From Rhodospirillales bacterium Ga0074136 (GTDB lineage Bacteria; Pseudomonadota; Alphaproteobacteria; Acetobacterales; Acetobacteraceae), in assembly GCA_001464375.1 (NCBI GenBank), contig LNEW01000116.1, positions 1 to 60,634 on the forward strand: a stretch of 60,634 bases of DNA. Reading direction: 5' to 3'. Numbering within the stretch: position 1 is the first letter of the stretch; each line of letters opens with the position of its first letter. This document shows, in pieces, positions 1 through 60,634 of the stretch. The notes below the pieces were generated by a model. It saw only the letters and a program-made list of their open reading frames with translations. It made no database searches and had not been told where the DNA came from. A program made the position numbers and the translations under genes.

Positions 1-82
1 CGGCCGTGGAGCGCGCCTGCGTCACCGCCTGCGGCCACATCTTGAAGCCGGTGAAGGTGGCTTGCATCGGGTCGTTGGTCAC
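1..82 (-). CDS. possible 5' end of a gene running off the left edge
   Basis: Reading leftward from a GTG at 82 (or an ATG at 67) gives an open frame of 27 codons to the window edge, with a mixed composition (DPMQATFTGFKMWPQAV) unlike the Arg/Pro-rich translations of shadow frames. There is no clear ribosome binding site. If real, it is the N-terminus of a protein divergent from the urease operon. I cannot name a family from so little. The rest of the stretch up to 299 holds no gene or promoter I can support. Confidence 0.2.
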   Translation of the reverse strand, partial: MTNDPMQATFTGFKMWPQAVTQARSTA

Positions 83-299
83 GCGGCGACGTCACCAGGG
101 CCGCGCCGCGCCGCCACAGGCGACGCCGTTCGACGGTGCCCGGGCTCTCGCCATCGCTGCGGCAGTCGCGGCGGCGCATGAACGCTGTGCCACGGACGCG
201 CTCGCTTACGAGTTGGGCATCGATTGCCTATTGCCTGGGCTGCGCGCCGCCGGCGCACGCAGATTTTCATCACGACCGCGCCATGCAAGGCTTCGCGCG

Positions 300-1130
300 A
301 TGAGTCTCCGCCAGGCCGCCCCGTCCCACCAGCGCGCCCGCGGCGGCGCCGAGCTCCATTTCGCGCGCAGCGGCGCGGCGACGCGGCTTGCGCATCTGTT
401 CCAGACCGCGCCCGCCCGCATCCTGTTCCCCACACCCGAAGCCGACGAACCGCCGCTCGCCGCGCTGGTCAATACGGCAGGGGGGCTGGCGGGCGGCGAT
501 GCGCTGACGCTCGACCTGCGGCTCGGCGAGGGCGCCGTGGCCACCCTGGCGACGCCCTCGGCCGAGAAGATCTATCGCAGCCTCGGCGCCGTGACGCGCA
601 TCGATGTCTCGATCGAGGTCGGCCCCGGGGCGACTCTGGAATGGCTGCCGCAGGAGACGATCCTGTTCGACGGTGCGCGGCTCGAACGCCGCATCGCGGT
701 GGCGCTGGCGCCCGATGCACGGCTGCTGTTTGCCGAAATGCTGGTGTTCGGCCGGCGCGCGCGCGGCGAAGTCATGCGCACAGGGTCGGTCCAGGATGGC
801 TGGCGGCTGCGCCGCGGCGGAACGCTGGTCTGGGCGGACGGGCTGGCGCTGGGGGGCGACGTCGCGGGCCGGCTTGATGACCGCTTCGGCTTCGCTGGCG
901 CCGAGGCCACCGCATGCCTGGCCCTGGCCACGGCTGGGCCGCTGGAGCCGCTGCGCGCGACGTTGCGCGAGGCTGGCACGGCAGCCACCGTGGCGCGGCC
1001 GGGGCTGCTGCTGGCGCGATGGCTGGGTGATGCGGCGGCGGTGCGCGGTGCGCTGGGCGAGGCGATCCGCGTGCTGCGCGCCCAGGCGCTCGGCTTGCCG
1101 GCGCGCCTGCCGCGGCTGTGGACGAGTTGA
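300..1130 (+). CDS. ureD: urease accessory protein UreD (UreH)
   Basis: UreD is the scaffold of the nickel-insertion complex: it binds apo-urease and recruits UreF and UreG so that nickel reaches the active site. The 276-residue protein from the ATG at 300 has the family hallmarks: a TAGGLAGGD segment, the TPSAEKIYRS segment and the WLPQETILFDGA stretch. The frame stays open to position 6, but the upstream translation is Arg/Cys-rich and not family-like, so the ATG at 300 is preferred. It is the first gene of the urease operon, 63 bases before ureA. Usual length for the family is about 270 residues. Confident in function, slightly less in the exact start. Confidence 0.93.
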   Translation: MSLRQAAPSHQRARGGAELHFARSGAATRLAHLFQTAPARILFPTPEADEPPLAALVNTAGGLAGGDALTLDLRLGEGAVATLATPSAEKIYRSLGAVTRIDVSIEVGPGATLEWLPQETILFDGARLERRIAVALAPDARLLFAEMLVFGRRARGEVMRTGSVQDGWRLRRGGTLVWADGLALGGDVAGRLDDRFGFAGAEATACLALATAGPLEPLRATLREAGTAATVARPGLLLARWLGDAAAVRGALGEAIRVLRAQALGLPARLPRLWTS

Positions 1131-1193
1131 GCCGGGCACGGCCATGATGCTCAGCGCGATCGATCGGGGGTGTGGCGTGCGGAGAGTGCCGGA

Positions 1194-1694
1194 ATGAACC
1201 TGACGCCTCGGGAGAAGGACAAGCTGCTGGTGGCGATGGCGGCGATCGTCGCGCGCCGCCGGCTCGAACGCGGGTTGAAGCTGAACCATCCCGAGACGGT
1301 GGCGCTGATCACCGACTTCGTGGTGGAGGGCGCGCGCGACGGGCGCTCGGTGGCCGAGCTGATGCGCGATGGCGCCAGGGTCCTCACGCGCGAGCAGGTC
1401 ATGGACGGCATCGCCGAGATGATCCACGACATCCAGGTCGAGGCGACCTTCCTGGATGGCACCAAGCTGGTGACGGTCCACGAGCCGATCCGCGATGCGC
1501 CGCCGCCGGCGCGCACGAAGGCGAAAGCCAGCGCCAAGGCGAAGCCTGCCGCGAAGAAGGCGGTTGCGCGCAGCACGCGGCCTGCCGCGAAGGCAAAGCC
1601 CGCCCCGAAGGCGAAGGCCAAGCCGGTCGGGAAAGCCCAGCCGAAGGCCGCCAAGCGCAAGGCCACCAGCCGCGCCAAGGGAGCCCGCCGATGA
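1194..1694 (+). CDS. ureA: urease gamma subunit UreA with a long basic C-terminal tail
   Basis: UreA is the small structural subunit of urease (urea hydrolysis to ammonia and carbamate). Residues 1-100 form a normal gamma subunit (start [20 protein letters not shown], end TVHEPIR). The usual family length is 100, but this frame runs on for another 66 residues made almost entirely of Lys, Ala, Pro and Arg, like a histone H1 or AlgP-type tail. There is no stop or frameshift at residue 100, and the stop overlaps the ureB start (ATGA), so the tail is in frame with the operon. Its function is unknown; nucleic-acid or surface interaction is only a guess. Confidence 0.93.
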
Positions 1695-1996
1695 TCCCCG
1701 GGGAGATCCTGCCCGCCGCCGGCGAGATCGAGCTGAACGCCGGGCGCGACGCCATCGAGGTCGAGGTCGCCAATGCCGGCGACCGCCCCGTGCAGGTCGG
1801 CAGCCACTACCACTTCGCCGAGACGAACCCCCTGCTGCGCTTCGACCGCGCCGCGGCGCGCGGCCGCCGGCTCGACATCGCCGCCGGCACCGCGGTGCGC
1901 TTCGAGCCGGGGCAGACACGCCGCGTGCGCCTGGTGGAGTTCACCGGCGCACGCGTGGTGCACGGCTTCCGCGGCGAGATCGAGGGAGCGCTCTGA
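1691..1996 (+). CDS. ureB: urease beta subunit UreB
   Basis: Second structural subunit of urease, 101 residues, the normal length. It opens with MIPGEILPA and carries the family core [11 protein letters not shown] and the end segment VVHGFRG. The ATG overlaps the ureA stop (ATGA) and its own stop TGA shares its last base with the ureC ATG, so the three structural genes are probably translationally coupled. Gamma and beta are separate genes here, unlike the fused Helicobacter arrangement. No anomaly seen. Confidence 0.96.
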
Positions 1997-3711
1997 TGGC
2001 CACCCGCATCTCCCGCGCCGCCTATGCCGGCATGTATGGACCGACCACCGGCGACCGCGTGCGGCTGGCGGATACCGACATCATCATCGAGGTGGAGCGC
2101 GACCTCACGACATATGGCGAGGAGGTGAAGTTCGGCGGCGGCAAGGTCATCCGCGACGGCATGGGCCAGTCGCAGGCGACGCGCGCGGATGGCGCGATGG
2201 ACACCGTGATCACCAATGCGCTGGTGCTCGATGCCGTGCAGGGCGTGCTGAAGGCGGATGTCGGGCTGAAGGACGGGCGCATTGCCGCCATCGGCAAGGC
2301 GGGCAACCCGGATACGCAGCCGGGTGTGACCATCATCATCGGCCCGGGCACCGAGATCATCGCCGGCGAAGGCCGCATCCTGACGGCGGGCGGCATCGAC
2401 CCGCATATCCACTTCATCTGCCCGCAGCAGATCGAGGAGGCGCTGGCATCCGGCGTGACCTCGATGTTCGGCGGCGGCACCGGGCCGGCGCACGGCACGC
2501 TCGCCACCACCGCCACGCCGGGGCCGTGGCACATGATGCGGATGTTGCAGGCAGCCGAATCCTTCCCGATGAACCTCGGCTTCCTAGGCAAGGGCAACGC
2601 CGCGCTTCCGGCGGCGCTGGAGGAACAGATCCGCGCCGGCGCCTGCGGGCTGAAGCTGCACGAGGATTGGGGCACCACGCCCAAGGCCATCGACACCTGC
2701 CTGTCGGTGGCCGATGCCATGGACATCCAGGTCGCCATCCATTCCGACACGCTGAACGAGGCCGGCTTCGTCGAGGAGACCATCAAGGCGATCCGCGGCC
2801 GCGTGGTGCAGGCCTTCCACACGGAGGGTGCTGGCGGCGGCCACGCGCCGGACATCCTGCGGCTGGTCGGCGAGGGCAACATCCTGCCGAGCAGCACCAA
2901 CCCCACCATGCCCTACACGGTGAACACGGTGGATGAGCATCTCGACATGCTCATGGTCTGCCATCACCTCGACCCGCGCATCGCCGAGGACGTGGCCTTC
3001 GCCGAAAGCCGCATCCGCAAGGAGACCATCGCCGCCGAGGACATCCTGCACGACATCGGCGCGATCAGCATGATGTCCTCCGACAGCCAGGCCATGGGCC
3101 GCGTCGGAGAGGTCATCATCCGCACCTGGCAGACCGCGCACAAGATGAAGACGCAGCGCGGCCGCCTGCCCGAGGAACGCGGCGACAACGACAATCGGCG
3201 GGCGCTGCGCTACATCGCGAAGTACACGATCAATCCCGCCATCTCGCAGGGCGTGGCGGATCATGTCGGCAGCATCGAGGTCGGCAAGCTGGCGGACCTC
3301 GTGCTCTGGACCCCGGCCTTCTTCGGCGTGAAGCCCGACATGATCGTGAAGGGCGGGTCGATCGCCATGTCGCTGATGGGCGACCCGAATGCGTCGATCC
3401 CGACGCCGCAACCCGTGCATTACCGCCCGATGTTCGGCGCCTTCGGCGCGTCGCGGCGCGCGAGTGCGATCACCTTCGTCTCGCAGGCCGCGCTGGAGGC
3501 CGATATCGGCGGTCGCATCGGCCTGGCGCGTCCGCTCGCCGCGGTGCGCAACTGCCGCGGCGGCATCTCCAAGGCATCGATGCTGCACAATGATGCGTTG
3601 CCGCGCATCGAGGTCGATCCCGAGACCTACGAGGTGCGCGCCGACGGCGTTCTGCTGGTGTGCGAACCCGCCAAGTTGCTGCCGATGGCGCAGCGCTACT
3701 TCCTGTTTTGA
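1996..3711 (+). CDS. ureC: urease alpha subunit UreC (catalytic, dinickel)
   Basis: Catalytic subunit of urease (urea amidohydrolase), a cytoplasmic TIM-barrel protein of 571 residues, the normal length. All active-site residues are visible at the positions expected from the Klebsiella enzyme plus three: H137 and H139 (HIHF), the carbamylated lysine K220 (GLKLHEDWG), H249 (AIHSDT), H275 ([12 protein letters not shown]), the flap C322 and catalytic H323 (VCHHLDP) and the nickel ligand D363 (SSDSQAMGR). The enzyme should therefore be active once loaded with nickel. It starts on the last base of the ureB stop and is followed eight bases later by ureE. Confidence 0.98.
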
Positions 3712-3719
3712 GAGCATCC

Positions 3720-4241
3720 ATGGACGAAGAGAGCATCCCGCGCGCCACCGAGGTGCTGCGCGCCGGCACCTGGCAGGACGCGCAGGCGCGCGACAGCGTG
3801 CTGCTGGATTTCGACGATCGCCACCGGCGGCGTCGCCTCTACACGGGGCAGGGGGGGCTCGCCTTCCTGCTCGACCTGCCAGAGGCGACCGTGCTGCGGG
3901 ACGGCGACGGGCTGGCGCTGGCGACCGGCGGCGTCGTGCGCGTGCGGGCCGCGCCGGAACCGCTCGTGGAGATCACGGCGGCGACGCGCGAGCACCTGGC
4001 GCGCCTCGCCTGGCACCTGGGCAACCGGCACCTGCCGACGCAGATCGAAGGCGAGCGCCTCCTGATCCGCGACGACCATGTCATCGTCCACATGCTGGAG
4101 GGCCTCGGCGCGACGCTGCGCAAGGTGGACGCCCCCTTCGACCCGGAGGGCGGCGCCTATGGGGAGCACAACCGCCAGCCCGGCCACCATCACCACCACG
4201 GCGACCACGGCCATCACCACGACCACGACCACCAGCACTGA
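3720..4241 (+). CDS. ureE: urease nickel metallochaperone UreE with His-rich tail
   Basis: UreE binds Ni(II) and hands it to the UreG-containing complex. The 173-residue protein starts at the ATG at 3720, eight bases after the ureC stop; the frame is open further upstream into ureC but that part is not UreE-like. The middle has the conserved AWHLGNRHLPTQIE and DHVIVHMLEGLGA segments, containing the dimer-interface metal histidine. The last 20 residues are almost only His, Asp and Gly ([18 protein letters not shown]), a nickel-storing tail as in Klebsiella UreE. The DNA for this tail also encodes the beginning of UreF in another frame. Confidence 0.95.
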   Translation: MDEESIPRATEVLRAGTWQDAQARDSVLLDFDDRHRRRRLYTGQGGLAFLLDLPEATVLRDGDGLALATGGVVRVRAAPEPLVEITAATREHLARLAWHLGNRHLPTQIEGERLLIRDDHVIVHMLEGLGATLRKVDAPFDPEGGAYGEHNRQPGHHHHHGDHGHHHDHDHQH

Positions 4242-4911
4242 CGCGCTGTATCGCCTGCTCGCCTGGCTGTCGCCGGCCTATCCGGTCGGCGCCTATACCT
4301 ACAGCCATGGGCTGGAGACGGCGGTGGAGGACGGCGCGGTGCGCGGGCGCGATGACCTGGTCGCCTATGTGACCGCGGCGTTGCGTGATGGTGCTGGGCG
4401 TGTCGATGGCGCGCTGCTGGCGGCGGCGCATCGCGCCATGGCACAGGGCCGCGCGAAGGGTCTGGACGCCGCGGCGGAACTCGGTGCCGCCTGGCGCGGC
4501 ACGGCCGAGACCGCGCTGGAGGCCGAGGCGCAGGGCACCGCCTTCCTGTCCGTCACGCTGGCCGCCTGGCCGGAACCGCGCCTGGCCGCCTTCGCCGCGC
4601 GGCATCCGCGGCGCATCGTGCACGCGGTGGCTTTCGGCGCGGCGGCGGCGGCGCATGGCGTGGCGCTGCCGCAGGCGGCCTTCGGGTATCTCGCGGCCTT
4701 CGCCGCCAACCTGGTGTCGGCCGGGGTCCGGCTGGTGCCGCTGGGCCAGACCGACGGGCAGAAGGCCACCGCCGCGCTGCTGCCGGTGGTGGCCGCTGCG
4801 GCCGATGCCGCGCTCGGCGCCGACCTCGAGAGCCTGGGCACGTCGAGCCCGGCGCTGGACCTTTTTTCCATCCGTCACGAGACGCAGTACACGAGGCTGT
4901 TCAGATCATGA
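4159..4911 (+). CDS. ureF: urease accessory protein UreF, overlapping ureE by 83 bases
   Basis: UreF works with UreD and UreG to activate urease. Family motifs are clear: [17 protein letters not shown] near the N-terminus, LGQTDGQKA in the middle, and the C-terminal [14 protein letters not shown]. The likely start is the ATG at 4159, inside ureE: it has a strong GGAGGG ribosome binding site (4145-4150) with an eight-base spacer, and I see no usable start between there and the first conserved residues. This adds about 27 Thr-rich residues (mostly Thr, Ile, Ala) made by reading the His-codon tract of ureE in another frame. Length 250 residues. Its stop overlaps the ureG ATG. Confidence 0.92.
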
Positions 4912-5528
4912 CCCCATCGCGCAACGGCCCCTTTCGCGTCGGCATCGGTGGCCCCGTCGGGTCCGGCAAGACCGCACTGACGGAACGGCTGTGCCGGCAC
5001 CTGCGCGACCGGCACGACATCGCCGTCATCACCAACGACATCTATACGAAGGAAGATGCGGAGTTCCTCACCCGCGCCGGCGCGCTTTCGCCCGACCGCA
5101 TCGCGGGGGTGGAGACGGGCGGCTGCCCGCACACCGCGATCCGCGAGGATGCATCGATCAACCTTGCCGCCGTGCACGACATGACGGAGAAATTCCCCGG
5201 CCTCGAAGTGCTGTTCATCGAGAGCGGCGGCGACAACCTGGCCGCGACATTCAGCCCGGAACTGGCGGATCTGACGATCTACGTCATCGACGTGAGCGCG
5301 GGCGACAAGATCCCGCGCAAGGGCGGCCCTGGCATCACGCGCTCCGACCTGCTGGTGATCAACAAGATCGACCTGGCGCCGCTGGTCGGTGCCGACCTGT
5401 CGGTGATGGACCGGGATTCGCGCAGGATGCGCGGCGCGCGGCCCTTCGTGTTCACCAACCTCAAGGAGAACAAGGGCGTCGTCGAGATCGCGGAATTCGT
5501 GCTTCGCCAGGGAGGAATCGCGCCATGA
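4908..5528 (+). CDS. ureG: urease accessory GTPase UreG
   Basis: SIMIBI-class GTPase that drives nickel delivery to urease. Residues 14-22 form the P-loop GGPVGSGKT; further on are the metal-binding CPH motif ([15 protein letters not shown]), the [17 protein letters not shown] segment and the guanine-specificity motif NKID. Length 206 residues is normal. The ATG overlaps the ureF stop (ATGA) and its own stop overlaps the next ATG in the same way, so it sits within a translationally coupled run. No anomaly. Confidence 0.97.
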
Positions 5529-6448
5529 GCGCGCAACGCCACGCCGTCATCCTCGGCATGGGCCTGATGGGCTGCGACATCGCGGCGATCTTCCTCGCCG
5601 GCGGCTGGCGGGTCACCGCGGTCGAGACGGCGCGCACCCGGTGGCCGGATGCTGAAGCGCGGGTGCGCGCGTCGATCGGGCAACTCGACGGCGACCCCGA
5701 TGACGTGGCGCATCTTACGCTGGTCGATGCCATGGACGCGCCGGACTACGCCGCCGCCGAGATCGTGGTCGAAGCCGTGCCCGAACGGCTCGTGTTGAAG
5801 CAGGAGGTCTTCGCTCGGCTCGATGCGCTGGTGCCGGCGCATGTGCCGGTCGTCTCCAACGCATCCGGCTATCGCATCACGGACATCGCGGGCGGCATCG
5901 CGACACGCGCGCGCTGCGCCAACCTGCACTTCTTCCTGCCGGCGCATCTGGTGCCGGGCGTCGAGGTAGTGCAGGGCGAATACACCGATCCCGCCATCTG
6001 CGACGCCGTCGCCGCCATCATGGACGGGCTCGGGCGCAAGGTGATCCGGGTGGCGCGCGACGTGCCGGGTTTCCTTGCCAACCGCATCCAGCACGCGCTG
6101 ATGCGCGAAGCCTTCGCGGTGATCGACCAGGGCCTGGCGACCGCCGAGGATGTCGACAACGCCGTCCGCTACTGCTTCGGCTTCCGCTACCTGGCCGCGG
6201 GACCGATCCTGCAGAAGGAACTCGCGGGGCTGGAGACGCAGCTCGAGGCCGGGCGCACGATCTACCCGTCCCTGTGCAACAGCCCCGATCCCAGCCCGGG
6301 CCTGGCGCGACTGGTGGCGGAGGGGCGGCTCGGGCCCAAGACAGGGCGCGGGTTTCGCGACTGGCCGCCGGACGTGACGGCGCGGGAACGGGCGCGCTAT
6401 GAAAAAGCCCTGCTCGCGACCGTGCGGATGATGAAGGAACAGGACTGA
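5525..6448 (+). CDS. 3-hydroxyacyl-CoA dehydrogenase-family oxidoreductase
   Basis: 307-residue NAD-dependent dehydrogenase. The N-terminal Rossmann fold has the dinucleotide motif GMGLMG at residues 11-16, followed by the acidic E (VETAR) that selects NAD over NADP. The active-site segment [19 protein letters not shown] gives the expected His and Glu of the family, and [16 protein letters not shown] marks the helical dimer domain. The HLVPGVE context is closer to the L-carnitine dehydrogenase/L-gulonate dehydrogenase branch than to canonical FadB-type enzymes, so the substrate is uncertain. The start overlaps the ureG stop (ATGA), so it is co-translated with the urease genes, an unexpected partner. 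Confidence 0.85.
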
Positions 6449-6687
6449 TCGTTGCGCTGCACCCTGCGGTTGCGGTGCCGCGCTGCGGCGCAGCACGAAT
6501 CAGCGGATTGCCGCGGCTCCCGCCTTGGTGCAGGGTTCCGGCAAGCCGTTCAACGGCGGGGAGTGACAGACAGGAATGACGACCGCGCTGGCACGGCGGC
6601 CGATCCCTGGTTGCAAGAAGGCCGCGGTCCAGTGACCGACGGCATTGCCCCGACCTTTCGGCCCTCAGTTCCAGGGAGGTTGCGCGC

Positions 6688-8481
6688 GTGAAGCCGACGG
6701 ACATCTCGTCCCCGGACTACTTCCACAAGGTGGTCGATTGCCAATGGGCCTGCCCGGCGCATACGCCGGTGCCCGAATACATCCGCATGATCGCGGCGGG
6801 GCGCTACGCCGACGCCTACATGGTGAACTGGCAGTCCAACGTGTTTCCGGGAATCCTCGGGCGCACCTGCGACCGGCCCTGTGAACCCGCCTGCCGGCGC
6901 GGCCGGGTCGAGGAGCAGCCGGTGGCGATCTGCCGGCTCAAGCGCGTCGCGGCCGACAACAAGGGCGACGTGTCGCACCGGATGCCGCCCATCCCGGAGC
7001 AGCGCAACGGCAAGCGCGTCGCCTGCATCGGCGCCGGGCCATCCAGCCTGACCGTCGCGCGGGACCTCGCGCCGCTCGGCTACGAGGTGCATGTCATCGA
7101 CGAGCAGAAGAAGCCCGGCGGCTTCATCCGCCAGCAGATTCCGCGCTTCCGCCTGCCCGAGGAAGTGATCGACGAGGAATGCGGCTACATCCTCGACCGC
7201 GGCGGCGTGGTCAGCCACCAGGACCGCCGCGTCGACAGCCTCAAGGCGCTGCTGGACGAGGGCTATGACGCGGTCTTCGTGGGGTCCGGTGCGCCGCGCG
7301 GCCGCGAACTGGACGTGCCCGGCCGCGCCGAGGCCGCGGCGCATATCCACCTGGGGATCGACTGGCTGGCCTCGGTCTCCTTCGGCCATGTGAAGGAGGT
7401 CGGGCGGCGCGTGATCGTGCTCGGCGGCGGCAATACGGCGATGGATTGCTGCCGGTCGGCGCGACGCCTCGGCGGCGAGGAGGTCAAGGTCGTCGTCCGG
7501 TCCGGCTTCGAGGAAATGAAGGCGTCCCCCTGGGAGAAGGAGGACGCGATCGGCGAAGGCATCCCGATCCTGAACTTCCTCGTGCCCAAGCAGGTGCTGC
7601 ACGACAATGGCCGCCTGACCGGCATGGTGTTCGAGAAGGTCGCCGCCCAATACGACGACAAGGGCCGCCGCCAGCTGCTGCCGACCGGCGAGCCGGACGT
7701 GACCATCGAGGCCGACCAGGTGCTGGTCGCGATCGGCCAGGAGAACGCCTTCCCCTGGATCGAGCGCGATTCGGGCGTCGAGTTCGACCGCTGGGGCCTG
7801 CCGAAGCTCGACCAGGCGACCTTCCAGTCGACCAATCCGCGCGTGTTCTTCGGCGGCGATGCGGCCTTCGGGCCGAAGAACATCATCTGGGCCGTGGCGC
7901 ATGGGCACGAGGCGGCGGTGTCGATCGACATCTTCTGCCAGGGCGGCGACGTGGCGCAGCGACCCGACCCCGAGGTGCGCATCGCCAGCCAGAAGATGGG
8001 CATCCATGAATGGGCCTATGACAACGCGATCTCGCCCGACCTGCGCTACAAGGTGCCGCATATCCCGCCGGAGAAGGCGCTGCGCGACATCACGGTCGAG
8101 GTCGAGCTCGGCTTCGACCGGGAGATGGCGTATCTCGAGACGCAGCGCTGCCTGAACTGCGACGTGCAGACCGTGTTCAACGCCAAGACCTGCATCGAAT
8201 GCGATGCCTGTGTCGACATCTGCCCGACCGACTGCATCACCTTCACCGAGAATGGCGACGAGGACGACCTGCGCACGCGCCTCAAGGCGCCGGCGGTCAA
8301 CCTGTACCAGGACCTGTATGTCCAGGATGGCCTCAAGACCGGCCGTGTCATGGTGAAGGACGAGGATGTCTGCCTGCACTGCGGCATGTGCGCCGAGCGC
8401 TGCCCGACCGGTGCCTGGGACATGCAGAAATTCCTGCTCGAGACCGCGAAGCCGAAGGCGCACGCATGCCACAGCCGCTAA
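6688..8481 (+). CDS. GltD-like FAD/NAD(P)H iron-sulfur flavoprotein, electron partner of the 2-oxoacid oxidoreductase
   Basis: 597-residue flavoprotein that should move electrons between iron-sulfur clusters, FAD and NAD(P)H. An N-terminal cysteine region (C18, C22 and TCDRPCEPAC, C61/C65/C69) is like glutamate synthase small subunit. Then come the FAD motif IGAGPSS, a second nucleotide motif LGGGNTAMDC, and GGDAAFGPKNIIWAVAHG closing the FAD site. The C-terminus adds two ferredoxin-like 4Fe-4S motifs (CIECDACVDICPTDC and CLHCGMCAERCPTG). The start is GTG with AGGGAGG eight bases upstream. It overlaps the next gene, an oxidoreductase alpha subunit, by 16 bases, which strongly suggests one complex. 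The 239 bases before it show no gene. Confidence 0.88.
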   Translation: MKPTDISSPDYFHKVVDCQWACPAHTPVPEYIRMIAAGRYADAYMVNWQSNVFPGILGRTCDRPCEPACRRGRVEEQPVAICRLKRVAADNKGDVSHRMPPIPEQRNGKRVACIGAGPSSLTVARDLAPLGYEVHVIDEQKKPGGFIRQQIPRFRLPEEVIDEECGYILDRGGVVSHQDRRVDSLKALLDEGYDAVFVGSGAPRGRELDVPGRAEAAAHIHLGIDWLASVSFGHVKEVGRRVIVLGGGNTAMDCCRSARRLGGEEVKVVVRSGFEEMKASPWEKEDAIGEGIPILNFLVPKQVLHDNGRLTGMVFEKVAAQYDDKGRRQLLPTGEPDVTIEADQVLVAIGQENAFPWIERDSGVEFDRWGLPKLDQATFQSTNPRVFFGGDAAFGPKNIIWAVAHGHEAAVSIDIFCQGGDVAQRPDPEVRIASQKMGIHEWAYDNAISPDLRYKVPHIPPEKALRDITVEVELGFDREMAYLETQRCLNCDVQTVFNAKTCIECDACVDICPTDCITFTENGDEDDLRTRLKAPAVNLYQDLYVQDGLKTGRVMVKDEDVCLHCGMCAERCPTGAWDMQKFLLETAKPKAHACHSR

Positions 8482-10307
8482 CCGCGACGAACGACTTCGT
8501 CGTCAAATTCGCCAACGTCAACGGATCAGGCTCCGCCTCCGCCAATGGGCTGTTCGCGAAATCCATCCTGCGCATGGGCATTCCCATCGCGTCGCGCAAC
8601 ATCTTCCCGTCCAACATCCAGGGCCTGCCCACCTGGTTCGAGGTGCGGGTGAGCGAGGCCGGCCACATGGGCCGGCGCGGCGGCGTCGACATGATGGTCG
8701 CGATGAACCCGCAGACCTGGGACCGCGATGTCGCCGAGATCGAGCCCGGTGGCTACCTGTTCTACGATTCGACGCGGCCCATGCCGAAGTCGCGCTTCCG
8801 CGACGACATCACCGTCATCGGCGTGCCGCTGACCGAGATCACCAACGCCGCCTATACCGACCCGCGGCAGCGGCAGTTGTTCAAGAACATCGTCTATCTC
8901 GGTGCGCTGTCGGCGTTGCTCGATATGGAGGTCGAGGCGGTCCAGCAGGCCATCGCCGCGCAGTTCCGCGGCAAGGAGAAGCTGGTGCCGGCGAACTACG
9001 CCGCGCTGGAGAAGGGCCGTGCCTGGGCGCAGGAGAACCTGGCCTGCCCGATCGGCCTGACGCTGAAGCGCGCCGACGCGGTGGGCGAGCGCATCTTCGT
9101 GGAAGGCAATGCCGCGGCCGCGCTGGGCGCGGTGTATGGCGGCGCCACGGTCTGCGCCTGGTATCCCATCACGCCCTCCACCTCGCTGGCGGAAGCCTTC
9201 GAAAAGTACTGCGGCCAGCTGCGCAAGGACCCCGAGACCGGTGCCAAGCGCTACGCCATCGTGCAGGCGGAGGATGAACTGGCCTCGATCGGCATGGTGA
9301 TCGGCGCGGCCTGGAACGGCGCGCGGTCCTTCACCGCCACATCGGGGCCCGGCATCTCGCTGATGCAGGAATTCGTGGGCCTCGCGTATTTCGCGGAGAT
9401 CCCCGCGGTGATCTTCGACGTGCAGCGCGCCGGCCCGTCCACCGGCATGCCGACCCGCACGCAGCAATCGGACCTGCTCTCGGCCGCCTATGCCAGCCAC
9501 GGCGACACCAAGCACGTGCTGCTGCTGCCCGAGGACCCGACCGAGTGCTTCGCCTTCGGCGCCGACGCCTTCGACCTGGCGGACCGGCTGCAGACGCCGA
9601 TCTTCGTCATGCTCGACCTCGACATCGGCATGAACGACTGGCTGTGCGAACCCTTCAAGTGGGATCCGGCGCGGCGGATGGACCGCGGCAAGGTGCTGGA
9701 TGCGGCGGGGCTCGATGCCGCGGTGTCCTTCGGGCGCTACCTCGATGTGGATGGCGACGGCATCCCGTACCGCACCTGGCCGGGCACGCACCCCGAAAAG
9801 GGTGCCTTCTTCACGCGCGGCACATCGCGCGACCGGCATGCGCGCTACACCGAGGAAGGCGCGCCCTATGTCGACAACATGGAGCGCCTGCTGAAGAAGT
9901 TCGGCACCGCCAAGTCGATCGTCCCGCGGCCCATGACCATTCCGGCGAAGCAGCCGGCGCGCGATGGCGTGATCTTCTATGGGTCTTCCTCGGCGGCCAT
10001 GCGCGAGGCGCTGGCCGCGCTGGAAGCGGACGGCATCCACCTCGATGCCATGCGCATCCGCGCCTTCCCCTTCCACCAGGACGTGGCCGACTTCGTCGCC
10101 GCGCATGAGCGCGTGTTCGTGGTCGAGCAGAACCGCGACGCGCAGCTGCGCACCCTGCTCGTGAACGAGGAGGAGATCGACCCGGCCCGGCTGATCCCCG
10201 TGCTGCATTTCGACGGCACGCCGATCACCGCGCGCTTCATCCACGCCGCCATCGCGAAGCGCGCCGCGGCGGCCAACATCCTGCCCTTCCGCAAGGCCAC
10301 GCCATGA
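8466..10307 (+). CDS. korA: 2-oxoacid:ferredoxin oxidoreductase, fused gamma-alpha subunit (KorA type)
   Basis: CoA-dependent oxidative decarboxylation of a 2-oxoacid, most likely 2-oxoglutarate to succinyl-CoA. The 613-residue chain has an N-terminal gamma domain (about 1-190; GSASANGLFAKSILRMGI, GRRGGVDMMVAMN) and an alpha domain beginning near GNAAAALGAVYGGATVCAWYP, with YPITPSTSLAE, ATSGPGISLMQEF and the substrate-side segment GPSTGMPTRTQQSDL. This gamma-alpha order is that of bacterial KorA. The ATG at 8466 lies inside the previous gene, and the stop overlaps the beta-subunit ATG. I base 2-oxoglutarate on family resemblance only; another 2-oxoacid is possible. Confidence 0.88.
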   Translation: MPQPLTATNDFVVKFANVNGSGSASANGLFAKSILRMGIPIASRNIFPSNIQGLPTWFEVRVSEAGHMGRRGGVDMMVAMNPQTWDRDVAEIEPGGYLFYDSTRPMPKSRFRDDITVIGVPLTEITNAAYTDPRQRQLFKNIVYLGALSALLDMEVEAVQQAIAAQFRGKEKLVPANYAALEKGRAWAQENLACPIGLTLKRADAVGERIFVEGNAAAALGAVYGGATVCAWYPITPSTSLAEAFEKYCGQLRKDPETGAKRYAIVQAEDELASIGMVIGAAWNGARSFTATSGPGISLMQEFVGLAYFAEIPAVIFDVQRAGPSTGMPTRTQQSDLLSAAYASHGDTKHVLLLPEDPTECFAFGADAFDLADRLQTPIFVMLDLDIGMNDWLCEPFKWDPARRMDRGKVLDAAGLDAAVSFGRYLDVDGDGIPYRTWPGTHPEKGAFFTRGTSRDRHARYTEEGAPYVDNMERLLKKFGTAKSIVPRPMTIPAKQPARDGVIFYGSSSAAMREALAALEADGIHLDAMRIRAFPFHQDVADFVAAHERVFVVEQNRDAQLRTLLVNEEEIDPARLIPVLHFDGTPITARFIHAAIAKRAAAANILPFRKATP

Positions 10308-11359
10308 GCTACCTGCCGAAGCCCAAGCTGCACCACCCGAAGCTGCCGACCAACGCGATCGGGCTGACGCGGCGCGACTACGAGGGTGCGATCAGCACGC
10401 TGTGTGCCGGCTGCGGTCATGACTCGATCAGCGCGGCCATCATCCAGGCCTGCTTCAACCTCTCGCTGCCGCCGCACCGCATCGCCAAGATGTCGGGCAT
10501 CGGCTGTTCGTCGAAGACGCCGACCTATTTCCTCGGCAATGCGCATGGCTTCAATTCGGTGCACGGGCGCATGCCGTCGGTTCTGACCGGCGCGTACCTG
10601 GCGAACCGTGACCTGGTGTACCTCGGTGTCTCGGGCGATGGCGACAGCGCGTCGATCGGCTTCGGGCAGTTCGCGCACTCGATCCGCCGCGGCGTGAACA
10701 TGTGCTACATCGTCGAGAACAACGGCGTGTATGGCCTGACCAAGGGGCAGTTTTCCGCCACCTCCGACTGGGGATCGGTCGCCAAGAAGGGCGCGATCAA
10801 CACCGACCAGCCGATCGACCTGGCCGCCATCGCGGTGCAGTTGGGCGCGACCTTCGTGGCGCGGTCCTTCTCGGGCGACAAGGAACAGCTGGTGCCGCTG
10901 ATCGAGGCCGCGCTGGTGCATGACGGCGCCGCCTTCATCGACGTGCTGAGCCCCTGCGTCGCCTTCAACAACCACCCCGGCAGCACGAAATCCTACGACT
11001 ATGTGCGCGAACACAATGAGGCGCTGAACAAGCTCGACATCATGCTCCGCCGCGACGAGATCACGGTGCAATACGCGCCCGGCGAGGTCACCGAGGTCAT
11101 GCAGCACGACGGCACGACGCTCCGCCTGCGCAAGCTGCACGAGGGCCACGACCCGACCAATCGCGCATCCGCCATGCACCACATCCTGGAGCGCAAGGCG
11201 GCGGGCGAGATCGTCACCGGCCTGATCTACGTGGACCCGGACCCCTCGGCACTGCACGAGCACCTGGGCACCGTCACCGGGCCGCTGAATGCGCTGGGCG
11301 ACGGCGACCTCAATCCGGGCGTCGATGCGCTGGAAGCGGTCAACGCGTCGCTGCGCTGA
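10304..11359 (+). CDS. korB: 2-oxoacid:ferredoxin oxidoreductase beta subunit (KorB type, thiamine diphosphate)
   Basis: Catalytic thiamine-diphosphate subunit, 351 residues. The ThDP/Mg motif runs from GDGD (111-114) to ENNGVYGLTKGQ (N139-N140). Cysteines C34 and C37 (CAGCGHD), C68 (GIGCSS) and the later SPCVAFNNH match the 4Fe-4S ligand pattern of beta subunits. The ATG overlaps the alpha stop by four bases, and its stop is directly followed, without a gap, by the next gene. With the upstream flavoprotein it makes an electron route from 2-oxoacid to NAD(P)+ or the reverse. Confidence 0.9.
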   Translation: MSYLPKPKLHHPKLPTNAIGLTRRDYEGAISTLCAGCGHDSISAAIIQACFNLSLPPHRIAKMSGIGCSSKTPTYFLGNAHGFNSVHGRMPSVLTGAYLANRDLVYLGVSGDGDSASIGFGQFAHSIRRGVNMCYIVENNGVYGLTKGQFSATSDWGSVAKKGAINTDQPIDLAAIAVQLGATFVARSFSGDKEQLVPLIEAALVHDGAAFIDVLSPCVAFNNHPGSTKSYDYVREHNEALNKLDIMLRRDEITVQYAPGEVTEVMQHDGTTLRLRKLHEGHDPTNRASAMHHILERKAAGEIVTGLIYVDPDPSALHEHLGTVTGPLNALGDGDLNPGVDALEAVNASLR

Positions 11360-12604
11360 ATGACCCGGATCCCTGCCACCGGCGCGCCCGCCGATGCCAT
11401 CCTGGCGGCGCTGCAGGCGCGCAAGCAGGGTGACCGCGACTGGCGGCACGGTCGCCTCGCCGTGTATTTCTATTGGCTGGACGAGGAACTCGAGCGCGTC
11501 CAGCAGCAGGCCTACCTGGCCTACTGGACCGAGAACAACCTCGGCCAGCGCGCCTTCCCCAGCCTGAAGTCGCTGGAGGACGAGGTGATCGCCATGGCGC
11601 TGTCGCTGCTCGGCGGCGGCGACAAGGCAGGGGGCACCTTCACCTCCGGCGGGTCGGAGAGCATTTTTCTCGCCATGATGGCGGCGCGCAACCGCGCCCG
11701 CGCGCGCCGCGGCACCAGGCAGCCGAACATCGTGCTGCCGAATTCCGCGCACCTCACCTTCGACCGCGCGGCGGAAGCGCTCGGCATGGAGATCCGCCGC
11801 GTGCCGGTCGGCGCCGACCTGCGCGCCGATGTCGTGGCGATGCAAGCGCGCATGGATGGCGACACCGTCGCGCTGGTGGGTTCCGCGCCCAACTATCCGT
11901 TCGGAACCTTCGACCCGATCGCGCAGATCGCGGCGCTGGCGGCGCAGCACGGCGCCTGGATGCATGTCGATGCCTGCGTGGGCGGCTTCCTCGCCCCCTA
12001 TGTGCGCCGGCTTGGCCACGACATCCCGGCCTTCGAATTGTCCGTGCCGGGTGTCACGTCGATGTCGGCCGACATCCACAAGCACGGCATGGCGCCGAAG
12101 GGGGCGTCGCTGTTGCTCGTGGCCGATGCGGCGGATCGCGAATGGCACAAATTCGACAGCCGTGCGTGGCAGCGCGGGCCGTACTCCGCCTACACGACGC
12201 AGGGCACGCGCCCGGGTGGCGCGGTGGCGGCCGCCTGGGCGGCGATGAACCACCTCGGCGACGAGGGCTACCTGCGCTGTGCGCGCCTCATCATGGAGGC
12301 CAAGGCCATCATGACCGCGGGCATCGCCGCCATCCCGGGCCTCGACATCCTGCAGCCGAGCGACATCGGCATCTTCGTCTGGCGCGCGAGCGACCCGACG
12401 CTCGACATCGGCAAGGTCGCCGCCGCGCTGGATGCCGAGGGGTGGCTGGTCGGCCGCCAGCAGGAACCCGACGGCATCCACCTGCATCTCAACCCGATCC
12501 ATCGCGAGGTCGCGGGCGAGTATGTGGAGGCGGTGTCGCGCGCGGTCGCGGCCGCACGCGGCGGGCAGAACAGCCGGATCGGCGCGAACGAGCGGACCTA
12601 CTGA
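11360..12604 (+). CDS. PLP-dependent decarboxylase/lyase, sphingosine-1-phosphate lyase-glutamate decarboxylase superfamily
   Basis: 414-residue fold-type I PLP enzyme. The cofactor lysine is K241 in SADIHKHGMAPKG, the hallmark of group II decarboxylases and S1P lyases; upstream are TSGGSESIFLAMMAARN (phosphate binding) and HVDACVGGF (Asp holding the pyridine nitrogen). The conserved Gly/Tyr region GPYSAYTTQGTRPGG resembles S1P-lyase relatives more than glutamate decarboxylase. The substrate is unknown. It starts on the base after the korB stop, so it is probably in the same transcript; a shared substrate route is inference only. Convergent with the patatin gene that follows. Confidence 0.82.
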   Translation: MTRIPATGAPADAILAALQARKQGDRDWRHGRLAVYFYWLDEELERVQQQAYLAYWTENNLGQRAFPSLKSLEDEVIAMALSLLGGGDKAGGTFTSGGSESIFLAMMAARNRARARRGTRQPNIVLPNSAHLTFDRAAEALGMEIRRVPVGADLRADVVAMQARMDGDTVALVGSAPNYPFGTFDPIAQIAALAAQHGAWMHVDACVGGFLAPYVRRLGHDIPAFELSVPGVTSMSADIHKHGMAPKGASLLLVADAADREWHKFDSRAWQRGPYSAYTTQGTRPGGAVAAAWAAMNHLGDEGYLRCARLIMEAKAIMTAGIAAIPGLDILQPSDIGIFVWRASDPTLDIGKVAAALDAEGWLVGRQQEPDGIHLHLNPIHREVAGEYVEAVSRAVAAARGGQNSRIGANERTY

Positions 12605-12612
12605 GCGGCACG

Positions 12613-12633
12613 GCGGATCGCGCGGCCATCCGC
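12613..12633. terminator. weak inverted repeat between convergent genes
   Basis: GCGGAT (12613-12618) and ATCCGC (12628-12633) can pair around a nine-base loop in the 68-base gap between two convergent genes. There is no T-run on either side, so this is a weak terminator candidate, and in DNA of this GC content it may be chance. Confidence 0.25.
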
Positions 12634-12672
12634 GTCGGTCGGTCGAACCATCGCGTCGTCGCGGATCGGCCG

Positions 12673-13695
12673 CTACAGAAATCTCTCAACCACATCGGTC
12701 GAGGACCGCGCCCCGATCGCGTCGAAATGCGCGTCGAGGAACGCCTCCGCCTTCGCCGCACCCAGCGCGCGCAGGTGCTGCAGGAAGCCCATGCTGGCAT
12801 TCATCTTCGACGACGCGTTCAGCGCCGCCAGCTCCGCCTCCGCATCGATGCAGTGGATGAAGCAGCGCAGGTACTTCCCCGCCGGCAGGTCGCCCTTGTC
12901 GATCAGGTCCGTCACGAAGCGGATCATCCGCATCTCGCGCATCAGGGATGCGTTGAAGGCCAGCGTGTTCATCCGGTCCACGATGGCGCGGATGTCGCGC
13001 GGCACCTCCGGAATGTTCACCGGGTTCAGCTGCACGATCAGGATGTCGGGCGCGCCACCCATGTAGATCAGCGGGAAGATCGGCGGATTGCCGGAATACC
13101 CGCCATCCCAGTAGTGCTGTCCCTCGACCTCGACCGCCTGGTGCAGCAGCGGCACGCAGGCGGACGCCATGACCGCCGTCGCGCTCATCTCGCTGCGTTC
13201 GAACACGCGCAGCCGGCCGGTCAGGACGTTGGTCGCGCAGACGAACAGGGCCGGGCCGGCGGCCGACCGCAGCCGCGCGAAATCCACCACGGCCTCGATG
13301 TGTTCGTGCAGCGGGTTCGCGTTGGCCGGGTTGAATTCATACGGCGAGAACTGCCGCTGCATGACGTCGGCGATCCGCCAGGCCGGCGAGAAATCCATGT
13401 TGCCCGGGCTGAACATCAGGTCGATCGGCGTCGGCTGCACGGGCGAGAACGCCGCGATGTTGCCGATGCCCTCCCAGAACACATCGAGGCGCCGCTGCGC
13501 CTCCGCCGGCCCGCCGGCGATCAGCCCATCCACCAGCACGGCGGCGTTCATCGCCCCGGCGGAGGTGCCGACCACCGCCTCGATCTCGATGCGATCATCC
13601 GCCAGCAGCCGCTCCAGCACGCCCCAGGTGAAGGCGCCATGCGACCCGCCGCCCTGCAGCGCCAGCTTGATCCGCTTGCGGTTGCGCGTGGCCAT
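12673..13695 (-). CDS. patatin-like phospholipase
   Basis: Serine acyl hydrolase of the patatin family, 340 residues. The oxyanion loop LQGGGSHGAF, nucleophile S45 in VVGTSAGAMN and the catalytic Asp D197 in YWDGGYSGNPP form the Ser-Asp dyad. There is no signal peptide or membrane segment, so it is probably cytoplasmic or peripheral, acting on phospholipids or on polyhydroxyalkanoate-like acyl esters. The start is GTG at 13698 or, preferred here, ATG at 13695, with an AGTAGGGT element overlapping the end of the upstream cyclase gene. It is the last gene of the long leftward block. Confidence 0.88.
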   Translation of the reverse strand: MATRNRKRIKLALQGGGSHGAFTWGVLERLLADDRIEIEAVVGTSAGAMNAAVLVDGLIAGGPAEAQRRLDVFWEGIGNIAAFSPVQPTPIDLMFSPGNMDFSPAWRIADVMQRQFSPYEFNPANANPLHEHIEAVVDFARLRSAAGPALFVCATNVLTGRLRVFERSEMSATAVMASACVPLLHQAVEVEGQHYWDGGYSGNPPIFPLIYMGGAPDILIVQLNPVNIPEVPRDIRAIVDRMNTLAFNASLMREMRMIRFVTDLIDKGDLPAGKYLRCFIHCIDAEAELAALNASSKMNASMGFLQHLRALGAAKAEAFLDAHFDAIGARSSTDVVERFL

Positions 13696-13701
13696 CACAC
13701 C

Positions 13702-14925
13702 CTACTTGCTGTCGAGCCGCGTCACCGGCGACCAATCCGCCGGCGGGCCATCGGGAAAGCGCGCGAGCCGCGCGGCATAGGCCGCGACCAGCGGGTCCTG
13801 CAACGGGTCACCGCATTCGTGCAGCGCCTCGCGCGCGGCGCCGAACTGGCCGGCGCGGAACCGGCGGATCGCCTCGCCCCAGGCGGGCAGGCGCGCCACC
13901 AGCGCGCGGTCGGCCAGCAGCGGCGCGTCCTGCGCGTCCGATGCCACGGACAGCCCGACCAGCTCATGCACCTCGACAGCGTCCTGCGTGCCCTTGGCCA
14001 GTACCACATCCACCGGGCGGAACACGAAACCGCTGCCCGCGCCGATGCGCGTCGCCTCGCTCACCAGGATCTGCGTGCCGTACATCTTGTTCATGCCCTC
14101 GAGCCGCGAGGCCAAGTTCACCATGGACCCGATCGCCGTATAGGCCATGCGGTCCGACGAACCGACATTGCCCACCACCGCATCGCCGCTGTGCACGCCG
14201 AAGCGCGTGTGCAGGCGCGGCCAGCCGCGCGCGGCGAACTCTTCCTCGAGCCGCAGCGTCAAATGCCGCGCGTGCAGCGCGGCGCGGCAGCCGTGCAGCG
14301 CATGCGCCAGGTCGCGCTTGGGCGCGTTCCAGATCGCCATCACCGCGTCGCCGATGTACTTGTCGATGGTGGCGTGGTGCGCCAGCAGGTCGTCGGTCAG
14401 CGCCTGGAAATAGGTGGAGGTGATGCGCATCAGCTCCTCCGGGTCCATGCGTTCGGCAATGCTGGTGAAGCCCTGCACGTCGGAGAACATCACGGTCAGG
14501 CGCCGGCGTTCTCCGCCCAGTTCGGCCGCAGCGCCCTCGGCCATCAGCTTGCGCACCAGGTCGCGCGGCACGTACACGCTGAACAGGCGCAGCGCGGCCT
14601 TCATGCCGCCCATCGCCTCGCCTAGCGCGTTCACCTCCGCCGTGCCGCCTGGCGGCGCGACGGGGTCCGCGAGGTCGAGCCGCCGGACCGCCTCGGCCTC
14701 CCGCGCCAGGCGCCGCAGCGCCGCGCCGACGCGCTGCGCCGCGAAGGCCGCGCCAGCGAACCCCACCAGCAGCCCGACCATCGCCAGCGCGACAGCCGAG
14801 AGCGGTGCGCCGGTCGGCGTGGCCGCGGCGGTCAGCGCCAGCGCGCCCAGCAGGAGGCTGCCCACGCAGGCAATCAGCAGCAGCAGCAGCACCAGCAGGG
14901 AGGGGCCGCGCGCGCCGGTGCTCAC
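13702..14925 (-). CDS. membrane-anchored class III adenylate/guanylate cyclase
   Basis: 407 residues: two N-terminal membrane helices (about 9-35 and 42-62), a HAMP-like linker (63-115) and a class III cyclase domain from about 140. Metal aspartates are D149 (FSDVQGFT) and D193 (KYIGDAVM); the purine-selecting pair is K189 and T263 (AYTAIG); the transition-state residues are N270 and R274 (VNLASR). The full set implies activity, and Lys/Thr is the pattern of class IIIb adenylate cyclases, several of which respond to bicarbonate. The last 90 residues form a helical extension. The GTG start overlaps the stop of the HD protein gene, so the two are co-translated. Confidence 0.9.
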   Translation of the reverse strand: MSTGARGPSLLVLLLLLIACVGSLLLGALALTAAATPTGAPLSAVALAMVGLLVGFAGAAFAAQRVGAALRRLAREAEAVRRLDLADPVAPPGGTAEVNALGEAMGGMKAALRLFSVYVPRDLVRKLMAEGAAAELGGERRRLTVMFSDVQGFTSIAERMDPEELMRITSTYFQALTDDLLAHHATIDKYIGDAVMAIWNAPKRDLAHALHGCRAALHARHLTLRLEEEFAARGWPRLHTRFGVHSGDAVVGNVGSSDRMAYTAIGSMVNLASRLEGMNKMYGTQILVSEATRIGAGSGFVFRPVDVVLAKGTQDAVEVHELVGLSVASDAQDAPLLADRALVARLPAWGEAIRRFRAGQFGAAREALHECGDPLQDPLVAAYAARLARFPDGPPADWSPVTRLDSK

Positions 14926-15842
14926 GGGTCGATCCCCGACCAGGCAAGCAGCGCATCGGCATCCGCGGGATCGAGTGCATCCAGCGCCGCCGCCCCGTCC
15001 TCGGCCGTCGCGCGGGGCAGGCCGAGGCGCCGCGCCGCGCCGGCATAGGCGGCCAGCTGCGCGCCGCGCACGGCTTCGACCCCCATGGCACGCGCCGGCG
15101 CGGTGGCCGGCGGCTGGAGGCGCAGCAGCGCGACGCGCGCGGCGTGGCTCGCGACACCCTCCGGCGCGGCCTGCCCCGCCGAAGCCAATTCGCGCGCGAG
15201 GAGCCGGCTCAGCCGCGGGCCAAGACGCGGCAGGCTGCTACCGAACAGGTCCGCCTCGCGTGCCAGGCGGCAGGACAGGTCCGGCGCCTCGTGCTCCTCC
15301 CAAGGCCATGTGGTGGCGAGGATGATACGCCGCAGGGTCGCGACCTGGTCGGCCGGCAGCCCCTCGGCGCGCGCAATGGCGGCGGCGGCATCGGCGGAGC
15401 GGCGTTCGAGCAGGCCGCGCTCGGCATGGACCTGGCCGTCATGCAGCAGGTCGTGCGCGGCCATCGCAGCGATCGCGAGTGCGGCTTCCTCGTTCGTCAG
15501 CTGGCCCATCCGCCGCGCCGCGCCCGCCAGCCAGCCCATGGCCCGGGTCGCCTCGGCCTGGTGGAGGCGGTCGTGATAGGCGGGTTCCAGGGCGGGCGGA
15601 AAACCGGCGCCATGGCGGTCGACCGCCCGTGCGATGGCCAGCGCGGTGCGTTGCGCGGGCGCACGGTCGTCCACGCCGCCCGTGGCATCCGCCAGCGCCG
15701 CGATGACCGCCGCTTCCATGTCCGGCGGCTGGTCGCGCAGCGCGACCAGCGCCTGTTCGGCGGCCAGCATCGCGCGCCGCGGTGCAGCCTGCGCCAGCGC
15801 GAGGTCAAGGACGGTGCTGTTCGTCGCGGCCGTTGCGGCCAT
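14922..15842 (-). CDS. HD-domain phosphohydrolase resembling class I cyclic nucleotide phosphodiesterases
   Basis: 306 residues. Y89-H90-x3-H94 (YHDRLHQAEATRAM) followed 36 residues later by A129-H130-D131-x2-H134-x-G (AAHDLLHDGQVH) imitates the HNxxHA and HDxxHxG metal motifs of class I phosphodiesterases; H139 is a further candidate ligand. The rest is Ala-rich helices. I infer metal-dependent phosphohydrolase activity, possibly cAMP breakdown, because the stop overlaps the GTG of an adenylate cyclase. The start is the ATG at 15842, inside a CCATGG; open frame continues upstream but its translation is low-complexity. No membrane segment seen. Confidence 0.7.
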   Translation of the reverse strand: MAATAATNSTVLDLALAQAAPRRAMLAAEQALVALRDQPPDMEAAVIAALADATGGVDDRAPAQRTALAIARAVDRHGAGFPPALEPAYHDRLHQAEATRAMGWLAGAARRMGQLTNEEAALAIAAMAAHDLLHDGQVHAERGLLERRSADAAAAIARAEGLPADQVATLRRIILATTWPWEEHEAPDLSCRLAREADLFGSSLPRLGPRLSRLLARELASAGQAAPEGVASHAARVALLRLQPPATAPARAMGVEAVRGAQLAAYAGAARRLGLPRATAEDGAAALDALDPADADALLAWSGIDP

Positions 15843-15922
15843 GGCCTTCGCCGGTGGAGTGGCCGGACATCCTAGCCTGCGATCACGCGTCGGTGGAAAG
15901 CGTTGCGTGATCGCCGCCCGGT

Positions 15923-18229
15923 TCAGGCCACCGCCGCCTTGGGGCCGATGCCGAGCGTGCCGCGCATCGCGACCAGCATTTCGCGCGCCTTGTCGCCCAG
16001 TTCCTCGTCGGGGCCGGCGACGTGCTCGACCGCGGCCAACGCCTTGCGGCGGTCGGCGGCGGTTGGCAGCATCGTCGGCAGCGCCGCCAGCGCTTCCTCG
16101 CGCATCAGGGTCACGATCACGGTCTGCTCGCGGATCATGGCCTGGCGGGCCACCGGGCTCATGCCCACGAAGGGCGGTTCGGTGGTCAGCAGCGTGTTGG
16201 AGCGCGCGAGGCGCGTGCGCCGCACGCCACCGCGCGCATCGGCCAGCAGGATCATCATGCGCACCACGGCCTCGGCGTAGCCGCCCTCGGCGACGCGGGC
16301 ACGGGCATCGGCGTGCTGGGCGGGTTCGTAGGCGACCGAGCGTCGCGCCGCCTCGGCCTCGGCGGCGGTGTCGTCGCCGGTCACGCCCATGGCCGCGAGG
16401 CCGCCATAGATGGCGTGGAAGGCGATTTCCATCGATGCATCGCGCATGTCGCGCCAGCTGTCGATGCTGCGCTCGACGCTGTCCGCCCAGGCCTTCTCCA
16501 TCGCCACGAAGGGGTTGTCGGCGGCGGCCGGCGCACGGTGGTCGCGCGCCATGCCGGCCAGCGCGCGCACCGGCATCATGAAGGGGTTGAGGTCGCTGAA
16601 CATGTAGCGGCGCATGCGCATCGGGCTGCGCTGGCGGCGGGCCTCGGCGCTCGCCTCGGTGGCGAATTGCCGCACGATCGGGCTGACCAGCACGTCGTAA
16701 AGATGCTGGTTCATCTCCGAGATCTTGGCGACCGCGGGGAAGGCCTCGTTGCTCGCCTCGCCGGACAGGGTGCGGATGTCGGCGATCTTGCGCTCGACGA
16801 GCTCGACCTGCCATTCCTCGTTGCCGCCGGTGCCGTCGTGGCCGGTGATGCGCATCTCGTACAGGCCCGGGGCGACCGCCTCGATCAATTCGAGCGTGGT
16901 GGCGATCTCGCTGTGTTCCTTCTTGGCCACGGCGCCCGAGACGAAGATGCCGAGATGCCCGATCTGGTCGTGCAGGAGGTACACGATGGTCTGGCCGAGC
17001 GACTTGATCTCCTGTTCGTCGCGATAGACGTCGGCGATCCAGCGCAGCGCCTGGCCGACCGGGGTGATGTTGTCGCCGGATGACGCGAAGACGATGACCG
17101 GCGCCTTCACCTCGCGCATGTTGAAGGTCTCGCCGCCGCCGGAGGAGATGGTGCCGGAGGAGAAGCGGTTGCCGATGAACAGGTTGTCGACGATCCAGCG
17201 GATCTCGTCCGTGGTCATCAGGAAGTAGCCGCCCCACCAGCGTTCGAATTCCAGGAAGCGGTCGGCCTCGGTATCCACGCTGGAATAGAGGTCGAAGTAC
17301 TTCTTGAACCAGGTGTTGCCCGGCGACAGGCTTTCGAAGTTCGCCACCAGCCCCGCGCCGTCGAACTTGCCGTTGCCGAGGTCCGCCATCAGCGAGGACG
17401 GCCAGCCGCCGCCCGCGAGGCCACCCAGATAGCGCATCGGGTTGCGGCCCTTCTCGCCGGCCCAGTAGGACAGCGGCGCGCCGTTCAGCACCAGCGCGCC
17501 CACCGCGTCGGGGGCGGCCGCGCCCAGCATCATGGTCGCCCAGCCGCCCTGGCAATTGCCGATCACGACCGGCTTGGGCGCGGCCGGATGGTCGGCGGTG
17601 ATGCGCGTGAGGAAGGTCGCCTCCGCTGCCGTCACGTCCAGGATGGTCTGGCCCTTCTCGGGTTCGCGGTAGAAGATCACGAAGTACACCGGGTGCCCGC
17701 GGCGCAGCGCGACGCCCACCTGGCTGTCGTTCTTGAAGCCGCCGATGCCGGCGCCGTGGCCGGCGCGCGGGTCGATGATGACGAAGGGGCGCAGCTTGGG
17801 GTCGACCGCGCGGGTGCCTTCGGGCGGCGTGATGCGCACCAGGGCGTAGTTCACCGGGCGCGGCAGGGTGCGGCCATCGACGATCGTCTCGTATTCGAAG
17901 AACAGCACCGGCTGGCAGCCGGCGCGTTCGTGCTCGACGAAGTTGTTGCCGGCCTCGCGCATCACGTCCCAGAACATCAGCCAGCGCTGCGCGGCGTCGG
18001 TGGCATAGGCCTGGGCGTCCTGCACCAGCGCGGCGGGGGTGCGGGTGAAGCGGGCGGCCATGTCCTTCATGGCCTGCGCGCTGCTGGCGCCGGGGGCTGC
18101 GGGCATCATGGCGCCGGCATGGCGGGACATGACTTCGGTCAGCGTGCGGACCTGGTCGAGCACGCGGGTCGCCGTCTCCTGGGCCTTCTCCGCCAGTTCG
18201 CGGGTCGGCAGGGTGGGGATGGGGGGCAT
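15923..18229 (-). CDS. DUF3141 alpha/beta-hydrolase, polyhydroxyalkanoate synthase-like
   Basis: 768-residue protein of the DUF3141 family. It has a helical N-terminus (1-110), then an alpha/beta-hydrolase core: IIDPRAGHGAGIGGFK, the nucleophile-elbow-like IGNCQGGWAT (Cys in the nucleophile position, as in PHA synthases) and the late HDQIGHLGIFVSG with the likely catalytic His. The C-terminal 350 residues are helical and of unknown role. PHA synthases use a Cys-Asp-His triad, so acyl transfer rather than plain hydrolysis is plausible, but this is inference. The family often sits with acetate kinase, a MaoC-Pta fusion and fabI, exactly as here. The acetate kinase gene lies 49 bases upstream. 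Confidence 0.85.
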   Translation of the reverse strand: MPPIPTLPTRELAEKAQETATRVLDQVRTLTEVMSRHAGAMMPAAPGASSAQAMKDMAARFTRTPAALVQDAQAYATDAAQRWLMFWDVMREAGNNFVEHERAGCQPVLFFEYETIVDGRTLPRPVNYALVRITPPEGTRAVDPKLRPFVIIDPRAGHGAGIGGFKNDSQVGVALRRGHPVYFVIFYREPEKGQTILDVTAAEATFLTRITADHPAAPKPVVIGNCQGGWATMMLGAAAPDAVGALVLNGAPLSYWAGEKGRNPMRYLGGLAGGGWPSSLMADLGNGKFDGAGLVANFESLSPGNTWFKKYFDLYSSVDTEADRFLEFERWWGGYFLMTTDEIRWIVDNLFIGNRFSSGTISSGGGETFNMREVKAPVIVFASSGDNITPVGQALRWIADVYRDEQEIKSLGQTIVYLLHDQIGHLGIFVSGAVAKKEHSEIATTLELIEAVAPGLYEMRITGHDGTGGNEEWQVELVERKIADIRTLSGEASNEAFPAVAKISEMNQHLYDVLVSPIVRQFATEASAEARRQRSPMRMRRYMFSDLNPFMMPVRALAGMARDHRAPAAADNPFVAMEKAWADSVERSIDSWRDMRDASMEIAFHAIYGGLAAMGVTGDDTAAEAEAARRSVAYEPAQHADARARVAEGGYAEAVVRMMILLADARGGVRRTRLARSNTLLTTEPPFVGMSPVARQAMIREQTVIVTLMREEALAALPTMLPTAADRRKALAAVEHVAGPDEELGDKAREMLVAMRGTLGIGPKAAVA

Positions 18230-18278
18230 GGCGGTCTCCGTGCTCAGGCCAGTGATGTGCGCCGCGACGCGCCGCGCT

Positions 18279-19487
18279 TCAAGCGTTTTCGCTGCGTTGC
18301 AGCACGCCCAGGACGTGGCGGGCGATCATGCCTTCCTCGTCGGTCTGGCGGACCAGCACGCGCGTGCGCGCGCCGGGGGGCGAAATTTCGGGCGCGTGGG
18401 CTGCGTTCAGAGCCGGATCGATAACGATGCCGAGGAATTCCAGGCCGTCGCAGACCGCGGCCCGGATGCCCGCCGCGTTCTCGCCGATGCCGGCGGTGAA
18501 GACCAGCGCATCGATGCCGCCCAGCGCCGCCGCCAGCGCGCCGACCTCGCGCCGCACGCGCCAGCAGAAATGCGACAGCGCCCGGGCGGCGCGCGGGTTG
18601 GCGCTGGCTTCCAGGTCGCGCACATCCTGGCTGATGCCGGACATGCCCTTCAGCCCGGCCTGGCCATACAGCAGCGTCTGGACGGTGGCGGCGTCCATGC
18701 CCTCGGTCGTCATCAGGTGCAGCAGCACGCCGGGGTCGATCTGGCCGCAGCGCGTGCCCATCGGCACGCCGTCCAGCGCGGTGAAGCCCATGGTGCTGTC
18801 GACGCTGCGCCCGTTGTGGATGGCGCACAGCGACGCGCCATTGCCCAGATGCGCCACCACCACGCGCCCGGCGGCCAGGGCCGGATCGGATTCCGCCAGG
18901 CTGTGCGCGATGTATTCGTAGGACAGGCCGTGGAAGCCATAGCGCCTGATGCCGCGGTCGTAGAATTCCGGCGGCAGGGCGAAGGTGTCGGCCTCCCAGG
19001 CATGGGCGCGGTGGAAGGCCGTGTCGAAGCACGCCACCTGCGGCACGCCGGGGAAGCGTTCCGCCGCCGCGGCAATGCCCGAGAGGTTGTGCGGCTGGTG
19101 CAGCGGCGCCAGCGGTGCGAGGTCGCGCAGGCGTTCCATCACCGCCACATCGACCAGCACGGGAGCGGCCAGGTCCGGCCCGCCATGCACCACGCGATGC
19201 CCGACCGCCGCCACGCGCCGCCCGGCCAGCACGCCCTCCAGCCAGTCGATGATGACACCGAGCGCGGCGCGGTGATTGCCCGGCGCCTCGCCATTGTCCC
19301 AGCGGCGATCGGCCAGCCGGGTGCCCGTCGCATCCCTTGCGGTGAAGTGCGGCGCGGCGCCGATGCCCTCCATCTGGCCGGCGAAGCGCGGGATGGGCGG
19401 GGGTGCGTCCGGGACCTCGAACAGCTCGAACTTGATCGAGGAGGACCCGGCGTTCAGCACCAGAACGGCATCGCCGGTCGCGATCAT
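18279..19487 (-). CDS. ackA: acetate/propionate-family kinase
   Basis: Converts acyl-phosphate plus ADP to the carboxylate plus ATP, or the reverse. 402 residues of the ASKHA fold: VLNAGSSSIKFELFE at the N-terminus, GHRVVHGG, the catalytic region FDTAFH and YGFHGLSYEYI, HLGNGAS (phosphate 1) and FTAGIGENA. The ATG at 19487 overlaps the stop of the phosphotransacetylase gene and has GGAGGTG six bases upstream, which decides the start over an in-frame codon 14 residues earlier. The substrate could be acetate, propionate or butyrate; the family motif does not discriminate. Confidence 0.93.
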   Translation of the reverse strand: MIATGDAVLVLNAGSSSIKFELFEVPDAPPPIPRFAGQMEGIGAAPHFTARDATGTRLADRRWDNGEAPGNHRAALGVIIDWLEGVLAGRRVAAVGHRVVHGGPDLAAPVLVDVAVMERLRDLAPLAPLHQPHNLSGIAAAAERFPGVPQVACFDTAFHRAHAWEADTFALPPEFYDRGIRRYGFHGLSYEYIAHSLAESDPALAAGRVVVAHLGNGASLCAIHNGRSVDSTMGFTALDGVPMGTRCGQIDPGVLLHLMTTEGMDAATVQTLLYGQAGLKGMSGISQDVRDLEASANPRAARALSHFCWRVRREVGALAAALGGIDALVFTAGIGENAAGIRAAVCDGLEFLGIVIDPALNAAHAPEISPPGARTRVLVRQTDEEGMIARHVLGVLQRSENA

Positions 19488-20902
19488 GGCGTCACCTCCG
19501 CCAGGCGCGAACGCCCGGTGCGGCGCCAATAGCCGTACAGCACCGCGAAGGCCGCCGACATGAGCCGCGCATGTTCGTCATCGGCGCGGCTGGTCAGCAT
19601 GACCGGCACCTTGGCGCCGAGCACCAGCCCGCCGGTATCGGCCTGCGACAGGAAGACCAACTGCTTGGCCAGCATGTTCCCGGCTTCGAGGTTGGGCGCC
19701 ACCAGCACGTCGGCGCGCCCGGCAACGGAGGAATGGATGCCCTTGGTGCGCGCCGCCTCCAGGTCCACCGCGTTGTCCATCGCCAGCGGACCATCGACCA
19801 GGCCGCCCTTGATCTGCCCGCGCTCGGCCATCTTGGCCAAGGCGGCGGCATCGACGGTCGACGGGATGGCGGGGTTGATCGTCTCGAGGGCGGAGAGGAC
19901 GCCAACGCGCGGCGTCTCGATGCCGATCGCCCGCGCCAGGTCGATCGCGTTCTGCACGATGTCCGCCTTGGTCATCAGGTCCGGCAGGATGTTGATGGCG
20001 GCGTCGGTGATGATCATCAGGCCTTCATGGCCGGGGATATCGAGCACGAAGGCATGGCTGATGCGCCGCCCGGCGCGCAGCCCGCCATCGGATTTGGTGA
20101 CGTGGCGCAGCACCTCGTCGGAATGGATGTTGCCCTTCATCACCGCCTCGGCGCGGGCTTCGTGCACCAGGGCCACGGCGCGGGCAGGGGCGGCGTGTAC
20201 ATCGGCGGTGGGTTCGATCCGCACGCCGGCCAGGTCCCAGCCGATGCGCTCCGCGACGGCGCGGATCTCGGCCTCGGGGCCGACGAGGATGGGTTCGATC
20301 AGCCCTTCCCTGGTGGCTTCCCAGGCGCCGCCGAGCGAGTTCTCGTCGGTCGGCGCGGCGATCGCGGTGGGCATCGGCGGCAGGCCGCGGCAGGCCTCCA
20401 GCAGGCGCAAGAACTTCCCGCGCGGCATCAGCGTCAGTTCCGGGATCACCACGCCATCGGTGACCAGGCGGTTCTGCGGCGGGCAGATCTCGGCCGTGCC
20501 GTCGACCACCAGGGTGCCGTCCGCCTTCTCGAGGCGGCACTCCATGACCAGCAGGTTGCCCGGCAGCTTCTCGCGCACCGTCACGGCGGCGATGACGGCT
20601 TCGCCGGCCTCGATGCGCGCATGGAAGCGCAGGCTCTGCGACAGGTAGACCGAGCCCGGCCCCGGCAGCTTGTTGCCGAACACGGCCGAGAACAGCGACG
20701 CGCACCACATGCCCGGCGCCACCGCGGTGCGACCGGTTTCCTGTTCGGATTCGCCGGGCAGGTTCACCGGATTCATGTTGCCCGACGCATGGGCGAAGAC
20801 GATGAGGTCGTTGGGTGTGCAGACGCGGGTGATGCTGGCGGTCTCGCCCAGCGCGATGTCGTCCCAGGTGCGGCCGATCAGGGCGGGGGCGGTGATGGTC
20901 AC
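19484..20902 (-). CDS. MaoC-like hydratase fused to phosphate acetyl/butyryltransferase
   Basis: 472-residue two-domain protein. Residues 1-150 are a MaoC/hot-dog hydratase: NDLIVFAHASGNMNPVN carries the catalytic Asp/His-like site (here with Asn), plus APGMWCASLFSAVFG. From about 170 on it is a phosphate acyltransferase (Pta/Ptb): GRISHAFVLDIPGHEG, ITDAAINILPDL, and the C-terminal VLGAKVPVMLTSRAD. It should swap acyl groups between CoA and phosphate, feeding the downstream acyl kinase. The start is GTG, overlapping the stop of the CoA-transferase beta gene. This fusion is a recognised family. The full catalytic competence of the hydratase part is uncertain. Confidence 0.9.
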   Translation of the reverse strand: MTITAPALIGRTWDDIALGETASITRVCTPNDLIVFAHASGNMNPVNLPGESEQETGRTAVAPGMWCASLFSAVFGNKLPGPGSVYLSQSLRFHARIEAGEAVIAAVTVREKLPGNLLVMECRLEKADGTLVVDGTAEICPPQNRLVTDGVVIPELTLMPRGKFLRLLEACRGLPPMPTAIAAPTDENSLGGAWEATREGLIEPILVGPEAEIRAVAERIGWDLAGVRIEPTADVHAAPARAVALVHEARAEAVMKGNIHSDEVLRHVTKSDGGLRAGRRISHAFVLDIPGHEGLMIITDAAINILPDLMTKADIVQNAIDLARAIGIETPRVGVLSALETINPAIPSTVDAAALAKMAERGQIKGGLVDGPLAMDNAVDLEAARTKGIHSSVAGRADVLVAPNLEAGNMLAKQLVFLSQADTGGLVLGAKVPVMLTSRADDEHARLMSAAFAVLYGYWRRTGRSRLAEVTP

Positions 20903-21549
20903 AGGCGCATCTCCGGGATGGCGTCGGGCAGGATCAGGGGCGCGGTGGTGGCGGCGAGGATCTCGTCCACGCCGACGCCCGGGGCGCGTTCGCGCAGCAC
21001 CAGGCCCTCGGGCGTCGGTTCGATCACCGCGAGGTCGGTCACCACCAGGGATACCGGGCGCGCGGCGGTCGGTGGCAGGGTCAGCAGCGGGACGATCTTC
21101 GCCTCGCCCCTGGCGGCGTGCTGCATGGCGATGACCACGCGCTTCGCCCCGGCCACCAGGTCCATCGCCCCACCCATGCCGGCCACCATGCGGCCCGGCA
21201 CCATCCAGTTCGCCAGCCGTCCCGACGCATCAACCTGCAGCCCGCCCAGCACGGTCATATCCAGGTGCCCGCCGCGGATCAGCGCGAAGGACATGGCGCT
21301 GTCGAAGGAATAGGCGCCGGGCAGCGCGCTGATGTAGCCGCCGCCGGCGTCGGTCAGGTTCGGATCCTCCATGCCGTCGGGCGGCTGGGCGCCGAAGCCG
21401 ATGATGCCGTTCTCGCTCTGGAAGGCCACCACCATGCCCTCGGGCACGTAGCGCGAGACCAGGGTGGGCAGCCCGATGCCGAGGTTGACCAGCATGCGGT
21501 GGCGCAATTCGCCGGCCACGCGGCGGGCGATGATTTCCTTGCCGTCCAT
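20899..21549 (-). CDS. 3-oxoacid/acyl CoA-transferase subunit B
   Basis: 216-residue subunit of a class I CoA-transferase, with the catalytic glutamate E46 in the SENG motif (AFQSENGIIGFG). NLGIGLPTLV near the N-terminus and GGMGGAMDLVAGAKRVV-like residues around 125-140 (MVAGMGGAMDLVAGAKRV) are typical. It moves CoA between a carboxylate and an acyl-CoA such as acetoacetate/succinyl-CoA. The ATG shares one base with the subunit A stop, and its stop overlaps the next GTG. The acyl specificity is not readable. Confidence 0.92.
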   Translation of the reverse strand: MDGKEIIARRVAGELRHRMLVNLGIGLPTLVSRYVPEGMVVAFQSENGIIGFGAQPPDGMEDPNLTDAGGGYISALPGAYSFDSAMSFALIRGGHLDMTVLGGLQVDASGRLANWMVPGRMVAGMGGAMDLVAGAKRVVIAMQHAARGEAKIVPLLTLPPTAARPVSLVVTDLAVIEPTPEGLVLRERAPGVGVDEILAATTAPLILPDAIPEMRL

Positions 21550-22202
21550 CAGCGCGGCCTCTCGACCAGATGGGTGACCAGGATGCCGGGGGTCCTGACG
21601 TGGTCGGGCGGGATCACGCCCACCGGCACGATCTCGTCCGGCTCGGCGATCACGATGCCCGCCGCCATCGCCATGAGTGGGTTGAAGTTCGTGGCGGTGA
21701 GGCGAAAGGTCAGGTTGCCGTAGTAGTCGGCCTCATACGCATGCAGCAGCGCGACATCGGCGCGCAGCGGCGTCTCGAGCAGGTAGTCGCGGCCATCGAC
21801 CGCGATCACCTGCTTGCCCTCGGCGACCGAGGTGCCGATGCCGGTGGGTGTCAGCACGCCACCGAGGCCCGCCCCGGCGGCGCGGATGCGTTCGGCCAGC
21901 GTGCCCTGCGGCACCAGGTCCACCTGCATCTCGCCCGCGATCATCTTTTTCTGCGTGACCGGGTTGGTGCCGATATGGCTGACGATGGCGCGCGCCACGC
22001 AGCCGGCATCGATCAGCTTGCCGATGCCCAGGCCCGGCTTGCCGGTGTCGTTGCCGATGATGGTCAGGCCCTTGGCGCCGCGCGCGACCAGGGCGTCGAT
22101 CACGCGGTGCGGGGACCCCACGGCCATGAAGCCGCCGATCATCACGCTGGCGCCGTCGGGCACCAGGGTGGCCGCGTCCTCGGGGGAGATCGCCTTGCGC
22201 AT
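21549..22202 (-). CDS. 3-oxoacid/acyl CoA-transferase subunit A
   Basis: 217-residue partner of the B subunit next to it. The CoA-transferase family 1 signature is visible as GASVMIGGFMAVGSPH, followed by GNDTGKPGLGIGKL, and SHIGTNP. The start is the ATG at 22202, five bases after the fabI stop; the frame is open much further upstream inside fabI, but those residues are not family-like. Both subunits being inserted between fabI and the Pta fusion suggests that acyl-CoA entry by CoA transfer belongs to this pathway. Confidence 0.92.
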   Translation of the reverse strand: MRKAISPEDAATLVPDGASVMIGGFMAVGSPHRVIDALVARGAKGLTIIGNDTGKPGLGIGKLIDAGCVARAIVSHIGTNPVTQKKMIAGEMQVDLVPQGTLAERIRAAGAGLGGVLTPTGIGTSVAEGKQVIAVDGRDYLLETPLRADVALLHAYEADYYGNLTFRLTATNFNPLMAMAAGIVIAEPDEIVPVGVIPPDHVRTPGILVTHLVERPR

Positions 22203-22207
22203 CGCCC

Positions 22208-23032
22208 TCAGGCCACGTTGTGCAGGCCGGCGTCGACATAGATCGTGTCGCCGGTCATGCCGCTGGAGGCGCCGCCCACCAGGAAGGACACCACGCGCCC
22301 GACCTCGGCGATATCCACCAGGCGGTGCTGCGGCGCGCGTTCCTGCGCCATCTGCACCAGCTCGTCGAACTGCGCGATGCCCGAGGCCGCGCGCGTCTTC
22401 AGCGGGCCGGGGGAGACGGCGAAGGCGCGGATGCCCTTGTCGCCCAGTTCCGCCGCGGCATAGCGCACCGACGCCTCGAGCGCCGCCTTCACCGGCCCCA
22501 TCATGTTGTAGTTCCCGACCACCTTGTCGGACCCATAGTACGACATGGTGACCAGGACGCCGCCCTGGCTCATCAGCGGTTCGGCCAGCTTCGCCATGCG
22601 CAGGAAGGACCAGCAGGAGACGTGCATGGCCTGCGCGAAGCCCTCGGGCGAGCAATCCACCACGCGCCCGTGCAGATCATCCCGTGGGGCGAAGGCGATG
22701 GAATGGATGACGAAGTCGAGCCGCCCCCATTCCTGCGCGATGCGGTCGAACAGCGCCTCCAGCGCGCCTGGCTGCTGCACGTCCATCGGCGCGATGATCT
22801 GGGCCTGCAACTGCTCGGCCAGCGGGCGGACGTGCTTCTCGGCCTTCTCGTTCAGGTAGGTGACGGCGAGGTCGGCACCGAAGGCGCGCAGCTTCACCGC
22901 GCAGCCATAGGCGATGGAATCGGCATTCGCGATGCCGACCACGAGGCCGCGCTTGCCCTTGAGCATGTCCCCCACGCGGCTGTCGGGGTCCCAGACCCGG
23001 GGCAGGGGGTCGGTCGGACGGGCTTCGGCCAT
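22208..23032 (-). CDS. fabI: enoyl-[acyl-carrier-protein] reductase FabI
   Basis: Last reductive step of fatty-acid elongation (NADH-dependent reduction of trans-2-enoyl-ACP). 274 residues, SDR fold with the FabI-type nucleotide loop GIANADSIAYG and the catalytic pair Y165/Y175 and K182 (MSYYGSDK, NYNMMGPVKAALE), Y175 and K182 being seven residues apart as in E. coli. The ATG at 23032 has AGGAG upstream; a GTG three bases earlier is an alternative. It heads the leftward block. This may be a pathway-specific copy, since a housekeeping fabI could exist elsewhere; that cannot be judged from the window. Confidence 0.94.
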   Translation of the reverse strand: MAEARPTDPLPRVWDPDSRVGDMLKGKRGLVVGIANADSIAYGCAVKLRAFGADLAVTYLNEKAEKHVRPLAEQLQAQIIAPMDVQQPGALEALFDRIAQEWGRLDFVIHSIAFAPRDDLHGRVVDCSPEGFAQAMHVSCWSFLRMAKLAEPLMSQGGVLVTMSYYGSDKVVGNYNMMGPVKAALEASVRYAAAELGDKGIRAFAVSPGPLKTRAASGIAQFDELVQMAQERAPQHRLVDIAEVGRVVSFLVGGASSGMTGDTIYVDAGLHNVA

Positions 23033-23142
23033 CACGGTCTCCTGCACAGGCGGCCTGTCGATACCCGGCCCAACGTGGCGCCACCTTGCACTAGGACAAA
23101 CAAGCGGGCTCCGACATGAGTTTTTTGTTGCAGCGCAGCAGG

Positions 23143-23164
23143 CGCGATCGCTGGACCGATCGCG
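23143..23164. promoter_or_regulatory. inverted repeat upstream of the broken dehydrogenase, operator candidate
   Basis: CGCGATCG and CGATCGCG form a perfect eight-base inverted repeat around a six-base loop, 39 bases before the ATG of the zinc dehydrogenase remnant and within its divergent gap from fabI (23033-23203). It could be a repressor site or a leader hairpin. I see no convincing -35/-10 pair in this gap on either strand. Confidence 0.35.
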
Positions 23165-23203
23165 GTGGCGGTGTTTGGCTGCCAGGTCAGGAGGAACGCC
23201 CGC

Positions 23204-24248
23204 ATGCAAGGCATCGTCTTCACCGGCGACCGTCGGCTCGAACTGATGGAGTTTCCGGACCCATCGCCGGGACCTGGCGAGGTGGTGCTCGAGATCCGCG
23301 CCTCGGGCATGTGCGGCAGCGACCTGAAGTTCTACCGGGCGCCAGCCGGCCCCGGGCGCACCGCGGCATTGGGCCTGGGTGCCAGCAGCGGGCCGATCAT
23401 CGCGGGGCACGAGCCCTGCGGCGTGGTTGTCGCGGTGGGCGCGGGCGTCGCGCCGAACCAGGCCTGGGTCGGCATGCGCGCCATGCAGCATCATTATCGC
23501 GGCTGCGGCGCCTGCCCGCAGTGCAACACGGGCTGGATGCAGCTGTGCGACGACGGCGTGCAGGCGGTCTATGGCGCGACCGCGCACGGCGCCCATGCGC
23601 GCTACCTCAAGGGCCCGGCCCGCACCATGGTCGAGTTGCCGGAGGAATTGTCGTTCGAGGCCGGGGCGGCCATCTCCTGCGGCACCGGCACCGCCTGGGG
23701 CGCCCTGCAGCGGCTGGGGCTGACCGGGGACCAGACCATCGCCGTGTTCGGGCAGGGGCCGGTCGGGCTGTCGGCCACGCTGCTCGCCGCGAAGATGGGC
23801 GCGCGGGTGATCGCGCTCGACACCTCGCCCGAACGCCTGGCCGGACCTGCTGATCAACCCCGCCGAGACCAACGACGTGCTGGGGGCGATCAAGGAGGCG
23901 ACGCATGGCCGCGGCGCGCATGCGTCGATCGATGCCTCGTCCAACCCGCTCGCGCGGCGCCAGGCGGTGCAATGCGTGCGCACCTGGGGCACCGCCTGCT
24001 TCGTGGGCGAGGGCGGGGAGGTCACGCTCGATGTCAGCCCCGACCTGCTGCGCCGGCAGGTGACGCTGGTCGGGTCCTGGACCTTCTCGACGGTCGGCCA
24101 GGCGGAATGCGCACGCTATGTCGCGGACCGCGGCATCGATGTGGATGCGCTGTTCACCCATCGCTGGCGGCTCGACCAGGCGGAGGAAGCGTATCGGCTG
24201 TTCGACCGGCAGACCGAGGGGAAGGGCGTGATCCTGCCGGCGGCCTAG
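23204..24248 (+). pseudogene. zinc-dependent alcohol dehydrogenase, broken by a deletion/frameshift
   Basis: A medium-chain dehydrogenase in two frames. From the ATG at 23204 (AGGAGG nine bases upstream) the first part has the catalytic zinc region (GMCGSDLKFYRAP, GHEPCG), the structural zinc cysteines (GCGACPQCNTGWMQLC) and the cofactor motif FGQGPVGLSATLLAAKMGA, ending at LDTSPERLA. At about 23843 the frame changes, and the second part (DLLINPAETNDVLGAI to GKGVILPAA) continues to a stop at 24248. About eight residues that normally join LA to GADLLI are missing, so this is a small out-of-frame deletion, or an assembly error. The intact protein would be about 355 residues. Confidence 0.85.
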
Positions 24249-24351
24249 GTCGACCGGGCCGCCGGGCGCGCCGGGCGAATGTCGCCGACGCGGCTTGCCT
24301 CGGATGCGAGCCCGGCGGAAGGTGCGCGGCCTGCCTTCTCAGAGGAACGCC

Positions 24352-25032
24352 ATGTACATCGAACACCGCCAATACACCTTCCACCCCGGCAAGCAGCCGC
24401 AATGGATCGACGCCTTCGGCAGCATGGGCTTTCCGTCATCCGTGCGCACGCTGGGCGCGCCGTCGATGGGCACCTTCACGGTCGAGGTCGGCACCATCAA
24501 CCGCTTCGTCTTCATGCGCGGCTGGGACGACATCGACACCCGTGACGCCGGCATCGCCGCGCGCGAGGCGGATCCGCAATGGGGCGAATTCAAGAAGGCC
24601 GCCGCCGGCTGCATCGCGAGCCAGGAGGTGAAGTTCCTGAAGCCGACCGGCTTCTCGCCGATCACCTCCGCCAAGGGCTTCTCCTTCAAGCGCGAGATCG
24701 GCGGCACCGGCATGGTCGTCGACCACCGCACCTACGACTTCCACCCCGGTAAGATGCCGGCCTGGATCAAGGCGTATGAGGAACTCGGCCTGCCGGTGCA
24801 GAAGCGCATCCTGGGCCAGTTGCTGATGTTCGCCGTGACCGAGATCGGGCCCATCAACCAGGTGGTGTTCTGCTGGCTGTACGAAGGCTTCGGCGACCGC
24901 GACCGCCGCCGCACCGCCATGATGAACGACCCGCAGTGGCAGGAATTCGGCAAGGTCGTGGGTGGCCTGGGCGCGCTGAAGCAGCAGACCGTGATGGCGC
25001 TGAAGCCGACGGCGTTCTCGGTCGTGAAGTGA
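24352..25032 (+). CDS. NIPSNAP-family protein with two tandem domains
   Basis: 226 residues made of two similar ferredoxin-like (dimeric alpha/beta barrel) NIPSNAP domains: residues 1-105 start with MYIEHRQYTFHPGKQPQWI and residues about 120-226 with VVDHRTYDFHPGKMPAWI. Each ends with a DPQWxEF segment and a KFLKPT or MALKPT strand. The function of bacterial NIPSNAPs is unknown; some lie in aromatic or dehydrogenase clusters. The start is the ATG at 24352 with AGAGGA upstream. It lies 103 bases after the broken dehydrogenase, so it may be the surviving part of a former pathway. Confidence 0.87.
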   Translation: MYIEHRQYTFHPGKQPQWIDAFGSMGFPSSVRTLGAPSMGTFTVEVGTINRFVFMRGWDDIDTRDAGIAAREADPQWGEFKKAAAGCIASQEVKFLKPTGFSPITSAKGFSFKREIGGTGMVVDHRTYDFHPGKMPAWIKAYEELGLPVQKRILGQLLMFAVTEIGPINQVVFCWLYEGFGDRDRRRTAMMNDPQWQEFGKVVGGLGALKQQTVMALKPTAFSVVK

Positions 25033-25086
25033 GCGTGCCCGGCGCGGGCCGAACAGCCCGCGCCGTGGCCCAGCAGGGCAAGCAGG

Positions 25087-25554
25087 ATGACCAATCTTCC
25101 AATCCCCGCCGCCAGCCCCGCGCTGCGCACCGAGATCCTCGACTGGCTCGACCGCTTCGCCGCCTGCGTGCGCGATGTCGATTTCCGCGCCGCCTACCCG
25201 TTCTGGCACGACGACATCGTGATCTTCGGCACCTACCAGGAACTGGTGCGCAGCCGGGCCGCCTGGACCGACACGCAGTGGTCCAACGTCTGGCCGCGCA
25301 CCAAGGATTTCCGCTTCGACCTGGCGCATACCGAGGTGCTGGCCTCGGCGGATGGCGGCACGGCGGTGGCGGTCACGCCCTGGTCCAGCACCGGCTGGAG
25401 CCCCGACGGCAGCGAATTCGACCGCCCGGGGCGCGCCACCATCATGCTGCAGAAGCAGCCGGACGGGCGCTGGGTGGGGGTGCACAGCCACATGTCGCTC
25501 GGCCGCGGCGTGCCGCAGGACAGCCACGGCACGCGGCCGATCAAGGCGCGCTGA
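25087..25554 (+). CDS. SnoaL/NTF2-like protein (DUF4440-type)
   Basis: 155-residue cone-shaped alpha+beta barrel protein. The helix WLDRFAACVRDVDFRAAYPFWHDDIVIFGTY-like opening (residues 18-48) and the strand pattern ending in WVGVHSHMSLGRG are typical of SnoaL-like polyketide cyclase/ketosteroid isomerase relatives. No defining catalytic residue can be assigned. It follows the NIPSNAP gene by 54 bases on the same strand. Function unknown. The 160 bases after it, before the EAL gene, hold nothing I can support. Confidence 0.75.
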   Translation: MTNLPIPAASPALRTEILDWLDRFAACVRDVDFRAAYPFWHDDIVIFGTYQELVRSRAAWTDTQWSNVWPRTKDFRFDLAHTEVLASADGGTAVAVTPWSSTGWSPDGSEFDRPGRATIMLQKQPDGRWVGVHSHMSLGRGVPQDSHGTRPIKAR

Positions 25555-25714
25555 GGCGGCCTTGTGCCGGGCTGCGTCCCGCCCCGGCCCATGACCGGGC
25601 GCATCCTTGAGGGCTGGCCCGGGCCGGCGCCGGTCCTTGGAACCCGCGTGCCGCGCTTCACGCGCGCTTAAGCCCTGGCGGCCAGGATGGTCCTCCTCGC
25701 CACCAGGTGGAATC

Positions 25715-27280
25715 ATGCAGGAAATCGTGCGCCCGAGCGCCGTGAACGCCGCGGACCGCTTCCTGACCTTCGCCTTCGCCGCGGCGGAACTGCTGGTCGA
25801 GGCCGATGCGGATGGCCGCATCACCTTCGCCGAGGGCGCCTTTCCCGCGCGATTCGGCCGCTCCGGCGGCAGTTTCATCGGCCGCCCCGTGCAGGACCTG
25901 GTCGCGCGCGACCAGCGCTCGGGCATGGGCACCGCGCTGGAACTGCTGAGCGCGACGGGGCGCATCCGCCCCACCGCCATCCGCCTGGCGGACCGCGCGC
26001 GCTCGCCCTTCAGCGTCGCGGGCCTGGCGGCGCCGGGGCGTTCGGGCGCCTTCTGCCTGACCTTCTCGCCGCTGCCCAACGACCTGCCGGGCGGGCCACT
26101 GCCGGGCGGGCCGGGCCTTGCGCGCGCGGCGGAGGAAATGCTGCGCGGGGCGGAGGAGAACGGCGCGCTTGGCCTGATCGAGCTTATTGGCGATGGCGGG
26201 GCGCTGGCACCGCGCGCCGACCTCGCCGCGCGCATCCAGGCGCTGCTCGCGGCGCAGGGCGGCGCGGGCACCGTCGCGGCGGATTTCGGCTCCGGCCGCT
26301 TCGGCGTGCTGCCCGGGGAAGGGCTGCCCGACCTCGGCGCGCTGTCGAAGCAGGTGGCGTTGTTGTTGGCGCAGCACGGGCTGCCGGGGACGATCGGCAC
26401 GCGCGCCGTCTCGCTGGCGGCGGATGGGCTGTCGCCGGTGCAGGCGACGCGCGCGCTGCGCTTCGCGCTGTCGGCCTTCGCCCGTGGCGGCGACGAGGCG
26501 CTGGAGAAGGCCGGCTTCTCCGGCGGCCTGACCGGCTTCGTGGCCAGCGCGGCGGAACGCGCCACCGCGCTGCGCCGGACCATCGCCGAGCGGCGCTTCC
26601 GCCTGGCCTTCCAGCCCATCGTGCTGCTCGCCGACCGGCGCGCGCACCACTACGAGGCGCTGCTGCGCCCCATTCCCACCCCCGGCACGCCCTACGGGGA
26701 GGCATCCGAATTCATCGCCCTGGCCGAGACCGTGGGCCTGTCGGAGACGCTCGACTGGGCGGTCGTCGAGACCGCCTGCGAGGCGGCGCGCGCGGCCGCC
26801 GGCACGCGCATCGCCTGCAACCTGTCCGGGCTGTCGCTGCAATCGGCGGCCTTCCGCGAACGGCTCTGCACCATGCTCGAAGCCGCCCCGGACCTCGCGA
26901 AGCGCCTGCTGGTCGAGATCACCGAGACCGCCGAGATCGAGGACGAGGCGGAGGCGCGACGCACGGTCGATGCCCTGCGCGCGCTCGGCCTGCCGATCTG
27001 TATCGACGATTTCGGCGCCGGGGCCGCGGCCTTCCGCTACCTGCGCGCCTTCCGGGTGGATTTCGTGAAGGTGGATGGCGTGTACGTGACCAATTCGGTC
27101 GAGAGCGAACGCGACCGCGGCTTCATCGCCGCCATGGTCGACCTGGCGCGCACCGTGGGCGCCCAGGTGGTGGCCGAGCGCATCGAGACCGAGGCGCAGG
27201 CCGCGCTGATGGCCGAACTGGGCGTTGCCTTCGGCCAGGGCTACCTGTTCGGCCGCCCCGGGGCGCTGCCGGGCGCCTGA
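25715..27280 (+). CDS. EAL-domain cyclic-di-GMP phosphodiesterase
   Basis: 521 residues. The N-terminal 120 residues look like a PAS-type sensor (EADADGRITFAEG, FIGRPVQDLV), the middle (about 140-270) a variable GGDEF-position domain without the signature, and the C-terminus (about 290-521) an EAL domain. The c-di-GMP site looks complete: E314 in YEALLRP, the Asn of CNLSG, the Glu of LVEITET, DDFG (IDDFGAGAAAF), the Lys of VKVDG, the Glu of AERIET and the Gln of GQGYLFGRP. It is expected to hydrolyse c-di-GMP in response to a cytosolic signal. No membrane segment seen. The start is the ATG at 25715; the open upstream frame is not conserved-looking. Confidence 0.87.
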   Translation: MQEIVRPSAVNAADRFLTFAFAAAELLVEADADGRITFAEGAFPARFGRSGGSFIGRPVQDLVARDQRSGMGTALELLSATGRIRPTAIRLADRARSPFSVAGLAAPGRSGAFCLTFSPLPNDLPGGPLPGGPGLARAAEEMLRGAEENGALGLIELIGDGGALAPRADLAARIQALLAAQGGAGTVAADFGSGRFGVLPGEGLPDLGALSKQVALLLAQHGLPGTIGTRAVSLAADGLSPVQATRALRFALSAFARGGDEALEKAGFSGGLTGFVASAAERATALRRTIAERRFRLAFQPIVLLADRRAHHYEALLRPIPTPGTPYGEASEFIALAETVGLSETLDWAVVETACEAARAAAGTRIACNLSGLSLQSAAFRERLCTMLEAAPDLAKRLLVEITETAEIEDEAEARRTVDALRALGLPICIDDFGAGAAAFRYLRAFRVDFVKVDGVYVTNSVESERDRGFIAAMVDLARTVGAQVVAERIETEAQAALMAELGVAFGQGYLFGRPGALPGA

Positions 27281-27347
27281 CGCCGCGGTCACCGGGGGGC
27301 GACGCGGCGCTTGCCCTTCGCCGCGGGCCGGCGCAGGAAGCCCGGCG

Positions 27348-28451
27348 ATGACGCAGCCTGCCCTGCCACAGATCACCGTGGTGATCCCCTGCTTCAACGA
27401 GGCCGCCAACGTCGCGCCCATGGTCGCGCGGCTCGATGCCGCGCTGGCGGGCATCGCGTGGGAGGCGATCTTCGTCGACGACGACAGCCCCGACGGAACG
27501 GCGGCGCGCGCCAAGGCGATCGCCGCGACCGACGGCAGGGTGCGTTGCATCCGGCGGGTCGGCCGGCGCGGCCTGGCCTCCGCCTGCGTCGAGGGCATCC
27601 TGTCCTCCGCCGCGCCGTTCGTCGCGGTGATCGACGGCGACCTGCAGCACGACGAGACGATCCTGCCGCGCATGCTGGCGGCGCTCCAGGCCGGCGAGGC
27701 CGAGGTCGCCATCGGCAGCCGCAACATCGCCGGCGGCACCAAGGGGGAGGGGCTGTCGCCGTTGCGCCGCATGGTCTCCGACGGCGGTGCGGCGCTGGCC
27801 AATGCCACGCTGCCGGTGCGCGTGGGCGACCCCATGAGCGGCTTCTTCGCCATGCCGCGGCCGTTGTTCGAGGAGATCGCCCCGCGCCTGACCGCAACCG
27901 GATTCAAGATCCTGCTGGACGTGCTGCTGTCGGCCGGGCGGCCGCTGCGCATCGCGGAATTCCCGTACACCTTTCGGGCGCGCGAGGCGGGGGAGAGCAA
28001 GCTCGACGCCGGGGTGCTGCTGGAATTCGCCGGGCTGCTGGCGGACAAGACGCTGGGCGGCGTGGTGCCGCTGCGCTTCATGGCCTTCGCGCTCGTGGGC
28101 GGCATCGGCGTGCTGGTGCACCTGGCGGTGCTGGGGCTGCTGCACGGGGTGGGGCCGGTCGGCTTCGGGCCGGCACAATGGGCGGCGACCTTCGTCGCCA
28201 TGACGGCGAACTTCCTGCTGAACAACCGCATCACCTATCGCGACCGGCGGCTGCGCGGCCCCGCGCTGCTGCGTGGGCTGGTGCTGTTCTATGTGGTGTG
28301 CGGCATCGGTGCGGCGGCCAATGTGGGCATCGCCGGGCTGCTGGTGCGCGATGACCTGCTGGGCTGGCGGCTGGCCGGTGCGGCCGGGGCGCTGCTGACG
28401 GTGGTGTGGAACTACGCGGTGTCCTCCACGCTGGTGTGGCGGGCGCGCTGA
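27348..28451 (+). CDS. family 2 glycosyltransferase with C-terminal GtrA-like membrane domain
   Basis: 367 residues. Residues 1-230 are a GT-A fold resembling dolichyl- or undecaprenyl-phosphate sugar transferases: VVIPCFNEAANV, FVDDDSPDGT, VIDGDLQHDE (metal-binding DxD region), GSRNIAGG. Residues about 245-365 hold four membrane helices of the GtrA type. It likely makes a polyprenyl-phosphate-linked sugar and presents it across the membrane. Its stop shares a base with the next ATG (TGATG), which belongs to a membrane glycosyltransferase that would use such a donor. Confidence 0.88.
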   Translation: MTQPALPQITVVIPCFNEAANVAPMVARLDAALAGIAWEAIFVDDDSPDGTAARAKAIAATDGRVRCIRRVGRRGLASACVEGILSSAAPFVAVIDGDLQHDETILPRMLAALQAGEAEVAIGSRNIAGGTKGEGLSPLRRMVSDGGAALANATLPVRVGDPMSGFFAMPRPLFEEIAPRLTATGFKILLDVLLSAGRPLRIAEFPYTFRAREAGESKLDAGVLLEFAGLLADKTLGGVVPLRFMAFALVGGIGVLVHLAVLGLLHGVGPVGFGPAQWAATFVAMTANFLLNNRITYRDRRLRGPALLRGLVLFYVVCGIGAAANVGIAGLLVRDDLLGWRLAGAAGALLTVVWNYAVSSTLVWRAR

Positions 28452-29893
28452 TGGGCTGGGTCGCGGCGCTGGCCGCGCTGACGGCGCTGCGCCTGGTGCT
28501 GGCGGCCCTCGTGCCCTTGGCACCGGACGAGGCCTATTACTGGGTCTGGGCGCGGACCCTGCAGGGTGGCTACCTGGATCACCCGCCGATGGTGGCGGTG
28601 TTCATCGCGCTCGGCACGGCGATCGCCGGCGAGACGTCGCTGGGCGTGCGGCTGCTCGCACCGCTGTCGATGGCCTTGGGGTCGATCCTGCTGGCGCGGG
28701 CGGCGGAGGACCTGTTCCCCGGCCGCAACGCGGGCCCCTGGGCGGCGGCGCTGTTGAACGCGACGTTGCTGGCGGGGCTCGGCGGCGTGACCATGACGCC
28801 CGACACGCCGCTGCTGTTGTTCTGGACCGCGGCGCTGTGGGCGGCCGCACGGCTGCATCGCAGCGGGGATGGGCGGTGGTGGCTCGTGGTGGGTGCCTGC
28901 GCGGGGTTGGCGCTGGCCAGCAAGTACACCGCCGTGCTGTTCGGCGCCGGGATGGTGCTGTGGGTGGTGCTGGACCCCGCGATGCGGCGGTGGATCGTGC
29001 GCTGGCAGCTCTGGGCCGGCGGTGCCGTCGCGCTGCTGGCCTTCGCGCCGGTGGTTGCCTGGAATGCCGCGCATGGCTGGGCGTCCTTCCTGAAGCAGGG
29101 CGGCCGGGCCGGGGATGGCGGCTTCACGCTGCGCTTCCTGGGCGAATTGCTGGGCGGGCAGGCGGGGCTGGCGACGCCGCTGGTCTTCGTGCTGTGCGTG
29201 GCGGGTGCGGGCGCGGCGGCGCTGGCCTGGTGGCGGCGGCGGGACACGGCGGCGCTGCTGCTGGCGGCGCTGGTGCTGCCGGGCGCGGCGCTGTTCCTGT
29301 GGCAGGCCACCGGCAGCCGCGTGCAGGGGAACTGGCCGGCGGTGCTGTATCCCGCCGCGGCCATTGCCGGGGCGGCGCTGCTGCGCGCGCCCGGCTGGCT
29401 GCGCCTGCGGGTGCCGGCGCTGGTGCTGGGCGCGGTGATGACGGGGGGCGTGTATCTCCAGGCCGTGGCGGCGCCGCTGCCGCTGCCGCGCGGCAGCGAC
29501 CCGACGCTGGCGCGCCTGGGTGGCTGGCCGGATTTCACCGCCGCCGTCGCCGCCGCGGCGGACCGCGAAGGCGCCGGCTTCGTCGCGGCGGAGGAATACG
29601 GCCTGGCCTCGCTGCTGGCCTTCCGCCTGCCGCGGGACCGGGTGGTCATCGCCATGGATGCGCGCTGGCGTCATTTCGCGCTGCCATCGCCGCCCACCCC
29701 CGTAACCGGGTTGCTGGTCCGCAGCGAAAGACGGGGGGAGGGTCCGCCACTCTGGCCCGGTGCGGAACCGGCGCCGGACGGGCGCCTTCTTCGCAGCCGG
29801 GGCGGGATACAGGCGGAGGCCTATCGGCTGTTCCGCGTGACCACCGCCCCGGGACAACCGCCCGCCGTGGTGCTGCCGCGCCCGGCCGACTGA
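28451..29893 (+). CDS. ArnT/PMT-like membrane glycosyltransferase (family 39/83)
   Basis: 480 residues with about ten membrane helices, a GT-C fold. The first periplasmic loop has the catalytic-type acidic pair in PLAPDEAYYWVWA followed by GGYLDHPPMV, characteristic of ArnT and related enzymes that take sugar from polyprenyl phosphate. The last 150 residues form a periplasmic domain. With the upstream GT2-GtrA gene (one-base overlap) this is a two-gene system for transferring a sugar onto an envelope acceptor, perhaps lipid A, LPS or a protein; the acceptor is not readable. Start chosen at the ATG at 28451. Confidence 0.87.
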   Translation: MGWVAALAALTALRLVLAALVPLAPDEAYYWVWARTLQGGYLDHPPMVAVFIALGTAIAGETSLGVRLLAPLSMALGSILLARAAEDLFPGRNAGPWAAALLNATLLAGLGGVTMTPDTPLLLFWTAALWAAARLHRSGDGRWWLVVGACAGLALASKYTAVLFGAGMVLWVVLDPAMRRWIVRWQLWAGGAVALLAFAPVVAWNAAHGWASFLKQGGRAGDGGFTLRFLGELLGGQAGLATPLVFVLCVAGAGAAALAWWRRRDTAALLLAALVLPGAALFLWQATGSRVQGNWPAVLYPAAAIAGAALLRAPGWLRLRVPALVLGAVMTGGVYLQAVAAPLPLPRGSDPTLARLGGWPDFTAAVAAAADREGAGFVAAEEYGLASLLAFRLPRDRVVIAMDARWRHFALPSPPTPVTGLLVRSERRGEGPPLWPGAEPAPDGRLLRSRGGIQAEAYRLFRVTTAPGQPPAVVLPRPAD

Positions 29894-29949
29894 AACGCTT
29901 GAAGCCGGCCGCGCCATGCCGATCTCTCAGGCCGAACGGAGTGACCGAG

Positions 29950-30891
29950 ATGCAGATCCGAATCCGCCGCGGCTGGGAAGTGCCCGAAGCCCGCGTGACA
30001 CCCGAGCACCTGGTGTTCGGCCGCCGCAAGGCCTTCGGGATCGGCGCGGGCCTGCTCGGCGCCGCCGGCGCGGCGCAGGCGCAGGGAACGGCGGGCGGGC
30101 TGCCCCCGGCCATGCGGAACACGCGCTTCGCTCCGGGCCGCGACATCAGCCCCGAGCGCGACGTCACCACCTTCAACAATTTCTATGAATTCGGCACCAG
30201 CAAGTCGATCAGCCAGGGCGCCCAGCGCCTGCCGCAGCGTCCTTGGACCGTGAAGGTCGAGGGCATGGTGGAAACCCCGCGCGAATTCGGCATCGAGGAC
30301 CTGCTGCGCACCATGCCGATCGAGGAGCGGGTCTATCGCCTGCGCTGCGTCGAGGCGTGGTCGATGGTGGTGCCCTGGACCGGCTTCCCGCTGTCGGCCT
30401 TGCTCGACCAGGTGAAGCCGCTCGCCTCCGCCCGCTACGTGACGTTCGAGACGGCGGTGATGCCGGCGGTGATGCCGGGCCTGCGGCAATCCTGGTATCC
30501 CTGGCCCTATGTCGAGGGCTGCACCATCGCCGAGGCCGCCAACGACCTGTCCTTCATGGTGGTCGGCGCCTACGGCAAGCTGCTGCCGCCGCAGAATGGC
30601 GGGCCGATTCGCTTCCACCAGCCGTGGAAGTACGGCTTCAAGGCCGGCAAGTCGCTGGTGAAGATCACCCTGACGGACCGCCGCCCGGTGTCCTTCTGGG
30701 AGCGCATCCAGCCGCAGGAATACGGCTTCTGGGCCAATGTGAACCCCGCGGTGGCGCATCCGCGCTGGAGCCAGGCCAGCGAGCGTGCGCTGGGCAGCAA
30801 TGCGCGAATTCCCACGCAGATGTTCAACGGCTACGGCGATTTCGTGGCGGACCTTTACAGCGGCCTGCAGAACGAGCGACTTTGGACATGA
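29950..30891 (+). CDS. msrP: MsrP-like Tat-exported molybdopterin oxidoreductase (methionine sulfoxide reductase catalytic subunit)
   Basis: 313-residue periplasmic molybdoenzyme of the sulfite-oxidase fold. A twin-arginine signal (GRRKAFGIGAGLLGA, R25-R26, cleavage after AQA near 44) precedes the mature protein. The molybdenum-ligand cysteine is C133 in LRCVEAWSMVVPW; TTFNNFYEFG, VYRLRCVEAW and RFHQPWKYGFK are MsrP (YedY) segments. MsrP repairs oxidised methionine in envelope proteins, normally fed with electrons by the haem protein MsrQ. No MsrQ follows; instead comes an 89-residue membrane protein two bases downstream. The start is the ATG at 29950; a GTG nine bases earlier is in frame. 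Confidence 0.9.
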   Translation: MQIRIRRGWEVPEARVTPEHLVFGRRKAFGIGAGLLGAAGAAQAQGTAGGLPPAMRNTRFAPGRDISPERDVTTFNNFYEFGTSKSISQGAQRLPQRPWTVKVEGMVETPREFGIEDLLRTMPIEERVYRLRCVEAWSMVVPWTGFPLSALLDQVKPLASARYVTFETAVMPAVMPGLRQSWYPWPYVEGCTIAEAANDLSFMVVGAYGKLLPPQNGGPIRFHQPWKYGFKAGKSLVKITLTDRRPVSFWERIQPQEYGFWANVNPAVAHPRWSQASERALGSNARIPTQMFNGYGDFVADLYSGLQNERLWT

Positions 30892-30892
30892 C

Positions 30893-31162
30893 ATGGTCCT
30901 TCGCACCCTCGCCCTCGTTCTGTTCGGCCTCGCCCTGTGCATGGGCATCTTCCTCGGCTGGGGATACCCGCTCGGGACGATGATGTACGGGGCCAACACC
31001 TCGGCGCTGGGCACCAGCCAACTGGGCCTTCAGCGCCTGGTCGGGCCGTCCATCTGGAACGCGGCCTTCGTGCCGATGCTCGCATTGCCGGCCTGGACGG
31101 CGCCGGCCTTCATCGGCGTGGTGTTCATGATCATCGCGGCGATGCGGCCGGGAAAGGGCTGA
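30893..31162 (+). CDS. small membrane protein coupled to msrP
   Basis: 89 residues with two predicted membrane helices (about 4-24 and 58-84) joined by a loop rich in Gly, Thr and Asn. The ATG lies one base after the msrP stop. I do not recognise the family. It is far too short to be MsrQ (about 200 residues, six helices) and has no histidine at all, so it cannot bind haem the MsrQ way. It may anchor MsrP or contact the quinone pool, which is inference from position alone. Confidence 0.75.
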   Translation: MVLRTLALVLFGLALCMGIFLGWGYPLGTMMYGANTSALGTSQLGLQRLVGPSIWNAAFVPMLALPAWTAPAFIGVVFMIIAAMRPGKG

Positions 31163-31180
31163 GCGGCCGCTCCGGCTGCC

Positions 31181-31202
31181 GGATGCGCCCCGCGGCGCAT
31201 CC
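31181..31202. terminator. perfect hairpin between convergent genes, bidirectional terminator candidate
   Basis: GGATGCGCC (31181-31189) and GGCGCATCC (31194-31202) form a perfect nine-base stem with a four-base CCGC loop, placed in the 76-base gap between two convergent genes. There is no T-run, as is common in GC-rich genomes, so intrinsic strength is uncertain. Confidence 0.55.
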
Positions 31203-31238
31203 TCGCTGAACCCTCGCCGGGGCCACGGACTGGGGGCG

Positions 31239-32246
31239 CTATTCGACCCGCGCGCCCGAGATCTCCACGATGCGCTGCCAGCGCGGCACCTCGCCGCGGA
31301 TCATGCGCACCGCCGCCTCGGGGCTTTCGCTCAGCACGATGCCGTAGCCCAGCGGGCGCAGCCGGTCGATGAATTCACGCTGCCGGCTGACCGTGTGCAC
31401 GGCGTCGAAGATGCGCTGCACCACGGCGGCGGGCGTGCCGCCGGCGGTGGTGACCACATTCCAGTTGATCAGCGAATGGTCGCCCAGGCCGAGGTCGGCG
31501 AAGGCCTTCATCCCCGGCACCTGCGGCAGCAGCGCGATGGGATCGCCCGAGGAGACCGCCAGCGCCTTGAAGCGCCCGGCCTCCACATGCGGCATCAGCG
31601 CCGGCATGACATCGAACATCATGTCGATGGTGCCCGACAGCAGGTCGTTGATGGCCGGCCCGCCGCCGCGATAGGGCACGTGCAGGATCTTCGCATCGGC
31701 GAAGCGGTTCACCGCCGAGATGTTCAGGTGCGACGACGTCCCCGTGCCGGACGACCCCATCTTCACCTGTTCCGGATTGGCGCGCGACCACTGCACCAGG
31801 GCGCGGAAATCGGTCCAGCCGCGGGCCTGGGCGGCCTGCGCGTTCACCACGCACAGCAGCACGCCGTCGGTGAGTTGCGTGACGGGTGTCAGGTCGCGCA
31901 GCGGGTCGAAGGGCATGCGCGCGTGCATGAACGGCATGGCGCAATACGACGTGGCGCTGACCAGGCCGAGCACCGTGCCGTCGCGATCCCCCTTGGCGAT
32001 GGCATCGGCGCCGATCAGCCCGCCGGCGCCCGCGCGGTTTTCCACCACGACGGTCTGGCCGAGCACGGGGCCGAGCCGGTCGGCGAGCAGGCGCGAGGTG
32101 ATGTCGACCGCCCCACCCGGCGGGAACGGGACGATGATGCGCACGGTGCGCCCGCCGGCGAGCGGCTGGGCGAGGGCGGGGGCGGCGAGCGCCCCGGCGG
32201 CCGCGCCGAACAGGACGCGGCGGCCGATGATGGAGTCTGTCGGCAT
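31239..32246 (-). CDS. Bug-family (tripartite tricarboxylate transporter) periplasmic receptor
   Basis: 335-residue extracytoplasmic solute receptor. The signal sequence GRRVLFGAAAGALAAPALAQ (possible Tat type) ends near residue 27, then come family motifs VRIIVPFPPGGAVDITSRLL, VENRAGAGG and PYRGGGPAINDLLSGTIDMMFD. Bug proteins bind carboxylates or aromatic acids; many lack nearby membrane subunits, as here, and are used for sensing or shared transporters. Ligand unknown. The start is the ATG at 32246, just before the twin-arginine-like segment. Confidence 0.92.
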   Translation of the reverse strand: MPTDSIIGRRVLFGAAAGALAAPALAQPLAGGRTVRIIVPFPPGGAVDITSRLLADRLGPVLGQTVVVENRAGAGGLIGADAIAKGDRDGTVLGLVSATSYCAMPFMHARMPFDPLRDLTPVTQLTDGVLLCVVNAQAAQARGWTDFRALVQWSRANPEQVKMGSSGTGTSSHLNISAVNRFADAKILHVPYRGGGPAINDLLSGTIDMMFDVMPALMPHVEAGRFKALAVSSGDPIALLPQVPGMKAFADLGLGDHSLINWNVVTTAGGTPAAVVQRIFDAVHTVSRQREFIDRLRPLGYGIVLSESPEAAVRMIRGEVPRWQRIVEISGARVE

Positions 32247-32313
32247 GGCGTGGGTCTCCGGCTGCGTTGAGGACGCAGCCTGACGCGCCCGCGCCCCGTG
32301 TGGAAGCCCGGCC

Positions 32314-32577
32314 TCAGCGGCAGCGGCAATTCCCGCCGACATCCGATCGCAGATTCTGCCGCACCCAGGTGACGCCGTCGGGCTGGAAGTCGAAGGACGG
32401 GCCGATGATGCAGATCTCGGAATGGCCACGCCCGGATTGCATCTGCGACATCGTCGCGCGTTCGACCATGATGCGGTTGTTGACGCAGTAGACGGTGGCG
32501 GGAGTGGACTGCGCCGCGGCCGCGAGAGGCGACAGGGCGCCGAGAAGGGCGGCAGTGGCAACGATGCGCTTGGTCAT
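32314..32577 (-). CDS. small secreted cysteine-containing protein
   Basis: 87 residues. A signal peptide (MTKRIVATAALLGALSPLAAAA) leads to a mature part of about 65 residues with four cysteines (C31, C56, C84, C86), which suggests two disulfides in the periplasm. There are no recognised domains. It is upstream of the Bug receptor gene with a 67-base gap on the same strand, which could mean shared transcription. Function unknown; the ending NCRCR is striking. Confidence 0.65.
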   Translation of the reverse strand: MTKRIVATAALLGALSPLAAAAQSTPATVYCVNNRIMVERATMSQMQSGRGHSEICIIGPSFDFQPDGVTWVRQNLRSDVGGNCRCR

Positions 32578-32675
32578 GCCCGCGGGCTCCCGGTCAGATG
32601 CGATTCGCAAGCCTAGCGCGGTCGACGCCGTTGCCACAGCGACACGCATCCCGCGCAGCCGCGCGTCCCGCCCTG

Positions 32676-33140
32676 TCACCGCAGTGCGGGCGCTTCGGCG
32701 GCCGGAGCGACGTCCAGGGCGCGCCTGGCCGCGACGATGGCGTCGTGCGCTGCGGGAGTGAGGTCGAAGCCGACCAGCGCGGCGGGCAGGGCCCAGGCCA
32801 CCTCGCTCACATCGTCGCCGGCGCGCGCTTCGCCTTCCAGCCACCGCGCCGCGAAGTCGATGATGGTGTAGTGATAGAGGGCATGCCCGGCCTCGTCGCG
32901 GGAGATCGCGTCGACCACGATTGCCAGCGCCAGCGGCCCGACCTCGATGCCCGCTTCCTCGCGCAATTCGCGTCGCGCGGCGTCCTCGGCGGTCTCGCCC
33001 AGGTGCTGCGCGCCGCCGGGCAGGGACCATTGGCCAAGCCGGGGCGGCTTGCCGCGGCGCACCAGCAGCACATGCTCGCCCTTGAAGACAATGCAGCCGA
33101 TGCCGACCCAGGGACGGTCGGGGTATTCGCGGCCCGTCAC
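32676..33140 (-). CDS. Nudix hydrolase
   Basis: 154-residue Nudix pyrophosphohydrolase. The Nudix box GAQHLGETAEDAARRELREE (with AG following) holds the expected Glu residues for divalent metal, and the fold start is VGIGCIVFKGEHVLLVRRG. It resembles ADP-ribose or nucleotide-sugar pyrophosphatases of the short type (RLGQWSLPGG). The start is a GTG, 13 bases after the DUF4340 gene, so it is likely the last gene of the ABC exporter operon. The substrate cannot be read. Confidence 0.9.
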   Translation of the reverse strand: MTGREYPDRPWVGIGCIVFKGEHVLLVRRGKPPRLGQWSLPGGAQHLGETAEDAARRELREEAGIEVGPLALAIVVDAISRDEAGHALYHYTIIDFAARWLEGEARAGDDVSEVAWALPAALVGFDLTPAAHDAIVAARRALDVAPAAEAPALR

Positions 33141-33153
33141 GTCGTCACCCGCG

Positions 33154-34248
33154 TCACTGCGGGCGCGGCGGCTCGGCGGGAGAAGCCGGCGCGGCGGGCG
33201 GCGCCGCGGCGGGCGCTTCGGCGGGGGCTTCAGGTGTCTCGGCCGGCGGCGGCTCGGCGGCGCGCAGGTCGGACAGCAGCGGCACGAAGGCCTTCTCCTT
33301 CCAGGCGCCCACCTGGTAGGCCCAGCCGCGCCAACGCGCGTTCAGCCGCGCGGCCTCGTCGTCGCCCTCGGCGGCCAGGGTGATCCACAGCGCCTCGCCA
33401 TCGCGGCGCGGACGCACCACCACGGCGAGGCTGTCGGTCAATTCGAAACGGCCTTCGCCAAGCGCCTCGCCGGGCGCCTCGGCCTCCGGTCGGACATCGA
33501 GGAAGGTGAGGAATTCGAAGGCGCGCCCGGCCTCGTCGAGTGCCGTCTCCTCGGCGGGCGGCGCGTCCGCGGGGTCGGTGATGCGCAGCGTGCCATCGGG
33601 TTCGCCGCTGCGGGCCAGCACCAGCGGCGGCTGGCCCTCGCGCGCCACCGCAATGCGGCGGATGCGTTCACGCGGGAAATTGGCGATGTCGCGATCGAGC
33701 CACAGCTGCGGGTCGGAATCGACCGGGATACGGCCCTCGGCCAGCCAGGCCTGGTTCTCCCCGGGGCGGCGCACATAGGCGCTCTCGGGCACGTTGCCCT
33801 GGGTGCGCACGCGGCGCCGGCCGATCACCAGTTCCGCGATCACCGCGCCCTGGCCATCCAGCACGCGCAGCAGGGTGGAGGTCGCACCCGCTCGCGCCGG
33901 GTCCTCGACGCCGAGGCGATCCAGCATCTCGGGATTGGCGGTGCGCGGTTCGGTAAGGCGCAGTTCGGTCAGGCCGACCAGCAATTCGCGCACCTTCTCC
34001 TGGCGCACCGGGTAGCCGCCCTTGGCGGGCAGCACCCAGGTCTCGCCGCGGCGGGTGACTTCCAGCGTGCCGTCATGGCGGGTCGCGACGATGCGCGCGG
34101 CCCCCTGCAGGCGCTGCGCCAGGCCCGGGAAGGCTAGCGCGGCCCCCGAGGGCGCAGGCGGGGCCGGCGTGCCGGGCTTGAGCAGCAACGCGCCGCCCAC
34201 GGCCGCGACGGCGGCGCCCGACAGCAACAGCAGGCTGCGACGATCCAT
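33154..34248 (-). CDS. DUF4340 protein of the Gld-type ABC module
   Basis: 364 residues: one N-terminal membrane helix or signal (SLLLLSGAAVAAVGGALLL), then a periplasmic beta-rich DUF4340 domain with W-L-A-E and DIANFPRERI-type repeats, and a Pro/Ala/Glu-rich C-terminal tail of about 45 residues. DUF4340 proteins accompany GldG-like proteins and ABC exporters; their role is unknown. Thirteen bases separate it from the GldG-like gene. Confidence 0.82.
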   Translation of the reverse strand: MDRRSLLLLSGAAVAAVGGALLLKPGTPAPPAPSGAALAFPGLAQRLQGAARIVATRHDGTLEVTRRGETWVLPAKGGYPVRQEKVRELLVGLTELRLTEPRTANPEMLDRLGVEDPARAGATSTLLRVLDGQGAVIAELVIGRRRVRTQGNVPESAYVRRPGENQAWLAEGRIPVDSDPQLWLDRDIANFPRERIRRIAVAREGQPPLVLARSGEPDGTLRITDPADAPPAEETALDEAGRAFEFLTFLDVRPEAEAPGEALGEGRFELTDSLAVVVRPRRDGEALWITLAAEGDDEAARLNARWRGWAYQVGAWKEKAFVPLLSDLRAAEPPPAETPEAPAEAPAAAPPAAPASPAEPPRPQ

Positions 34249-34261
34249 CGCGCGTTCTCCC

Positions 34262-36196
34262 TCAGGCCCGCGCCGCGGCGCGTCGGCGCTGGCGTGCCAC
34301 GCCGACGCCGATGGCGAAGATCGTCAGCAGCAGCGGCACGGCGGCGATGTTCAGCACGCGCAGCCAGGTTTCCGTGCGTTCGATGTCGCGCCGCAGGTCC
34401 AGTTGCACGGCGCGCAATTGCTGGCGCGTCTGCAGGATCTGCGCGCGCGCCGCGTCGATCTCGGCCCGCTGTTCGGCGGTAATCACCGCGCTGCCCTGGC
34501 CGCGTTCGCCGCCCTGGCGGAGTTCGCGCAGGCGGCGTTCGGTCGCTTGCAGGCGCTCGGTCAGTTCGCGCTCGGTCTGGCGGAAGCGCGCATCGGCGTC
34601 GCGGCGGATGTCGTCGACCACCGTGAAGGGACGCAGCGATTCGCCGCGCGAGCGCAGCGAGATCAGCGCATCGCCGCCGGCGAAGGTATCGACCAGGTTG
34701 GCCACCAGGGCGCCGTTGTCGCTGATCGGGGTGGCGACCTGCTGGCCGAAGAAATCCTGCACGCGGACCCAGAAGCGGTCCTCGAGCAGATCGGCATCGT
34801 TGATCACCACGAAATTGGCGGCGCCCTCGCTGCGGGCGCGGTGCGCGGGGAAGTCGGCGGGGCGCTCCGCACCCTCGGGCGGCGGCGGCGGGCCGTCGGG
34901 GAAGGCGGACGGAATGTCGCCGCGAACGCGTGCGGCGATGACGCGGCGCACGCCATCGGGGCGGAACTCGGCCAGGATGCGTGCCGGGTCGGGGTTTTCC
35001 TGCACGCGCGCGACATTGGCGGTCATGCTGCGGTCGGAACTGGTCAGCAGGGGCACGAATTCCACGCTCGCGCCCTCGCGGCGCTGCAACCAGCCCGCCG
35101 AGGCGACGGTCACCTGGTTGAGCTGCGCCGTGGCGACCTCGGCCTGGCTGATCGAATCGCCCTGCAGGTTGAACCACGCCACGTAGTCCACCGCCTGCAC
35201 CCGGTCATTGGGGTTGGCGCGGACGCGCCAGGCGCCGCGCAGGTCCAGCACCACGCCGTCATGCGGCGCGTCGATGCCCCAGGGATTGAGCAGGCGGTCG
35301 AGGTTCGACGAGGTCATCCGCGGCGGCTGCCCGCCCGGGCCGGGGCGGCCGGCCTGGCCTTCGGAATGCGGGTCGGTGAAGACGATCAGCTTGCCGCCGC
35401 GCATGACGAACTGGTCGATGGCATAGAGCGTCGCGTCCGGCAGGCCCTGCGGATGGATCACCATCAGCACCTGCACGTCGTCGGCGATGCGCTGGGCGTC
35501 CAGCGCGACATCCTGCACCGTGAAGAACTGCCGCAGCGTCTGCATGAAGGCATAGGGCTGCCCCGCCGGCCCGCCGCGCATCATCATCATCATGCGCGGG
35601 TCGCCGTTGACCGGCAGGGAGGACATCACGCCCAGCATCGGCCTGCGCGGATTCGACAATTCATAGACCAGCCGCGTCAGGTCGAATTCCAGGAAGCGCT
35701 CGCGCTCGGGCTGGAAGAACGGGACGGTGCGCTCGTCATCCAGCAGGTTCACGCCGGCCAGGCCGAAATAGATCTGCTCGCCGGACTGGTCGACCGGGAC
35801 GCCCTGCAAACCATAGGCGAGGGCGCGGTCCTCGGTCTCGCTGAAGGGCTCGGGGTCGAAGACTTCCAGGCGGACGCGGCCGCCCGAGACGGCGGCGTAT
35901 TCCTCGAGCATCGCGCGCACGCGCTCGGCGTAGGAGCCGTAGGCCGGCACCGCGGAACCGAGGCGGCGCGAATAGAACAGCCGCAGCGTCACCGGGTCCT
36001 GCAGGCCCTGCAGCACCGAGACCGTGCCGGCCGACAGCGTGTACAGCCGCTGCTGCGTGAGATCGACGCGCGCGCGCGGCGCGAGGCGATCCACCAGCAT
36101 GTTGACGCCGACCGCCAGCACCGCCGCGGCGACAATGCCGAGTGCCGAGGACCACAGGCGCCGCGAACCGGGGCGGGGAGTTGCCATGCCGCTCAT
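34262..36196 (-). CDS. GldG-like ABC transporter auxiliary protein
   Basis: 644 residues: a membrane helix near 19-39, a large periplasmic region, and a second helix near 612-632. The region after the first helix (RARVDLTQQRLYTLSAGT) and the GGKLIVFTDPHSEGQ and NFVVINDADLLEDRFW segments are the DUF4350/GldG pattern. A coiled coil of about 60 residues precedes the last helix. An odd run of five methionines (DPRMMMMMRGG) lies near residue 200. Such proteins pair with a Gld-type ATPase and permease; gliding is not implied outside Bacteroidetes. Start at the ATG at 36196; an ATG nine bases later is possible. Confidence 0.85.
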   Translation of the reverse strand: MSGMATPRPGSRRLWSSALGIVAAAVLAVGVNMLVDRLAPRARVDLTQQRLYTLSAGTVSVLQGLQDPVTLRLFYSRRLGSAVPAYGSYAERVRAMLEEYAAVSGGRVRLEVFDPEPFSETEDRALAYGLQGVPVDQSGEQIYFGLAGVNLLDDERTVPFFQPERERFLEFDLTRLVYELSNPRRPMLGVMSSLPVNGDPRMMMMMRGGPAGQPYAFMQTLRQFFTVQDVALDAQRIADDVQVLMVIHPQGLPDATLYAIDQFVMRGGKLIVFTDPHSEGQAGRPGPGGQPPRMTSSNLDRLLNPWGIDAPHDGVVLDLRGAWRVRANPNDRVQAVDYVAWFNLQGDSISQAEVATAQLNQVTVASAGWLQRREGASVEFVPLLTSSDRSMTANVARVQENPDPARILAEFRPDGVRRVIAARVRGDIPSAFPDGPPPPPEGAERPADFPAHRARSEGAANFVVINDADLLEDRFWVRVQDFFGQQVATPISDNGALVANLVDTFAGGDALISLRSRGESLRPFTVVDDIRRDADARFRQTERELTERLQATERRLRELRQGGERGQGSAVITAEQRAEIDAARAQILQTRQQLRAVQLDLRRDIERTETWLRVLNIAAVPLLLTIFAIGVGVARQRRRAAARA

Positions 36197-36200
36197 CGGA

Positions 36201-36929
36201 TCAATCCGCCTTCCGGTGGTCGATCACCACCGCGTTCACGAACAGGAAGAAGCCCATGAAGGACAGGAAGAACACCAAATCCCGCAGCGCGATCACGCCG
36301 CGCGTGAGGCTGTTGAAGCGTTCGGTGATGGACAGCCCGCGCGCCACCTCGGCCAGCAGCGGGATGCGCTGGGACAGGAATTCCGTGACGATGGGCGACC
36401 CCGCCGCGGCGAACAGGAAGCACACCGCGACCGCGAGCACGAAGGCGATGACCTGGTTCTTGGTCATGGCCGACATCGCGGCACCCACGGCGAGATACGC
36501 GCCAGCCACCAGCAGGCAGCCGACATACCCGGCCGCGATCACGCCATTGTCCGGGCTGCCGAGATAGTTGACCGTCAGCACCAGCGGGAAGGTCAGCAGC
36601 AGCGCGATGGCGCAGAACGCCCAGGCGGCGAGGAACTTGCCGACCACCGCCTGCCATTGCGGCAGCGGCAGCGTCAGCAGCAATTCGATGGTGCCAAGGC
36701 GCCGTTCCTCCGCCCACAGGCGCATGGTGAGCGCCGGCACCAGGAACAGGAACAGCCACGGCACGAAGGTGAAGAACGGCCCGAGGTCGGCCTGCCCGCG
36801 GGCGAAGAAGCCGCCCAGCGTGAAGGTCAGCGCGCCCGCCATCATCAGGAAGATGACGATGAACACATAGGCGACCGGCGTGGCGAAATAGCCGGCGAGT
36901 TCGCGCCGGGCGACGATCAGCGCACCCAT
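36201..36929 (-). CDS. ABC-2 type permease (GldF-like)
   Basis: 242-residue membrane protein with six helices. It opens with a short cytoplasmic segment (ARRELAGYFATPVAYVFI) and has the permease motif MRLWAEERRLGTIELLLTLP, then helix-rich repeats. The ATG at 36929 shares one base with the ATPase stop; an alternative GTG is three bases upstream. With the ATPase it should form the transporter core of the Gld-like module. Confidence 0.9.
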   Translation of the reverse strand: MGALIVARRELAGYFATPVAYVFIVIFLMMAGALTFTLGGFFARGQADLGPFFTFVPWLFLFLVPALTMRLWAEERRLGTIELLLTLPLPQWQAVVGKFLAAWAFCAIALLLTFPLVLTVNYLGSPDNGVIAAGYVGCLLVAGAYLAVGAAMSAMTKNQVIAFVLAVAVCFLFAAAGSPIVTEFLSQRIPLLAEVARGLSITERFNSLTRGVIALRDLVFFLSFMGFFLFVNAVVIDHRKAD

Positions 36930-37660
36930 CACGCGGCCTCCAGCGGCTTCGTGGTGAGGTCGCGGAACACCTGTTCGAGCGTCCTGCCCGGCTGTTCCAG
37001 CGCCTTGGGCGTCGCGTCCGCCAGCACCCGGCCATGCGCGATGATGATGGCGCGCGTGCAGACCGCCTCCACCTCCTCGAGGATATGGGTCGAGATCAGG
37101 ATCGCCTTCTCCGGCGCCATGCGGCGGATCAGCGCGCGCACCTCGTGCTTCTGGTTGGGGTCGAGGCCGTCGGTCGGTTCGTCGAGCACCAGCACTGGCG
37201 GGTCGTGCAGCAGGGATTGCGCCAGGCCGACGCGGCGCTTGAAGCCCTTGGACAGGGTCTCGATCGGTTGCAGCCGCACGCCGTCCAGCTGCGTGAGGTC
37301 CATCGCGCCATCCACGCGCGCTGCCAGGTCCGCCCCGCGATAGCCGCGGATGCGCGCCGCGAAGCCGAGGAAGGCGCTGACCGTCATCTCGGGATAGGTC
37401 GGCGCGCCTTCGGGCAGGTAGCCCAGGCTGCGCTTGGCCGCGACGGGGTGGTCGACCACGTCCTGCCCGCAGATGCGCGCGGTGCCGGCGGTGGGGGTCA
37501 CGAAGCCCGCCAGCATCTTCATGGTGGTGGATTTGCCGGCGCCATTGGGGCCGAGGAAGCCCACGACTTCCCCGCGATCGACCGAGAACGACACGTCGTC
37601 CACGGCGGTGAAGGCGCCGAAGCGCTTGGTCAGGCGCTCGATCTCGATCAACGCGGCCAA
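36929..37660 (-). CDS. ABC transporter ATPase (GldA-like)
   Basis: About 243-residue ATP-binding protein: Walker A GPNGAGKST, signature LSKGFKRRVGLAQSLL, Walker B VLVLDEPTDGLD, switch STHILEE. GFLGPNGAGKSTTMKMLAGFVTPTAG is the CcmA/NodI-type opening for ABC-2 exporters (kept here in two parts: the P-loop and the following helix). The start is uncertain: TTG at 37660 with GGGGAG upstream is my choice; TTG codons at 37678 and 37651 are alternatives. Leads the four-gene exporter set. Confidence 0.9.
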   Translation of the reverse strand: MAALIEIERLTKRFGAFTAVDDVSFSVDRGEVVGFLGPNGAGKSTTMKMLAGFVTPTAGTARICGQDVVDHPVAAKRSLGYLPEGAPTYPEMTVSAFLGFAARIRGYRGADLAARVDGAMDLTQLDGVRLQPIETLSKGFKRRVGLAQSLLHDPPVLVLDEPTDGLDPNQKHEVRALIRRMAPEKAILISTHILEEVEAVCTRAIIIAHGRVLADATPKALEQPGRTLEQVFRDLTTKPLEAA

Positions 37661-37773
37661 GGCCGGTCTCCCCTGCAATTCATCCGTGCGGGCGCGCGCC
37701 GTGTCCGGCGCAGGCCATGGCAGGCGGCGCGCGATTTGACCCGCCCCGGCGCCGGATGCAACCCCCCGGTCGT

Positions 37774-39894
37774 CTAACCGGCATCCAGCGGCGCCATCGA
37801 CAGGTCATGGCCGAACAGCGCCAGCAGCAGCCGGGTCGCCTGGCCGCGCGGGGAGGCCAGCGCCGCATCGCGTTCCAGCAGCACCTCGGCGTCGCGATGC
37901 GCGATATCGACCAGCCGGGCGTATTCCTCCGGGTCCTCGCGCGGGTCGAGCAGCCGCGCGCCCGGCAGGCCGGCCTGGCGCGCGCCCAGCGCGTCGCCGC
38001 CGCCGCGTGCGCGTAGATCCTCCTCGGCGATCTCGAAGCCGTCGTCGGATTCGCGCAGCACCAGCAGGCGGCGCTTCTCGCCCTCGGTCAGCCCCGGCGA
38101 ATGCACCAGCAGGCAGGCGGAAGGCTTGGTGCCGCGGCCGACCCGCCCGCGCAGCTGGTGCAGCGCCGCCAGGCCGAAGCGTTCAGCCTGTTCGATCAGC
38201 ATGATGGTGGCCTCGGGCACGTCGACGCCCACTTCGATCACGGTGGTCGCCACCAGGATGCGCGTGCGTCCGGCGGCGAAATCGCCCAGCGCCGCCTCGC
38301 GCACCGCGATGTCCTGCATGCCGTGGGCGAGGCCGACCTGGCCGGGGAAGAGTGCGTTCAGCTCCGCGAAGCGGTCCTCGGCGGCCACGGAATCGTCGCG
38401 TTCGGAGCCGGTGATGGCACGCACCACCCAATAGGCGCGCTCCTCCCGCGCGATGGCCTCGCCGAGGCGCGCGACGATGTCCGGCAGGCGGTCCTGGCTG
38501 ACCACGCGGGTCGTGATGGGCTGGCGGCCCGGGGGTTTCCCGGCGATGCGGCTGACCGCCATCTCGCCCCAGTTGGTCAGCAGCAGGGTGCGCGGGATGG
38601 GGGTGGCGGTCATCACCAGCATGTCCACGGCCTGGCCCTTTTCGGCCAGCATCAGCCGCTGCGCCACGCCGAAGCGGTGCTGTTCGTCCACCACCGCCAG
38701 GCCGAGGTCGTGGAACGCCACGCCTTCCTGGAACAGCGCATGGGTGCCGAGCACGAGCGGGATCGAGCCATCCGCCAGGCCGGCGAGGACGCGCTTGCGC
38801 TCGCGCCCCTTCACCGAGCCGGTCAGCAGCGCCACCGGCACGCCGGCGGCGGCGCAGAGTTTTTCGAAGGTGCGCAGGTGTTGGCGCGCGAGCAGTTCGG
38901 TGGGCGCCATCAGCGCGGCCTGCGCGCCGGCTTCCGCCGCGCGCAGCATGGCCATGACCGCCACCAGCGTCTTGCCGGCGCCGACATCGCCTTGCAGCAG
39001 CCGCAGCATCCGGCGTGGCGCGGCGAGGTCGGCGTCGATCTCCGCGACCGCCTGGCGTTGCGCCTCGGTCGGCGGGAAGCCGAAGGCGGCCAGCGCCCGG
39101 TCACGCAACGCGCCATCGCCGTGCAGCACGCGGCCGGGCCTGTCGCGGGAACGCCGCCGCACCAGGCCCAATGCGACCTGGCCGGCGAGCAATTCATCAT
39201 AGGCGAGCCGCTTGCGGGGCGGTGCGCCGGGTTCGGCCTGCGGCGCCTGGATGGCGCGCAGGGCAGGGCTGAAGCCCGGCCAGCCTTCCCGCCTGAGCAG
39301 CGGGGCGTCCTGCCATTCCGGCAGGTCCGGCAGCAGCGCCAGCGCAGACGCCATGGCGCGCGTGACCTGGGGCGAGGTCAGGGTGCCGGTCAACGGCCAG
39401 ACCGGCTGCACCAGCGGGATGCCATCGTCGCGCGCCGAGACCTGCGGGTTGACGATGACCCAGTCGTCGTCCTCGTGCTTCACCGCGCCGGCCAGCCAGC
39501 GCGTGGCGCCCACCGGCAGCGCCTTTTCGGCCCAGGGCTTCTGCCAGTTCATTAGGAAGGCGGTCAGCGACTCGCCGCCGGCCTCGCAGCGCGTCCGCAC
39601 ATAGGGGCGGCCCTGCCCCGTCCGCCCGGGCCTGTGCGAGCCGATCAGCACCGGCATCAGCGCCTCGGCATCCGGCAGCGCCTGGGACGGGCGGTCGATG
39701 CGCCGGCGCAGCAGGTAGCGTTCCGGCAGGTGCAGCAGCAGGTCGAGCACGCGCGGCCCGCCGGCGGCCTTGGCGACCAGCCGCGCCTCGGCTTCCTTCA
39801 CGCCCTTGAGGTCGGCGATCGGCGCGAGCAACGCCGCCAGCGCATCGGCGCCCTGCGGCAGGCTCGTATCCGGTCGGGCTGACACGATTCCCAT
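37774..39894 (-). CDS. recG: ATP-dependent DNA helicase RecG
   Basis: 706-residue branch-migration helicase that reverses stalled forks. An N-terminal wedge domain is followed by helicase motifs: GDVGAGKT (Walker A), VVDEQHRFG (DEQH box), MTATPIPRTL (motif III), IEVGVDVPEATIMLIE and QLRGRVGRG (motif VI), then the C-terminal TRG-like region. The usual RGPGDFLGTRQSG element reads ARGGGDALGARQAG, a mild divergence. Divergent from sdhE-mfd, with only 27 bases between the starts. The 113-base gap on its other side, before the ABC ATPase, shows no gene. Confidence 0.96.
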   Translation of the reverse strand: MGIVSARPDTSLPQGADALAALLAPIADLKGVKEAEARLVAKAAGGPRVLDLLLHLPERYLLRRRIDRPSQALPDAEALMPVLIGSHRPGRTGQGRPYVRTRCEAGGESLTAFLMNWQKPWAEKALPVGATRWLAGAVKHEDDDWVIVNPQVSARDDGIPLVQPVWPLTGTLTSPQVTRAMASALALLPDLPEWQDAPLLRREGWPGFSPALRAIQAPQAEPGAPPRKRLAYDELLAGQVALGLVRRRSRDRPGRVLHGDGALRDRALAAFGFPPTEAQRQAVAEIDADLAAPRRMLRLLQGDVGAGKTLVAVMAMLRAAEAGAQAALMAPTELLARQHLRTFEKLCAAAGVPVALLTGSVKGRERKRVLAGLADGSIPLVLGTHALFQEGVAFHDLGLAVVDEQHRFGVAQRLMLAEKGQAVDMLVMTATPIPRTLLLTNWGEMAVSRIAGKPPGRQPITTRVVSQDRLPDIVARLGEAIAREERAYWVVRAITGSERDDSVAAEDRFAELNALFPGQVGLAHGMQDIAVREAALGDFAAGRTRILVATTVIEVGVDVPEATIMLIEQAERFGLAALHQLRGRVGRGTKPSACLLVHSPGLTEGEKRRLLVLRESDDGFEIAEEDLRARGGGDALGARQAGLPGARLLDPREDPEEYARLVDIAHRDAEVLLERDAALASPRGQATRLLLALFGHDLSMAPLDAG

Positions 39895-39907
39895 CGACCT
39901 CTATATG
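39879..39907 (+). promoter_or_regulatory. sigma-70-like promoter candidate for sdhE-mfd
   Basis: CTGACA (39879-39884) and TATATG (39902-39907) are separated by 17 bases, matching five and four of six consensus positions. The predicted start site near 39914 would leave only about eight bases before the sdhE ATG at 39922, where no ribosome binding site is visible. The -35 lies inside recG codons. Confidence 0.4.
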
Positions 39908-39921
39908 CCAGCCTTCAGCCC

Positions 39922-40221
39922 ATGCCCGAACCCCAGGACCTAGACCCGCGCCGCCGTCGCCTCGTGTTCCGCGCGCTCCATCGCGGCACCAAGGAAGCCG
40001 ACCTGATGATCGGCGGCTTCGTCGCGCGCAACATCCATGCCTTCACCGAGGATGAGCTCGACGCGATCGAGGCCGTGCTCGAACACTGGGACGTCGACCT
40101 GGCCGATTGGCTGTCGGGCCGCCGCGACATCCCGCCCGAGGCCGATACGCCGATGCTGCGCCGCATGGCTGCCGAATGCGGCCGCACCGGCGCCGGCGTG
40201 CCGCCGGGGGCGGAGCCTTGA
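39922..40221 (+). CDS. sdhE: succinate dehydrogenase assembly factor SdhE
   Basis: 99-residue FAD assembly factor that helps flavinylate succinate dehydrogenase. The family core RRRLVFRALHRGTKEADLM contains the RGxxE motif, followed by an Asp/Glu-rich helical segment (FTEDELDAIEAVLEHWDVDLADWL). The ATG at 39922 has no clear Shine-Dalgarno, and the stop overlaps the mfd TTG start. The sdhE-mfd arrangement next to divergent recG is common in alphaproteobacteria. Confidence 0.93.
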   Translation: MPEPQDLDPRRRRLVFRALHRGTKEADLMIGGFVARNIHAFTEDELDAIEAVLEHWDVDLADWLSGRRDIPPEADTPMLRRMAAECGRTGAGVPPGAEP

Positions 40222-43200
40222 AGACCATCCCGGTCCATGGCGCACCGGAGGGCTTCGATGCCCTGCTGTTGTGCCGCCGCCGGGCCGAGACCGACGCCCC
40301 GGTGCTGCATGTCTGCCGCGACGATTCGCGCATGGCCCGCATGGCCGAGGCGATCGGCTTCTTCGCCCCCGAGGTCGAGGTGCTGCGCTTCCCGGCCTGG
40401 GACTGCCTGCCTTACGATCGCGTTTCGCCGAACCCGGAGATCGTGGCGGAGCGCGTTGCGACGCTGACGCGCCTGCTGGAACCCCCCGCGCGTCCGCGCA
40501 TCCTGCTGACCACGGTCAATGCGCTGGCGCAGAAGGTCCCGCCGCCGGCCATCTTCCATGATGCGACCATGACCCTGCGCAAGGGCGGGCGCGTGCAGCC
40601 GGAAGCGCTGACCGGCTTCCTGGAATCGAACGGCTACCACCGCACCGGCACGGTGATGGAACACGGCGAATACGCCGTGCGCGGCGGCATCGTGGACCTG
40701 TTCCCGGCCGGCGAATCGGACCCCGTCCGGCTGGACCTGTTCGGCGACGAGATCGAGGATCTGCGCCGCTTCGACACGGCCACGCAGCGCAGCGGCAAGG
40801 TCGTGCCGGAGCTGCGTCTGCGCCCGGTGGGCGAGGTGTTCCTGGACGAGGACTCGCGCGCGCGTTTCCGCTCCGGCTACCGCGAATTGTTCGGCGCCGC
40901 GGCGGCCGAGGACCCGCTTTATGTCTCCGTCAGCGCCGGGCGCAAGCATCCGGGCATGGAGCACTGGGCCGGGCTGTTCCACGACAGCATGGCGACGCTG
41001 ATCGACTATGTGCCGGGTGCGTCCGTCAGCTTCGACCACCAGGCGCAGGATGTCGCGACCGCGCGCTTCGAGATGGTGGCCGACCACTACGAGGCGCGGC
41101 GCGTGCCGGTGCGCATCGCGGAAGGAGAGGTGCCCTATCGCCCCGCACCGCCCGCGACGCTGCATCTGAATCGTGCCGGGTGGGAGGAGATGCTGGCCGA
41201 CGGCCCGGTGCTGCAATTCAGCCCCTTCGGACGCGCCGATGTCGCGCAGGGCTTCGAGGCCGGCGGGCGTCCTGGCTCGCTGCTGACCGACGCACGCACC
41301 GCCGGCGAAAACGTTTTCGCCGCCTATGCGGTGATGGTTGCCGGGCAGATGAAGGCCGGGCGCCGCCCGTTGCTCGCCGCCTGGTCCAAGGGTTCGCGCG
41401 AGCGGATGGCGAACCTGCTGCGCGAGAACGGCATGGCCGCCGCGACCGCCGAGGATTGGAAGGCCGCGCGCGCGCTGCCCGACGGCGTGGTCGGCCTGGT
41501 GGTGATGGGCCTGGAGCGCGGCTTCGTCGCCGATGGCATCTGCGTCACCGCCGAGCAGGACATATTGGGCGAACGCATCGCCCGCCCGCCGCGCCGGCGC
41601 CGCCGCGCCGACCAGTTCATCGCCGATGCCACCGAGATCGCCGATGGCGACCTGGTGGTGCATCAGGACCACGGCATCGGGCGTTACGAGGGCCTCATCA
41701 CCATCGAGGTGAACGGCGCGCCGCATGACTGCCTGAAGCTGACCTATGACGGCGGCGACCGGCTGTTCGTGCCGGTCGAGAATATCGAGATCCTCTCGCG
41801 CTTCGGCACCGAGACCGCCGGCGTGGCGCTCGACAAGCTCGGCGGCGTGTCGTGGCAGAACCGCAAGGCCCGCGCGAAGTCGCGCATCCGCGACATGGCC
41901 GGCGAGCTGATCCGCACCGCGGCGCTGCGCCGCATGAAGGACGGCACGCTGGCCACGCCGCCCGAGGGGGTGTGGGACGAATTCTGCAGCCGGTTCCCCT
42001 TCGCCGAGACCGAGGACCAGACCCGCGCCATCGCCGATGTGCTGGAGGATTTGTCAGCCGGCCGCCCGATGGACCGCCTGGTCTGCGGCGATGTCGGCTT
42101 CGGCAAGACCGAGATCGCGCTGCGTGCCGCTTTCGTGGTGGCGATGTCGGGCGCGCAGGTGGCGGTGGTGGTGCCGACCACGCTGCTGGCCCGCCAGCAC
42201 GCGCGCGTCTTCGCCGCGCGCTTCGCCGGCTTCCCGCTGAACGTGGCGCAGCTGTCGCGCATGGTCACCGCCAAGGAAGCCGCTGAGGTGCGCGACGGCC
42301 TGAAGGATGGCCGCATCAACATCGTCGTCGGCACCCATGCCCTGCTGGCCAAGGGGATCGGATTCGCCGATCTCGGCCTGGTGATCGTGGACGAGGAGCA
42401 GCATTTCGGCGTGAAGCACAAGGAAGCGCTGAAGTCGCTCAAGACCGACGTGCATGTGCTGACGCTGACCGCCACCCCCATCCCGCGCACGCTGCAACTG
42501 GCGCTGACCGGTGTGCGGGAGATGAGCATCATCGCGACGCCCCCGGTCGATCGCCTGGCCGTGCGCACCTTCATCATGCCCTGGGACCCGGTGGTGCTGC
42601 GCGAGGCGATCCAGCGCGAACGCTTCCGCGGCGGGCAGATCTTCTGCGTGGTGCCGCGCATCGAGGACATGGCGAAGGTGGCCGAACGCCTGGCCGAAAT
42701 CGTGCCCGAGGCGCGCACCATCCAGGCGCATGGGCGGCTCAGCCCCACCGAACTTGAGCGCGTGATGACCGAATTCGGCGACGGCAAGCACGACGTGCTG
42801 CTGTCCACCAACATCGTCGAATCCGGCCTGGACATGCCGGCGGTGAACACGCTGCTGATCCATCGCGCCGACATGTTCGGCCTGGCGCAGCTCTACCAGC
42901 TTCGTGGCCGCGTCGGGCGCGGGAAGCTGCGCGGCTATGCCTATTTGACCTGGCCGGAATCGCACCGGCTGTCGGCGGCGGCGCAGAAGCGGCTGGATGT
43001 GATGCAGACGCTCGACAATCTCGGCGCGGGCTTCACGCTGGCGTCGCACGACCTCGATATCCGCGGCGCGGGCAACCTGCTGGGCGAGGAGCAGTCGGGC
43101 CAGATCCGCGAAGTGGGCATCGAGCTCTACCAGCAGATGCTCGAGGAAGCGGTGGCCGACATCAAGGCCGGGCAGGGCAGGGATGGCGGGGCGTCCGAAC

Positions 43201-43664
43201 GCGACTGGACGCCGCAGATCAACCTGGGTTTGCCGGTGCTGATCCCGGAGACCTATGTGGCGGACCTGCCGGTGCGCCTCGGGTTGTATCGCCGCATCGG
43301 CGGGCTGGCCTCGGATGGCGAGACGGATGCGATGGGTGCCGAACTGGCCGACCGCTTCGGCCCGGTGCCGACCGAGGTCGAGAACCTGTTGCAGGTGGTC
43401 ACCATCAAGCGCCTGTGCCGCGAGGCGGGCGTCGAGAAGCTCGATGCCGGGCCGAAGGGCATCGTGCTGTCCTTCCGCGGCAACCGCTTCGGCAACCCCG
43501 CCGGATTGGTGGCCTGGGTGCAGTCGCAGAAGAACGCCGTGAAGCTGCGGCCCGACCACAAGCTGGCGCTGCTGCGGGAGATGGACCTGGCGCCACGCGT
43601 GAAGGCCGCGCGTGACCTCTTGGCGGCGCTGGCGCGTGTCGCGCGGCAGACGCGGGCGCCATAA
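40218..43664 (+). CDS. mfd: transcription-repair coupling factor Mfd
   Basis: 1148-residue DNA translocase that removes stalled RNA polymerase and recruits UvrA. UvrB-like domain at about 10-340 (LRFPAWDCLPYDRVSPN), RNA-polymerase-interaction domain with YDGGDRLFVPVENIEILSRFG, helicase motifs GDVGFGKTE, VIVDEEQHFG, LTATPIPRTL, NIVESGLDMP, QLRGRVGRGK, and the C-terminal TRCF domain (LYQLRGRVG to RPDHKLAL). The start is a TTG at 40218 overlapping the sdhE stop, with a G-rich element upstream (GGGGGCGGAG); the protein begins MKTIPVHGAPEG. Full family length. Confidence 0.95.
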   Translation: MKTIPVHGAPEGFDALLLCRRRAETDAPVLHVCRDDSRMARMAEAIGFFAPEVEVLRFPAWDCLPYDRVSPNPEIVAERVATLTRLLEPPARPRILLTTVNALAQKVPPPAIFHDATMTLRKGGRVQPEALTGFLESNGYHRTGTVMEHGEYAVRGGIVDLFPAGESDPVRLDLFGDEIEDLRRFDTATQRSGKVVPELRLRPVGEVFLDEDSRARFRSGYRELFGAAAAEDPLYVSVSAGRKHPGMEHWAGLFHDSMATLIDYVPGASVSFDHQAQDVATARFEMVADHYEARRVPVRIAEGEVPYRPAPPATLHLNRAGWEEMLADGPVLQFSPFGRADVAQGFEAGGRPGSLLTDARTAGENVFAAYAVMVAGQMKAGRRPLLAAWSKGSRERMANLLRENGMAAATAEDWKAARALPDGVVGLVVMGLERGFVADGICVTAEQDILGERIARPPRRRRRADQFIADATEIADGDLVVHQDHGIGRYEGLITIEVNGAPHDCLKLTYDGGDRLFVPVENIEILSRFGTETAGVALDKLGGVSWQNRKARAKSRIRDMAGELIRTAALRRMKDGTLATPPEGVWDEFCSRFPFAETEDQTRAIADVLEDLSAGRPMDRLVCGDVGFGKTEIALRAAFVVAMSGAQVAVVVPTTLLARQHARVFAARFAGFPLNVAQLSRMVTAKEAAEVRDGLKDGRINIVVGTHALLAKGIGFADLGLVIVDEEQHFGVKHKEALKSLKTDVHVLTLTATPIPRTLQLALTGVREMSIIATPPVDRLAVRTFIMPWDPVVLREAIQRERFRGGQIFCVVPRIEDMAKVAERLAEIVPEARTIQAHGRLSPTELERVMTEFGDGKHDVLLSTNIVESGLDMPAVNTLLIHRADMFGLAQLYQLRGRVGRGKLRGYAYLTWPESHRLSAAAQKRLDVMQTLDNLGAGFTLASHDLDIRGAGNLLGEEQSGQIREVGIELYQQMLEEAVADIKAGQGRDGGASERDWTPQINLGLPVLIPETYVADLPVRLGLYRRIGGLASDGETDAMGAELADRFGPVPTEVENLLQVVTIKRLCREAGVEKLDAGPKGIVLSFRGNRFGNPAGLVAWVQSQKNAVKLRPDHKLALLREMDLAPRVKAARDLLAALARVARQTRAP
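41303..41322. repeat. 20-base perfect palindrome within mfd
   Basis: CGGCGAAAAC followed directly by GTTTTCGCCG, with no spacer, inside mfd codons reading AGENVFAA. It includes AAAACGTTTT, an unusually AT-rich patch for this genome. It could bind a dimeric regulator or be coincidence of codons; no gene start is near. Confidence 0.5.
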
Positions 43665-43851
43665 CGCGCGGTCATTCGTGGCGTGGCCCGACAACGCGCA
43701 GTCGTCGCGCTTCGCGGCATCGGGGCGCTGACCGGGCCTAGCCCGCGGGTTCGACGGCCACCACGCGAACGCGACGCGTGATCGCCCGGCGGCCAGTTGC
43801 CAGGAGCCCGGCAGGGCCGTAAGCCGGGGGCGTTCCGACCAAGGTGACCCG

Positions 43852-44634
43852 ATGCCCTTCACTGTCCCCCCGGTGATCCGCCTCTCCTGCGTGGCGGTGG
43901 CCGCAGTCTTCCTCGTGGCCGGGGGGCCTGCGCCCGAACGCCGCACCGCGCCGCGCGCGGCCGTGGTGTCGCCCGTCGCAGCGCCGGTGTCCGAACCCGC
44001 CCCGGTGCCGGGGCGTGTCAGCGCACCGGCCGCCGCGGTCGCGGCGGTCACCACGCCAGACCTGTCGCACCTGTCGCCTGCGGACCGCGCCCGCGCGCTG
44101 GCCGATGCGCGGCGCTGGTCGGGCACGCTGTTCATCGGGTCCTCGGTGGCCGACGGCAAGCTGCGCGACCTGGTGTTCGCACCCTGGACCGGGTCCTGGG
44201 GCGACGACACGCTGGTGGGCGGCGCGGTGCAGTACCGGCTCGGCCGATTCTGGCGCTATTTCATGGTCGATCTGGAGGGCGGCGGCGCCTACCGGTCGGG
44301 CGACACCAACGGCGGCGAGTTCTGGGCCGCGGTGTACCTGCGCTACGATGGCTTCCCCTGGACCAACTACGTCTACACCACCTTCGGCCTGTCGATGGGC
44401 CCGGACTACGTGACGCGCCTGCCGCAGGTCGAACGCGGCACCGATGCACGGCCCGAGCCCAACCAGTCGCGCTGGCTGAACTTCTTCTCGCCGGAACTCA
44501 CCTTCGCGCTGCCGGACTATCCGCAATACGAGGTCGCGCTGCGCTACATGCACCGCAGCGGCATCTTCGGCACCTACAACGGCGTGTATGAAGGTGCGAA
44601 CAGCTTCGTGCTGGGCATGCGCTACCGCTTCTGA
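43852..44634 (+). CDS. outer-membrane beta-barrel protein with a PagL-like lipid A deacylase triad
   Basis: 260 residues: an N-terminal signal peptide (VIRLSCVAVAAVFLVAGG), a Pro/Ala-rich linker (30-70), then amphipathic strands ending in an aromatic C-terminal residue (MRYRF) as in outer-membrane barrels. The last strands read ALRYMHRSGIFGTYNGVYEG: H234, S236 and E247 are close to the His-Ser-Glu triad of PagL, where the spacing is H-x-S and 11 residues to Glu rather than 10. A lipid A 3-O-deacylase is therefore plausible, but this rests on a short match. It lies 187 bases after mfd; that gap shows nothing. Confidence 0.62.
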   Translation: MPFTVPPVIRLSCVAVAAVFLVAGGPAPERRTAPRAAVVSPVAAPVSEPAPVPGRVSAPAAAVAAVTTPDLSHLSPADRARALADARRWSGTLFIGSSVADGKLRDLVFAPWTGSWGDDTLVGGAVQYRLGRFWRYFMVDLEGGGAYRSGDTNGGEFWAAVYLRYDGFPWTNYVYTTFGLSMGPDYVTRLPQVERGTDARPEPNQSRWLNFFSPELTFALPDYPQYEVALRYMHRSGIFGTYNGVYEGANSFVLGMRYRF

Positions 44635-44636
44635 CG

Positions 44637-45200
44637 ATGACGACGCAGGCCTTCCGCCTGCTGCCGCCGTCGTGCGACCTTCTGCCGGGCTACCGCGAAG
44701 CACTGCGCCGTGGCTGGTCGCCCAACAATCTGCGCGACGTCAGCGCCGAGGATCTCGCCGCGAGCGCAGCCGATCCCGATGGCTTCCTCGCCATCCTGCG
44801 CGGCGAGGCAACCGGCACCATCCTGCTGCCCGACGGGCGCGCGGTGCCGCGGTTGCCGGGCGTCACGCGCTGGATGTGGGATGGGGATTTCTGCGGTTCC
44901 CTCAACCTGCGCCACGTGCCGGGACGGCAGGACCTGCCGGCGCATGTCTCGGGGCATGTCGGATATGCCGTGGTGCCCTGGAAGCGAGGGCGCGGCTACG
45001 CGACGCGCGCGCTCGGCCTGATGCTGCCGATCGCGGCCGAACGAGGTCTCGCGTGGCTGGACGCGACTGTCGATCCGGAAAACCACGCGTCACGGCGCGT
45101 CCTGGTGGCGCATGGCGGCCGAGAGATCGGCCCGCAGGGCCCGGCGGATCGCCGCACCGCGCAACGAACCCTGTTCAGGGTGCCGACCGGCCTGGGATGA
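44637..45200 (+). CDS. GNAT-family N-acetyltransferase
   Basis: 187 residues. The acetyl-CoA loop is VVPWKRGRGYATRAL (the R/Q-x-x-G-x-G/A pattern), preceded by the strand GHVGYAV and followed by WLDATVDPENHASRRVLVAHGG, typical of RimJ/L-like or small-molecule GNATs. Two bases after the barrel gene, so probably co-transcribed. The substrate is unknown. Confidence 0.85.
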   Translation: MTTQAFRLLPPSCDLLPGYREALRRGWSPNNLRDVSAEDLAASAADPDGFLAILRGEATGTILLPDGRAVPRLPGVTRWMWDGDFCGSLNLRHVPGRQDLPAHVSGHVGYAVVPWKRGRGYATRALGLMLPIAAERGLAWLDATVDPENHASRRVLVAHGGREIGPQGPADRRTAQRTLFRVPTGLG

Positions 45201-45223
45201 ATGCGGCGCGCCGATGTCGAAAA

Positions 45224-45299
45224 TGGTGGGCGCACGTGGGATCGAACCACGGACCTCCTGCGTGTCAAGCAGGCGCTCATACCACTGAGCTATGCGCCC
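45224..45299 (-). tRNA. tRNA-Val (anticodon GAC)
   Basis: Reading the minus strand, GGGCGCA at the 5' end pairs with TGCGCCC at the 3' end; the anticodon loop TTGACAC between CCTGC and GCAGG gives GAC; the T arm is GTGGTTCGATCCCAC; discriminator A and an encoded CCA (45224-45226) follow. 76 bases, complete. Confidence 0.96.
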
Positions 45300-45359
45300 C
45301 CCGTCCTGGCGGGGTCGCCTGATTAGACGCGGCGCGCGCGGCGCGCAAGGCCCCGCGCT

Positions 45360-46019
45360 TCAGCCATCCACCAGTGCCACATCGATCAGGCGTTCGAGCA
45401 CCTCGGGCTCCTGCGCGCCGGCGATCGCGTGGCGGCCGCCGATGACGAAGCAGGGCACGCCGTTGATGCCCAGGCGATGCGCACGGAGGTTCTCGGCATG
45501 CACCGCATCGGCCTCGGCGCCGTTGTCGAGGAAGCGGTGCACGCCCGCCATGTCCATGCCGATCCGCACCGCCAGCAGCACCAGCGTATCCACGTGGCCG
45601 AGATCGGCACCTTCCGCGAAATAGGCGTGGAACAGCGTGTCGACCATCGCATCCGCAAGGCCCTCGCGCGCGGCGTAGCGGACCAGGCGATGGGCATCGA
45701 GGCTGGAGGGCATCCGCCGAATGCGGTCGAAGCGGAAGGGCACGCCCTCGGCTCGACCGAGTTCGGCGATGGTGGCGTGCAGGCGGCGCGCGCGTTCCTC
45801 GCCGCCGAATTTCCGCGTGAGGAATTCCTGCCGCGGCAGCCCGCCCGAGGGGATGTCAGGATTCAGCAGAAAGGGCCGCCAGAGAATTTCCGCCAGGATA
45901 TCCGGCCGGGTGCGCAGGGCGCGGCGCAACCGACGCGTCCCCAGGTAGCACCACGGGCAGACCAGGTCGAAGACGACCTCGATCTGCAGCCTGGCGCGCG
46001 GGGGGGCGAGGATGTTCAC
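45360..46019 (-). CDS. DsbA-family oxidoreductase (FrnE-like)
   Basis: 219-residue thioredoxin-fold protein with the active-site motif C21-P-W-C24 (FDLVCPWCYLGT) and the cis-proline segment NGVPCFVIG near the C-terminus. No signal peptide is evident, so it is likely cytoplasmic, as for FrnE/2-hydroxychromene-isomerase-like DsbA relatives. The start is GTG at 46019. Its 5' end abuts the decayed flippase remnant, whose last codons run into this gene. Confidence 0.9.
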   Translation of the reverse strand: MNILAPPRARLQIEVVFDLVCPWCYLGTRRLRRALRTRPDILAEILWRPFLLNPDIPSGGLPRQEFLTRKFGGEERARRLHATIAELGRAEGVPFRFDRIRRMPSSLDAHRLVRYAAREGLADAMVDTLFHAYFAEGADLGHVDTLVLLAVRIGMDMAGVHRFLDNGAEADAVHAENLRAHRLGINGVPCFVIGGRHAIAGAQEPEVLERLIDVALVDG

Positions 46020-46334
46020 CGCGCGACCCTAGCACCAGGCAGAAGGCGAGCACCATCAGCGCGCCGATCGCCAGGGACGACCCCACCGCCAGCCAGGGGC
46101 ATGGTGCAGCAAGCCGCGCTGATGCGGCCACTGTTCGCTTGGCGCGCGGATCGACAGGACATGGACCGCGCCGAGCGGCAGCCCCTGACCGCCGAACAGC
46201 GACAGCGCCATCGCCCAGGCGATCACGATGGCGTAGACGCCGAACGCCTGCGCCCGCAGGCGGCGCGCCACGACGATCCGGCTTGCGAAGGCCAGGGCGG
46301 CCCCTGCGGCATTCAAGACAACGCCGAGCAGCAA
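46020..46334 (-). pseudogene. remnant of a polysaccharide flippase (Wzx/MATE-like) gene
   Basis: One frame gives GVVLNAAGAALAFASRIVV then ARRLRAQAFGVYAIVIAWA, the typical start of a polysaccharide biosynthesis/export flippase with its first two helices, followed by SEQWPHQRGLLHHA. Near 46100 the reading frame changes, and the next frame continues with a hydrophobic PWLAVGSSLAIGALMVLAF-type helix that runs straight into the DsbA-like gene. Only about 100 of the expected 400-500 residues remain, with no good start (TTG). A decayed gene. Confidence 0.6.
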
Positions 46335-46423
46335 CCCGTCCTGCTCACCGCTGCGTCAGTCCGCGAGGCTCCACCCATCCGCGCCGCGGGGCTGCATCGG
46401 CGCCAGATCGCCCGGTCGGCCCG

Positions 46424-47263
46424 TCACAGCGGCTGCCCGGCGGTGCGCAGCGGCGGCGCCGGCGCTTCGAGCACGCGGTCACCGCCACCGGCCGCGGCGG
46501 TCGCGAGCGCCCCCTCCGCCGCTGCGATCGCCTCGTCGATCACGGCGCGGATCGGTCCGTCCCCCACCGGGGCGATGCCAATGCTGACCGTCAGGCGGCG
46601 GCCATCCATGCCGGGATGCGCAAGCTGCGCCGAGGCCTCGCGGCGCAGGCGGTCGGCCATGCCGGCGGCGGCCTCGGTGGTGGCGGATGGCAGCAGCGCC
46701 GCGAGCACCCCGGTGCTGGCGTGCCCTGCCACATCCCCGGCGCGTGTCGAATCGCGGAACACCGCGGCGAAGTCGCGCATCACCGCCTCGCTGGCGCTCG
46801 GGCCGCGCGACTGCGCGATCTCCGCCAGGCCGTCGACGCTGGCCGCGACGACCGAGGCGGGCAGCTGGTCGCGCTGGCAGCGCGCCATGGCGGGTATCGC
46901 CTGCCCGATCAGCAGCGCCCGGTTCGGCAGGCTGGTCTGTTGATTGACCGGCGAGGCCTGTTGCGCCTTGAGCCTTTCGCCATCCGCCCGTCGATAGGCC
47001 TGGACCAGCAGGATGAAGGCCAGCGGCAGCATGGCATCCACCAGCAGCCGCAGCGGCCCGCGCCAGCCGCCCGGTCGCCCACCCGACACCAGCGCATCGG
47101 CGGCGAGCACGCCAACCGCGCCGCAGGCCAGCGAGCCGAACGCGGTGAACAGGAAGCGCCGCGGCAGATGCTGCCAGGCGATCATCGCCGCCACGCCGAC
47201 TCCGGCGGCACCGAGGCCGCCCAGCACGACCAGGACCAGCAGCGCCGGGACCAGGAGGTTCAA
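46424..47263 (-). CDS. membrane protein with degenerate GGDEF-like domain
   Basis: 279 residues. Three or so N-terminal membrane helices (about 3-27, 38-60, 70-92) are followed by a domain with the fold of diguanylate cyclases: SLPNRALLIGQ (normally T-x-L-x-N-R), the region where GGDEF should lie reads GHASTGVLAALLP, and RRLTVSIGIAPVG is the typical strand after it. The GGDEF signature and metal residues are lost, so no c-di-GMP synthesis is expected; a signal-reading or structural role is possible. The likely start is TTG at 47263, so the N-terminus is uncertain. Confidence 0.72.
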   Translation of the reverse strand: MNLLVPALLVLVVLGGLGAAGVGVAAMIAWQHLPRRFLFTAFGSLACGAVGVLAADALVSGGRPGGWRGPLRLLVDAMLPLAFILLVQAYRRADGERLKAQQASPVNQQTSLPNRALLIGQAIPAMARCQRDQLPASVVAASVDGLAEIAQSRGPSASEAVMRDFAAVFRDSTRAGDVAGHASTGVLAALLPSATTEAAAGMADRLRREASAQLAHPGMDGRRLTVSIGIAPVGDGPIRAVIDEAIAAAEGALATAAAGGGDRVLEAPAPPLRTAGQPL

Positions 47264-47290
47264 CGGCGCGGCCGGATCACGACGAGGTTT

Positions 47291-47378
47291 TGGCGGAAGG
47301 GGTGGGATTCGAACCCACGAGGGCTTGCACCCTGGCGGTTTTCAAGACCGCTGCCATCGACCGCTCGGCCACCCTTCC
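47291..47378 (-). tRNA. tRNA-Ser (anticodon TGA)
   Basis: On the minus strand GGAAGGG pairs with CCCTTCC, the anticodon loop CTTGAAA between GCGGT and ACCGC gives TGA, a long variable arm follows, the T arm is GTGGGTTCGAATCCCAC, and discriminator G plus encoded CCA end at 47291. 88 bases, the length of a class II tRNA. Decodes UCN-type serine codons. Confidence 0.97.
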
Positions 47379-47391
47379 GCATGGCGGGCTT

Positions 47392-48792
47392 CTATTCGCC
47401 CGCGAGCCGCGCCGCCATCATCGGCGCACCCAGACGCATCATCCCGTTGACGTCCGCCGCCTTGTCCAGGTTCAGCACCGCGTCCGCGAGCTGGCGCGCG
47501 CGTTCGGCGCCCAGCACCGCATCGGCCAGGCCGTGGAACTTGGCGCGCAACTCGGCCTCGGTGAGGAAGTTCGCCGGTTCGCCCTTGGGCACCTTGACCG
47601 TCTTCACGAAGGTCTGCCCGCGTGCGGTCACCGTCAGCTTGCCGGACATGTATTCAGGGAAGTCGGCCTCGACCTCGGCATCCTCGGCCGGCGTGATCTT
47701 GCGCATCAGCGTGCGCAGGTCGGCATCCTGCAGCCAGGCGTAGCTGTCCCAGCCGAAATGGCCGCGGGCCAGCGCGCAGGCCACCACGAAGGGGCCGGAG
47801 AACTGGCCATCCACAACGTTCTGCGGGTTCTGCTTGTATTGCAGCGGCGCGCCGACCAGCAGCATGCCCTTGTTGGGCAGGCCCATGGTCACGCTCTCGA
47901 TCTCCTCGGCCTTGAGGCCCAGTTCCGCGCGCAATGCCAGCGCCGCGTCCACGTTCGCGTGGCCATACCGGCAGGACGGGTACGGCTTCACCGCCGTTTC
48001 CATCAGCTCCCATTCGGTGCCGAGGCCCTGCAGCGCGCGCTCCGGCTTCGGGTTGGGCGCATAGGCGCGCAGGAAGCCGGCCCGGCCCTCCAGCGCCTCG
48101 CCCGCGCCACGGAAGCCCTCGCGGGCCAGCGACGCCGCGGTCAGCCCGTTCAGCGCCGACCAGCCCACCTGGAAGCGCTTCGTCCAGGCACCGTTGTTGA
48201 GGAATTGCAGGCTGCCCGCGGCCTGCGACAGCGCGATGCCGAAGGCGTCCTCGATCTGCGCCGCGTTCAGCCCGAACACCCGTGCCGCGGCCGCCGCCGC
48301 GCCGAAGGCACCGCAGGTCGCGGTCGGGTGGTAGCCGCGCTCGTAATGGTCGCCGCCCGGCAGCGACAGCGCGAGCCGGCAGGTGACCTCGTATCCCGCG
48401 ACGATCGCGCCCAGCAGGGTGCGGCCATCCGCGCCCACCATCTCGGCGGCGGCGAGCGCGGCCGGGATCACCGGCGCACCGGGATGCAGCGTGCCGGCGG
48501 CATGCGTGTCGTCGAAGTCGAGCGAATGGGCCGTGGTGCCGTTCACCAACGCCGCGCCGGCCGGCGTGTAGCGCGCGGAATCGCCGAACACCGCGGCCGA
48601 CCCGGCGGCCAGGCCCAGCGAGCGCACCGCGGCCAGCAGCGGCGCCGTGCTCTCGGCATCGTGACGCCCCCGCAGCATGTTGCCGACCAGGTCGAGCACC
48701 AGGAAGCGGGTGCGGTCCTGCACCGCGGCCGGCAGGGCCTCGAATCGCATGGAAGCGGTGAAGGCGGCGAGTTCGCGCGTGACGGCGGCCAT
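47392..48792 (-). CDS. MmgE/PrpD-family protein
   Basis: 466 residues of the MmgE/PrpD family, which includes 2-methylcitrate dehydratase, cis-aconitate decarboxylase and iminodisuccinate epimerase. NGTTAHSLDFDDTH near residues 84-97 is the family landmark, then HPGAPVIPAALA, GYEVTCRLA and YPSCRYGHANVDAALAL. The substrate cannot be told from sequence; no propionate-pathway genes are adjacent. The start is the ATG at 48792 with AGGAGG eight bases upstream. It lies 13 bases beyond the tRNA-Ser gene. Confidence 0.9.
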   Translation of the reverse strand: MAAVTRELAAFTASMRFEALPAAVQDRTRFLVLDLVGNMLRGRHDAESTAPLLAAVRSLGLAAGSAAVFGDSARYTPAGAALVNGTTAHSLDFDDTHAAGTLHPGAPVIPAALAAAEMVGADGRTLLGAIVAGYEVTCRLALSLPGGDHYERGYHPTATCGAFGAAAAAARVFGLNAAQIEDAFGIALSQAAGSLQFLNNGAWTKRFQVGWSALNGLTAASLAREGFRGAGEALEGRAGFLRAYAPNPKPERALQGLGTEWELMETAVKPYPSCRYGHANVDAALALRAELGLKAEEIESVTMGLPNKGMLLVGAPLQYKQNPQNVVDGQFSGPFVVACALARGHFGWDSYAWLQDADLRTLMRKITPAEDAEVEADFPEYMSGKLTVTARGQTFVKTVKVPKGEPANFLTEAELRAKFHGLADAVLGAERARQLADAVLNLDKAADVNGMMRLGAPMMAARLAGE

Positions 48793-48848
48793 GGCGTTAT
48801 CCTCCTGGGGTTGAAGTCTTGTAGCATTCCCCACGGCGCGGCCAAGGC

Positions 48849-48867
48849 ATGCAACCAGGGTTTGCAT
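48849..48867. promoter_or_regulatory. inverted repeat in the divergent gap before the MmgE/PrpD gene
   Basis: ATGCAA (48849-48854) and TTGCAT (48862-48867) are a six-base inverted repeat seven bases apart, in the 104-base divergent gap (48793-48896) between the PrpD-type gene and mltB. A leftward TACAAG (-10-like) lies just downstream of it. It looks like an operator for a dimeric regulator, but this is inference. Confidence 0.35.
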
Positions 48868-48896
48868 CGCCACGGGGCGCGTGGCACCTGATCGGC

Positions 48897-49925
48897 ATGA
48901 TACCCCGCCGACTCTTCCTCGCCGCCGCCCCGCTCGCCGGATGCGGCGCGGCGGCCACCCCGCCCGCGCCATCCACCGCCGCCCCCGTGGCCGCGGCGCC
49001 GCAACCCTTGCCGGTCACGCCCATCAACGCCGTCTCCTTCGACCGCTTCGTCGAGGGCGTTAAGACCGAGGCACGCCGGCGCGGCATCTCCCAGGCCACG
49101 GTGAACGCCGCCTTCGCAGGCGTGGCGGCCAATCGCCGCATCATCGAGCTCGACCGCCGCCAGGCCGAGGGCGGGCTGCCCTGGGAAGACTACCGCGACC
49201 GCATCATGGTCACGCCGACGCGCATCCAGAACGGCCAGCGCCTGTATCGCGAGAACGCCGACCTGCTGCGGCGCATCGAACAGCGCTACCGCGTCTCGGG
49301 GCGCATCGTCGTGGCCATCTGGGGCGTGGAGACCAACTACGGCGGCAATACCGGCGGCTTCAGCGTGGTCGAGGCGCTGGCGACGCTCGCCTGGGAAGGC
49401 CGCCGGGCATCGTATTTCCGCAACGAATTGTTCGCCGCGCTGAAGATCATCGACGAGGGCCATATCCGCGCCGATCGCATGCGCGGGTCCTGGGCCGGCG
49501 CGATGGGCCAGCCGCAATTCATGCCGTCCAACTTCGACCGCCTGGCGGTTGATTTCGACGGCGATGGCCGGCGCGACATCTGGGACAGCCGCGCCGATGC
49601 GCTGGGGTCGATCGCCCACTACTTCCAGCGCAGCGGCTGGCGGGAGGGCGAATCCTGGGGGATGGAAGCGCGCCCGCCATCCGGCTTCACGCTGGCCGGC
49701 GCGGATACCGAGACCCGCCGGCCCTTGCGCGAGTTCAACCGCCTCGGCTGGCGCACCGCCGCCGGCGGGGCGCTGCCGGACGGGCCGGAGGCGCAGGTCG
49801 TGCTGCCCTCGCGCGGGGCGGGGCAGGTGTTCCTCGGCCATCACAACCTGCGGGTCATCCGCCGCTACAATTCGCCGGTGAACTACGGCCTGGCGGTCGG
49901 TCTGCTGTCGGACCGCGTGGGGTGA
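48897..49925 (+). CDS. mltB: MltB-type lytic murein transglycosylase, lipoprotein
   Basis: 342 residues. The N-terminus PRRLFLAAAPLAGCGA is a lipoprotein signal with the lipobox Cys at C16. The catalytic domain (about 45-330) has WGVETNYGGNTG, containing the catalytic Glu of family 3 transglycosylases, and GAMGQPQFMPSNF. It cleaves peptidoglycan glycan strands from the inner face of the outer membrane. Its stop is shared (one base) with the ATG of the rlpA-like gene. The start is the ATG at 48897. Confidence 0.9.
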   Translation: MIPRRLFLAAAPLAGCGAAATPPAPSTAAPVAAAPQPLPVTPINAVSFDRFVEGVKTEARRRGISQATVNAAFAGVAANRRIIELDRRQAEGGLPWEDYRDRIMVTPTRIQNGQRLYRENADLLRRIEQRYRVSGRIVVAIWGVETNYGGNTGGFSVVEALATLAWEGRRASYFRNELFAALKIIDEGHIRADRMRGSWAGAMGQPQFMPSNFDRLAVDFDGDGRRDIWDSRADALGSIAHYFQRSGWREGESWGMEARPPSGFTLAGADTETRRPLREFNRLGWRTAAGGALPDGPEAQVVLPSRGAGQVFLGHHNLRVIRRYNSPVNYGLAVGLLSDRVG

Positions 49926-50791
49926 TGCGCGCGGCCCTGCTGCTGGTGGCGCTGCTGGCCGGCTGCGGCAGCCCGCCGGCGCGCTACCTGGTGGGCGACC
50001 CGTACCGAATGGGCGGCACCTGGTCATACCCGCGAGAGGATTTTTCCCTCATGGAGACCGGCCTCGCGGCGCGCCACACGGTTGCGGGCTGGTCCAGCCC
50101 CACGGCGAATGGCGAGGCCTGGAGCGACGGCCGCGCGCTGGCCGCGCACCGCACGCTGCAACTGCCCGCCGTCGTGGCCGTCACGAACCTGGAGAACGGG
50201 CGCACGCTGCTGGTTCGGGTGAACGACCGCGGCCCGGTGAACCCCGGTCGCGTCATCGGCCTGTCGGGCCGTGCCGCCACGCTGCTGGGCATTCCCGCCG
50301 GCGGCAGCGCACACGTGCGGATCGCGGTGGATGGCGAGCGCAGCCGGGCGCTGTCCGATAGCGTGCCCGGCCGCGCGGCCACCACCGTGCCGATCGAGGC
50401 GGCGCCGCGCGCCGTCGTCGCCGCCGAAAGCCTGGACGCGCCGCCCGGCGCACGCAGCGCCGCGCCGGCCCGCGCGGCGGCGCCCGTGCGCCAGGCCGCG
50501 GCGGAGAGCGTCGCCACGCCGCCCGCCGACCTGCCGCTGCCCGAGACCGTGGCGCAGGCGGCGCCTAGCCCCGGCCGGGTGATGCTGGAAGCCGGCACGC
50601 TGTCGCGCCCCGAAGCGGCCGCGCGCCTGGCGGCGCGCATCCCGGGCGCGCGGGTCGAGGCCTTCGGCCCGCGGCGCGACCAGCAGTTCCGTGTGCGGCT
50701 CGGTCCCTTCGACAGCGTGGCGCAGGCCGACACGGCGCTTGAGCGAACGCTTGCCGCGGGCGTATCCGGTGCGCGCATCCTGGTGGACTGA
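49925..50791 (+). CDS. rlpA: RlpA-like septal lipoprotein (DPBB and SPOR domains)
   Basis: 288 residues: lipobox LLAGCG, a double-psi beta-barrel with the RlpA motifs GLAARHTVAGWSSP and VTNLENGRTLLVRVNDRGP (catalytic Asp), GRVIGLSGRAATLLGI, an Ala/Pro-rich linker (150-215), and a C-terminal SPOR domain (about 220-288) that binds denuded septal glycan. The family expects an HG-like start of the DPBB; here YYA/H equivalents are diverged, so enzyme activity is uncertain. The start is the ATG at 49925 overlapping the mltB stop; a GTG three bases upstream is in frame. Confidence 0.85.
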   Translation: MRAALLLVALLAGCGSPPARYLVGDPYRMGGTWSYPREDFSLMETGLAARHTVAGWSSPTANGEAWSDGRALAAHRTLQLPAVVAVTNLENGRTLLVRVNDRGPVNPGRVIGLSGRAATLLGIPAGGSAHVRIAVDGERSRALSDSVPGRAATTVPIEAAPRAVVAAESLDAPPGARSAAPARAAAPVRQAAAESVATPPADLPLPETVAQAAPSPGRVMLEAGTLSRPEAAARLAARIPGARVEAFGPRRDQQFRVRLGPFDSVAQADTALERTLAAGVSGARILVD

Positions 50792-50821
50792 CATGCCCGC
50801 CGATTCGCGAAAGGCTTCGAC

Positions 50822-52027
50822 ATGACCGACCGCCGCACGCTGCTGGCCGGCGCCATGGGTGCCGTGCTGGCGACACCGGCGCTGGCGCAGACCCGCCCGC
50901 AGCAGGGCCGCCGCCAGCCCGGCCCGACCCGGCCCGCCAGCGCGCCGGCCGATACCCCGCTCGGCCCGGTCGACGTGGGCGCGCGCCAGGCGCTGATCGT
51001 GGATTTCGCGACCGGCGCCGTGCTGCTGGAGAAGAACGCCGACCAGCAGATGCCGCCATCGTCGATGTCGAAGCTGATGACGATGTATGTGGTGTTCGAG
51101 AAGCTGAAGGCCGGGCAGCTGCAACTCGACCAGACTCTGCCGGTCAGCGAGCGGGCCTGGCGCATGGGCGGCTCCAAGATGTTCGTGGAGCTGGGGTCGC
51201 AGATCAAGGTCGAGGACCTGATCCGCGGCGTCATCGTGCAGTCGGGCAACGATGCCTGCATCGTGCTGGCCGAGGCGATCAGCGGCTCGGAACAGCAATT
51301 TGCCGACCTGCTGAACGAGACCGGCCGGCGCATCGGGCTGCTGAACAGCAATTTCCGCAATTCGACGGGCTGGCCCGACCCCGAGCACCGCACGACGGCG
51401 CGCGACCTGTCCATCCTGGCACGGCGCATCATCCAGGACTTCCCGGATCAATACGCCTACTACAACGAGCGTTCCTTCCGCTTCAACAACATCGCCCAGG
51501 AAAACCGCAACCCGCTGCTGGCCCGGGTGGCGGGGGCCGATGGCCTCAAGACCGGGCATACCGAGGAAGCGGGCTATGGCCTGACCGGCAGCGCGCAGCG
51601 TGGCGACCGCCGCGTCATCCTGGTCGTGAACGGCCTGCCGTCGATGCGGGCCCGCGCCGAGGAGAGCGAGCGCCTCATGGAATGGGCGTTCCGCGAATTC
51701 GAGGCGGTGGTGCTGTTCCGCGCCCAGGACACGATCGAGGAAGTGCCGGTCTATCTGGGCGAGCGCAACCGCGTGCCGATGGTGGGCGGGCGCGACCTGG
51801 TGCTGACGTTGCCGCGGCAATGGCGCCAGCGCCTGCAGGTGCGGCTGCGCTACGAGGCGCCGCTGACCGCACCGGTGGCGCGCGGACAGACCATCGGCAC
51901 CATGGTCGTGTCGGGGCAGGGCGTGCCGCAGCTGGAAGTGCCGCTGATGGCGGGCGCCGATGTCGAACGCCTGGGGATCGTGTCGCGTATCCCGGCGGTG
52001 GTCAGCCGGTTCGTCTTCGGGTCGTGA
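50822..52027 (+). CDS. dacC: D-alanyl-D-alanine carboxypeptidase (PBP5/6 family)
   Basis: 401-residue periplasmic serine carboxypeptidase trimming peptidoglycan pentapeptides. A signal peptide (cleaved after LAQ at about 23) precedes the peptidase: nucleophile S81-M-S-K84 (SxxK), S140-G-N142 (SxN), K242-T-G (KTG), so the penicillin-binding triad is complete. A C-terminal beta domain (300-395) follows. No obvious amphipathic anchor ends the chain. The stop overlaps the tmk GTG. Confidence 0.94.
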   Translation: MTDRRTLLAGAMGAVLATPALAQTRPQQGRRQPGPTRPASAPADTPLGPVDVGARQALIVDFATGAVLLEKNADQQMPPSSMSKLMTMYVVFEKLKAGQLQLDQTLPVSERAWRMGGSKMFVELGSQIKVEDLIRGVIVQSGNDACIVLAEAISGSEQQFADLLNETGRRIGLLNSNFRNSTGWPDPEHRTTARDLSILARRIIQDFPDQYAYYNERSFRFNNIAQENRNPLLARVAGADGLKTGHTEEAGYGLTGSAQRGDRRVILVVNGLPSMRARAEESERLMEWAFREFEAVVLFRAQDTIEEVPVYLGERNRVPMVGGRDLVLTLPRQWRQRLQVRLRYEAPLTAPVARGQTIGTMVVSGQGVPQLEVPLMAGADVERLGIVSRIPAVVSRFVFGS

Positions 52028-52653
52028 CGCAGCGCGGCCGCTTCATCACGCTGGAAGGCGGCGAGGGGGCGGGGAAGTCGACCCAGGCGAAGCGTCTGGC
52101 GTCGGCGCTGGCGGCTGCCGGCCGGCCGGTGCTGCGCACCCGCGAGCCGGGCGGCACCCCGGGGGCCGAGCGCATCCGCACCTTGCTGCTCGGCCACGGC
52201 CCCTGGGACCCGGTCGCGGAGGCGATGATGATGTTCGCCGCGCGACGCGAACATGTGGTCCGGGTGATCCGCCCGTTCCTGGCGGCCGGCGGCTGGGTGG
52301 TGTGCGACCGCTTCGCCGATTCCACCCTGGCCTACCAGGGCGCGCAGGGGTTGCCGCGCGAGGTCTGGGCGCGGCTGGTCGATGTCGCGCTGGATGGCTT
52401 CGCGCCGGACCTCACGCTGATGCTGGACCTGCCGCCGGAGGCCGGCATGGCGCGCGCCGCCGCTCGCAGCGGCGCCGATCGCTACGAACGCATGGGGCTG
52501 GGTTTCCACGCCGCCGTGCGCGCCGGCTTCCTGCGGATCGCCGCCGCCGAGCCCGCGCGCTGCGCCGTGGTCGATGCGGGGCAGGGGGTGGATGACGTGT
52601 CCGCGGCAATCCGCGCGACGGTGCAGTCGCGCCTTGGGCAGGCGATGGACTGA
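52024..52653 (+). CDS. tmk: thymidylate kinase
   Basis: 209 residues converting dTMP to dTDP. P-loop GGEGAGKSTQ, the DR motif region CDRFADSTLAYQG with the substrate-binding Arg, and the LID region (ARSGADRYERM) are present. A TRE-PGGTPGAE segment follows the P-loop strand. The start is GTG overlapping the dacC stop (GTGA); its stop shares a base with the holB ATG. All essential, normal length. Confidence 0.95.
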   Translation: MTQRGRFITLEGGEGAGKSTQAKRLASALAAAGRPVLRTREPGGTPGAERIRTLLLGHGPWDPVAEAMMMFAARREHVVRVIRPFLAAGGWVVCDRFADSTLAYQGAQGLPREVWARLVDVALDGFAPDLTLMLDLPPEAGMARAAARSGADRYERMGLGFHAAVRAGFLRIAAAEPARCAVVDAGQGVDDVSAAIRATVQSRLGQAMD

Positions 52654-53651
52654 TGGACCCGCGTGCCAATCCTGACCTGGTCGGCCATCAGGAGGCGGCG
52701 CGCAGCCTGGAAGCCGCGGCGCGGTCGGGGCGGCTGCACCATGCCTGGCTGATCTGCGGGGCGCCGGGTATCGGCAAGGCGACGCTCGCCTGGCGTTTCG
52801 CGCGCTGGCTCCTGGCGGGCATGCCGCAGGGTGCCACGCCGCTGGAGGTCGACCCGGCCTCCGCCGTGTTCCGCCGCGTCGCCGCCGACACCCATGCCGA
52901 TTGCTTCACGCTGGAACCGAACACCGGGGAGCGCGGCGTGAAGCGCATCCTGCGCGTGGAGGATGCGCGCGATGCCGTGCGCTTCCTCACCCAGACGGCG
53001 GCGGAGGGCGGCTGGCGGGTGGTGGTGCTCGACGAGGCCGAGCGCGCCGACCAGGCCGCGGTGCAGAACACGCTGCTCAAGACGCTGGAGGAACCGCCGC
53101 CGCGCACCGTGCTGCTGCTGGTCTGCGCGGCGCCGCAGAAGCTGTTGCCGACCATTCGCAGCCGCTGCCGGCGGCTCGATCTGAACCCGCTCGGCGCGGC
53201 CGAGATGGACGCGCTGCTGGCGCGCCTGCTGCCCGGGACGCCGGCCGGCGAACGCGCGCGCATCGCCGCGCTGGCCGATGGCGCGCCCGGCCGCGCGATG
53301 GCGCTGGCCGAGGCCGGCGGACTCGAACTGCAGGCGATGGTCGAAGCCAGCCTTGCGGCGTTGGCCAAGCCCGAGCCGCCGCGCGACCACGCGCTGGCCG
53401 ACCGGCTGGCGGCGGACCGCACCGGCGGGGCCTTCGGCATCTTCATGGGGCTGCTGCGCGGCGCGATTGCCGGGGCGTTGCGCGATGCGGCCCGTGGGCG
53501 GGACTCGGCCCCCTGGCTCGCCCGCCATCCGCTTGCCGTGTGGGCAGGGCTGTGGGATAGGCTCGGCACCCTCGCGGACGATACCGAGCGGCTGAATCTC
53601 GACCGCAAGCAGGCCGTGCTCACGGGACTTTCCTGGCTCGCGCGGCCCTGA
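52653..53651 (+). CDS. holB: DNA polymerase III delta' subunit
   Basis: 332-residue clamp-loader subunit. It begins NPDLVGHQEAARSL and has a Walker-like GAPGIGKAT, a Walker B-like region VVLDEAERAD, and sensor-like LLKTLEEPPPRTVLLLVC and RSRCRRL. No four-Cys zinc motif of tau/gamma type is seen, which fits the delta' subunit. The start overlaps the tmk stop. Rated by family resemblance and operon position (tmk-holB-metG is a common order). Confidence 0.88.
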   Translation: MDPRANPDLVGHQEAARSLEAAARSGRLHHAWLICGAPGIGKATLAWRFARWLLAGMPQGATPLEVDPASAVFRRVAADTHADCFTLEPNTGERGVKRILRVEDARDAVRFLTQTAAEGGWRVVVLDEAERADQAAVQNTLLKTLEEPPPRTVLLLVCAAPQKLLPTIRSRCRRLDLNPLGAAEMDALLARLLPGTPAGERARIAALADGAPGRAMALAEAGGLELQAMVEASLAALAKPEPPRDHALADRLAADRTGGAFGIFMGLLRGAIAGALRDAARGRDSAPWLARHPLAVWAGLWDRLGTLADDTERLNLDRKQAVLTGLSWLARP

Positions 53652-53705
53652 GCGGACCGACCGGCCATCCTGGGCGCAACGCCCCCGCGGCCGCCACCAG
53701 AAGCA

Positions 53706-55301
53706 ATGAGCCGAACCGGACAGCCCATGGCGAAGCCAGCGATCTACTACACGACGCCGATCTACTACGTGAACGACCGGCCCCATATCGGCCACGCCTA
53801 TACGTCCCTGGCCACCGACGTGCTGGCGCGCTTCAAGCGGCTGGATGGGCACGAGGTGTTCTTCCTGACCGGCACCGACGAACACGGGCAGAAGGTGGAA
53901 AAGGCGGCGCAGGATGCCGGCGAGGATCCGCAGGCCTTCACCGACCGGGTCAGCCAGGCCTTCCGCGACCTGACGGTGACGATGGGCTTCTCCAACGACG
54001 ACTTCATCCGCACCACCGAGCCGCGCCACAAGGCGGCCTGCGTCGCGCTGTGGACGGTGCTGGCGGAGCGCGGCGAGATCTACCTCGGTGACTACGAGGG
54101 CTGGTACGCCGTTCGCGATGAAGCATTCTACGGCCCGGACGAGCTGGTCGAGCGCGACGGCGTGAAGTTCGCGCCCACCGGCGCGCCGGTGGAGTGGGTG
54201 CGCGAGCCGTCCTACTTCTTCCGCCTGGGCAAATGGCTGCCCGAATTGCTGCGCCGCTTCGACCTGCCCGAGGGCGATGCCGAGCGCATCGAGATCCTGC
54301 CCGAAAGCCGGCGCAACGAGGTGCGCGCCTTCATCCAGCAGGGGCTGAAGGATTTCGCGGACCGGCCGGAGAAGCTAGATCTCTCGGTCTCCCGCACGTC
54401 CTTCAAGTGGGGCGTGAAGGTGCCAGGCGACGAGGCCCATGTGATGTATGTCTGGGTCGATGCGCTGACCAACTACATCACCGCGGCAGGGTATCCGGAC
54501 ACGAATGCGCCGCGCTGGAAGTTCTGGCCGGCGGACGTGCACGTCGTCGGCAAGGACATCGTGCGCTTCCACACGATCTATTGGCCGGCGCTGCTGCTGG
54601 CGGCGGGCCTGCCGGCGCCGCGGCGCGTGTTCGCGCATGGCTGGTGGACGAATGAAGGCCAGAAGATCAGCAAGTCCCTGGGCAACGTGATCGATCCCGT
54701 CGCGCTGGTCGAGGAATTCGGGCTCGATGCGGTGCGCTACTTCCTGCTGCGGGAGGTGCCCTTCGGGCAGGATGGCGATTTCTCGCGCAAGGCGCTGGTG
54801 AACCGGCTGAACGGGGAGCTGGCGGATGCGCTGGGGAACCTGGCGAACCGCGTGCTGAGCCTGATCCAGCGGAATTGCGAAGGGAAACTGCCCGAGGCCG
54901 GCGACCCCGCCGTGGGTGGCGCGCTGATGGCCGGCATCGCCGCGTTGCCGGGCCAGGTCCGGGACCGTCTGGACCGCCAGGAATTCCATTTGGCGCTGGA
55001 CGTGGTGATGGCCTCGGTGCGCGACGCGAATGCCTACATCACCGTCGAGGCGCCCTGGGCGCTGAAGAAGACCGACCCGGTCCGGATGGCCGCGGTGCTG
55101 CGGCACCTGCATACGGCGCTGCGCTGCCACGCGACGCTGCTGCAGCCCTTCATGCCAGGGACCGCCGGCGCGATGCTCGACCAACTCGCGGTGCCGGGGG
55201 ATGCGCGGGCGATGGCGGACCTCGACATGCCGCTGCCGGGCGGCATCCCGCTGCCGCCGCCCGCGCCGCTGTTCCGCAAGATCGACCTGGCCGCCGCCTG
55301 A
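53706..55301 (+). CDS. metG: methionyl-tRNA synthetase
   Basis: 531-residue class I synthetase. HIGH motif H27-I-G-H30 and KISKS at about 320-324 (the KMSKS variant). It is the short, zinc-free type, without a four-Cys knuckle, and lacks the C-terminal tRNA-binding domain. Start at the ATG at 53706; an ATG seven codons later (MAKPAIYYTTPIYY) is also possible, as the ribosome binding site is weak. Its stop shares a base with tatD. Confidence 0.95.
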   Translation: MSRTGQPMAKPAIYYTTPIYYVNDRPHIGHAYTSLATDVLARFKRLDGHEVFFLTGTDEHGQKVEKAAQDAGEDPQAFTDRVSQAFRDLTVTMGFSNDDFIRTTEPRHKAACVALWTVLAERGEIYLGDYEGWYAVRDEAFYGPDELVERDGVKFAPTGAPVEWVREPSYFFRLGKWLPELLRRFDLPEGDAERIEILPESRRNEVRAFIQQGLKDFADRPEKLDLSVSRTSFKWGVKVPGDEAHVMYVWVDALTNYITAAGYPDTNAPRWKFWPADVHVVGKDIVRFHTIYWPALLLAAGLPAPRRVFAHGWWTNEGQKISKSLGNVIDPVALVEEFGLDAVRYFLLREVPFGQDGDFSRKALVNRLNGELADALGNLANRVLSLIQRNCEGKLPEAGDPAVGGALMAGIAALPGQVRDRLDRQEFHLALDVVMASVRDANAYITVEAPWALKKTDPVRMAAVLRHLHTALRCHATLLQPFMPGTAGAMLDQLAVPGDARAMADLDMPLPGGIPLPPPAPLFRKIDLAAA

Positions 55302-56074
55302 TGCTGATCGACAGCCACTGCCACCTCGACCATTCGGCCGATGCCGAGGTCTTCGACCTGATCGCCCGCGCGCGGGAGGCCGGCGTCGAACGCATGGTGA
55401 CCATCGGCGTGCGCATGTCCCAGGCCGCCAAGGTCAAGGAATTGGCCGAGCGCCACCCCGAGGTCTGGGGCACCATCGGCATCCATCCGCACAATGCCGG
55501 CGAAGGCCCGCTGCCCACGCCGGAGGAAATCGCCGCCGAGGCCGACCATCCGCGCATCATCGGCATCGGCGAATCCGGCCTGGATTATTTCTATGACAAG
55601 GCGCCGCGCGACGCGCAGGCAGAGAATTTTCGCCGTCACATCCGCGCCGCGCGCATTGCCGGCCTGCCGCTGTGCATCCATGCCCGCCAGGCGGATGACG
55701 ACATCCTTGCCATCCTGCGCGAGGAACGCGACGCCGGCGGCCCCTATGACTTCCTGCTGCATTGCTTCAGCAGCGGTCGTGCATTGGCGGAACAGGCGGT
55801 GGAGATGGGCGGCTACGTCTCCTTCTCGGGTATCCTGACCTTCCCGAAGTCCCAGGAATTCAGGGACATCGCCCGTGATCTTCCAGCCGATCGCCTGCTG
55901 GTGGAGACCGACGCGCCCTACCTGGCGCCCGTGCCGTTCCGGGGCAAGCGCTGCGAACCCGGCATGGTGGCGCATACCGCACGGGTGCTGGCGGAGGTGC
56001 GCGGCCTGGCACCCGAGGCCCTGGCCGACCTGACCACGGAAAATTTCCATCGTCTTTTCAGGAAAGCCGCATAA
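55301..56074 (+). CDS. tatD: TatD-family metal-dependent DNase
   Basis: 257 residues, TIM-barrel hydrolase. Metal ligands seen: H6 and H8 (DSHCHLDH), the Glu of GIGESGLDY, H in CIHARQADD, H in LLHCFSSG, D in VETDAPYL. These proteins act as 3'-5' exonucleases/DNases. TGA of metG and the ATG here share one base. Gene order metG-tatD-MBL is common in proteobacteria. Confidence 0.93.
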   Translation: MLIDSHCHLDHSADAEVFDLIARAREAGVERMVTIGVRMSQAAKVKELAERHPEVWGTIGIHPHNAGEGPLPTPEEIAAEADHPRIIGIGESGLDYFYDKAPRDAQAENFRRHIRAARIAGLPLCIHARQADDDILAILREERDAGGPYDFLLHCFSSGRALAEQAVEMGGYVSFSGILTFPKSQEFRDIARDLPADRLLVETDAPYLAPVPFRGKRCEPGMVAHTARVLAEVRGLAPEALADLTTENFHRLFRKAA

Positions 56075-56078
56075 AGCC

Positions 56079-56873
56079 TTGTTGAAGATTACACTTCTGG
56101 GCTGCGGCGGTTCCGGCGGCGTGCCGCAGATCGGCGGCGCCGACGGCCGTGGCTGGTGGGGGGCTTGCGATCCGGCCAATCGGCTGAACCGACGGACGCG
56201 GTCCTCGGTCCTGATCGAGGGCCATGGCGGCGGGCGGCTGCTGGTCGATACCGGGCCGGATCTGCGCGGCCAGATGCTGGCCTGCGCCGTGCCGGGGGTG
56301 GATGCCATCCTGTACACCCACGACCATGCCGACCATGTGATGGGGCTGGACGAGATCCGCATCCTGAACCGCCTGGCCGGACGCCCGCTCGAGGCCTTCG
56401 GCACCGAGCGCACGCTGTCGATCCTGCGGCAGCGCTTCGACTATGCCTTCCTGCCCGCGACGACGCCGCATTTCTTCCGCCCGGCGGTCGAACCGCTGCC
56501 CCTGGAGGCCGGCGCGACGGTCGAGATGGCCGGCCACCAGGTCCAGACCTTCCGCCAGGACCATGCGGTGATGGACACGCTGGGCCTGCGGATCGGCGCC
56601 TTCGCCTATTCCACCGACCTGGTGCGCCTGCCGGCCGACAGCATGGCGCGCCTTCACGGCCTGGATACCTGGATCGTGGGATGCTTCCAGCGGCGGCCCC
56701 ACAAGGTGCACGCGAACCTGGACCAGGTGCTCGAATGGGTCGATCTGCTGAAGCCGCGCCGCACCGTGCTGACCCACATGAGCCCCGACCTGGACCATGG
56801 CTGGTTGCTGGCCAACCTGCCGGACGGGGTGGAACCGGGGCATGACGGGATGGTGCTGGAGGTTCCGGCCTGA
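56079..56873 (+). CDS. metallo-beta-lactamase-fold phosphodiesterase (PhnP-like)
   Basis: 264 residues. The zinc motif T80-H81-D82-H83-A84-D85-H86 is complete, preceded by LLVDTGPDLR and followed by LTHMSPDLDHGW (further His/Asp). It starts with LGCGGSGGVPQIGG, the mark of the PhnP/tRNase-Z-related group. Likely a cyclic phosphodiesterase; substrate unknown. The start is TTG at 56079 or 56082, four or seven bases after tatD. It ends the operon. Confidence 0.87.
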   Translation: MLKITLLGCGGSGGVPQIGGADGRGWWGACDPANRLNRRTRSSVLIEGHGGGRLLVDTGPDLRGQMLACAVPGVDAILYTHDHADHVMGLDEIRILNRLAGRPLEAFGTERTLSILRQRFDYAFLPATTPHFFRPAVEPLPLEAGATVEMAGHQVQTFRQDHAVMDTLGLRIGAFAYSTDLVRLPADSMARLHGLDTWIVGCFQRRPHKVHANLDQVLEWVDLLKPRRTVLTHMSPDLDHGWLLANLPDGVEPGHDGMVLEVPA

Positions 56874-56897
56874 GGGCCGATCGAGATCGCCCGGTCC

Positions 56898-56924
56898 CCA
56901 CCCGCGCCCGGTCCGGGCGGGTGG
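56898..56924 (+). terminator. hairpin after the metG-tatD-MBL operon
   Basis: CCACCCGC (56898-56905) and GCGGGTGG (56917-56924) form an eight-base stem around an 11-base loop that itself contains CCGG. No T-run follows. It lies 25 bases past the stop of the MBL gene, a fitting place for a terminator. Confidence 0.45.
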
Positions 56925-56975
56925 CCAGGTTGACGGAGCGTTTCGGGCCGCATCTCGGAACGATCTGGCCCGGGG

Positions 56976-57004
56976 CTTTCGCGACCGCAGGCGATGCCCC
57001 ACAT
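56976..57004 (+). promoter_or_regulatory. heat-shock (RpoH)-like promoter candidate for clpP
   Basis: CCCCACAT at 56997-57004 resembles the RpoH -10 (CCCCAT-T), with CTTTCG 15 bases upstream as a weak -35 (CTTGAA expected). It would start transcription just before the clpP leader hairpin. Weak evidence; ClpP is commonly RpoH-controlled. Confidence 0.3.
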
Positions 57005-57017
57005 TCGGCACGAAGCC

Positions 57018-57039
57018 GGGGGCGCTGATTCGCGCCCCC
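57018..57039 (+). promoter_or_regulatory. perfect stem-loop in the clpP 5' leader
   Basis: GGGGGCGC (57018-57025) and GCGCCCCC (57032-57039) pair perfectly around the six-base loop TGATTC, ending 19 bases before the clpP ATG and just before the GAAAGGA ribosome binding site. It could stabilise the mRNA 5' end or affect initiation. No T-run, so it is less likely a terminator. Confidence 0.55.
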
Positions 57040-57058
57040 GCCACGAAAGGACATTGCC

Positions 57059-57706
57059 ATGATCAGGGATCGTGACCCGGTCGAAGTCTACAACAACACC
57101 CTGGTGCCGATGGTCATCGAGCAGACCGCCCGGGGCGAGCGTGCCTTCGACATCTATTCGCGCCTGCTGAAGGAACGCATCATCTTCCTGACCGGCCCGG
57201 TCTTCGACCAGGTCTCGTCGCTGATCTGCGCCCAGCTGCTGTTCCTGGAGTCCGAGAACCCATCCAAGGACATCGCCTTCTATATCAATTCTCCGGGCGG
57301 CGTGGTTTCGGCCGGTCTCGCGATGTATGACACCATGCAATACATCCGCTCGCCGATGAGCACGGTGTGCATCGGCCAGGCGGCCTCGATGGGTTCGCTC
57401 CTGCTGTGCGCCGGCGCCAAGGGCAAGCGGTACGCGCTGCCCAACAGCCGGATCATGGTGCACCAGCCCTCGGGCGGGGCGCAGGGCCAGGCGACCGACA
57501 TCGAGATCCAGGCGCGCGAGATCCTAAAGCTGCGCCAGCGGCTGAACGAGATCTACGTGAAGCACACCGGCCAGCCGATCGAGGCGATCGAGAAGAAGCT
57601 CGACCGCGACAGCTACATGTCCGCCGAGGAGGCCCGCGACTTCGGCCTGGTGGACCATGTGGTCGAGGAACGACCGGTGCCGGCGTCCGAGACCACGAAG
57701 GCGTGA
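57059..57706 (+). CDS. clpP: ATP-dependent Clp protease proteolytic subunit ClpP
   Basis: 215-residue serine protease of the Clp tetradecamer. Catalytic triad S110 (GQAASMGS), H135 (MVHQPSGG) and D184 (KLDRDSYM), with the Ser-Asp spacing of 74 residues equal to that in E. coli. FYINSPGG precedes the nucleophile. ATG at 57059 with GAAAGGA upstream. It feeds on ClpX- or ClpA-unfolded substrates. A strong terminator-like hairpin separates it from clpX. Confidence 0.97.
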
Positions 57707-57713
57707 TGCGCCG

Positions 57714-57759
57714 GCCGCCCGGCGGACCCCTTGCGGGGCGTGCGGGCGGCTTTCGCTTT
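57714..57759 (+). terminator. terminator-like nested hairpin after clpP
   Basis: GCCGCCCG (57714-57721) pairs with CGGGCGGC (57743-57750), with an inner CCCC/GGGG stem, and is followed by TTTCGCTTT (57751-57759). It lies seven bases after the clpP stop and suggests partial or full termination before clpX. Confidence 0.65.
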
Positions 57760-57778
57760 CCCCCGGGCCACCCGGGGG
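57760..57778 (+). promoter_or_regulatory. second hairpin between clpP and clpX
   Basis: CCCCCGGG (57760-57767) and CCCGGGGG (57771-57778) form a perfect eight-base stem with a three-base loop, directly after the T-run of the first hairpin. Together they fill most of the 121-base clpP-clpX gap. Possible mRNA-processing or stabilising element. Confidence 0.45.
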
Positions 57779-57827
57779 CTACATTCCTGTTGCAGTTCTC
57801 CGCACTTCCGGGGAACACGGAGACGGC

Positions 57828-59084
<1,257 letters not shown>

Positions 59085-59124
59085 TACGCGGGCAGGGCGT
59101 CCCGCGCGGGCGCCTTGTCAAGAT

Positions 59125-59153
59125 CTTGAGCGGGCGCCGTCCGGGTCCCACAT
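59125..59153 (+). promoter_or_regulatory. RpoH-like promoter candidate for lon
   Basis: CTTGAG (59125-59130) and CCCACAT (59147-59153) are 16 bases apart, close to the heat-shock consensus CTTGAA/CCCCAT-T. It lies 73 bases before the lon ATG in a 142-base gap with no other feature. lon is RpoH-controlled in many proteobacteria, so this is plausible, not proven. Confidence 0.4.
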
Positions 59154-59226
59154 CCCGGCTCAACCGTGGCGCCTCCCCTGTGCCGCTTTCGGGCGGGCGG
59201 GGCGCCGACTGTCCCTGTGAGGTCAC

Positions 59227-60634
59227 ATGACGGATACCATCCGCGGCGAACTGCTTCCGGTGCTCCCCTTGAGGGACATCGTGGTGTTCCCGCACATGAT
59301 CGTCCCGCTGTTCGTCGGTCGCGAGAAGTCGGTTCGCGCGCTGGAAGCGGTGATGAAGGACGACAAGCAGATCCTGCTGGTCGCGCAGAAGAACGCCGCG
59401 CAGGACGACCCCGGCGCCGACGACCTGTACCAGGTCGGCACGGTCTCGACGGTGCTGCAGTTGCTGAAGTTGCCCGACGGCACCGTCAAGGTGCTGGTCG
59501 AGGGCGGCCGCCGCGCCAAGATCGCCGCCTTCAAGGAGACCGCGAACTACTTCGAGGCCTTCGCCGAGGTGGTCGAGGAAACCGCCGGCGAACCGCGCGA
59601 GGCCGAGGCGCTGGCGCGCACGGTGGTCTCGCAGTTCGAGCAGTACATCAAGCTCAACAAGAAGATCGCGCCCGAGGTGCTGGTCTCGATCAACCAGATC
59701 GAGGAGCCGGCGAAACTCGCCGACACCGTGGCGTCGCATCTGGGTCTCAAGATCCCGGAGAAGCAGGAACTGCTGGAGACGCCGTCCGTCTCCGCGCGGC
59801 TCGAACGCGTGTTTGCCCACATGGAGGGCGAGATCGGCGTGCTGCAGGTGGAGAAGCGCATCCGCAACCGCGTCAAGCGCCAGATGGAGAAGACGCAGCG
59901 CGAGTACTACCTGAACGAGCAGCTCAAGGCGATCCAGAAGGAGCTCGGCGAAGGCGAGGACGGCAAGGACGAGGCCGCCGAGCTGGAAGCGCGCATCAAG
60001 GCGACGAAGTTCAGCAAGGAAGCGCGCGAGAAGGCGCTGCAGGAGCTCAAGAAGCTCCGCACCATGTCGCCGATGTCCGCCGAGGCGACGGTGGTGCGCA
60101 ACTACCTCGACTGGATGCTGTCGATCCCGTGGAAGAAGCGCTCCAAGGTCAAGAACGACATCACCGTGGCCGAGGGCGTGCTCGAATCCGACCACTACGG
60201 GCTCGAGAAGGTGAAGGAGCGGATCATCGAGTATCTCGCGGTGCAGAGCCGCAGCCCGAAGATCCGAGGCCCGATCCTGTGCCTGGTGGGGCCGCCGGGC
60301 GTGGGCAAGACCTCGCTCGGCAAGTCGATCGCGAAGGCGACGGGGCGCAACTTCGTGCGCATGAGCCTGGGCGGCGTGCGCGACGAGGCCGAGGTGCGCG
60401 GCCATCGCCGGACCTATATCGGCTCGATGCCGGGCAAGGTCATCCAGGGCATGAAGAAGGCCAAGACCAGCAACCCGCTGTTCCTGCTCGATGAGATCGA
60501 CAAGCTCGGCGCCGATTGGCGCGGGGACCCGTCGTCCGCGCTGCTGGAGGTGCTGGATCCGGAGCAGAACTCCACCTTCGCCGACCACTACCTGGAAGTG
60601 GACTACGACCTGTCGGACGTGATGTTCGTGACCA
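59227..60634 (+). CDS. lon: Lon protease, 5' part (runs off the right edge)
   Basis: ATP-dependent serine protease of the AAA+ family; only the first 469 codons are in the window. Visible: the N-terminal substrate domain (about 10-210; [20 protein letters not shown]), a coiled coil (about 220-270), and the AAA+ core with Walker A G355-T362 (GPPGVGKT), Walker [10 protein letters not shown] and [17 protein letters not shown]. The Ser-Lys protease domain is beyond position 60634. ATG at 59227 follows GAGGTCAC. It begins 142 bases after clpX, giving the common clpP-clpX-lon order. Confidence 0.96.

Follow-up and report, generated by a model that had tools for sequence, protein, structure and literature searches.

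A class III adenylate cyclase and an HD protein are encoded by overlapping genes in the window, which is the whole 60,634-nucleotide stretch of DNA analyzed here (Rhodospirillales bacterium Ga0074136, contig LNEW01000116.1). In some Roseomonas-like bacteria a patatin gene is co-inherited with the two, next to genes of acyl metabolism. We consider it likely, with a probability of about 0.7, that translation couples a soluble class I-type cyclic nucleotide phosphodiesterase (PDE) to a class III cyclase tethered in the membrane, and that the PDE locally removes the cAMP made by this cyclase. The observed parts of this explanation are the gene order, the overlap, the co-inheritance, the catalytic residues, and the sequence relation of the HD protein to class I PDEs. 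The features of the locus are collected in Table 1.

Table 1. Features of the HD-cyclase locus, in coordinates of the window
Feature	Position	Strand	Details
Patatin-like phospholipase	12673..13698	-	341 aa, GTG start; Patatin E 2.4e-21; GGGxxG, GTSAG and DGG motifs
Class III adenylate cyclase	13702..14925	-	407 aa, GTG start; Guanylate_cyc E 2.8e-18 (Pfam)
GTGA overlap of HD stop and cyclase start	14922..14925	-	4 nt shared
HD protein, class I-type cyclic nucleotide phosphodiesterase-like	14922..15842	-	306 aa, ATG start; translation, family alignments, profile matches
D198 in 'READL' of HD protein	15249..15251	-	predicted last metal ligand (= PDE4D Asp318)
HDxxHxG, H130-G136 of HD protein	15435..15455	-	predicted metal-site residues H130, D131, H134
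YHxxxH, Y89-H94 of HD protein	15561..15578	-	predicted catalytic acid H90, predicted metal ligand H94
DUF3141 protein, distantly PHA-synthase-like	15923..18229	-	PF11339 E 8.7e-237
Acetate/propionate kinase (ackA)	18279..19529	-	PF00871 E 1.2e-109
MaoC-phosphotransacetylase (pta) fusion, PRK08190-like	19484..20902	-	domain searches (Pfam, NCBIfam)
Two CoA-transferase ORFs	20899-22655	-	upstream end of run

The genes form a tightly packed minus-strand run in the order CoA-transferase ORFs, MaoC-pta, ackA, DUF3141, HD, cyclase and patatin. The original prediction was attached to positions 13702 to 15842, a range that is right for the pair and omits the patatin and upstream genes. Its account of the gene order is borne out by the reading frames. 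The HD stop overlaps the GTG of the cyclase by 4 nt (GTGA), and a patatin ORF follows after a gap of 3 nt past the cyclase stop. The statement that acyl-CoA genes precede the pair is also right: DUF3141, acetate kinase, the MaoC-pta fusion and the two CoA-transferase ORFs lie upstream on the same strand. The DUF3141 protein also matches PHA_synth_III_C with an E value of 3.3e-8, which is far under the cut-off of that model.

Intact HD, cyclase and patatin genes lie adjacent to one another in 19 loci: the window, 13 other genomes of the genus, and 5 genomes of other genera. An in-frame cyclase start that overlaps the HD stop is available in all 19 coupled loci, with an overlap of 4 nt in 18 and of 1 nt in the remaining one (L029). 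The overlapping codon is the first possible cyclase start in 12 loci, and a longer upstream frame is open in 7. A patatin of the same kind is found downstream in every coupled locus, and upstream pta is present in 18 and ackA in 17. DUF3141 adjoins the HD gene in 14 of the 19, all within the genus of the window. The recurrence of the overlap in 19 of 19 loci, together with the invariance of the HD motif residues in 34 aligned family members, shows that the arrangement is more than chance.

The distribution of the genes across genomes indicates joint inheritance. Presence of the cyclase was scored in 36 chosen genomes at E<=1e-60, a cut-off of our own choosing, and it was found in 9, which are all 9 of the core HD-positive genomes. 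At this cut-off the cyclase is absent from the 11 HD-negative genomes of the genus, from the 10 HD-negative genomes of other genera, and from the 6 genomes with a divergent or broken HD gene. The best cyclase match in one genome, G028, is on another contig (58%), and the cyclase linked to its HD gene matches at 56%. Patatin copies of 68-100% identity follow the same genome pattern as the cyclase, and in other genomes no copy exceeds 51%. The exception is a 55% piece of a broken unit in G154, a genome in which the HD, cyclase, patatin and DUF3141 frames lie side by side and are all interrupted. Among the HD-positive genomes of the genus, the unit is seen in 14 of 16, and the other two loci (L117, L123) stop at contig ends. 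Twelve more HD-positive genomes of the genus lie outside the set of 36; the trio is adjacent in 10 of them, and 2 stop at contig ends. Distance matrices of the HD and cyclase proteins correlate with r 0.91 over 19 loci, a value reached by 0 of 2000 permutations; this is expected from joint inheritance, and shared species descent explains part of it.

The flanking genes behave differently in HD-negative genomes of the genus. Nine of the 11 have only pta copies of 45-51% identity, and two have none at that cut-off. DUF3141 is kept at 68-70% in all 11. No pta, ackA, HD, cyclase or patatin gene was found around DUF3141 (9-14 kb) in the four HD-negative genomes examined. DUF3141 was considered as a fixed part of the module and rejected, since it adjoins the HD gene only in the genus of the window and stands alone in these four genomes.

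The HD family also occurs apart from the cyclase. No cyclase was detected within about 5-6 kb of four divergent HD loci (L033, L034, L035 and L037), or in the stretch examined around 12 distant HD loci (L039 and L092-L102), some of which are on short contigs. In one further locus, L038, the HD gene and a Cache cyclase are separated by 430 nt. The HD family therefore extends beyond the pair, and members outside it may act otherwise. A scattered distribution of the two genes had been named as evidence against the proposal. The core clade is not scattered, with the cyclase in 9 of 9 HD-positive and 0 of 11 HD-negative genomes, whereas no cyclase was detected near the four divergent HD loci.

The HD protein looks like a divergent bacterial relative of the class I, animal-type cyclic nucleotide phosphodiesterases rather than a mimic of them. 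Searched by itself, it gives only faint signals. In Pfam it stays under the curated cut-offs for HD (E 0.0083) and for PDEase_I (E 0.28; 11.3 bits against a gathering cut-off of 24.8 bits), and NCBIfam has no match for it. Its best match in the PDB is an unrelated penicillin-binding protein (E 0.33), followed by PDE7A (E 1.6). Within its own genome it is the sole reported match for PDEase_I at E<=10 (E 0.35).

Relatives of the protein strengthen the signal. They were gathered from 17 of 249 genomes of the family, 25 of 395 of the order, 12 of 385 of the class and 10 of 398 of the phylum; each count includes the genome of the window, and the samples overlap. Ten of 16 near relatives match PDEase_I at E<=10 (best 5.7e-6), and three match Pfam HD. 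A profile of these 16 members, compared with the PDB at E<=10, finds PDEs in all of the best 60 of 78 matches, with a best E value of 6.5e-4. A larger alignment of 34 rows consists of the near set without the partial L023, 9 further near relatives and 10 distant relatives, and its lowest identity to the window protein is 17%. Left out of it, besides L023, were the broken L036 (G154), L117 and L123 at contig ends, L022 (regarded as the L112 contig), the two-domain L097, the weak L039 and L040, L024 (a 48-residue match), and the later L180-L184. The 34-row profile matches PDE7A with an E value of 3.4e-12 over profile positions 84-233, through the later motifs. All of the best 60 of its 151 PDB rows are named phosphodiesterase, and most name a class I family. 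A profile built from the 10 distant relatives alone still finds PDE8A at E 9.1e-10, among the best 60 of 160 matches at E<=1.

PDEase_I exceeds its cut-off in one of 398 genomes of the phylum, and the protein concerned is the distant relative L092. The phylum search added G1027 (L180) as the only new strong member of the HD family; two of the strong matches, G482 and G555, were already in the profile, and the four weak matches examined (L181-L184) belong to other HD families. Searches of plasmids found no relatives. An AlphaFold model of the HD protein, built from three sequences, is poor (pLDDT 51) and was given no weight; Foldseek found no match to it at E<=0.001.

Other bacterial HD proteins provide a control. 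Nine of them (L103-L106, L108, L109, L181, L183 and L184) have YHxxxH and, instead of HDxxHxG, HDxGY (CDVGY in L184). The nearest PDB matches of a profile of this control family are also PDEs, at E 4.8e-4, spanning just 64 positions, and one member, L106, matches PDEase_I by itself at E 2.6e-4. L182 (YHxxxH, HDAIYD), which we take to be a COG4339-like protein, matched nothing in the PDB when searched alone. All these proteins share YHxxxH and an HD-type motif with the window protein, and differ from it in having HDxGY, CDVGY or HDAIYD where it has HDxxHxG. Because the control family also matches PDEs, the weak match of the 16-member profile (6.5e-4) is unspecific by itself. A weak PDEase_I score was likewise dropped as sufficient proof of a PDE, since other HD proteins score alike. 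Such a score is a trait of a wider HD group, and the claim for the HD family therefore rests on the full residue set and the 150-position match.

The residue set is that of a class I enzyme. Metal binding in PDE4D is, we assume, by His164, His200, Asp201 and Asp318, and PDE4D Glu230 and Thr271 presumably have roles too. The motifs of the HD protein read Y89-H90-D-R-L-H94 and H130-D131-L-L-H134-D-G136. Twelve columns are invariant in the 34 rows (Y89, H90, H94, H130, D131, H134, G136, E146, T177, D198, S202 and E218), and they include the acid, metal and base residues of class I PDEs (H90, H94, H130, D131, H134, D198 and E218; 34 of 34). The 4-36-4 spacing of H90, H94, H130 and H134 equals that of His160, His164, His200 and His204 of PDE4D, as numbered in the available part of PMC12839185. 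D198 and E218 are 20 residues apart, compared with 21 for Asp318 and Glu339, and E218 corresponds to Glu339. The same partial text describes His160 as the acid and Glu339 as its partner, and names His164, His200, Asp201 and Asp318 in the active site. In the plant enzyme MpCAPE, which has equivalents of the YHxxxH residues, changing the two histidines His199 and His203 abolished activity, according to the accessible portion of PMC5159850. The original prediction had correctly seen YHxxxH followed by HDxxHxG, and had described the HD protein as mimicking the metal centre of class I PDEs. The class I catalytic set is indeed present; mimicry was dropped, because the profile searches point toward homology and the word understates the likeness.

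Complete conservation of this set also bears on whether the HD protein is an enzyme at all. It could lack catalysis and serve the cyclase as a partner or sensor, regulating it by contact through a degenerate HD domain. The overlap and the co-inheritance suit a complex as well as a pathway, and 10 of the 19 coupled cyclases are short, without the N-terminal region of the long forms, and may need an input partner. Such a domain would have no need of the acid, metal and base residues of class I PDEs, which are invariant in all 34 rows, and this explanation is very unlikely.

In core members, an Arg seems to stand where class I PDEs have their purine-binding Gln. Counted from the motif that comes next, R236 falls at the place of PDE4D Gln369, and all 19 core members have it; the correspondence is by motif spacing alone, the printed HMMER alignments ending before that region. 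Q262 is likewise invariant in all 19. An apparently unconserved purine Gln with an invariant Arg in its place is what might be expected if the protein were a PDE-like phosphohydrolase for another substrate, such as a 2',3'-cNMP, a nucleotide, a cyclic dinucleotide or another phosphoester. The protein can exist without a nearby cyclase, as seen in the four HD-only loci, and neighborhood can mislead, since SpdA, encoded at a rhizobial cyclase locus, acts on 2',3'-cNMP in the part of PMC4222275 that could be consulted. Against this stand the cyclase overlap in 19 of 19 coupled loci and the absence of such a cyclase from every one of the 11 genomes of the genus without HD. MpCAPE-PDE, moreover, has Thr at the Gln position (PMC8115329), yet it prefers cAMP (PMC5159850), as far as the available parts of these two papers go. 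We regard another substrate as unlikely, and cAMP as the probable one.

The cyclase is built of a short membrane hairpin, read off the sequence, a HAMP domain (E 7.8e-5, slightly under the cut-off), and a catalytic domain in which Guanylate_cyc scores above the Pfam cut-off. All 14 aligned cyclases have D149, K189, D193, T263, N270 and R274. We take D149 and D193 to be the metal-binding Asp residues, N270 and R274 to be the Asn-Arg pair, and K189 and T263 to serve base recognition of the ATP type. Among solved structures, bacterial adenylate cyclases such as 6fht, 2w01 and CyaB come nearest. These features bear on whether the cyclase makes cGMP, with the HD protein as a cGMP phosphodiesterase. 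cGMP signaling exists in Alphaproteobacteria; Rhodospirillum centenum, a cGMP producer, would be the model for such a system. Some of the class I PDEs matched by the profiles, such as PDE5 and PDE9, are cGMP-specific. The presumed ATP-type residues K189 and T263, shared by all 14 aligned cyclases, and the adenylate cyclases among the best structural matches speak for cAMP instead, and a cGMP system is highly improbable here.

Coupled cyclases occur in two lengths, about 400 aa in 10 of the 19 loci and about 700 aa in 9. An inserted 1.2-kb gene between HD and cyclase was considered and rejected, as the cyclase frame itself is longer there. Of five long cyclases scanned, three match dCache_1, below the cut-off in L028 and L031 and above it in the more distant L038. 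dCache_1 was unmatched in L114 and L118, whose N-terminal halves align with those of other long cyclases. The short form, as in the window, is read as having lost its sensor.

The mechanism that we favor, local removal of cAMP by a PDE coupled to its source, would work as follows. The cyclase would make cAMP at the membrane. The HD enzyme, produced from the same message and probably coupled to the cyclase in translation, would hydrolyze cAMP to 5'-AMP beside the source. The ratio of maker to breaker, fixed by translational coupling, would set a bounded local cAMP signal. Inferred parts of the explanation are that the overlap couples translation, that cAMP is the substrate, that its removal is local, and that the pair is linked to acyl metabolism. 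Output would probably be relayed by cAMP-binding proteins whose genes lie at other sites in the genome. The suggested look-up of cAMP-binding candidates returned 11 cNMP-binding proteins across the genome and none in the window. Pfam finds two other cyclases in the genome, and two of the 11 proteins are encoded within about 2 kb of them; three of the 11 show a GE...R(A/S)A cassette, which we assume to be the cAMP type.

We conclude that the HD-cyclase pair is probably a translationally coupled maker and breaker of cAMP, comparable, as two genes, to CAPE (COMBINED AC with PDE), the fusion of PDE and cyclase found in Marchantia and other streptophytes. In both, a class I PDE and a class III cyclase form a unit with the PDE first. 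The purine Gln is replaced by Thr or Asn in CAPE, and seems to be replaced in the HD protein; MpCAPE-PDE still hydrolyzes cAMP (available parts of PMC8115329 and PMC5159850). The fusion may give a bounded cAMP signal within one protein, according to the former. In contrast to CAPE, which is one fused eukaryotic protein, the unit described here consists of two bacterial ORFs with a 4-nt overlap, has HAMP on the cyclase, and has Arg rather than Thr or Asn at the presumed Gln position.

Mammalian PDE1-11, with PDE7A and PDE8A as the best matches, share the YHxxxH, HDxxHxG, LE, AT and AD motifs and the 4-36-4 His spacing with the HD protein. Unlike them, the HD protein is bacterial, is a stand-alone protein of about 300 aa with no recognizable purine Gln, has shorter loops after HDxxHxG and after the Thr, and scores under the Pfam cut-off. 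SpdA of Sinorhizobium meliloti resembles the present case in that a phosphodiesterase gene lies at an alphaproteobacterial class III cyclase locus, cyaD1. It differs in being a non-homologous class III metallophosphoesterase that acts on 2',3'-cNMP (PMC4222275, in part).

Class I PDEs are placed in eukaryotes by the accessible parts of PMC8115329 and PMC4222275, and 'mainly in higher eukaryotes' by that of PMC4320098. The same three partial texts assign class III PDEs to bacteria, with class II in Vibrio. The available portions of PMC10745434 and PMC9293780 contain nothing on class I PDEs in bacteria. No characterized bacterial class I PDE appeared in the titles and abstract openings among the literature matches listed, in a search covering few subscription journals. 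A broader proposal is that a prokaryotic branch of class I PDEs, with its own base-recognition Arg in place of Gln, is coupled in translation to a class III cyclase and acts as its off-switch; we put this forward tentatively, at slightly less than even odds. If it is true, neither the breakdown of cAMP by class I-type enzymes nor their pairing with class III cyclases is limited to eukaryotes, and the plant CAPE fusion gains a two-gene bacterial counterpart. Bacteria in which a class I-type enzyme is tied to a cyclase would offer a simple model of how a source and a sink of cAMP are coupled, and would be relevant to the origin of animal and plant PDEs.

The co-inherited patatin and the upstream acyl-phosphate and acyl-CoA genes would be the likely physiological context of the pair. 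The original prediction had linked it to a signaling circuit for lipid or polyester metabolism. This link comes from gene order alone: the shared theme of acyl-phosphate, CoA transfer, patatin and DUF3141 is well founded as gene order and is silent on what cAMP controls. A promoter scan found none, which carries little weight in a host that is a GC-rich alphaproteobacterium. A terminator-like hairpin, matched by consensus only, overlaps the end of the patatin gene; 5 such sites were found where 2.1 are expected.

The cyclase linked to the class I phosphodiesterase-like HD protein exists in two lengths, a form of 700 aa and a form of 400 aa, as seen when the copy in the window is compared with those at related loci (L028-L032, L114, L118, L120 and L122). 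A Cache-like sensor was recognised in some of the 700-aa cyclases, and the 400-aa form is without that region. Because the window cyclase has the short form, the comparison suggests that the sensor was lost inside one genus.

The HD family also has a distant branch in other alphaproteobacterial families (L092-L095 and L097), with the motifs YHNxxH and HDxxHDG. The L097 protein, of about 1100 aa, carries a tandem pair of HD-family domains, the second of which is degenerate, with HW replacing HD. A further member, at L180, comes from the same phylum as the window and a different class; the profile used to detect the cyclase (A5) found none within the fetched 13 kb.

At locus L036, which belongs to a different genus and a genome of 3.0 Mb, the unit of DUF3141, HD, cyclase and patatin looks as if it had decayed jointly as a whole.

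Features and their coordinates
Sequence	Positions	Strand	Feature	Remark
Window	2148-2440	-	5' ureB small RNA (RF02514)	Rfam match, 82.9 bits
Window	8199-12604	+	Two-subunit 2-oxoacid:ferredoxin oxidoreductase and pyridoxal-dependent decarboxylase	Adjoin patatin
Window	13702-14925		HD-linked cyclase	400-aa form
L036 (G154:C6:606000-619000)	4376-8289		DUF3141, HD, cyclase, patatin	Adjoining; every frame interrupted
L180	6211-7038		HD family member	A3 (HD family) profile, E 1.6e-37

The oxidoreductase and decarboxylase genes also adjoin patatin in L022, L025 and L027, and likewise, without the decarboxylase, in L026. The small RNA match bears no relation to the HD-cyclase finding. The remaining two class III cyclases found by Pfam in the genome lie outside the window (G000:C210 and G000:C100); each has, at a distance of no more than about 2 kb, a cNMP-binding protein whose phosphate cassette looks canonical.
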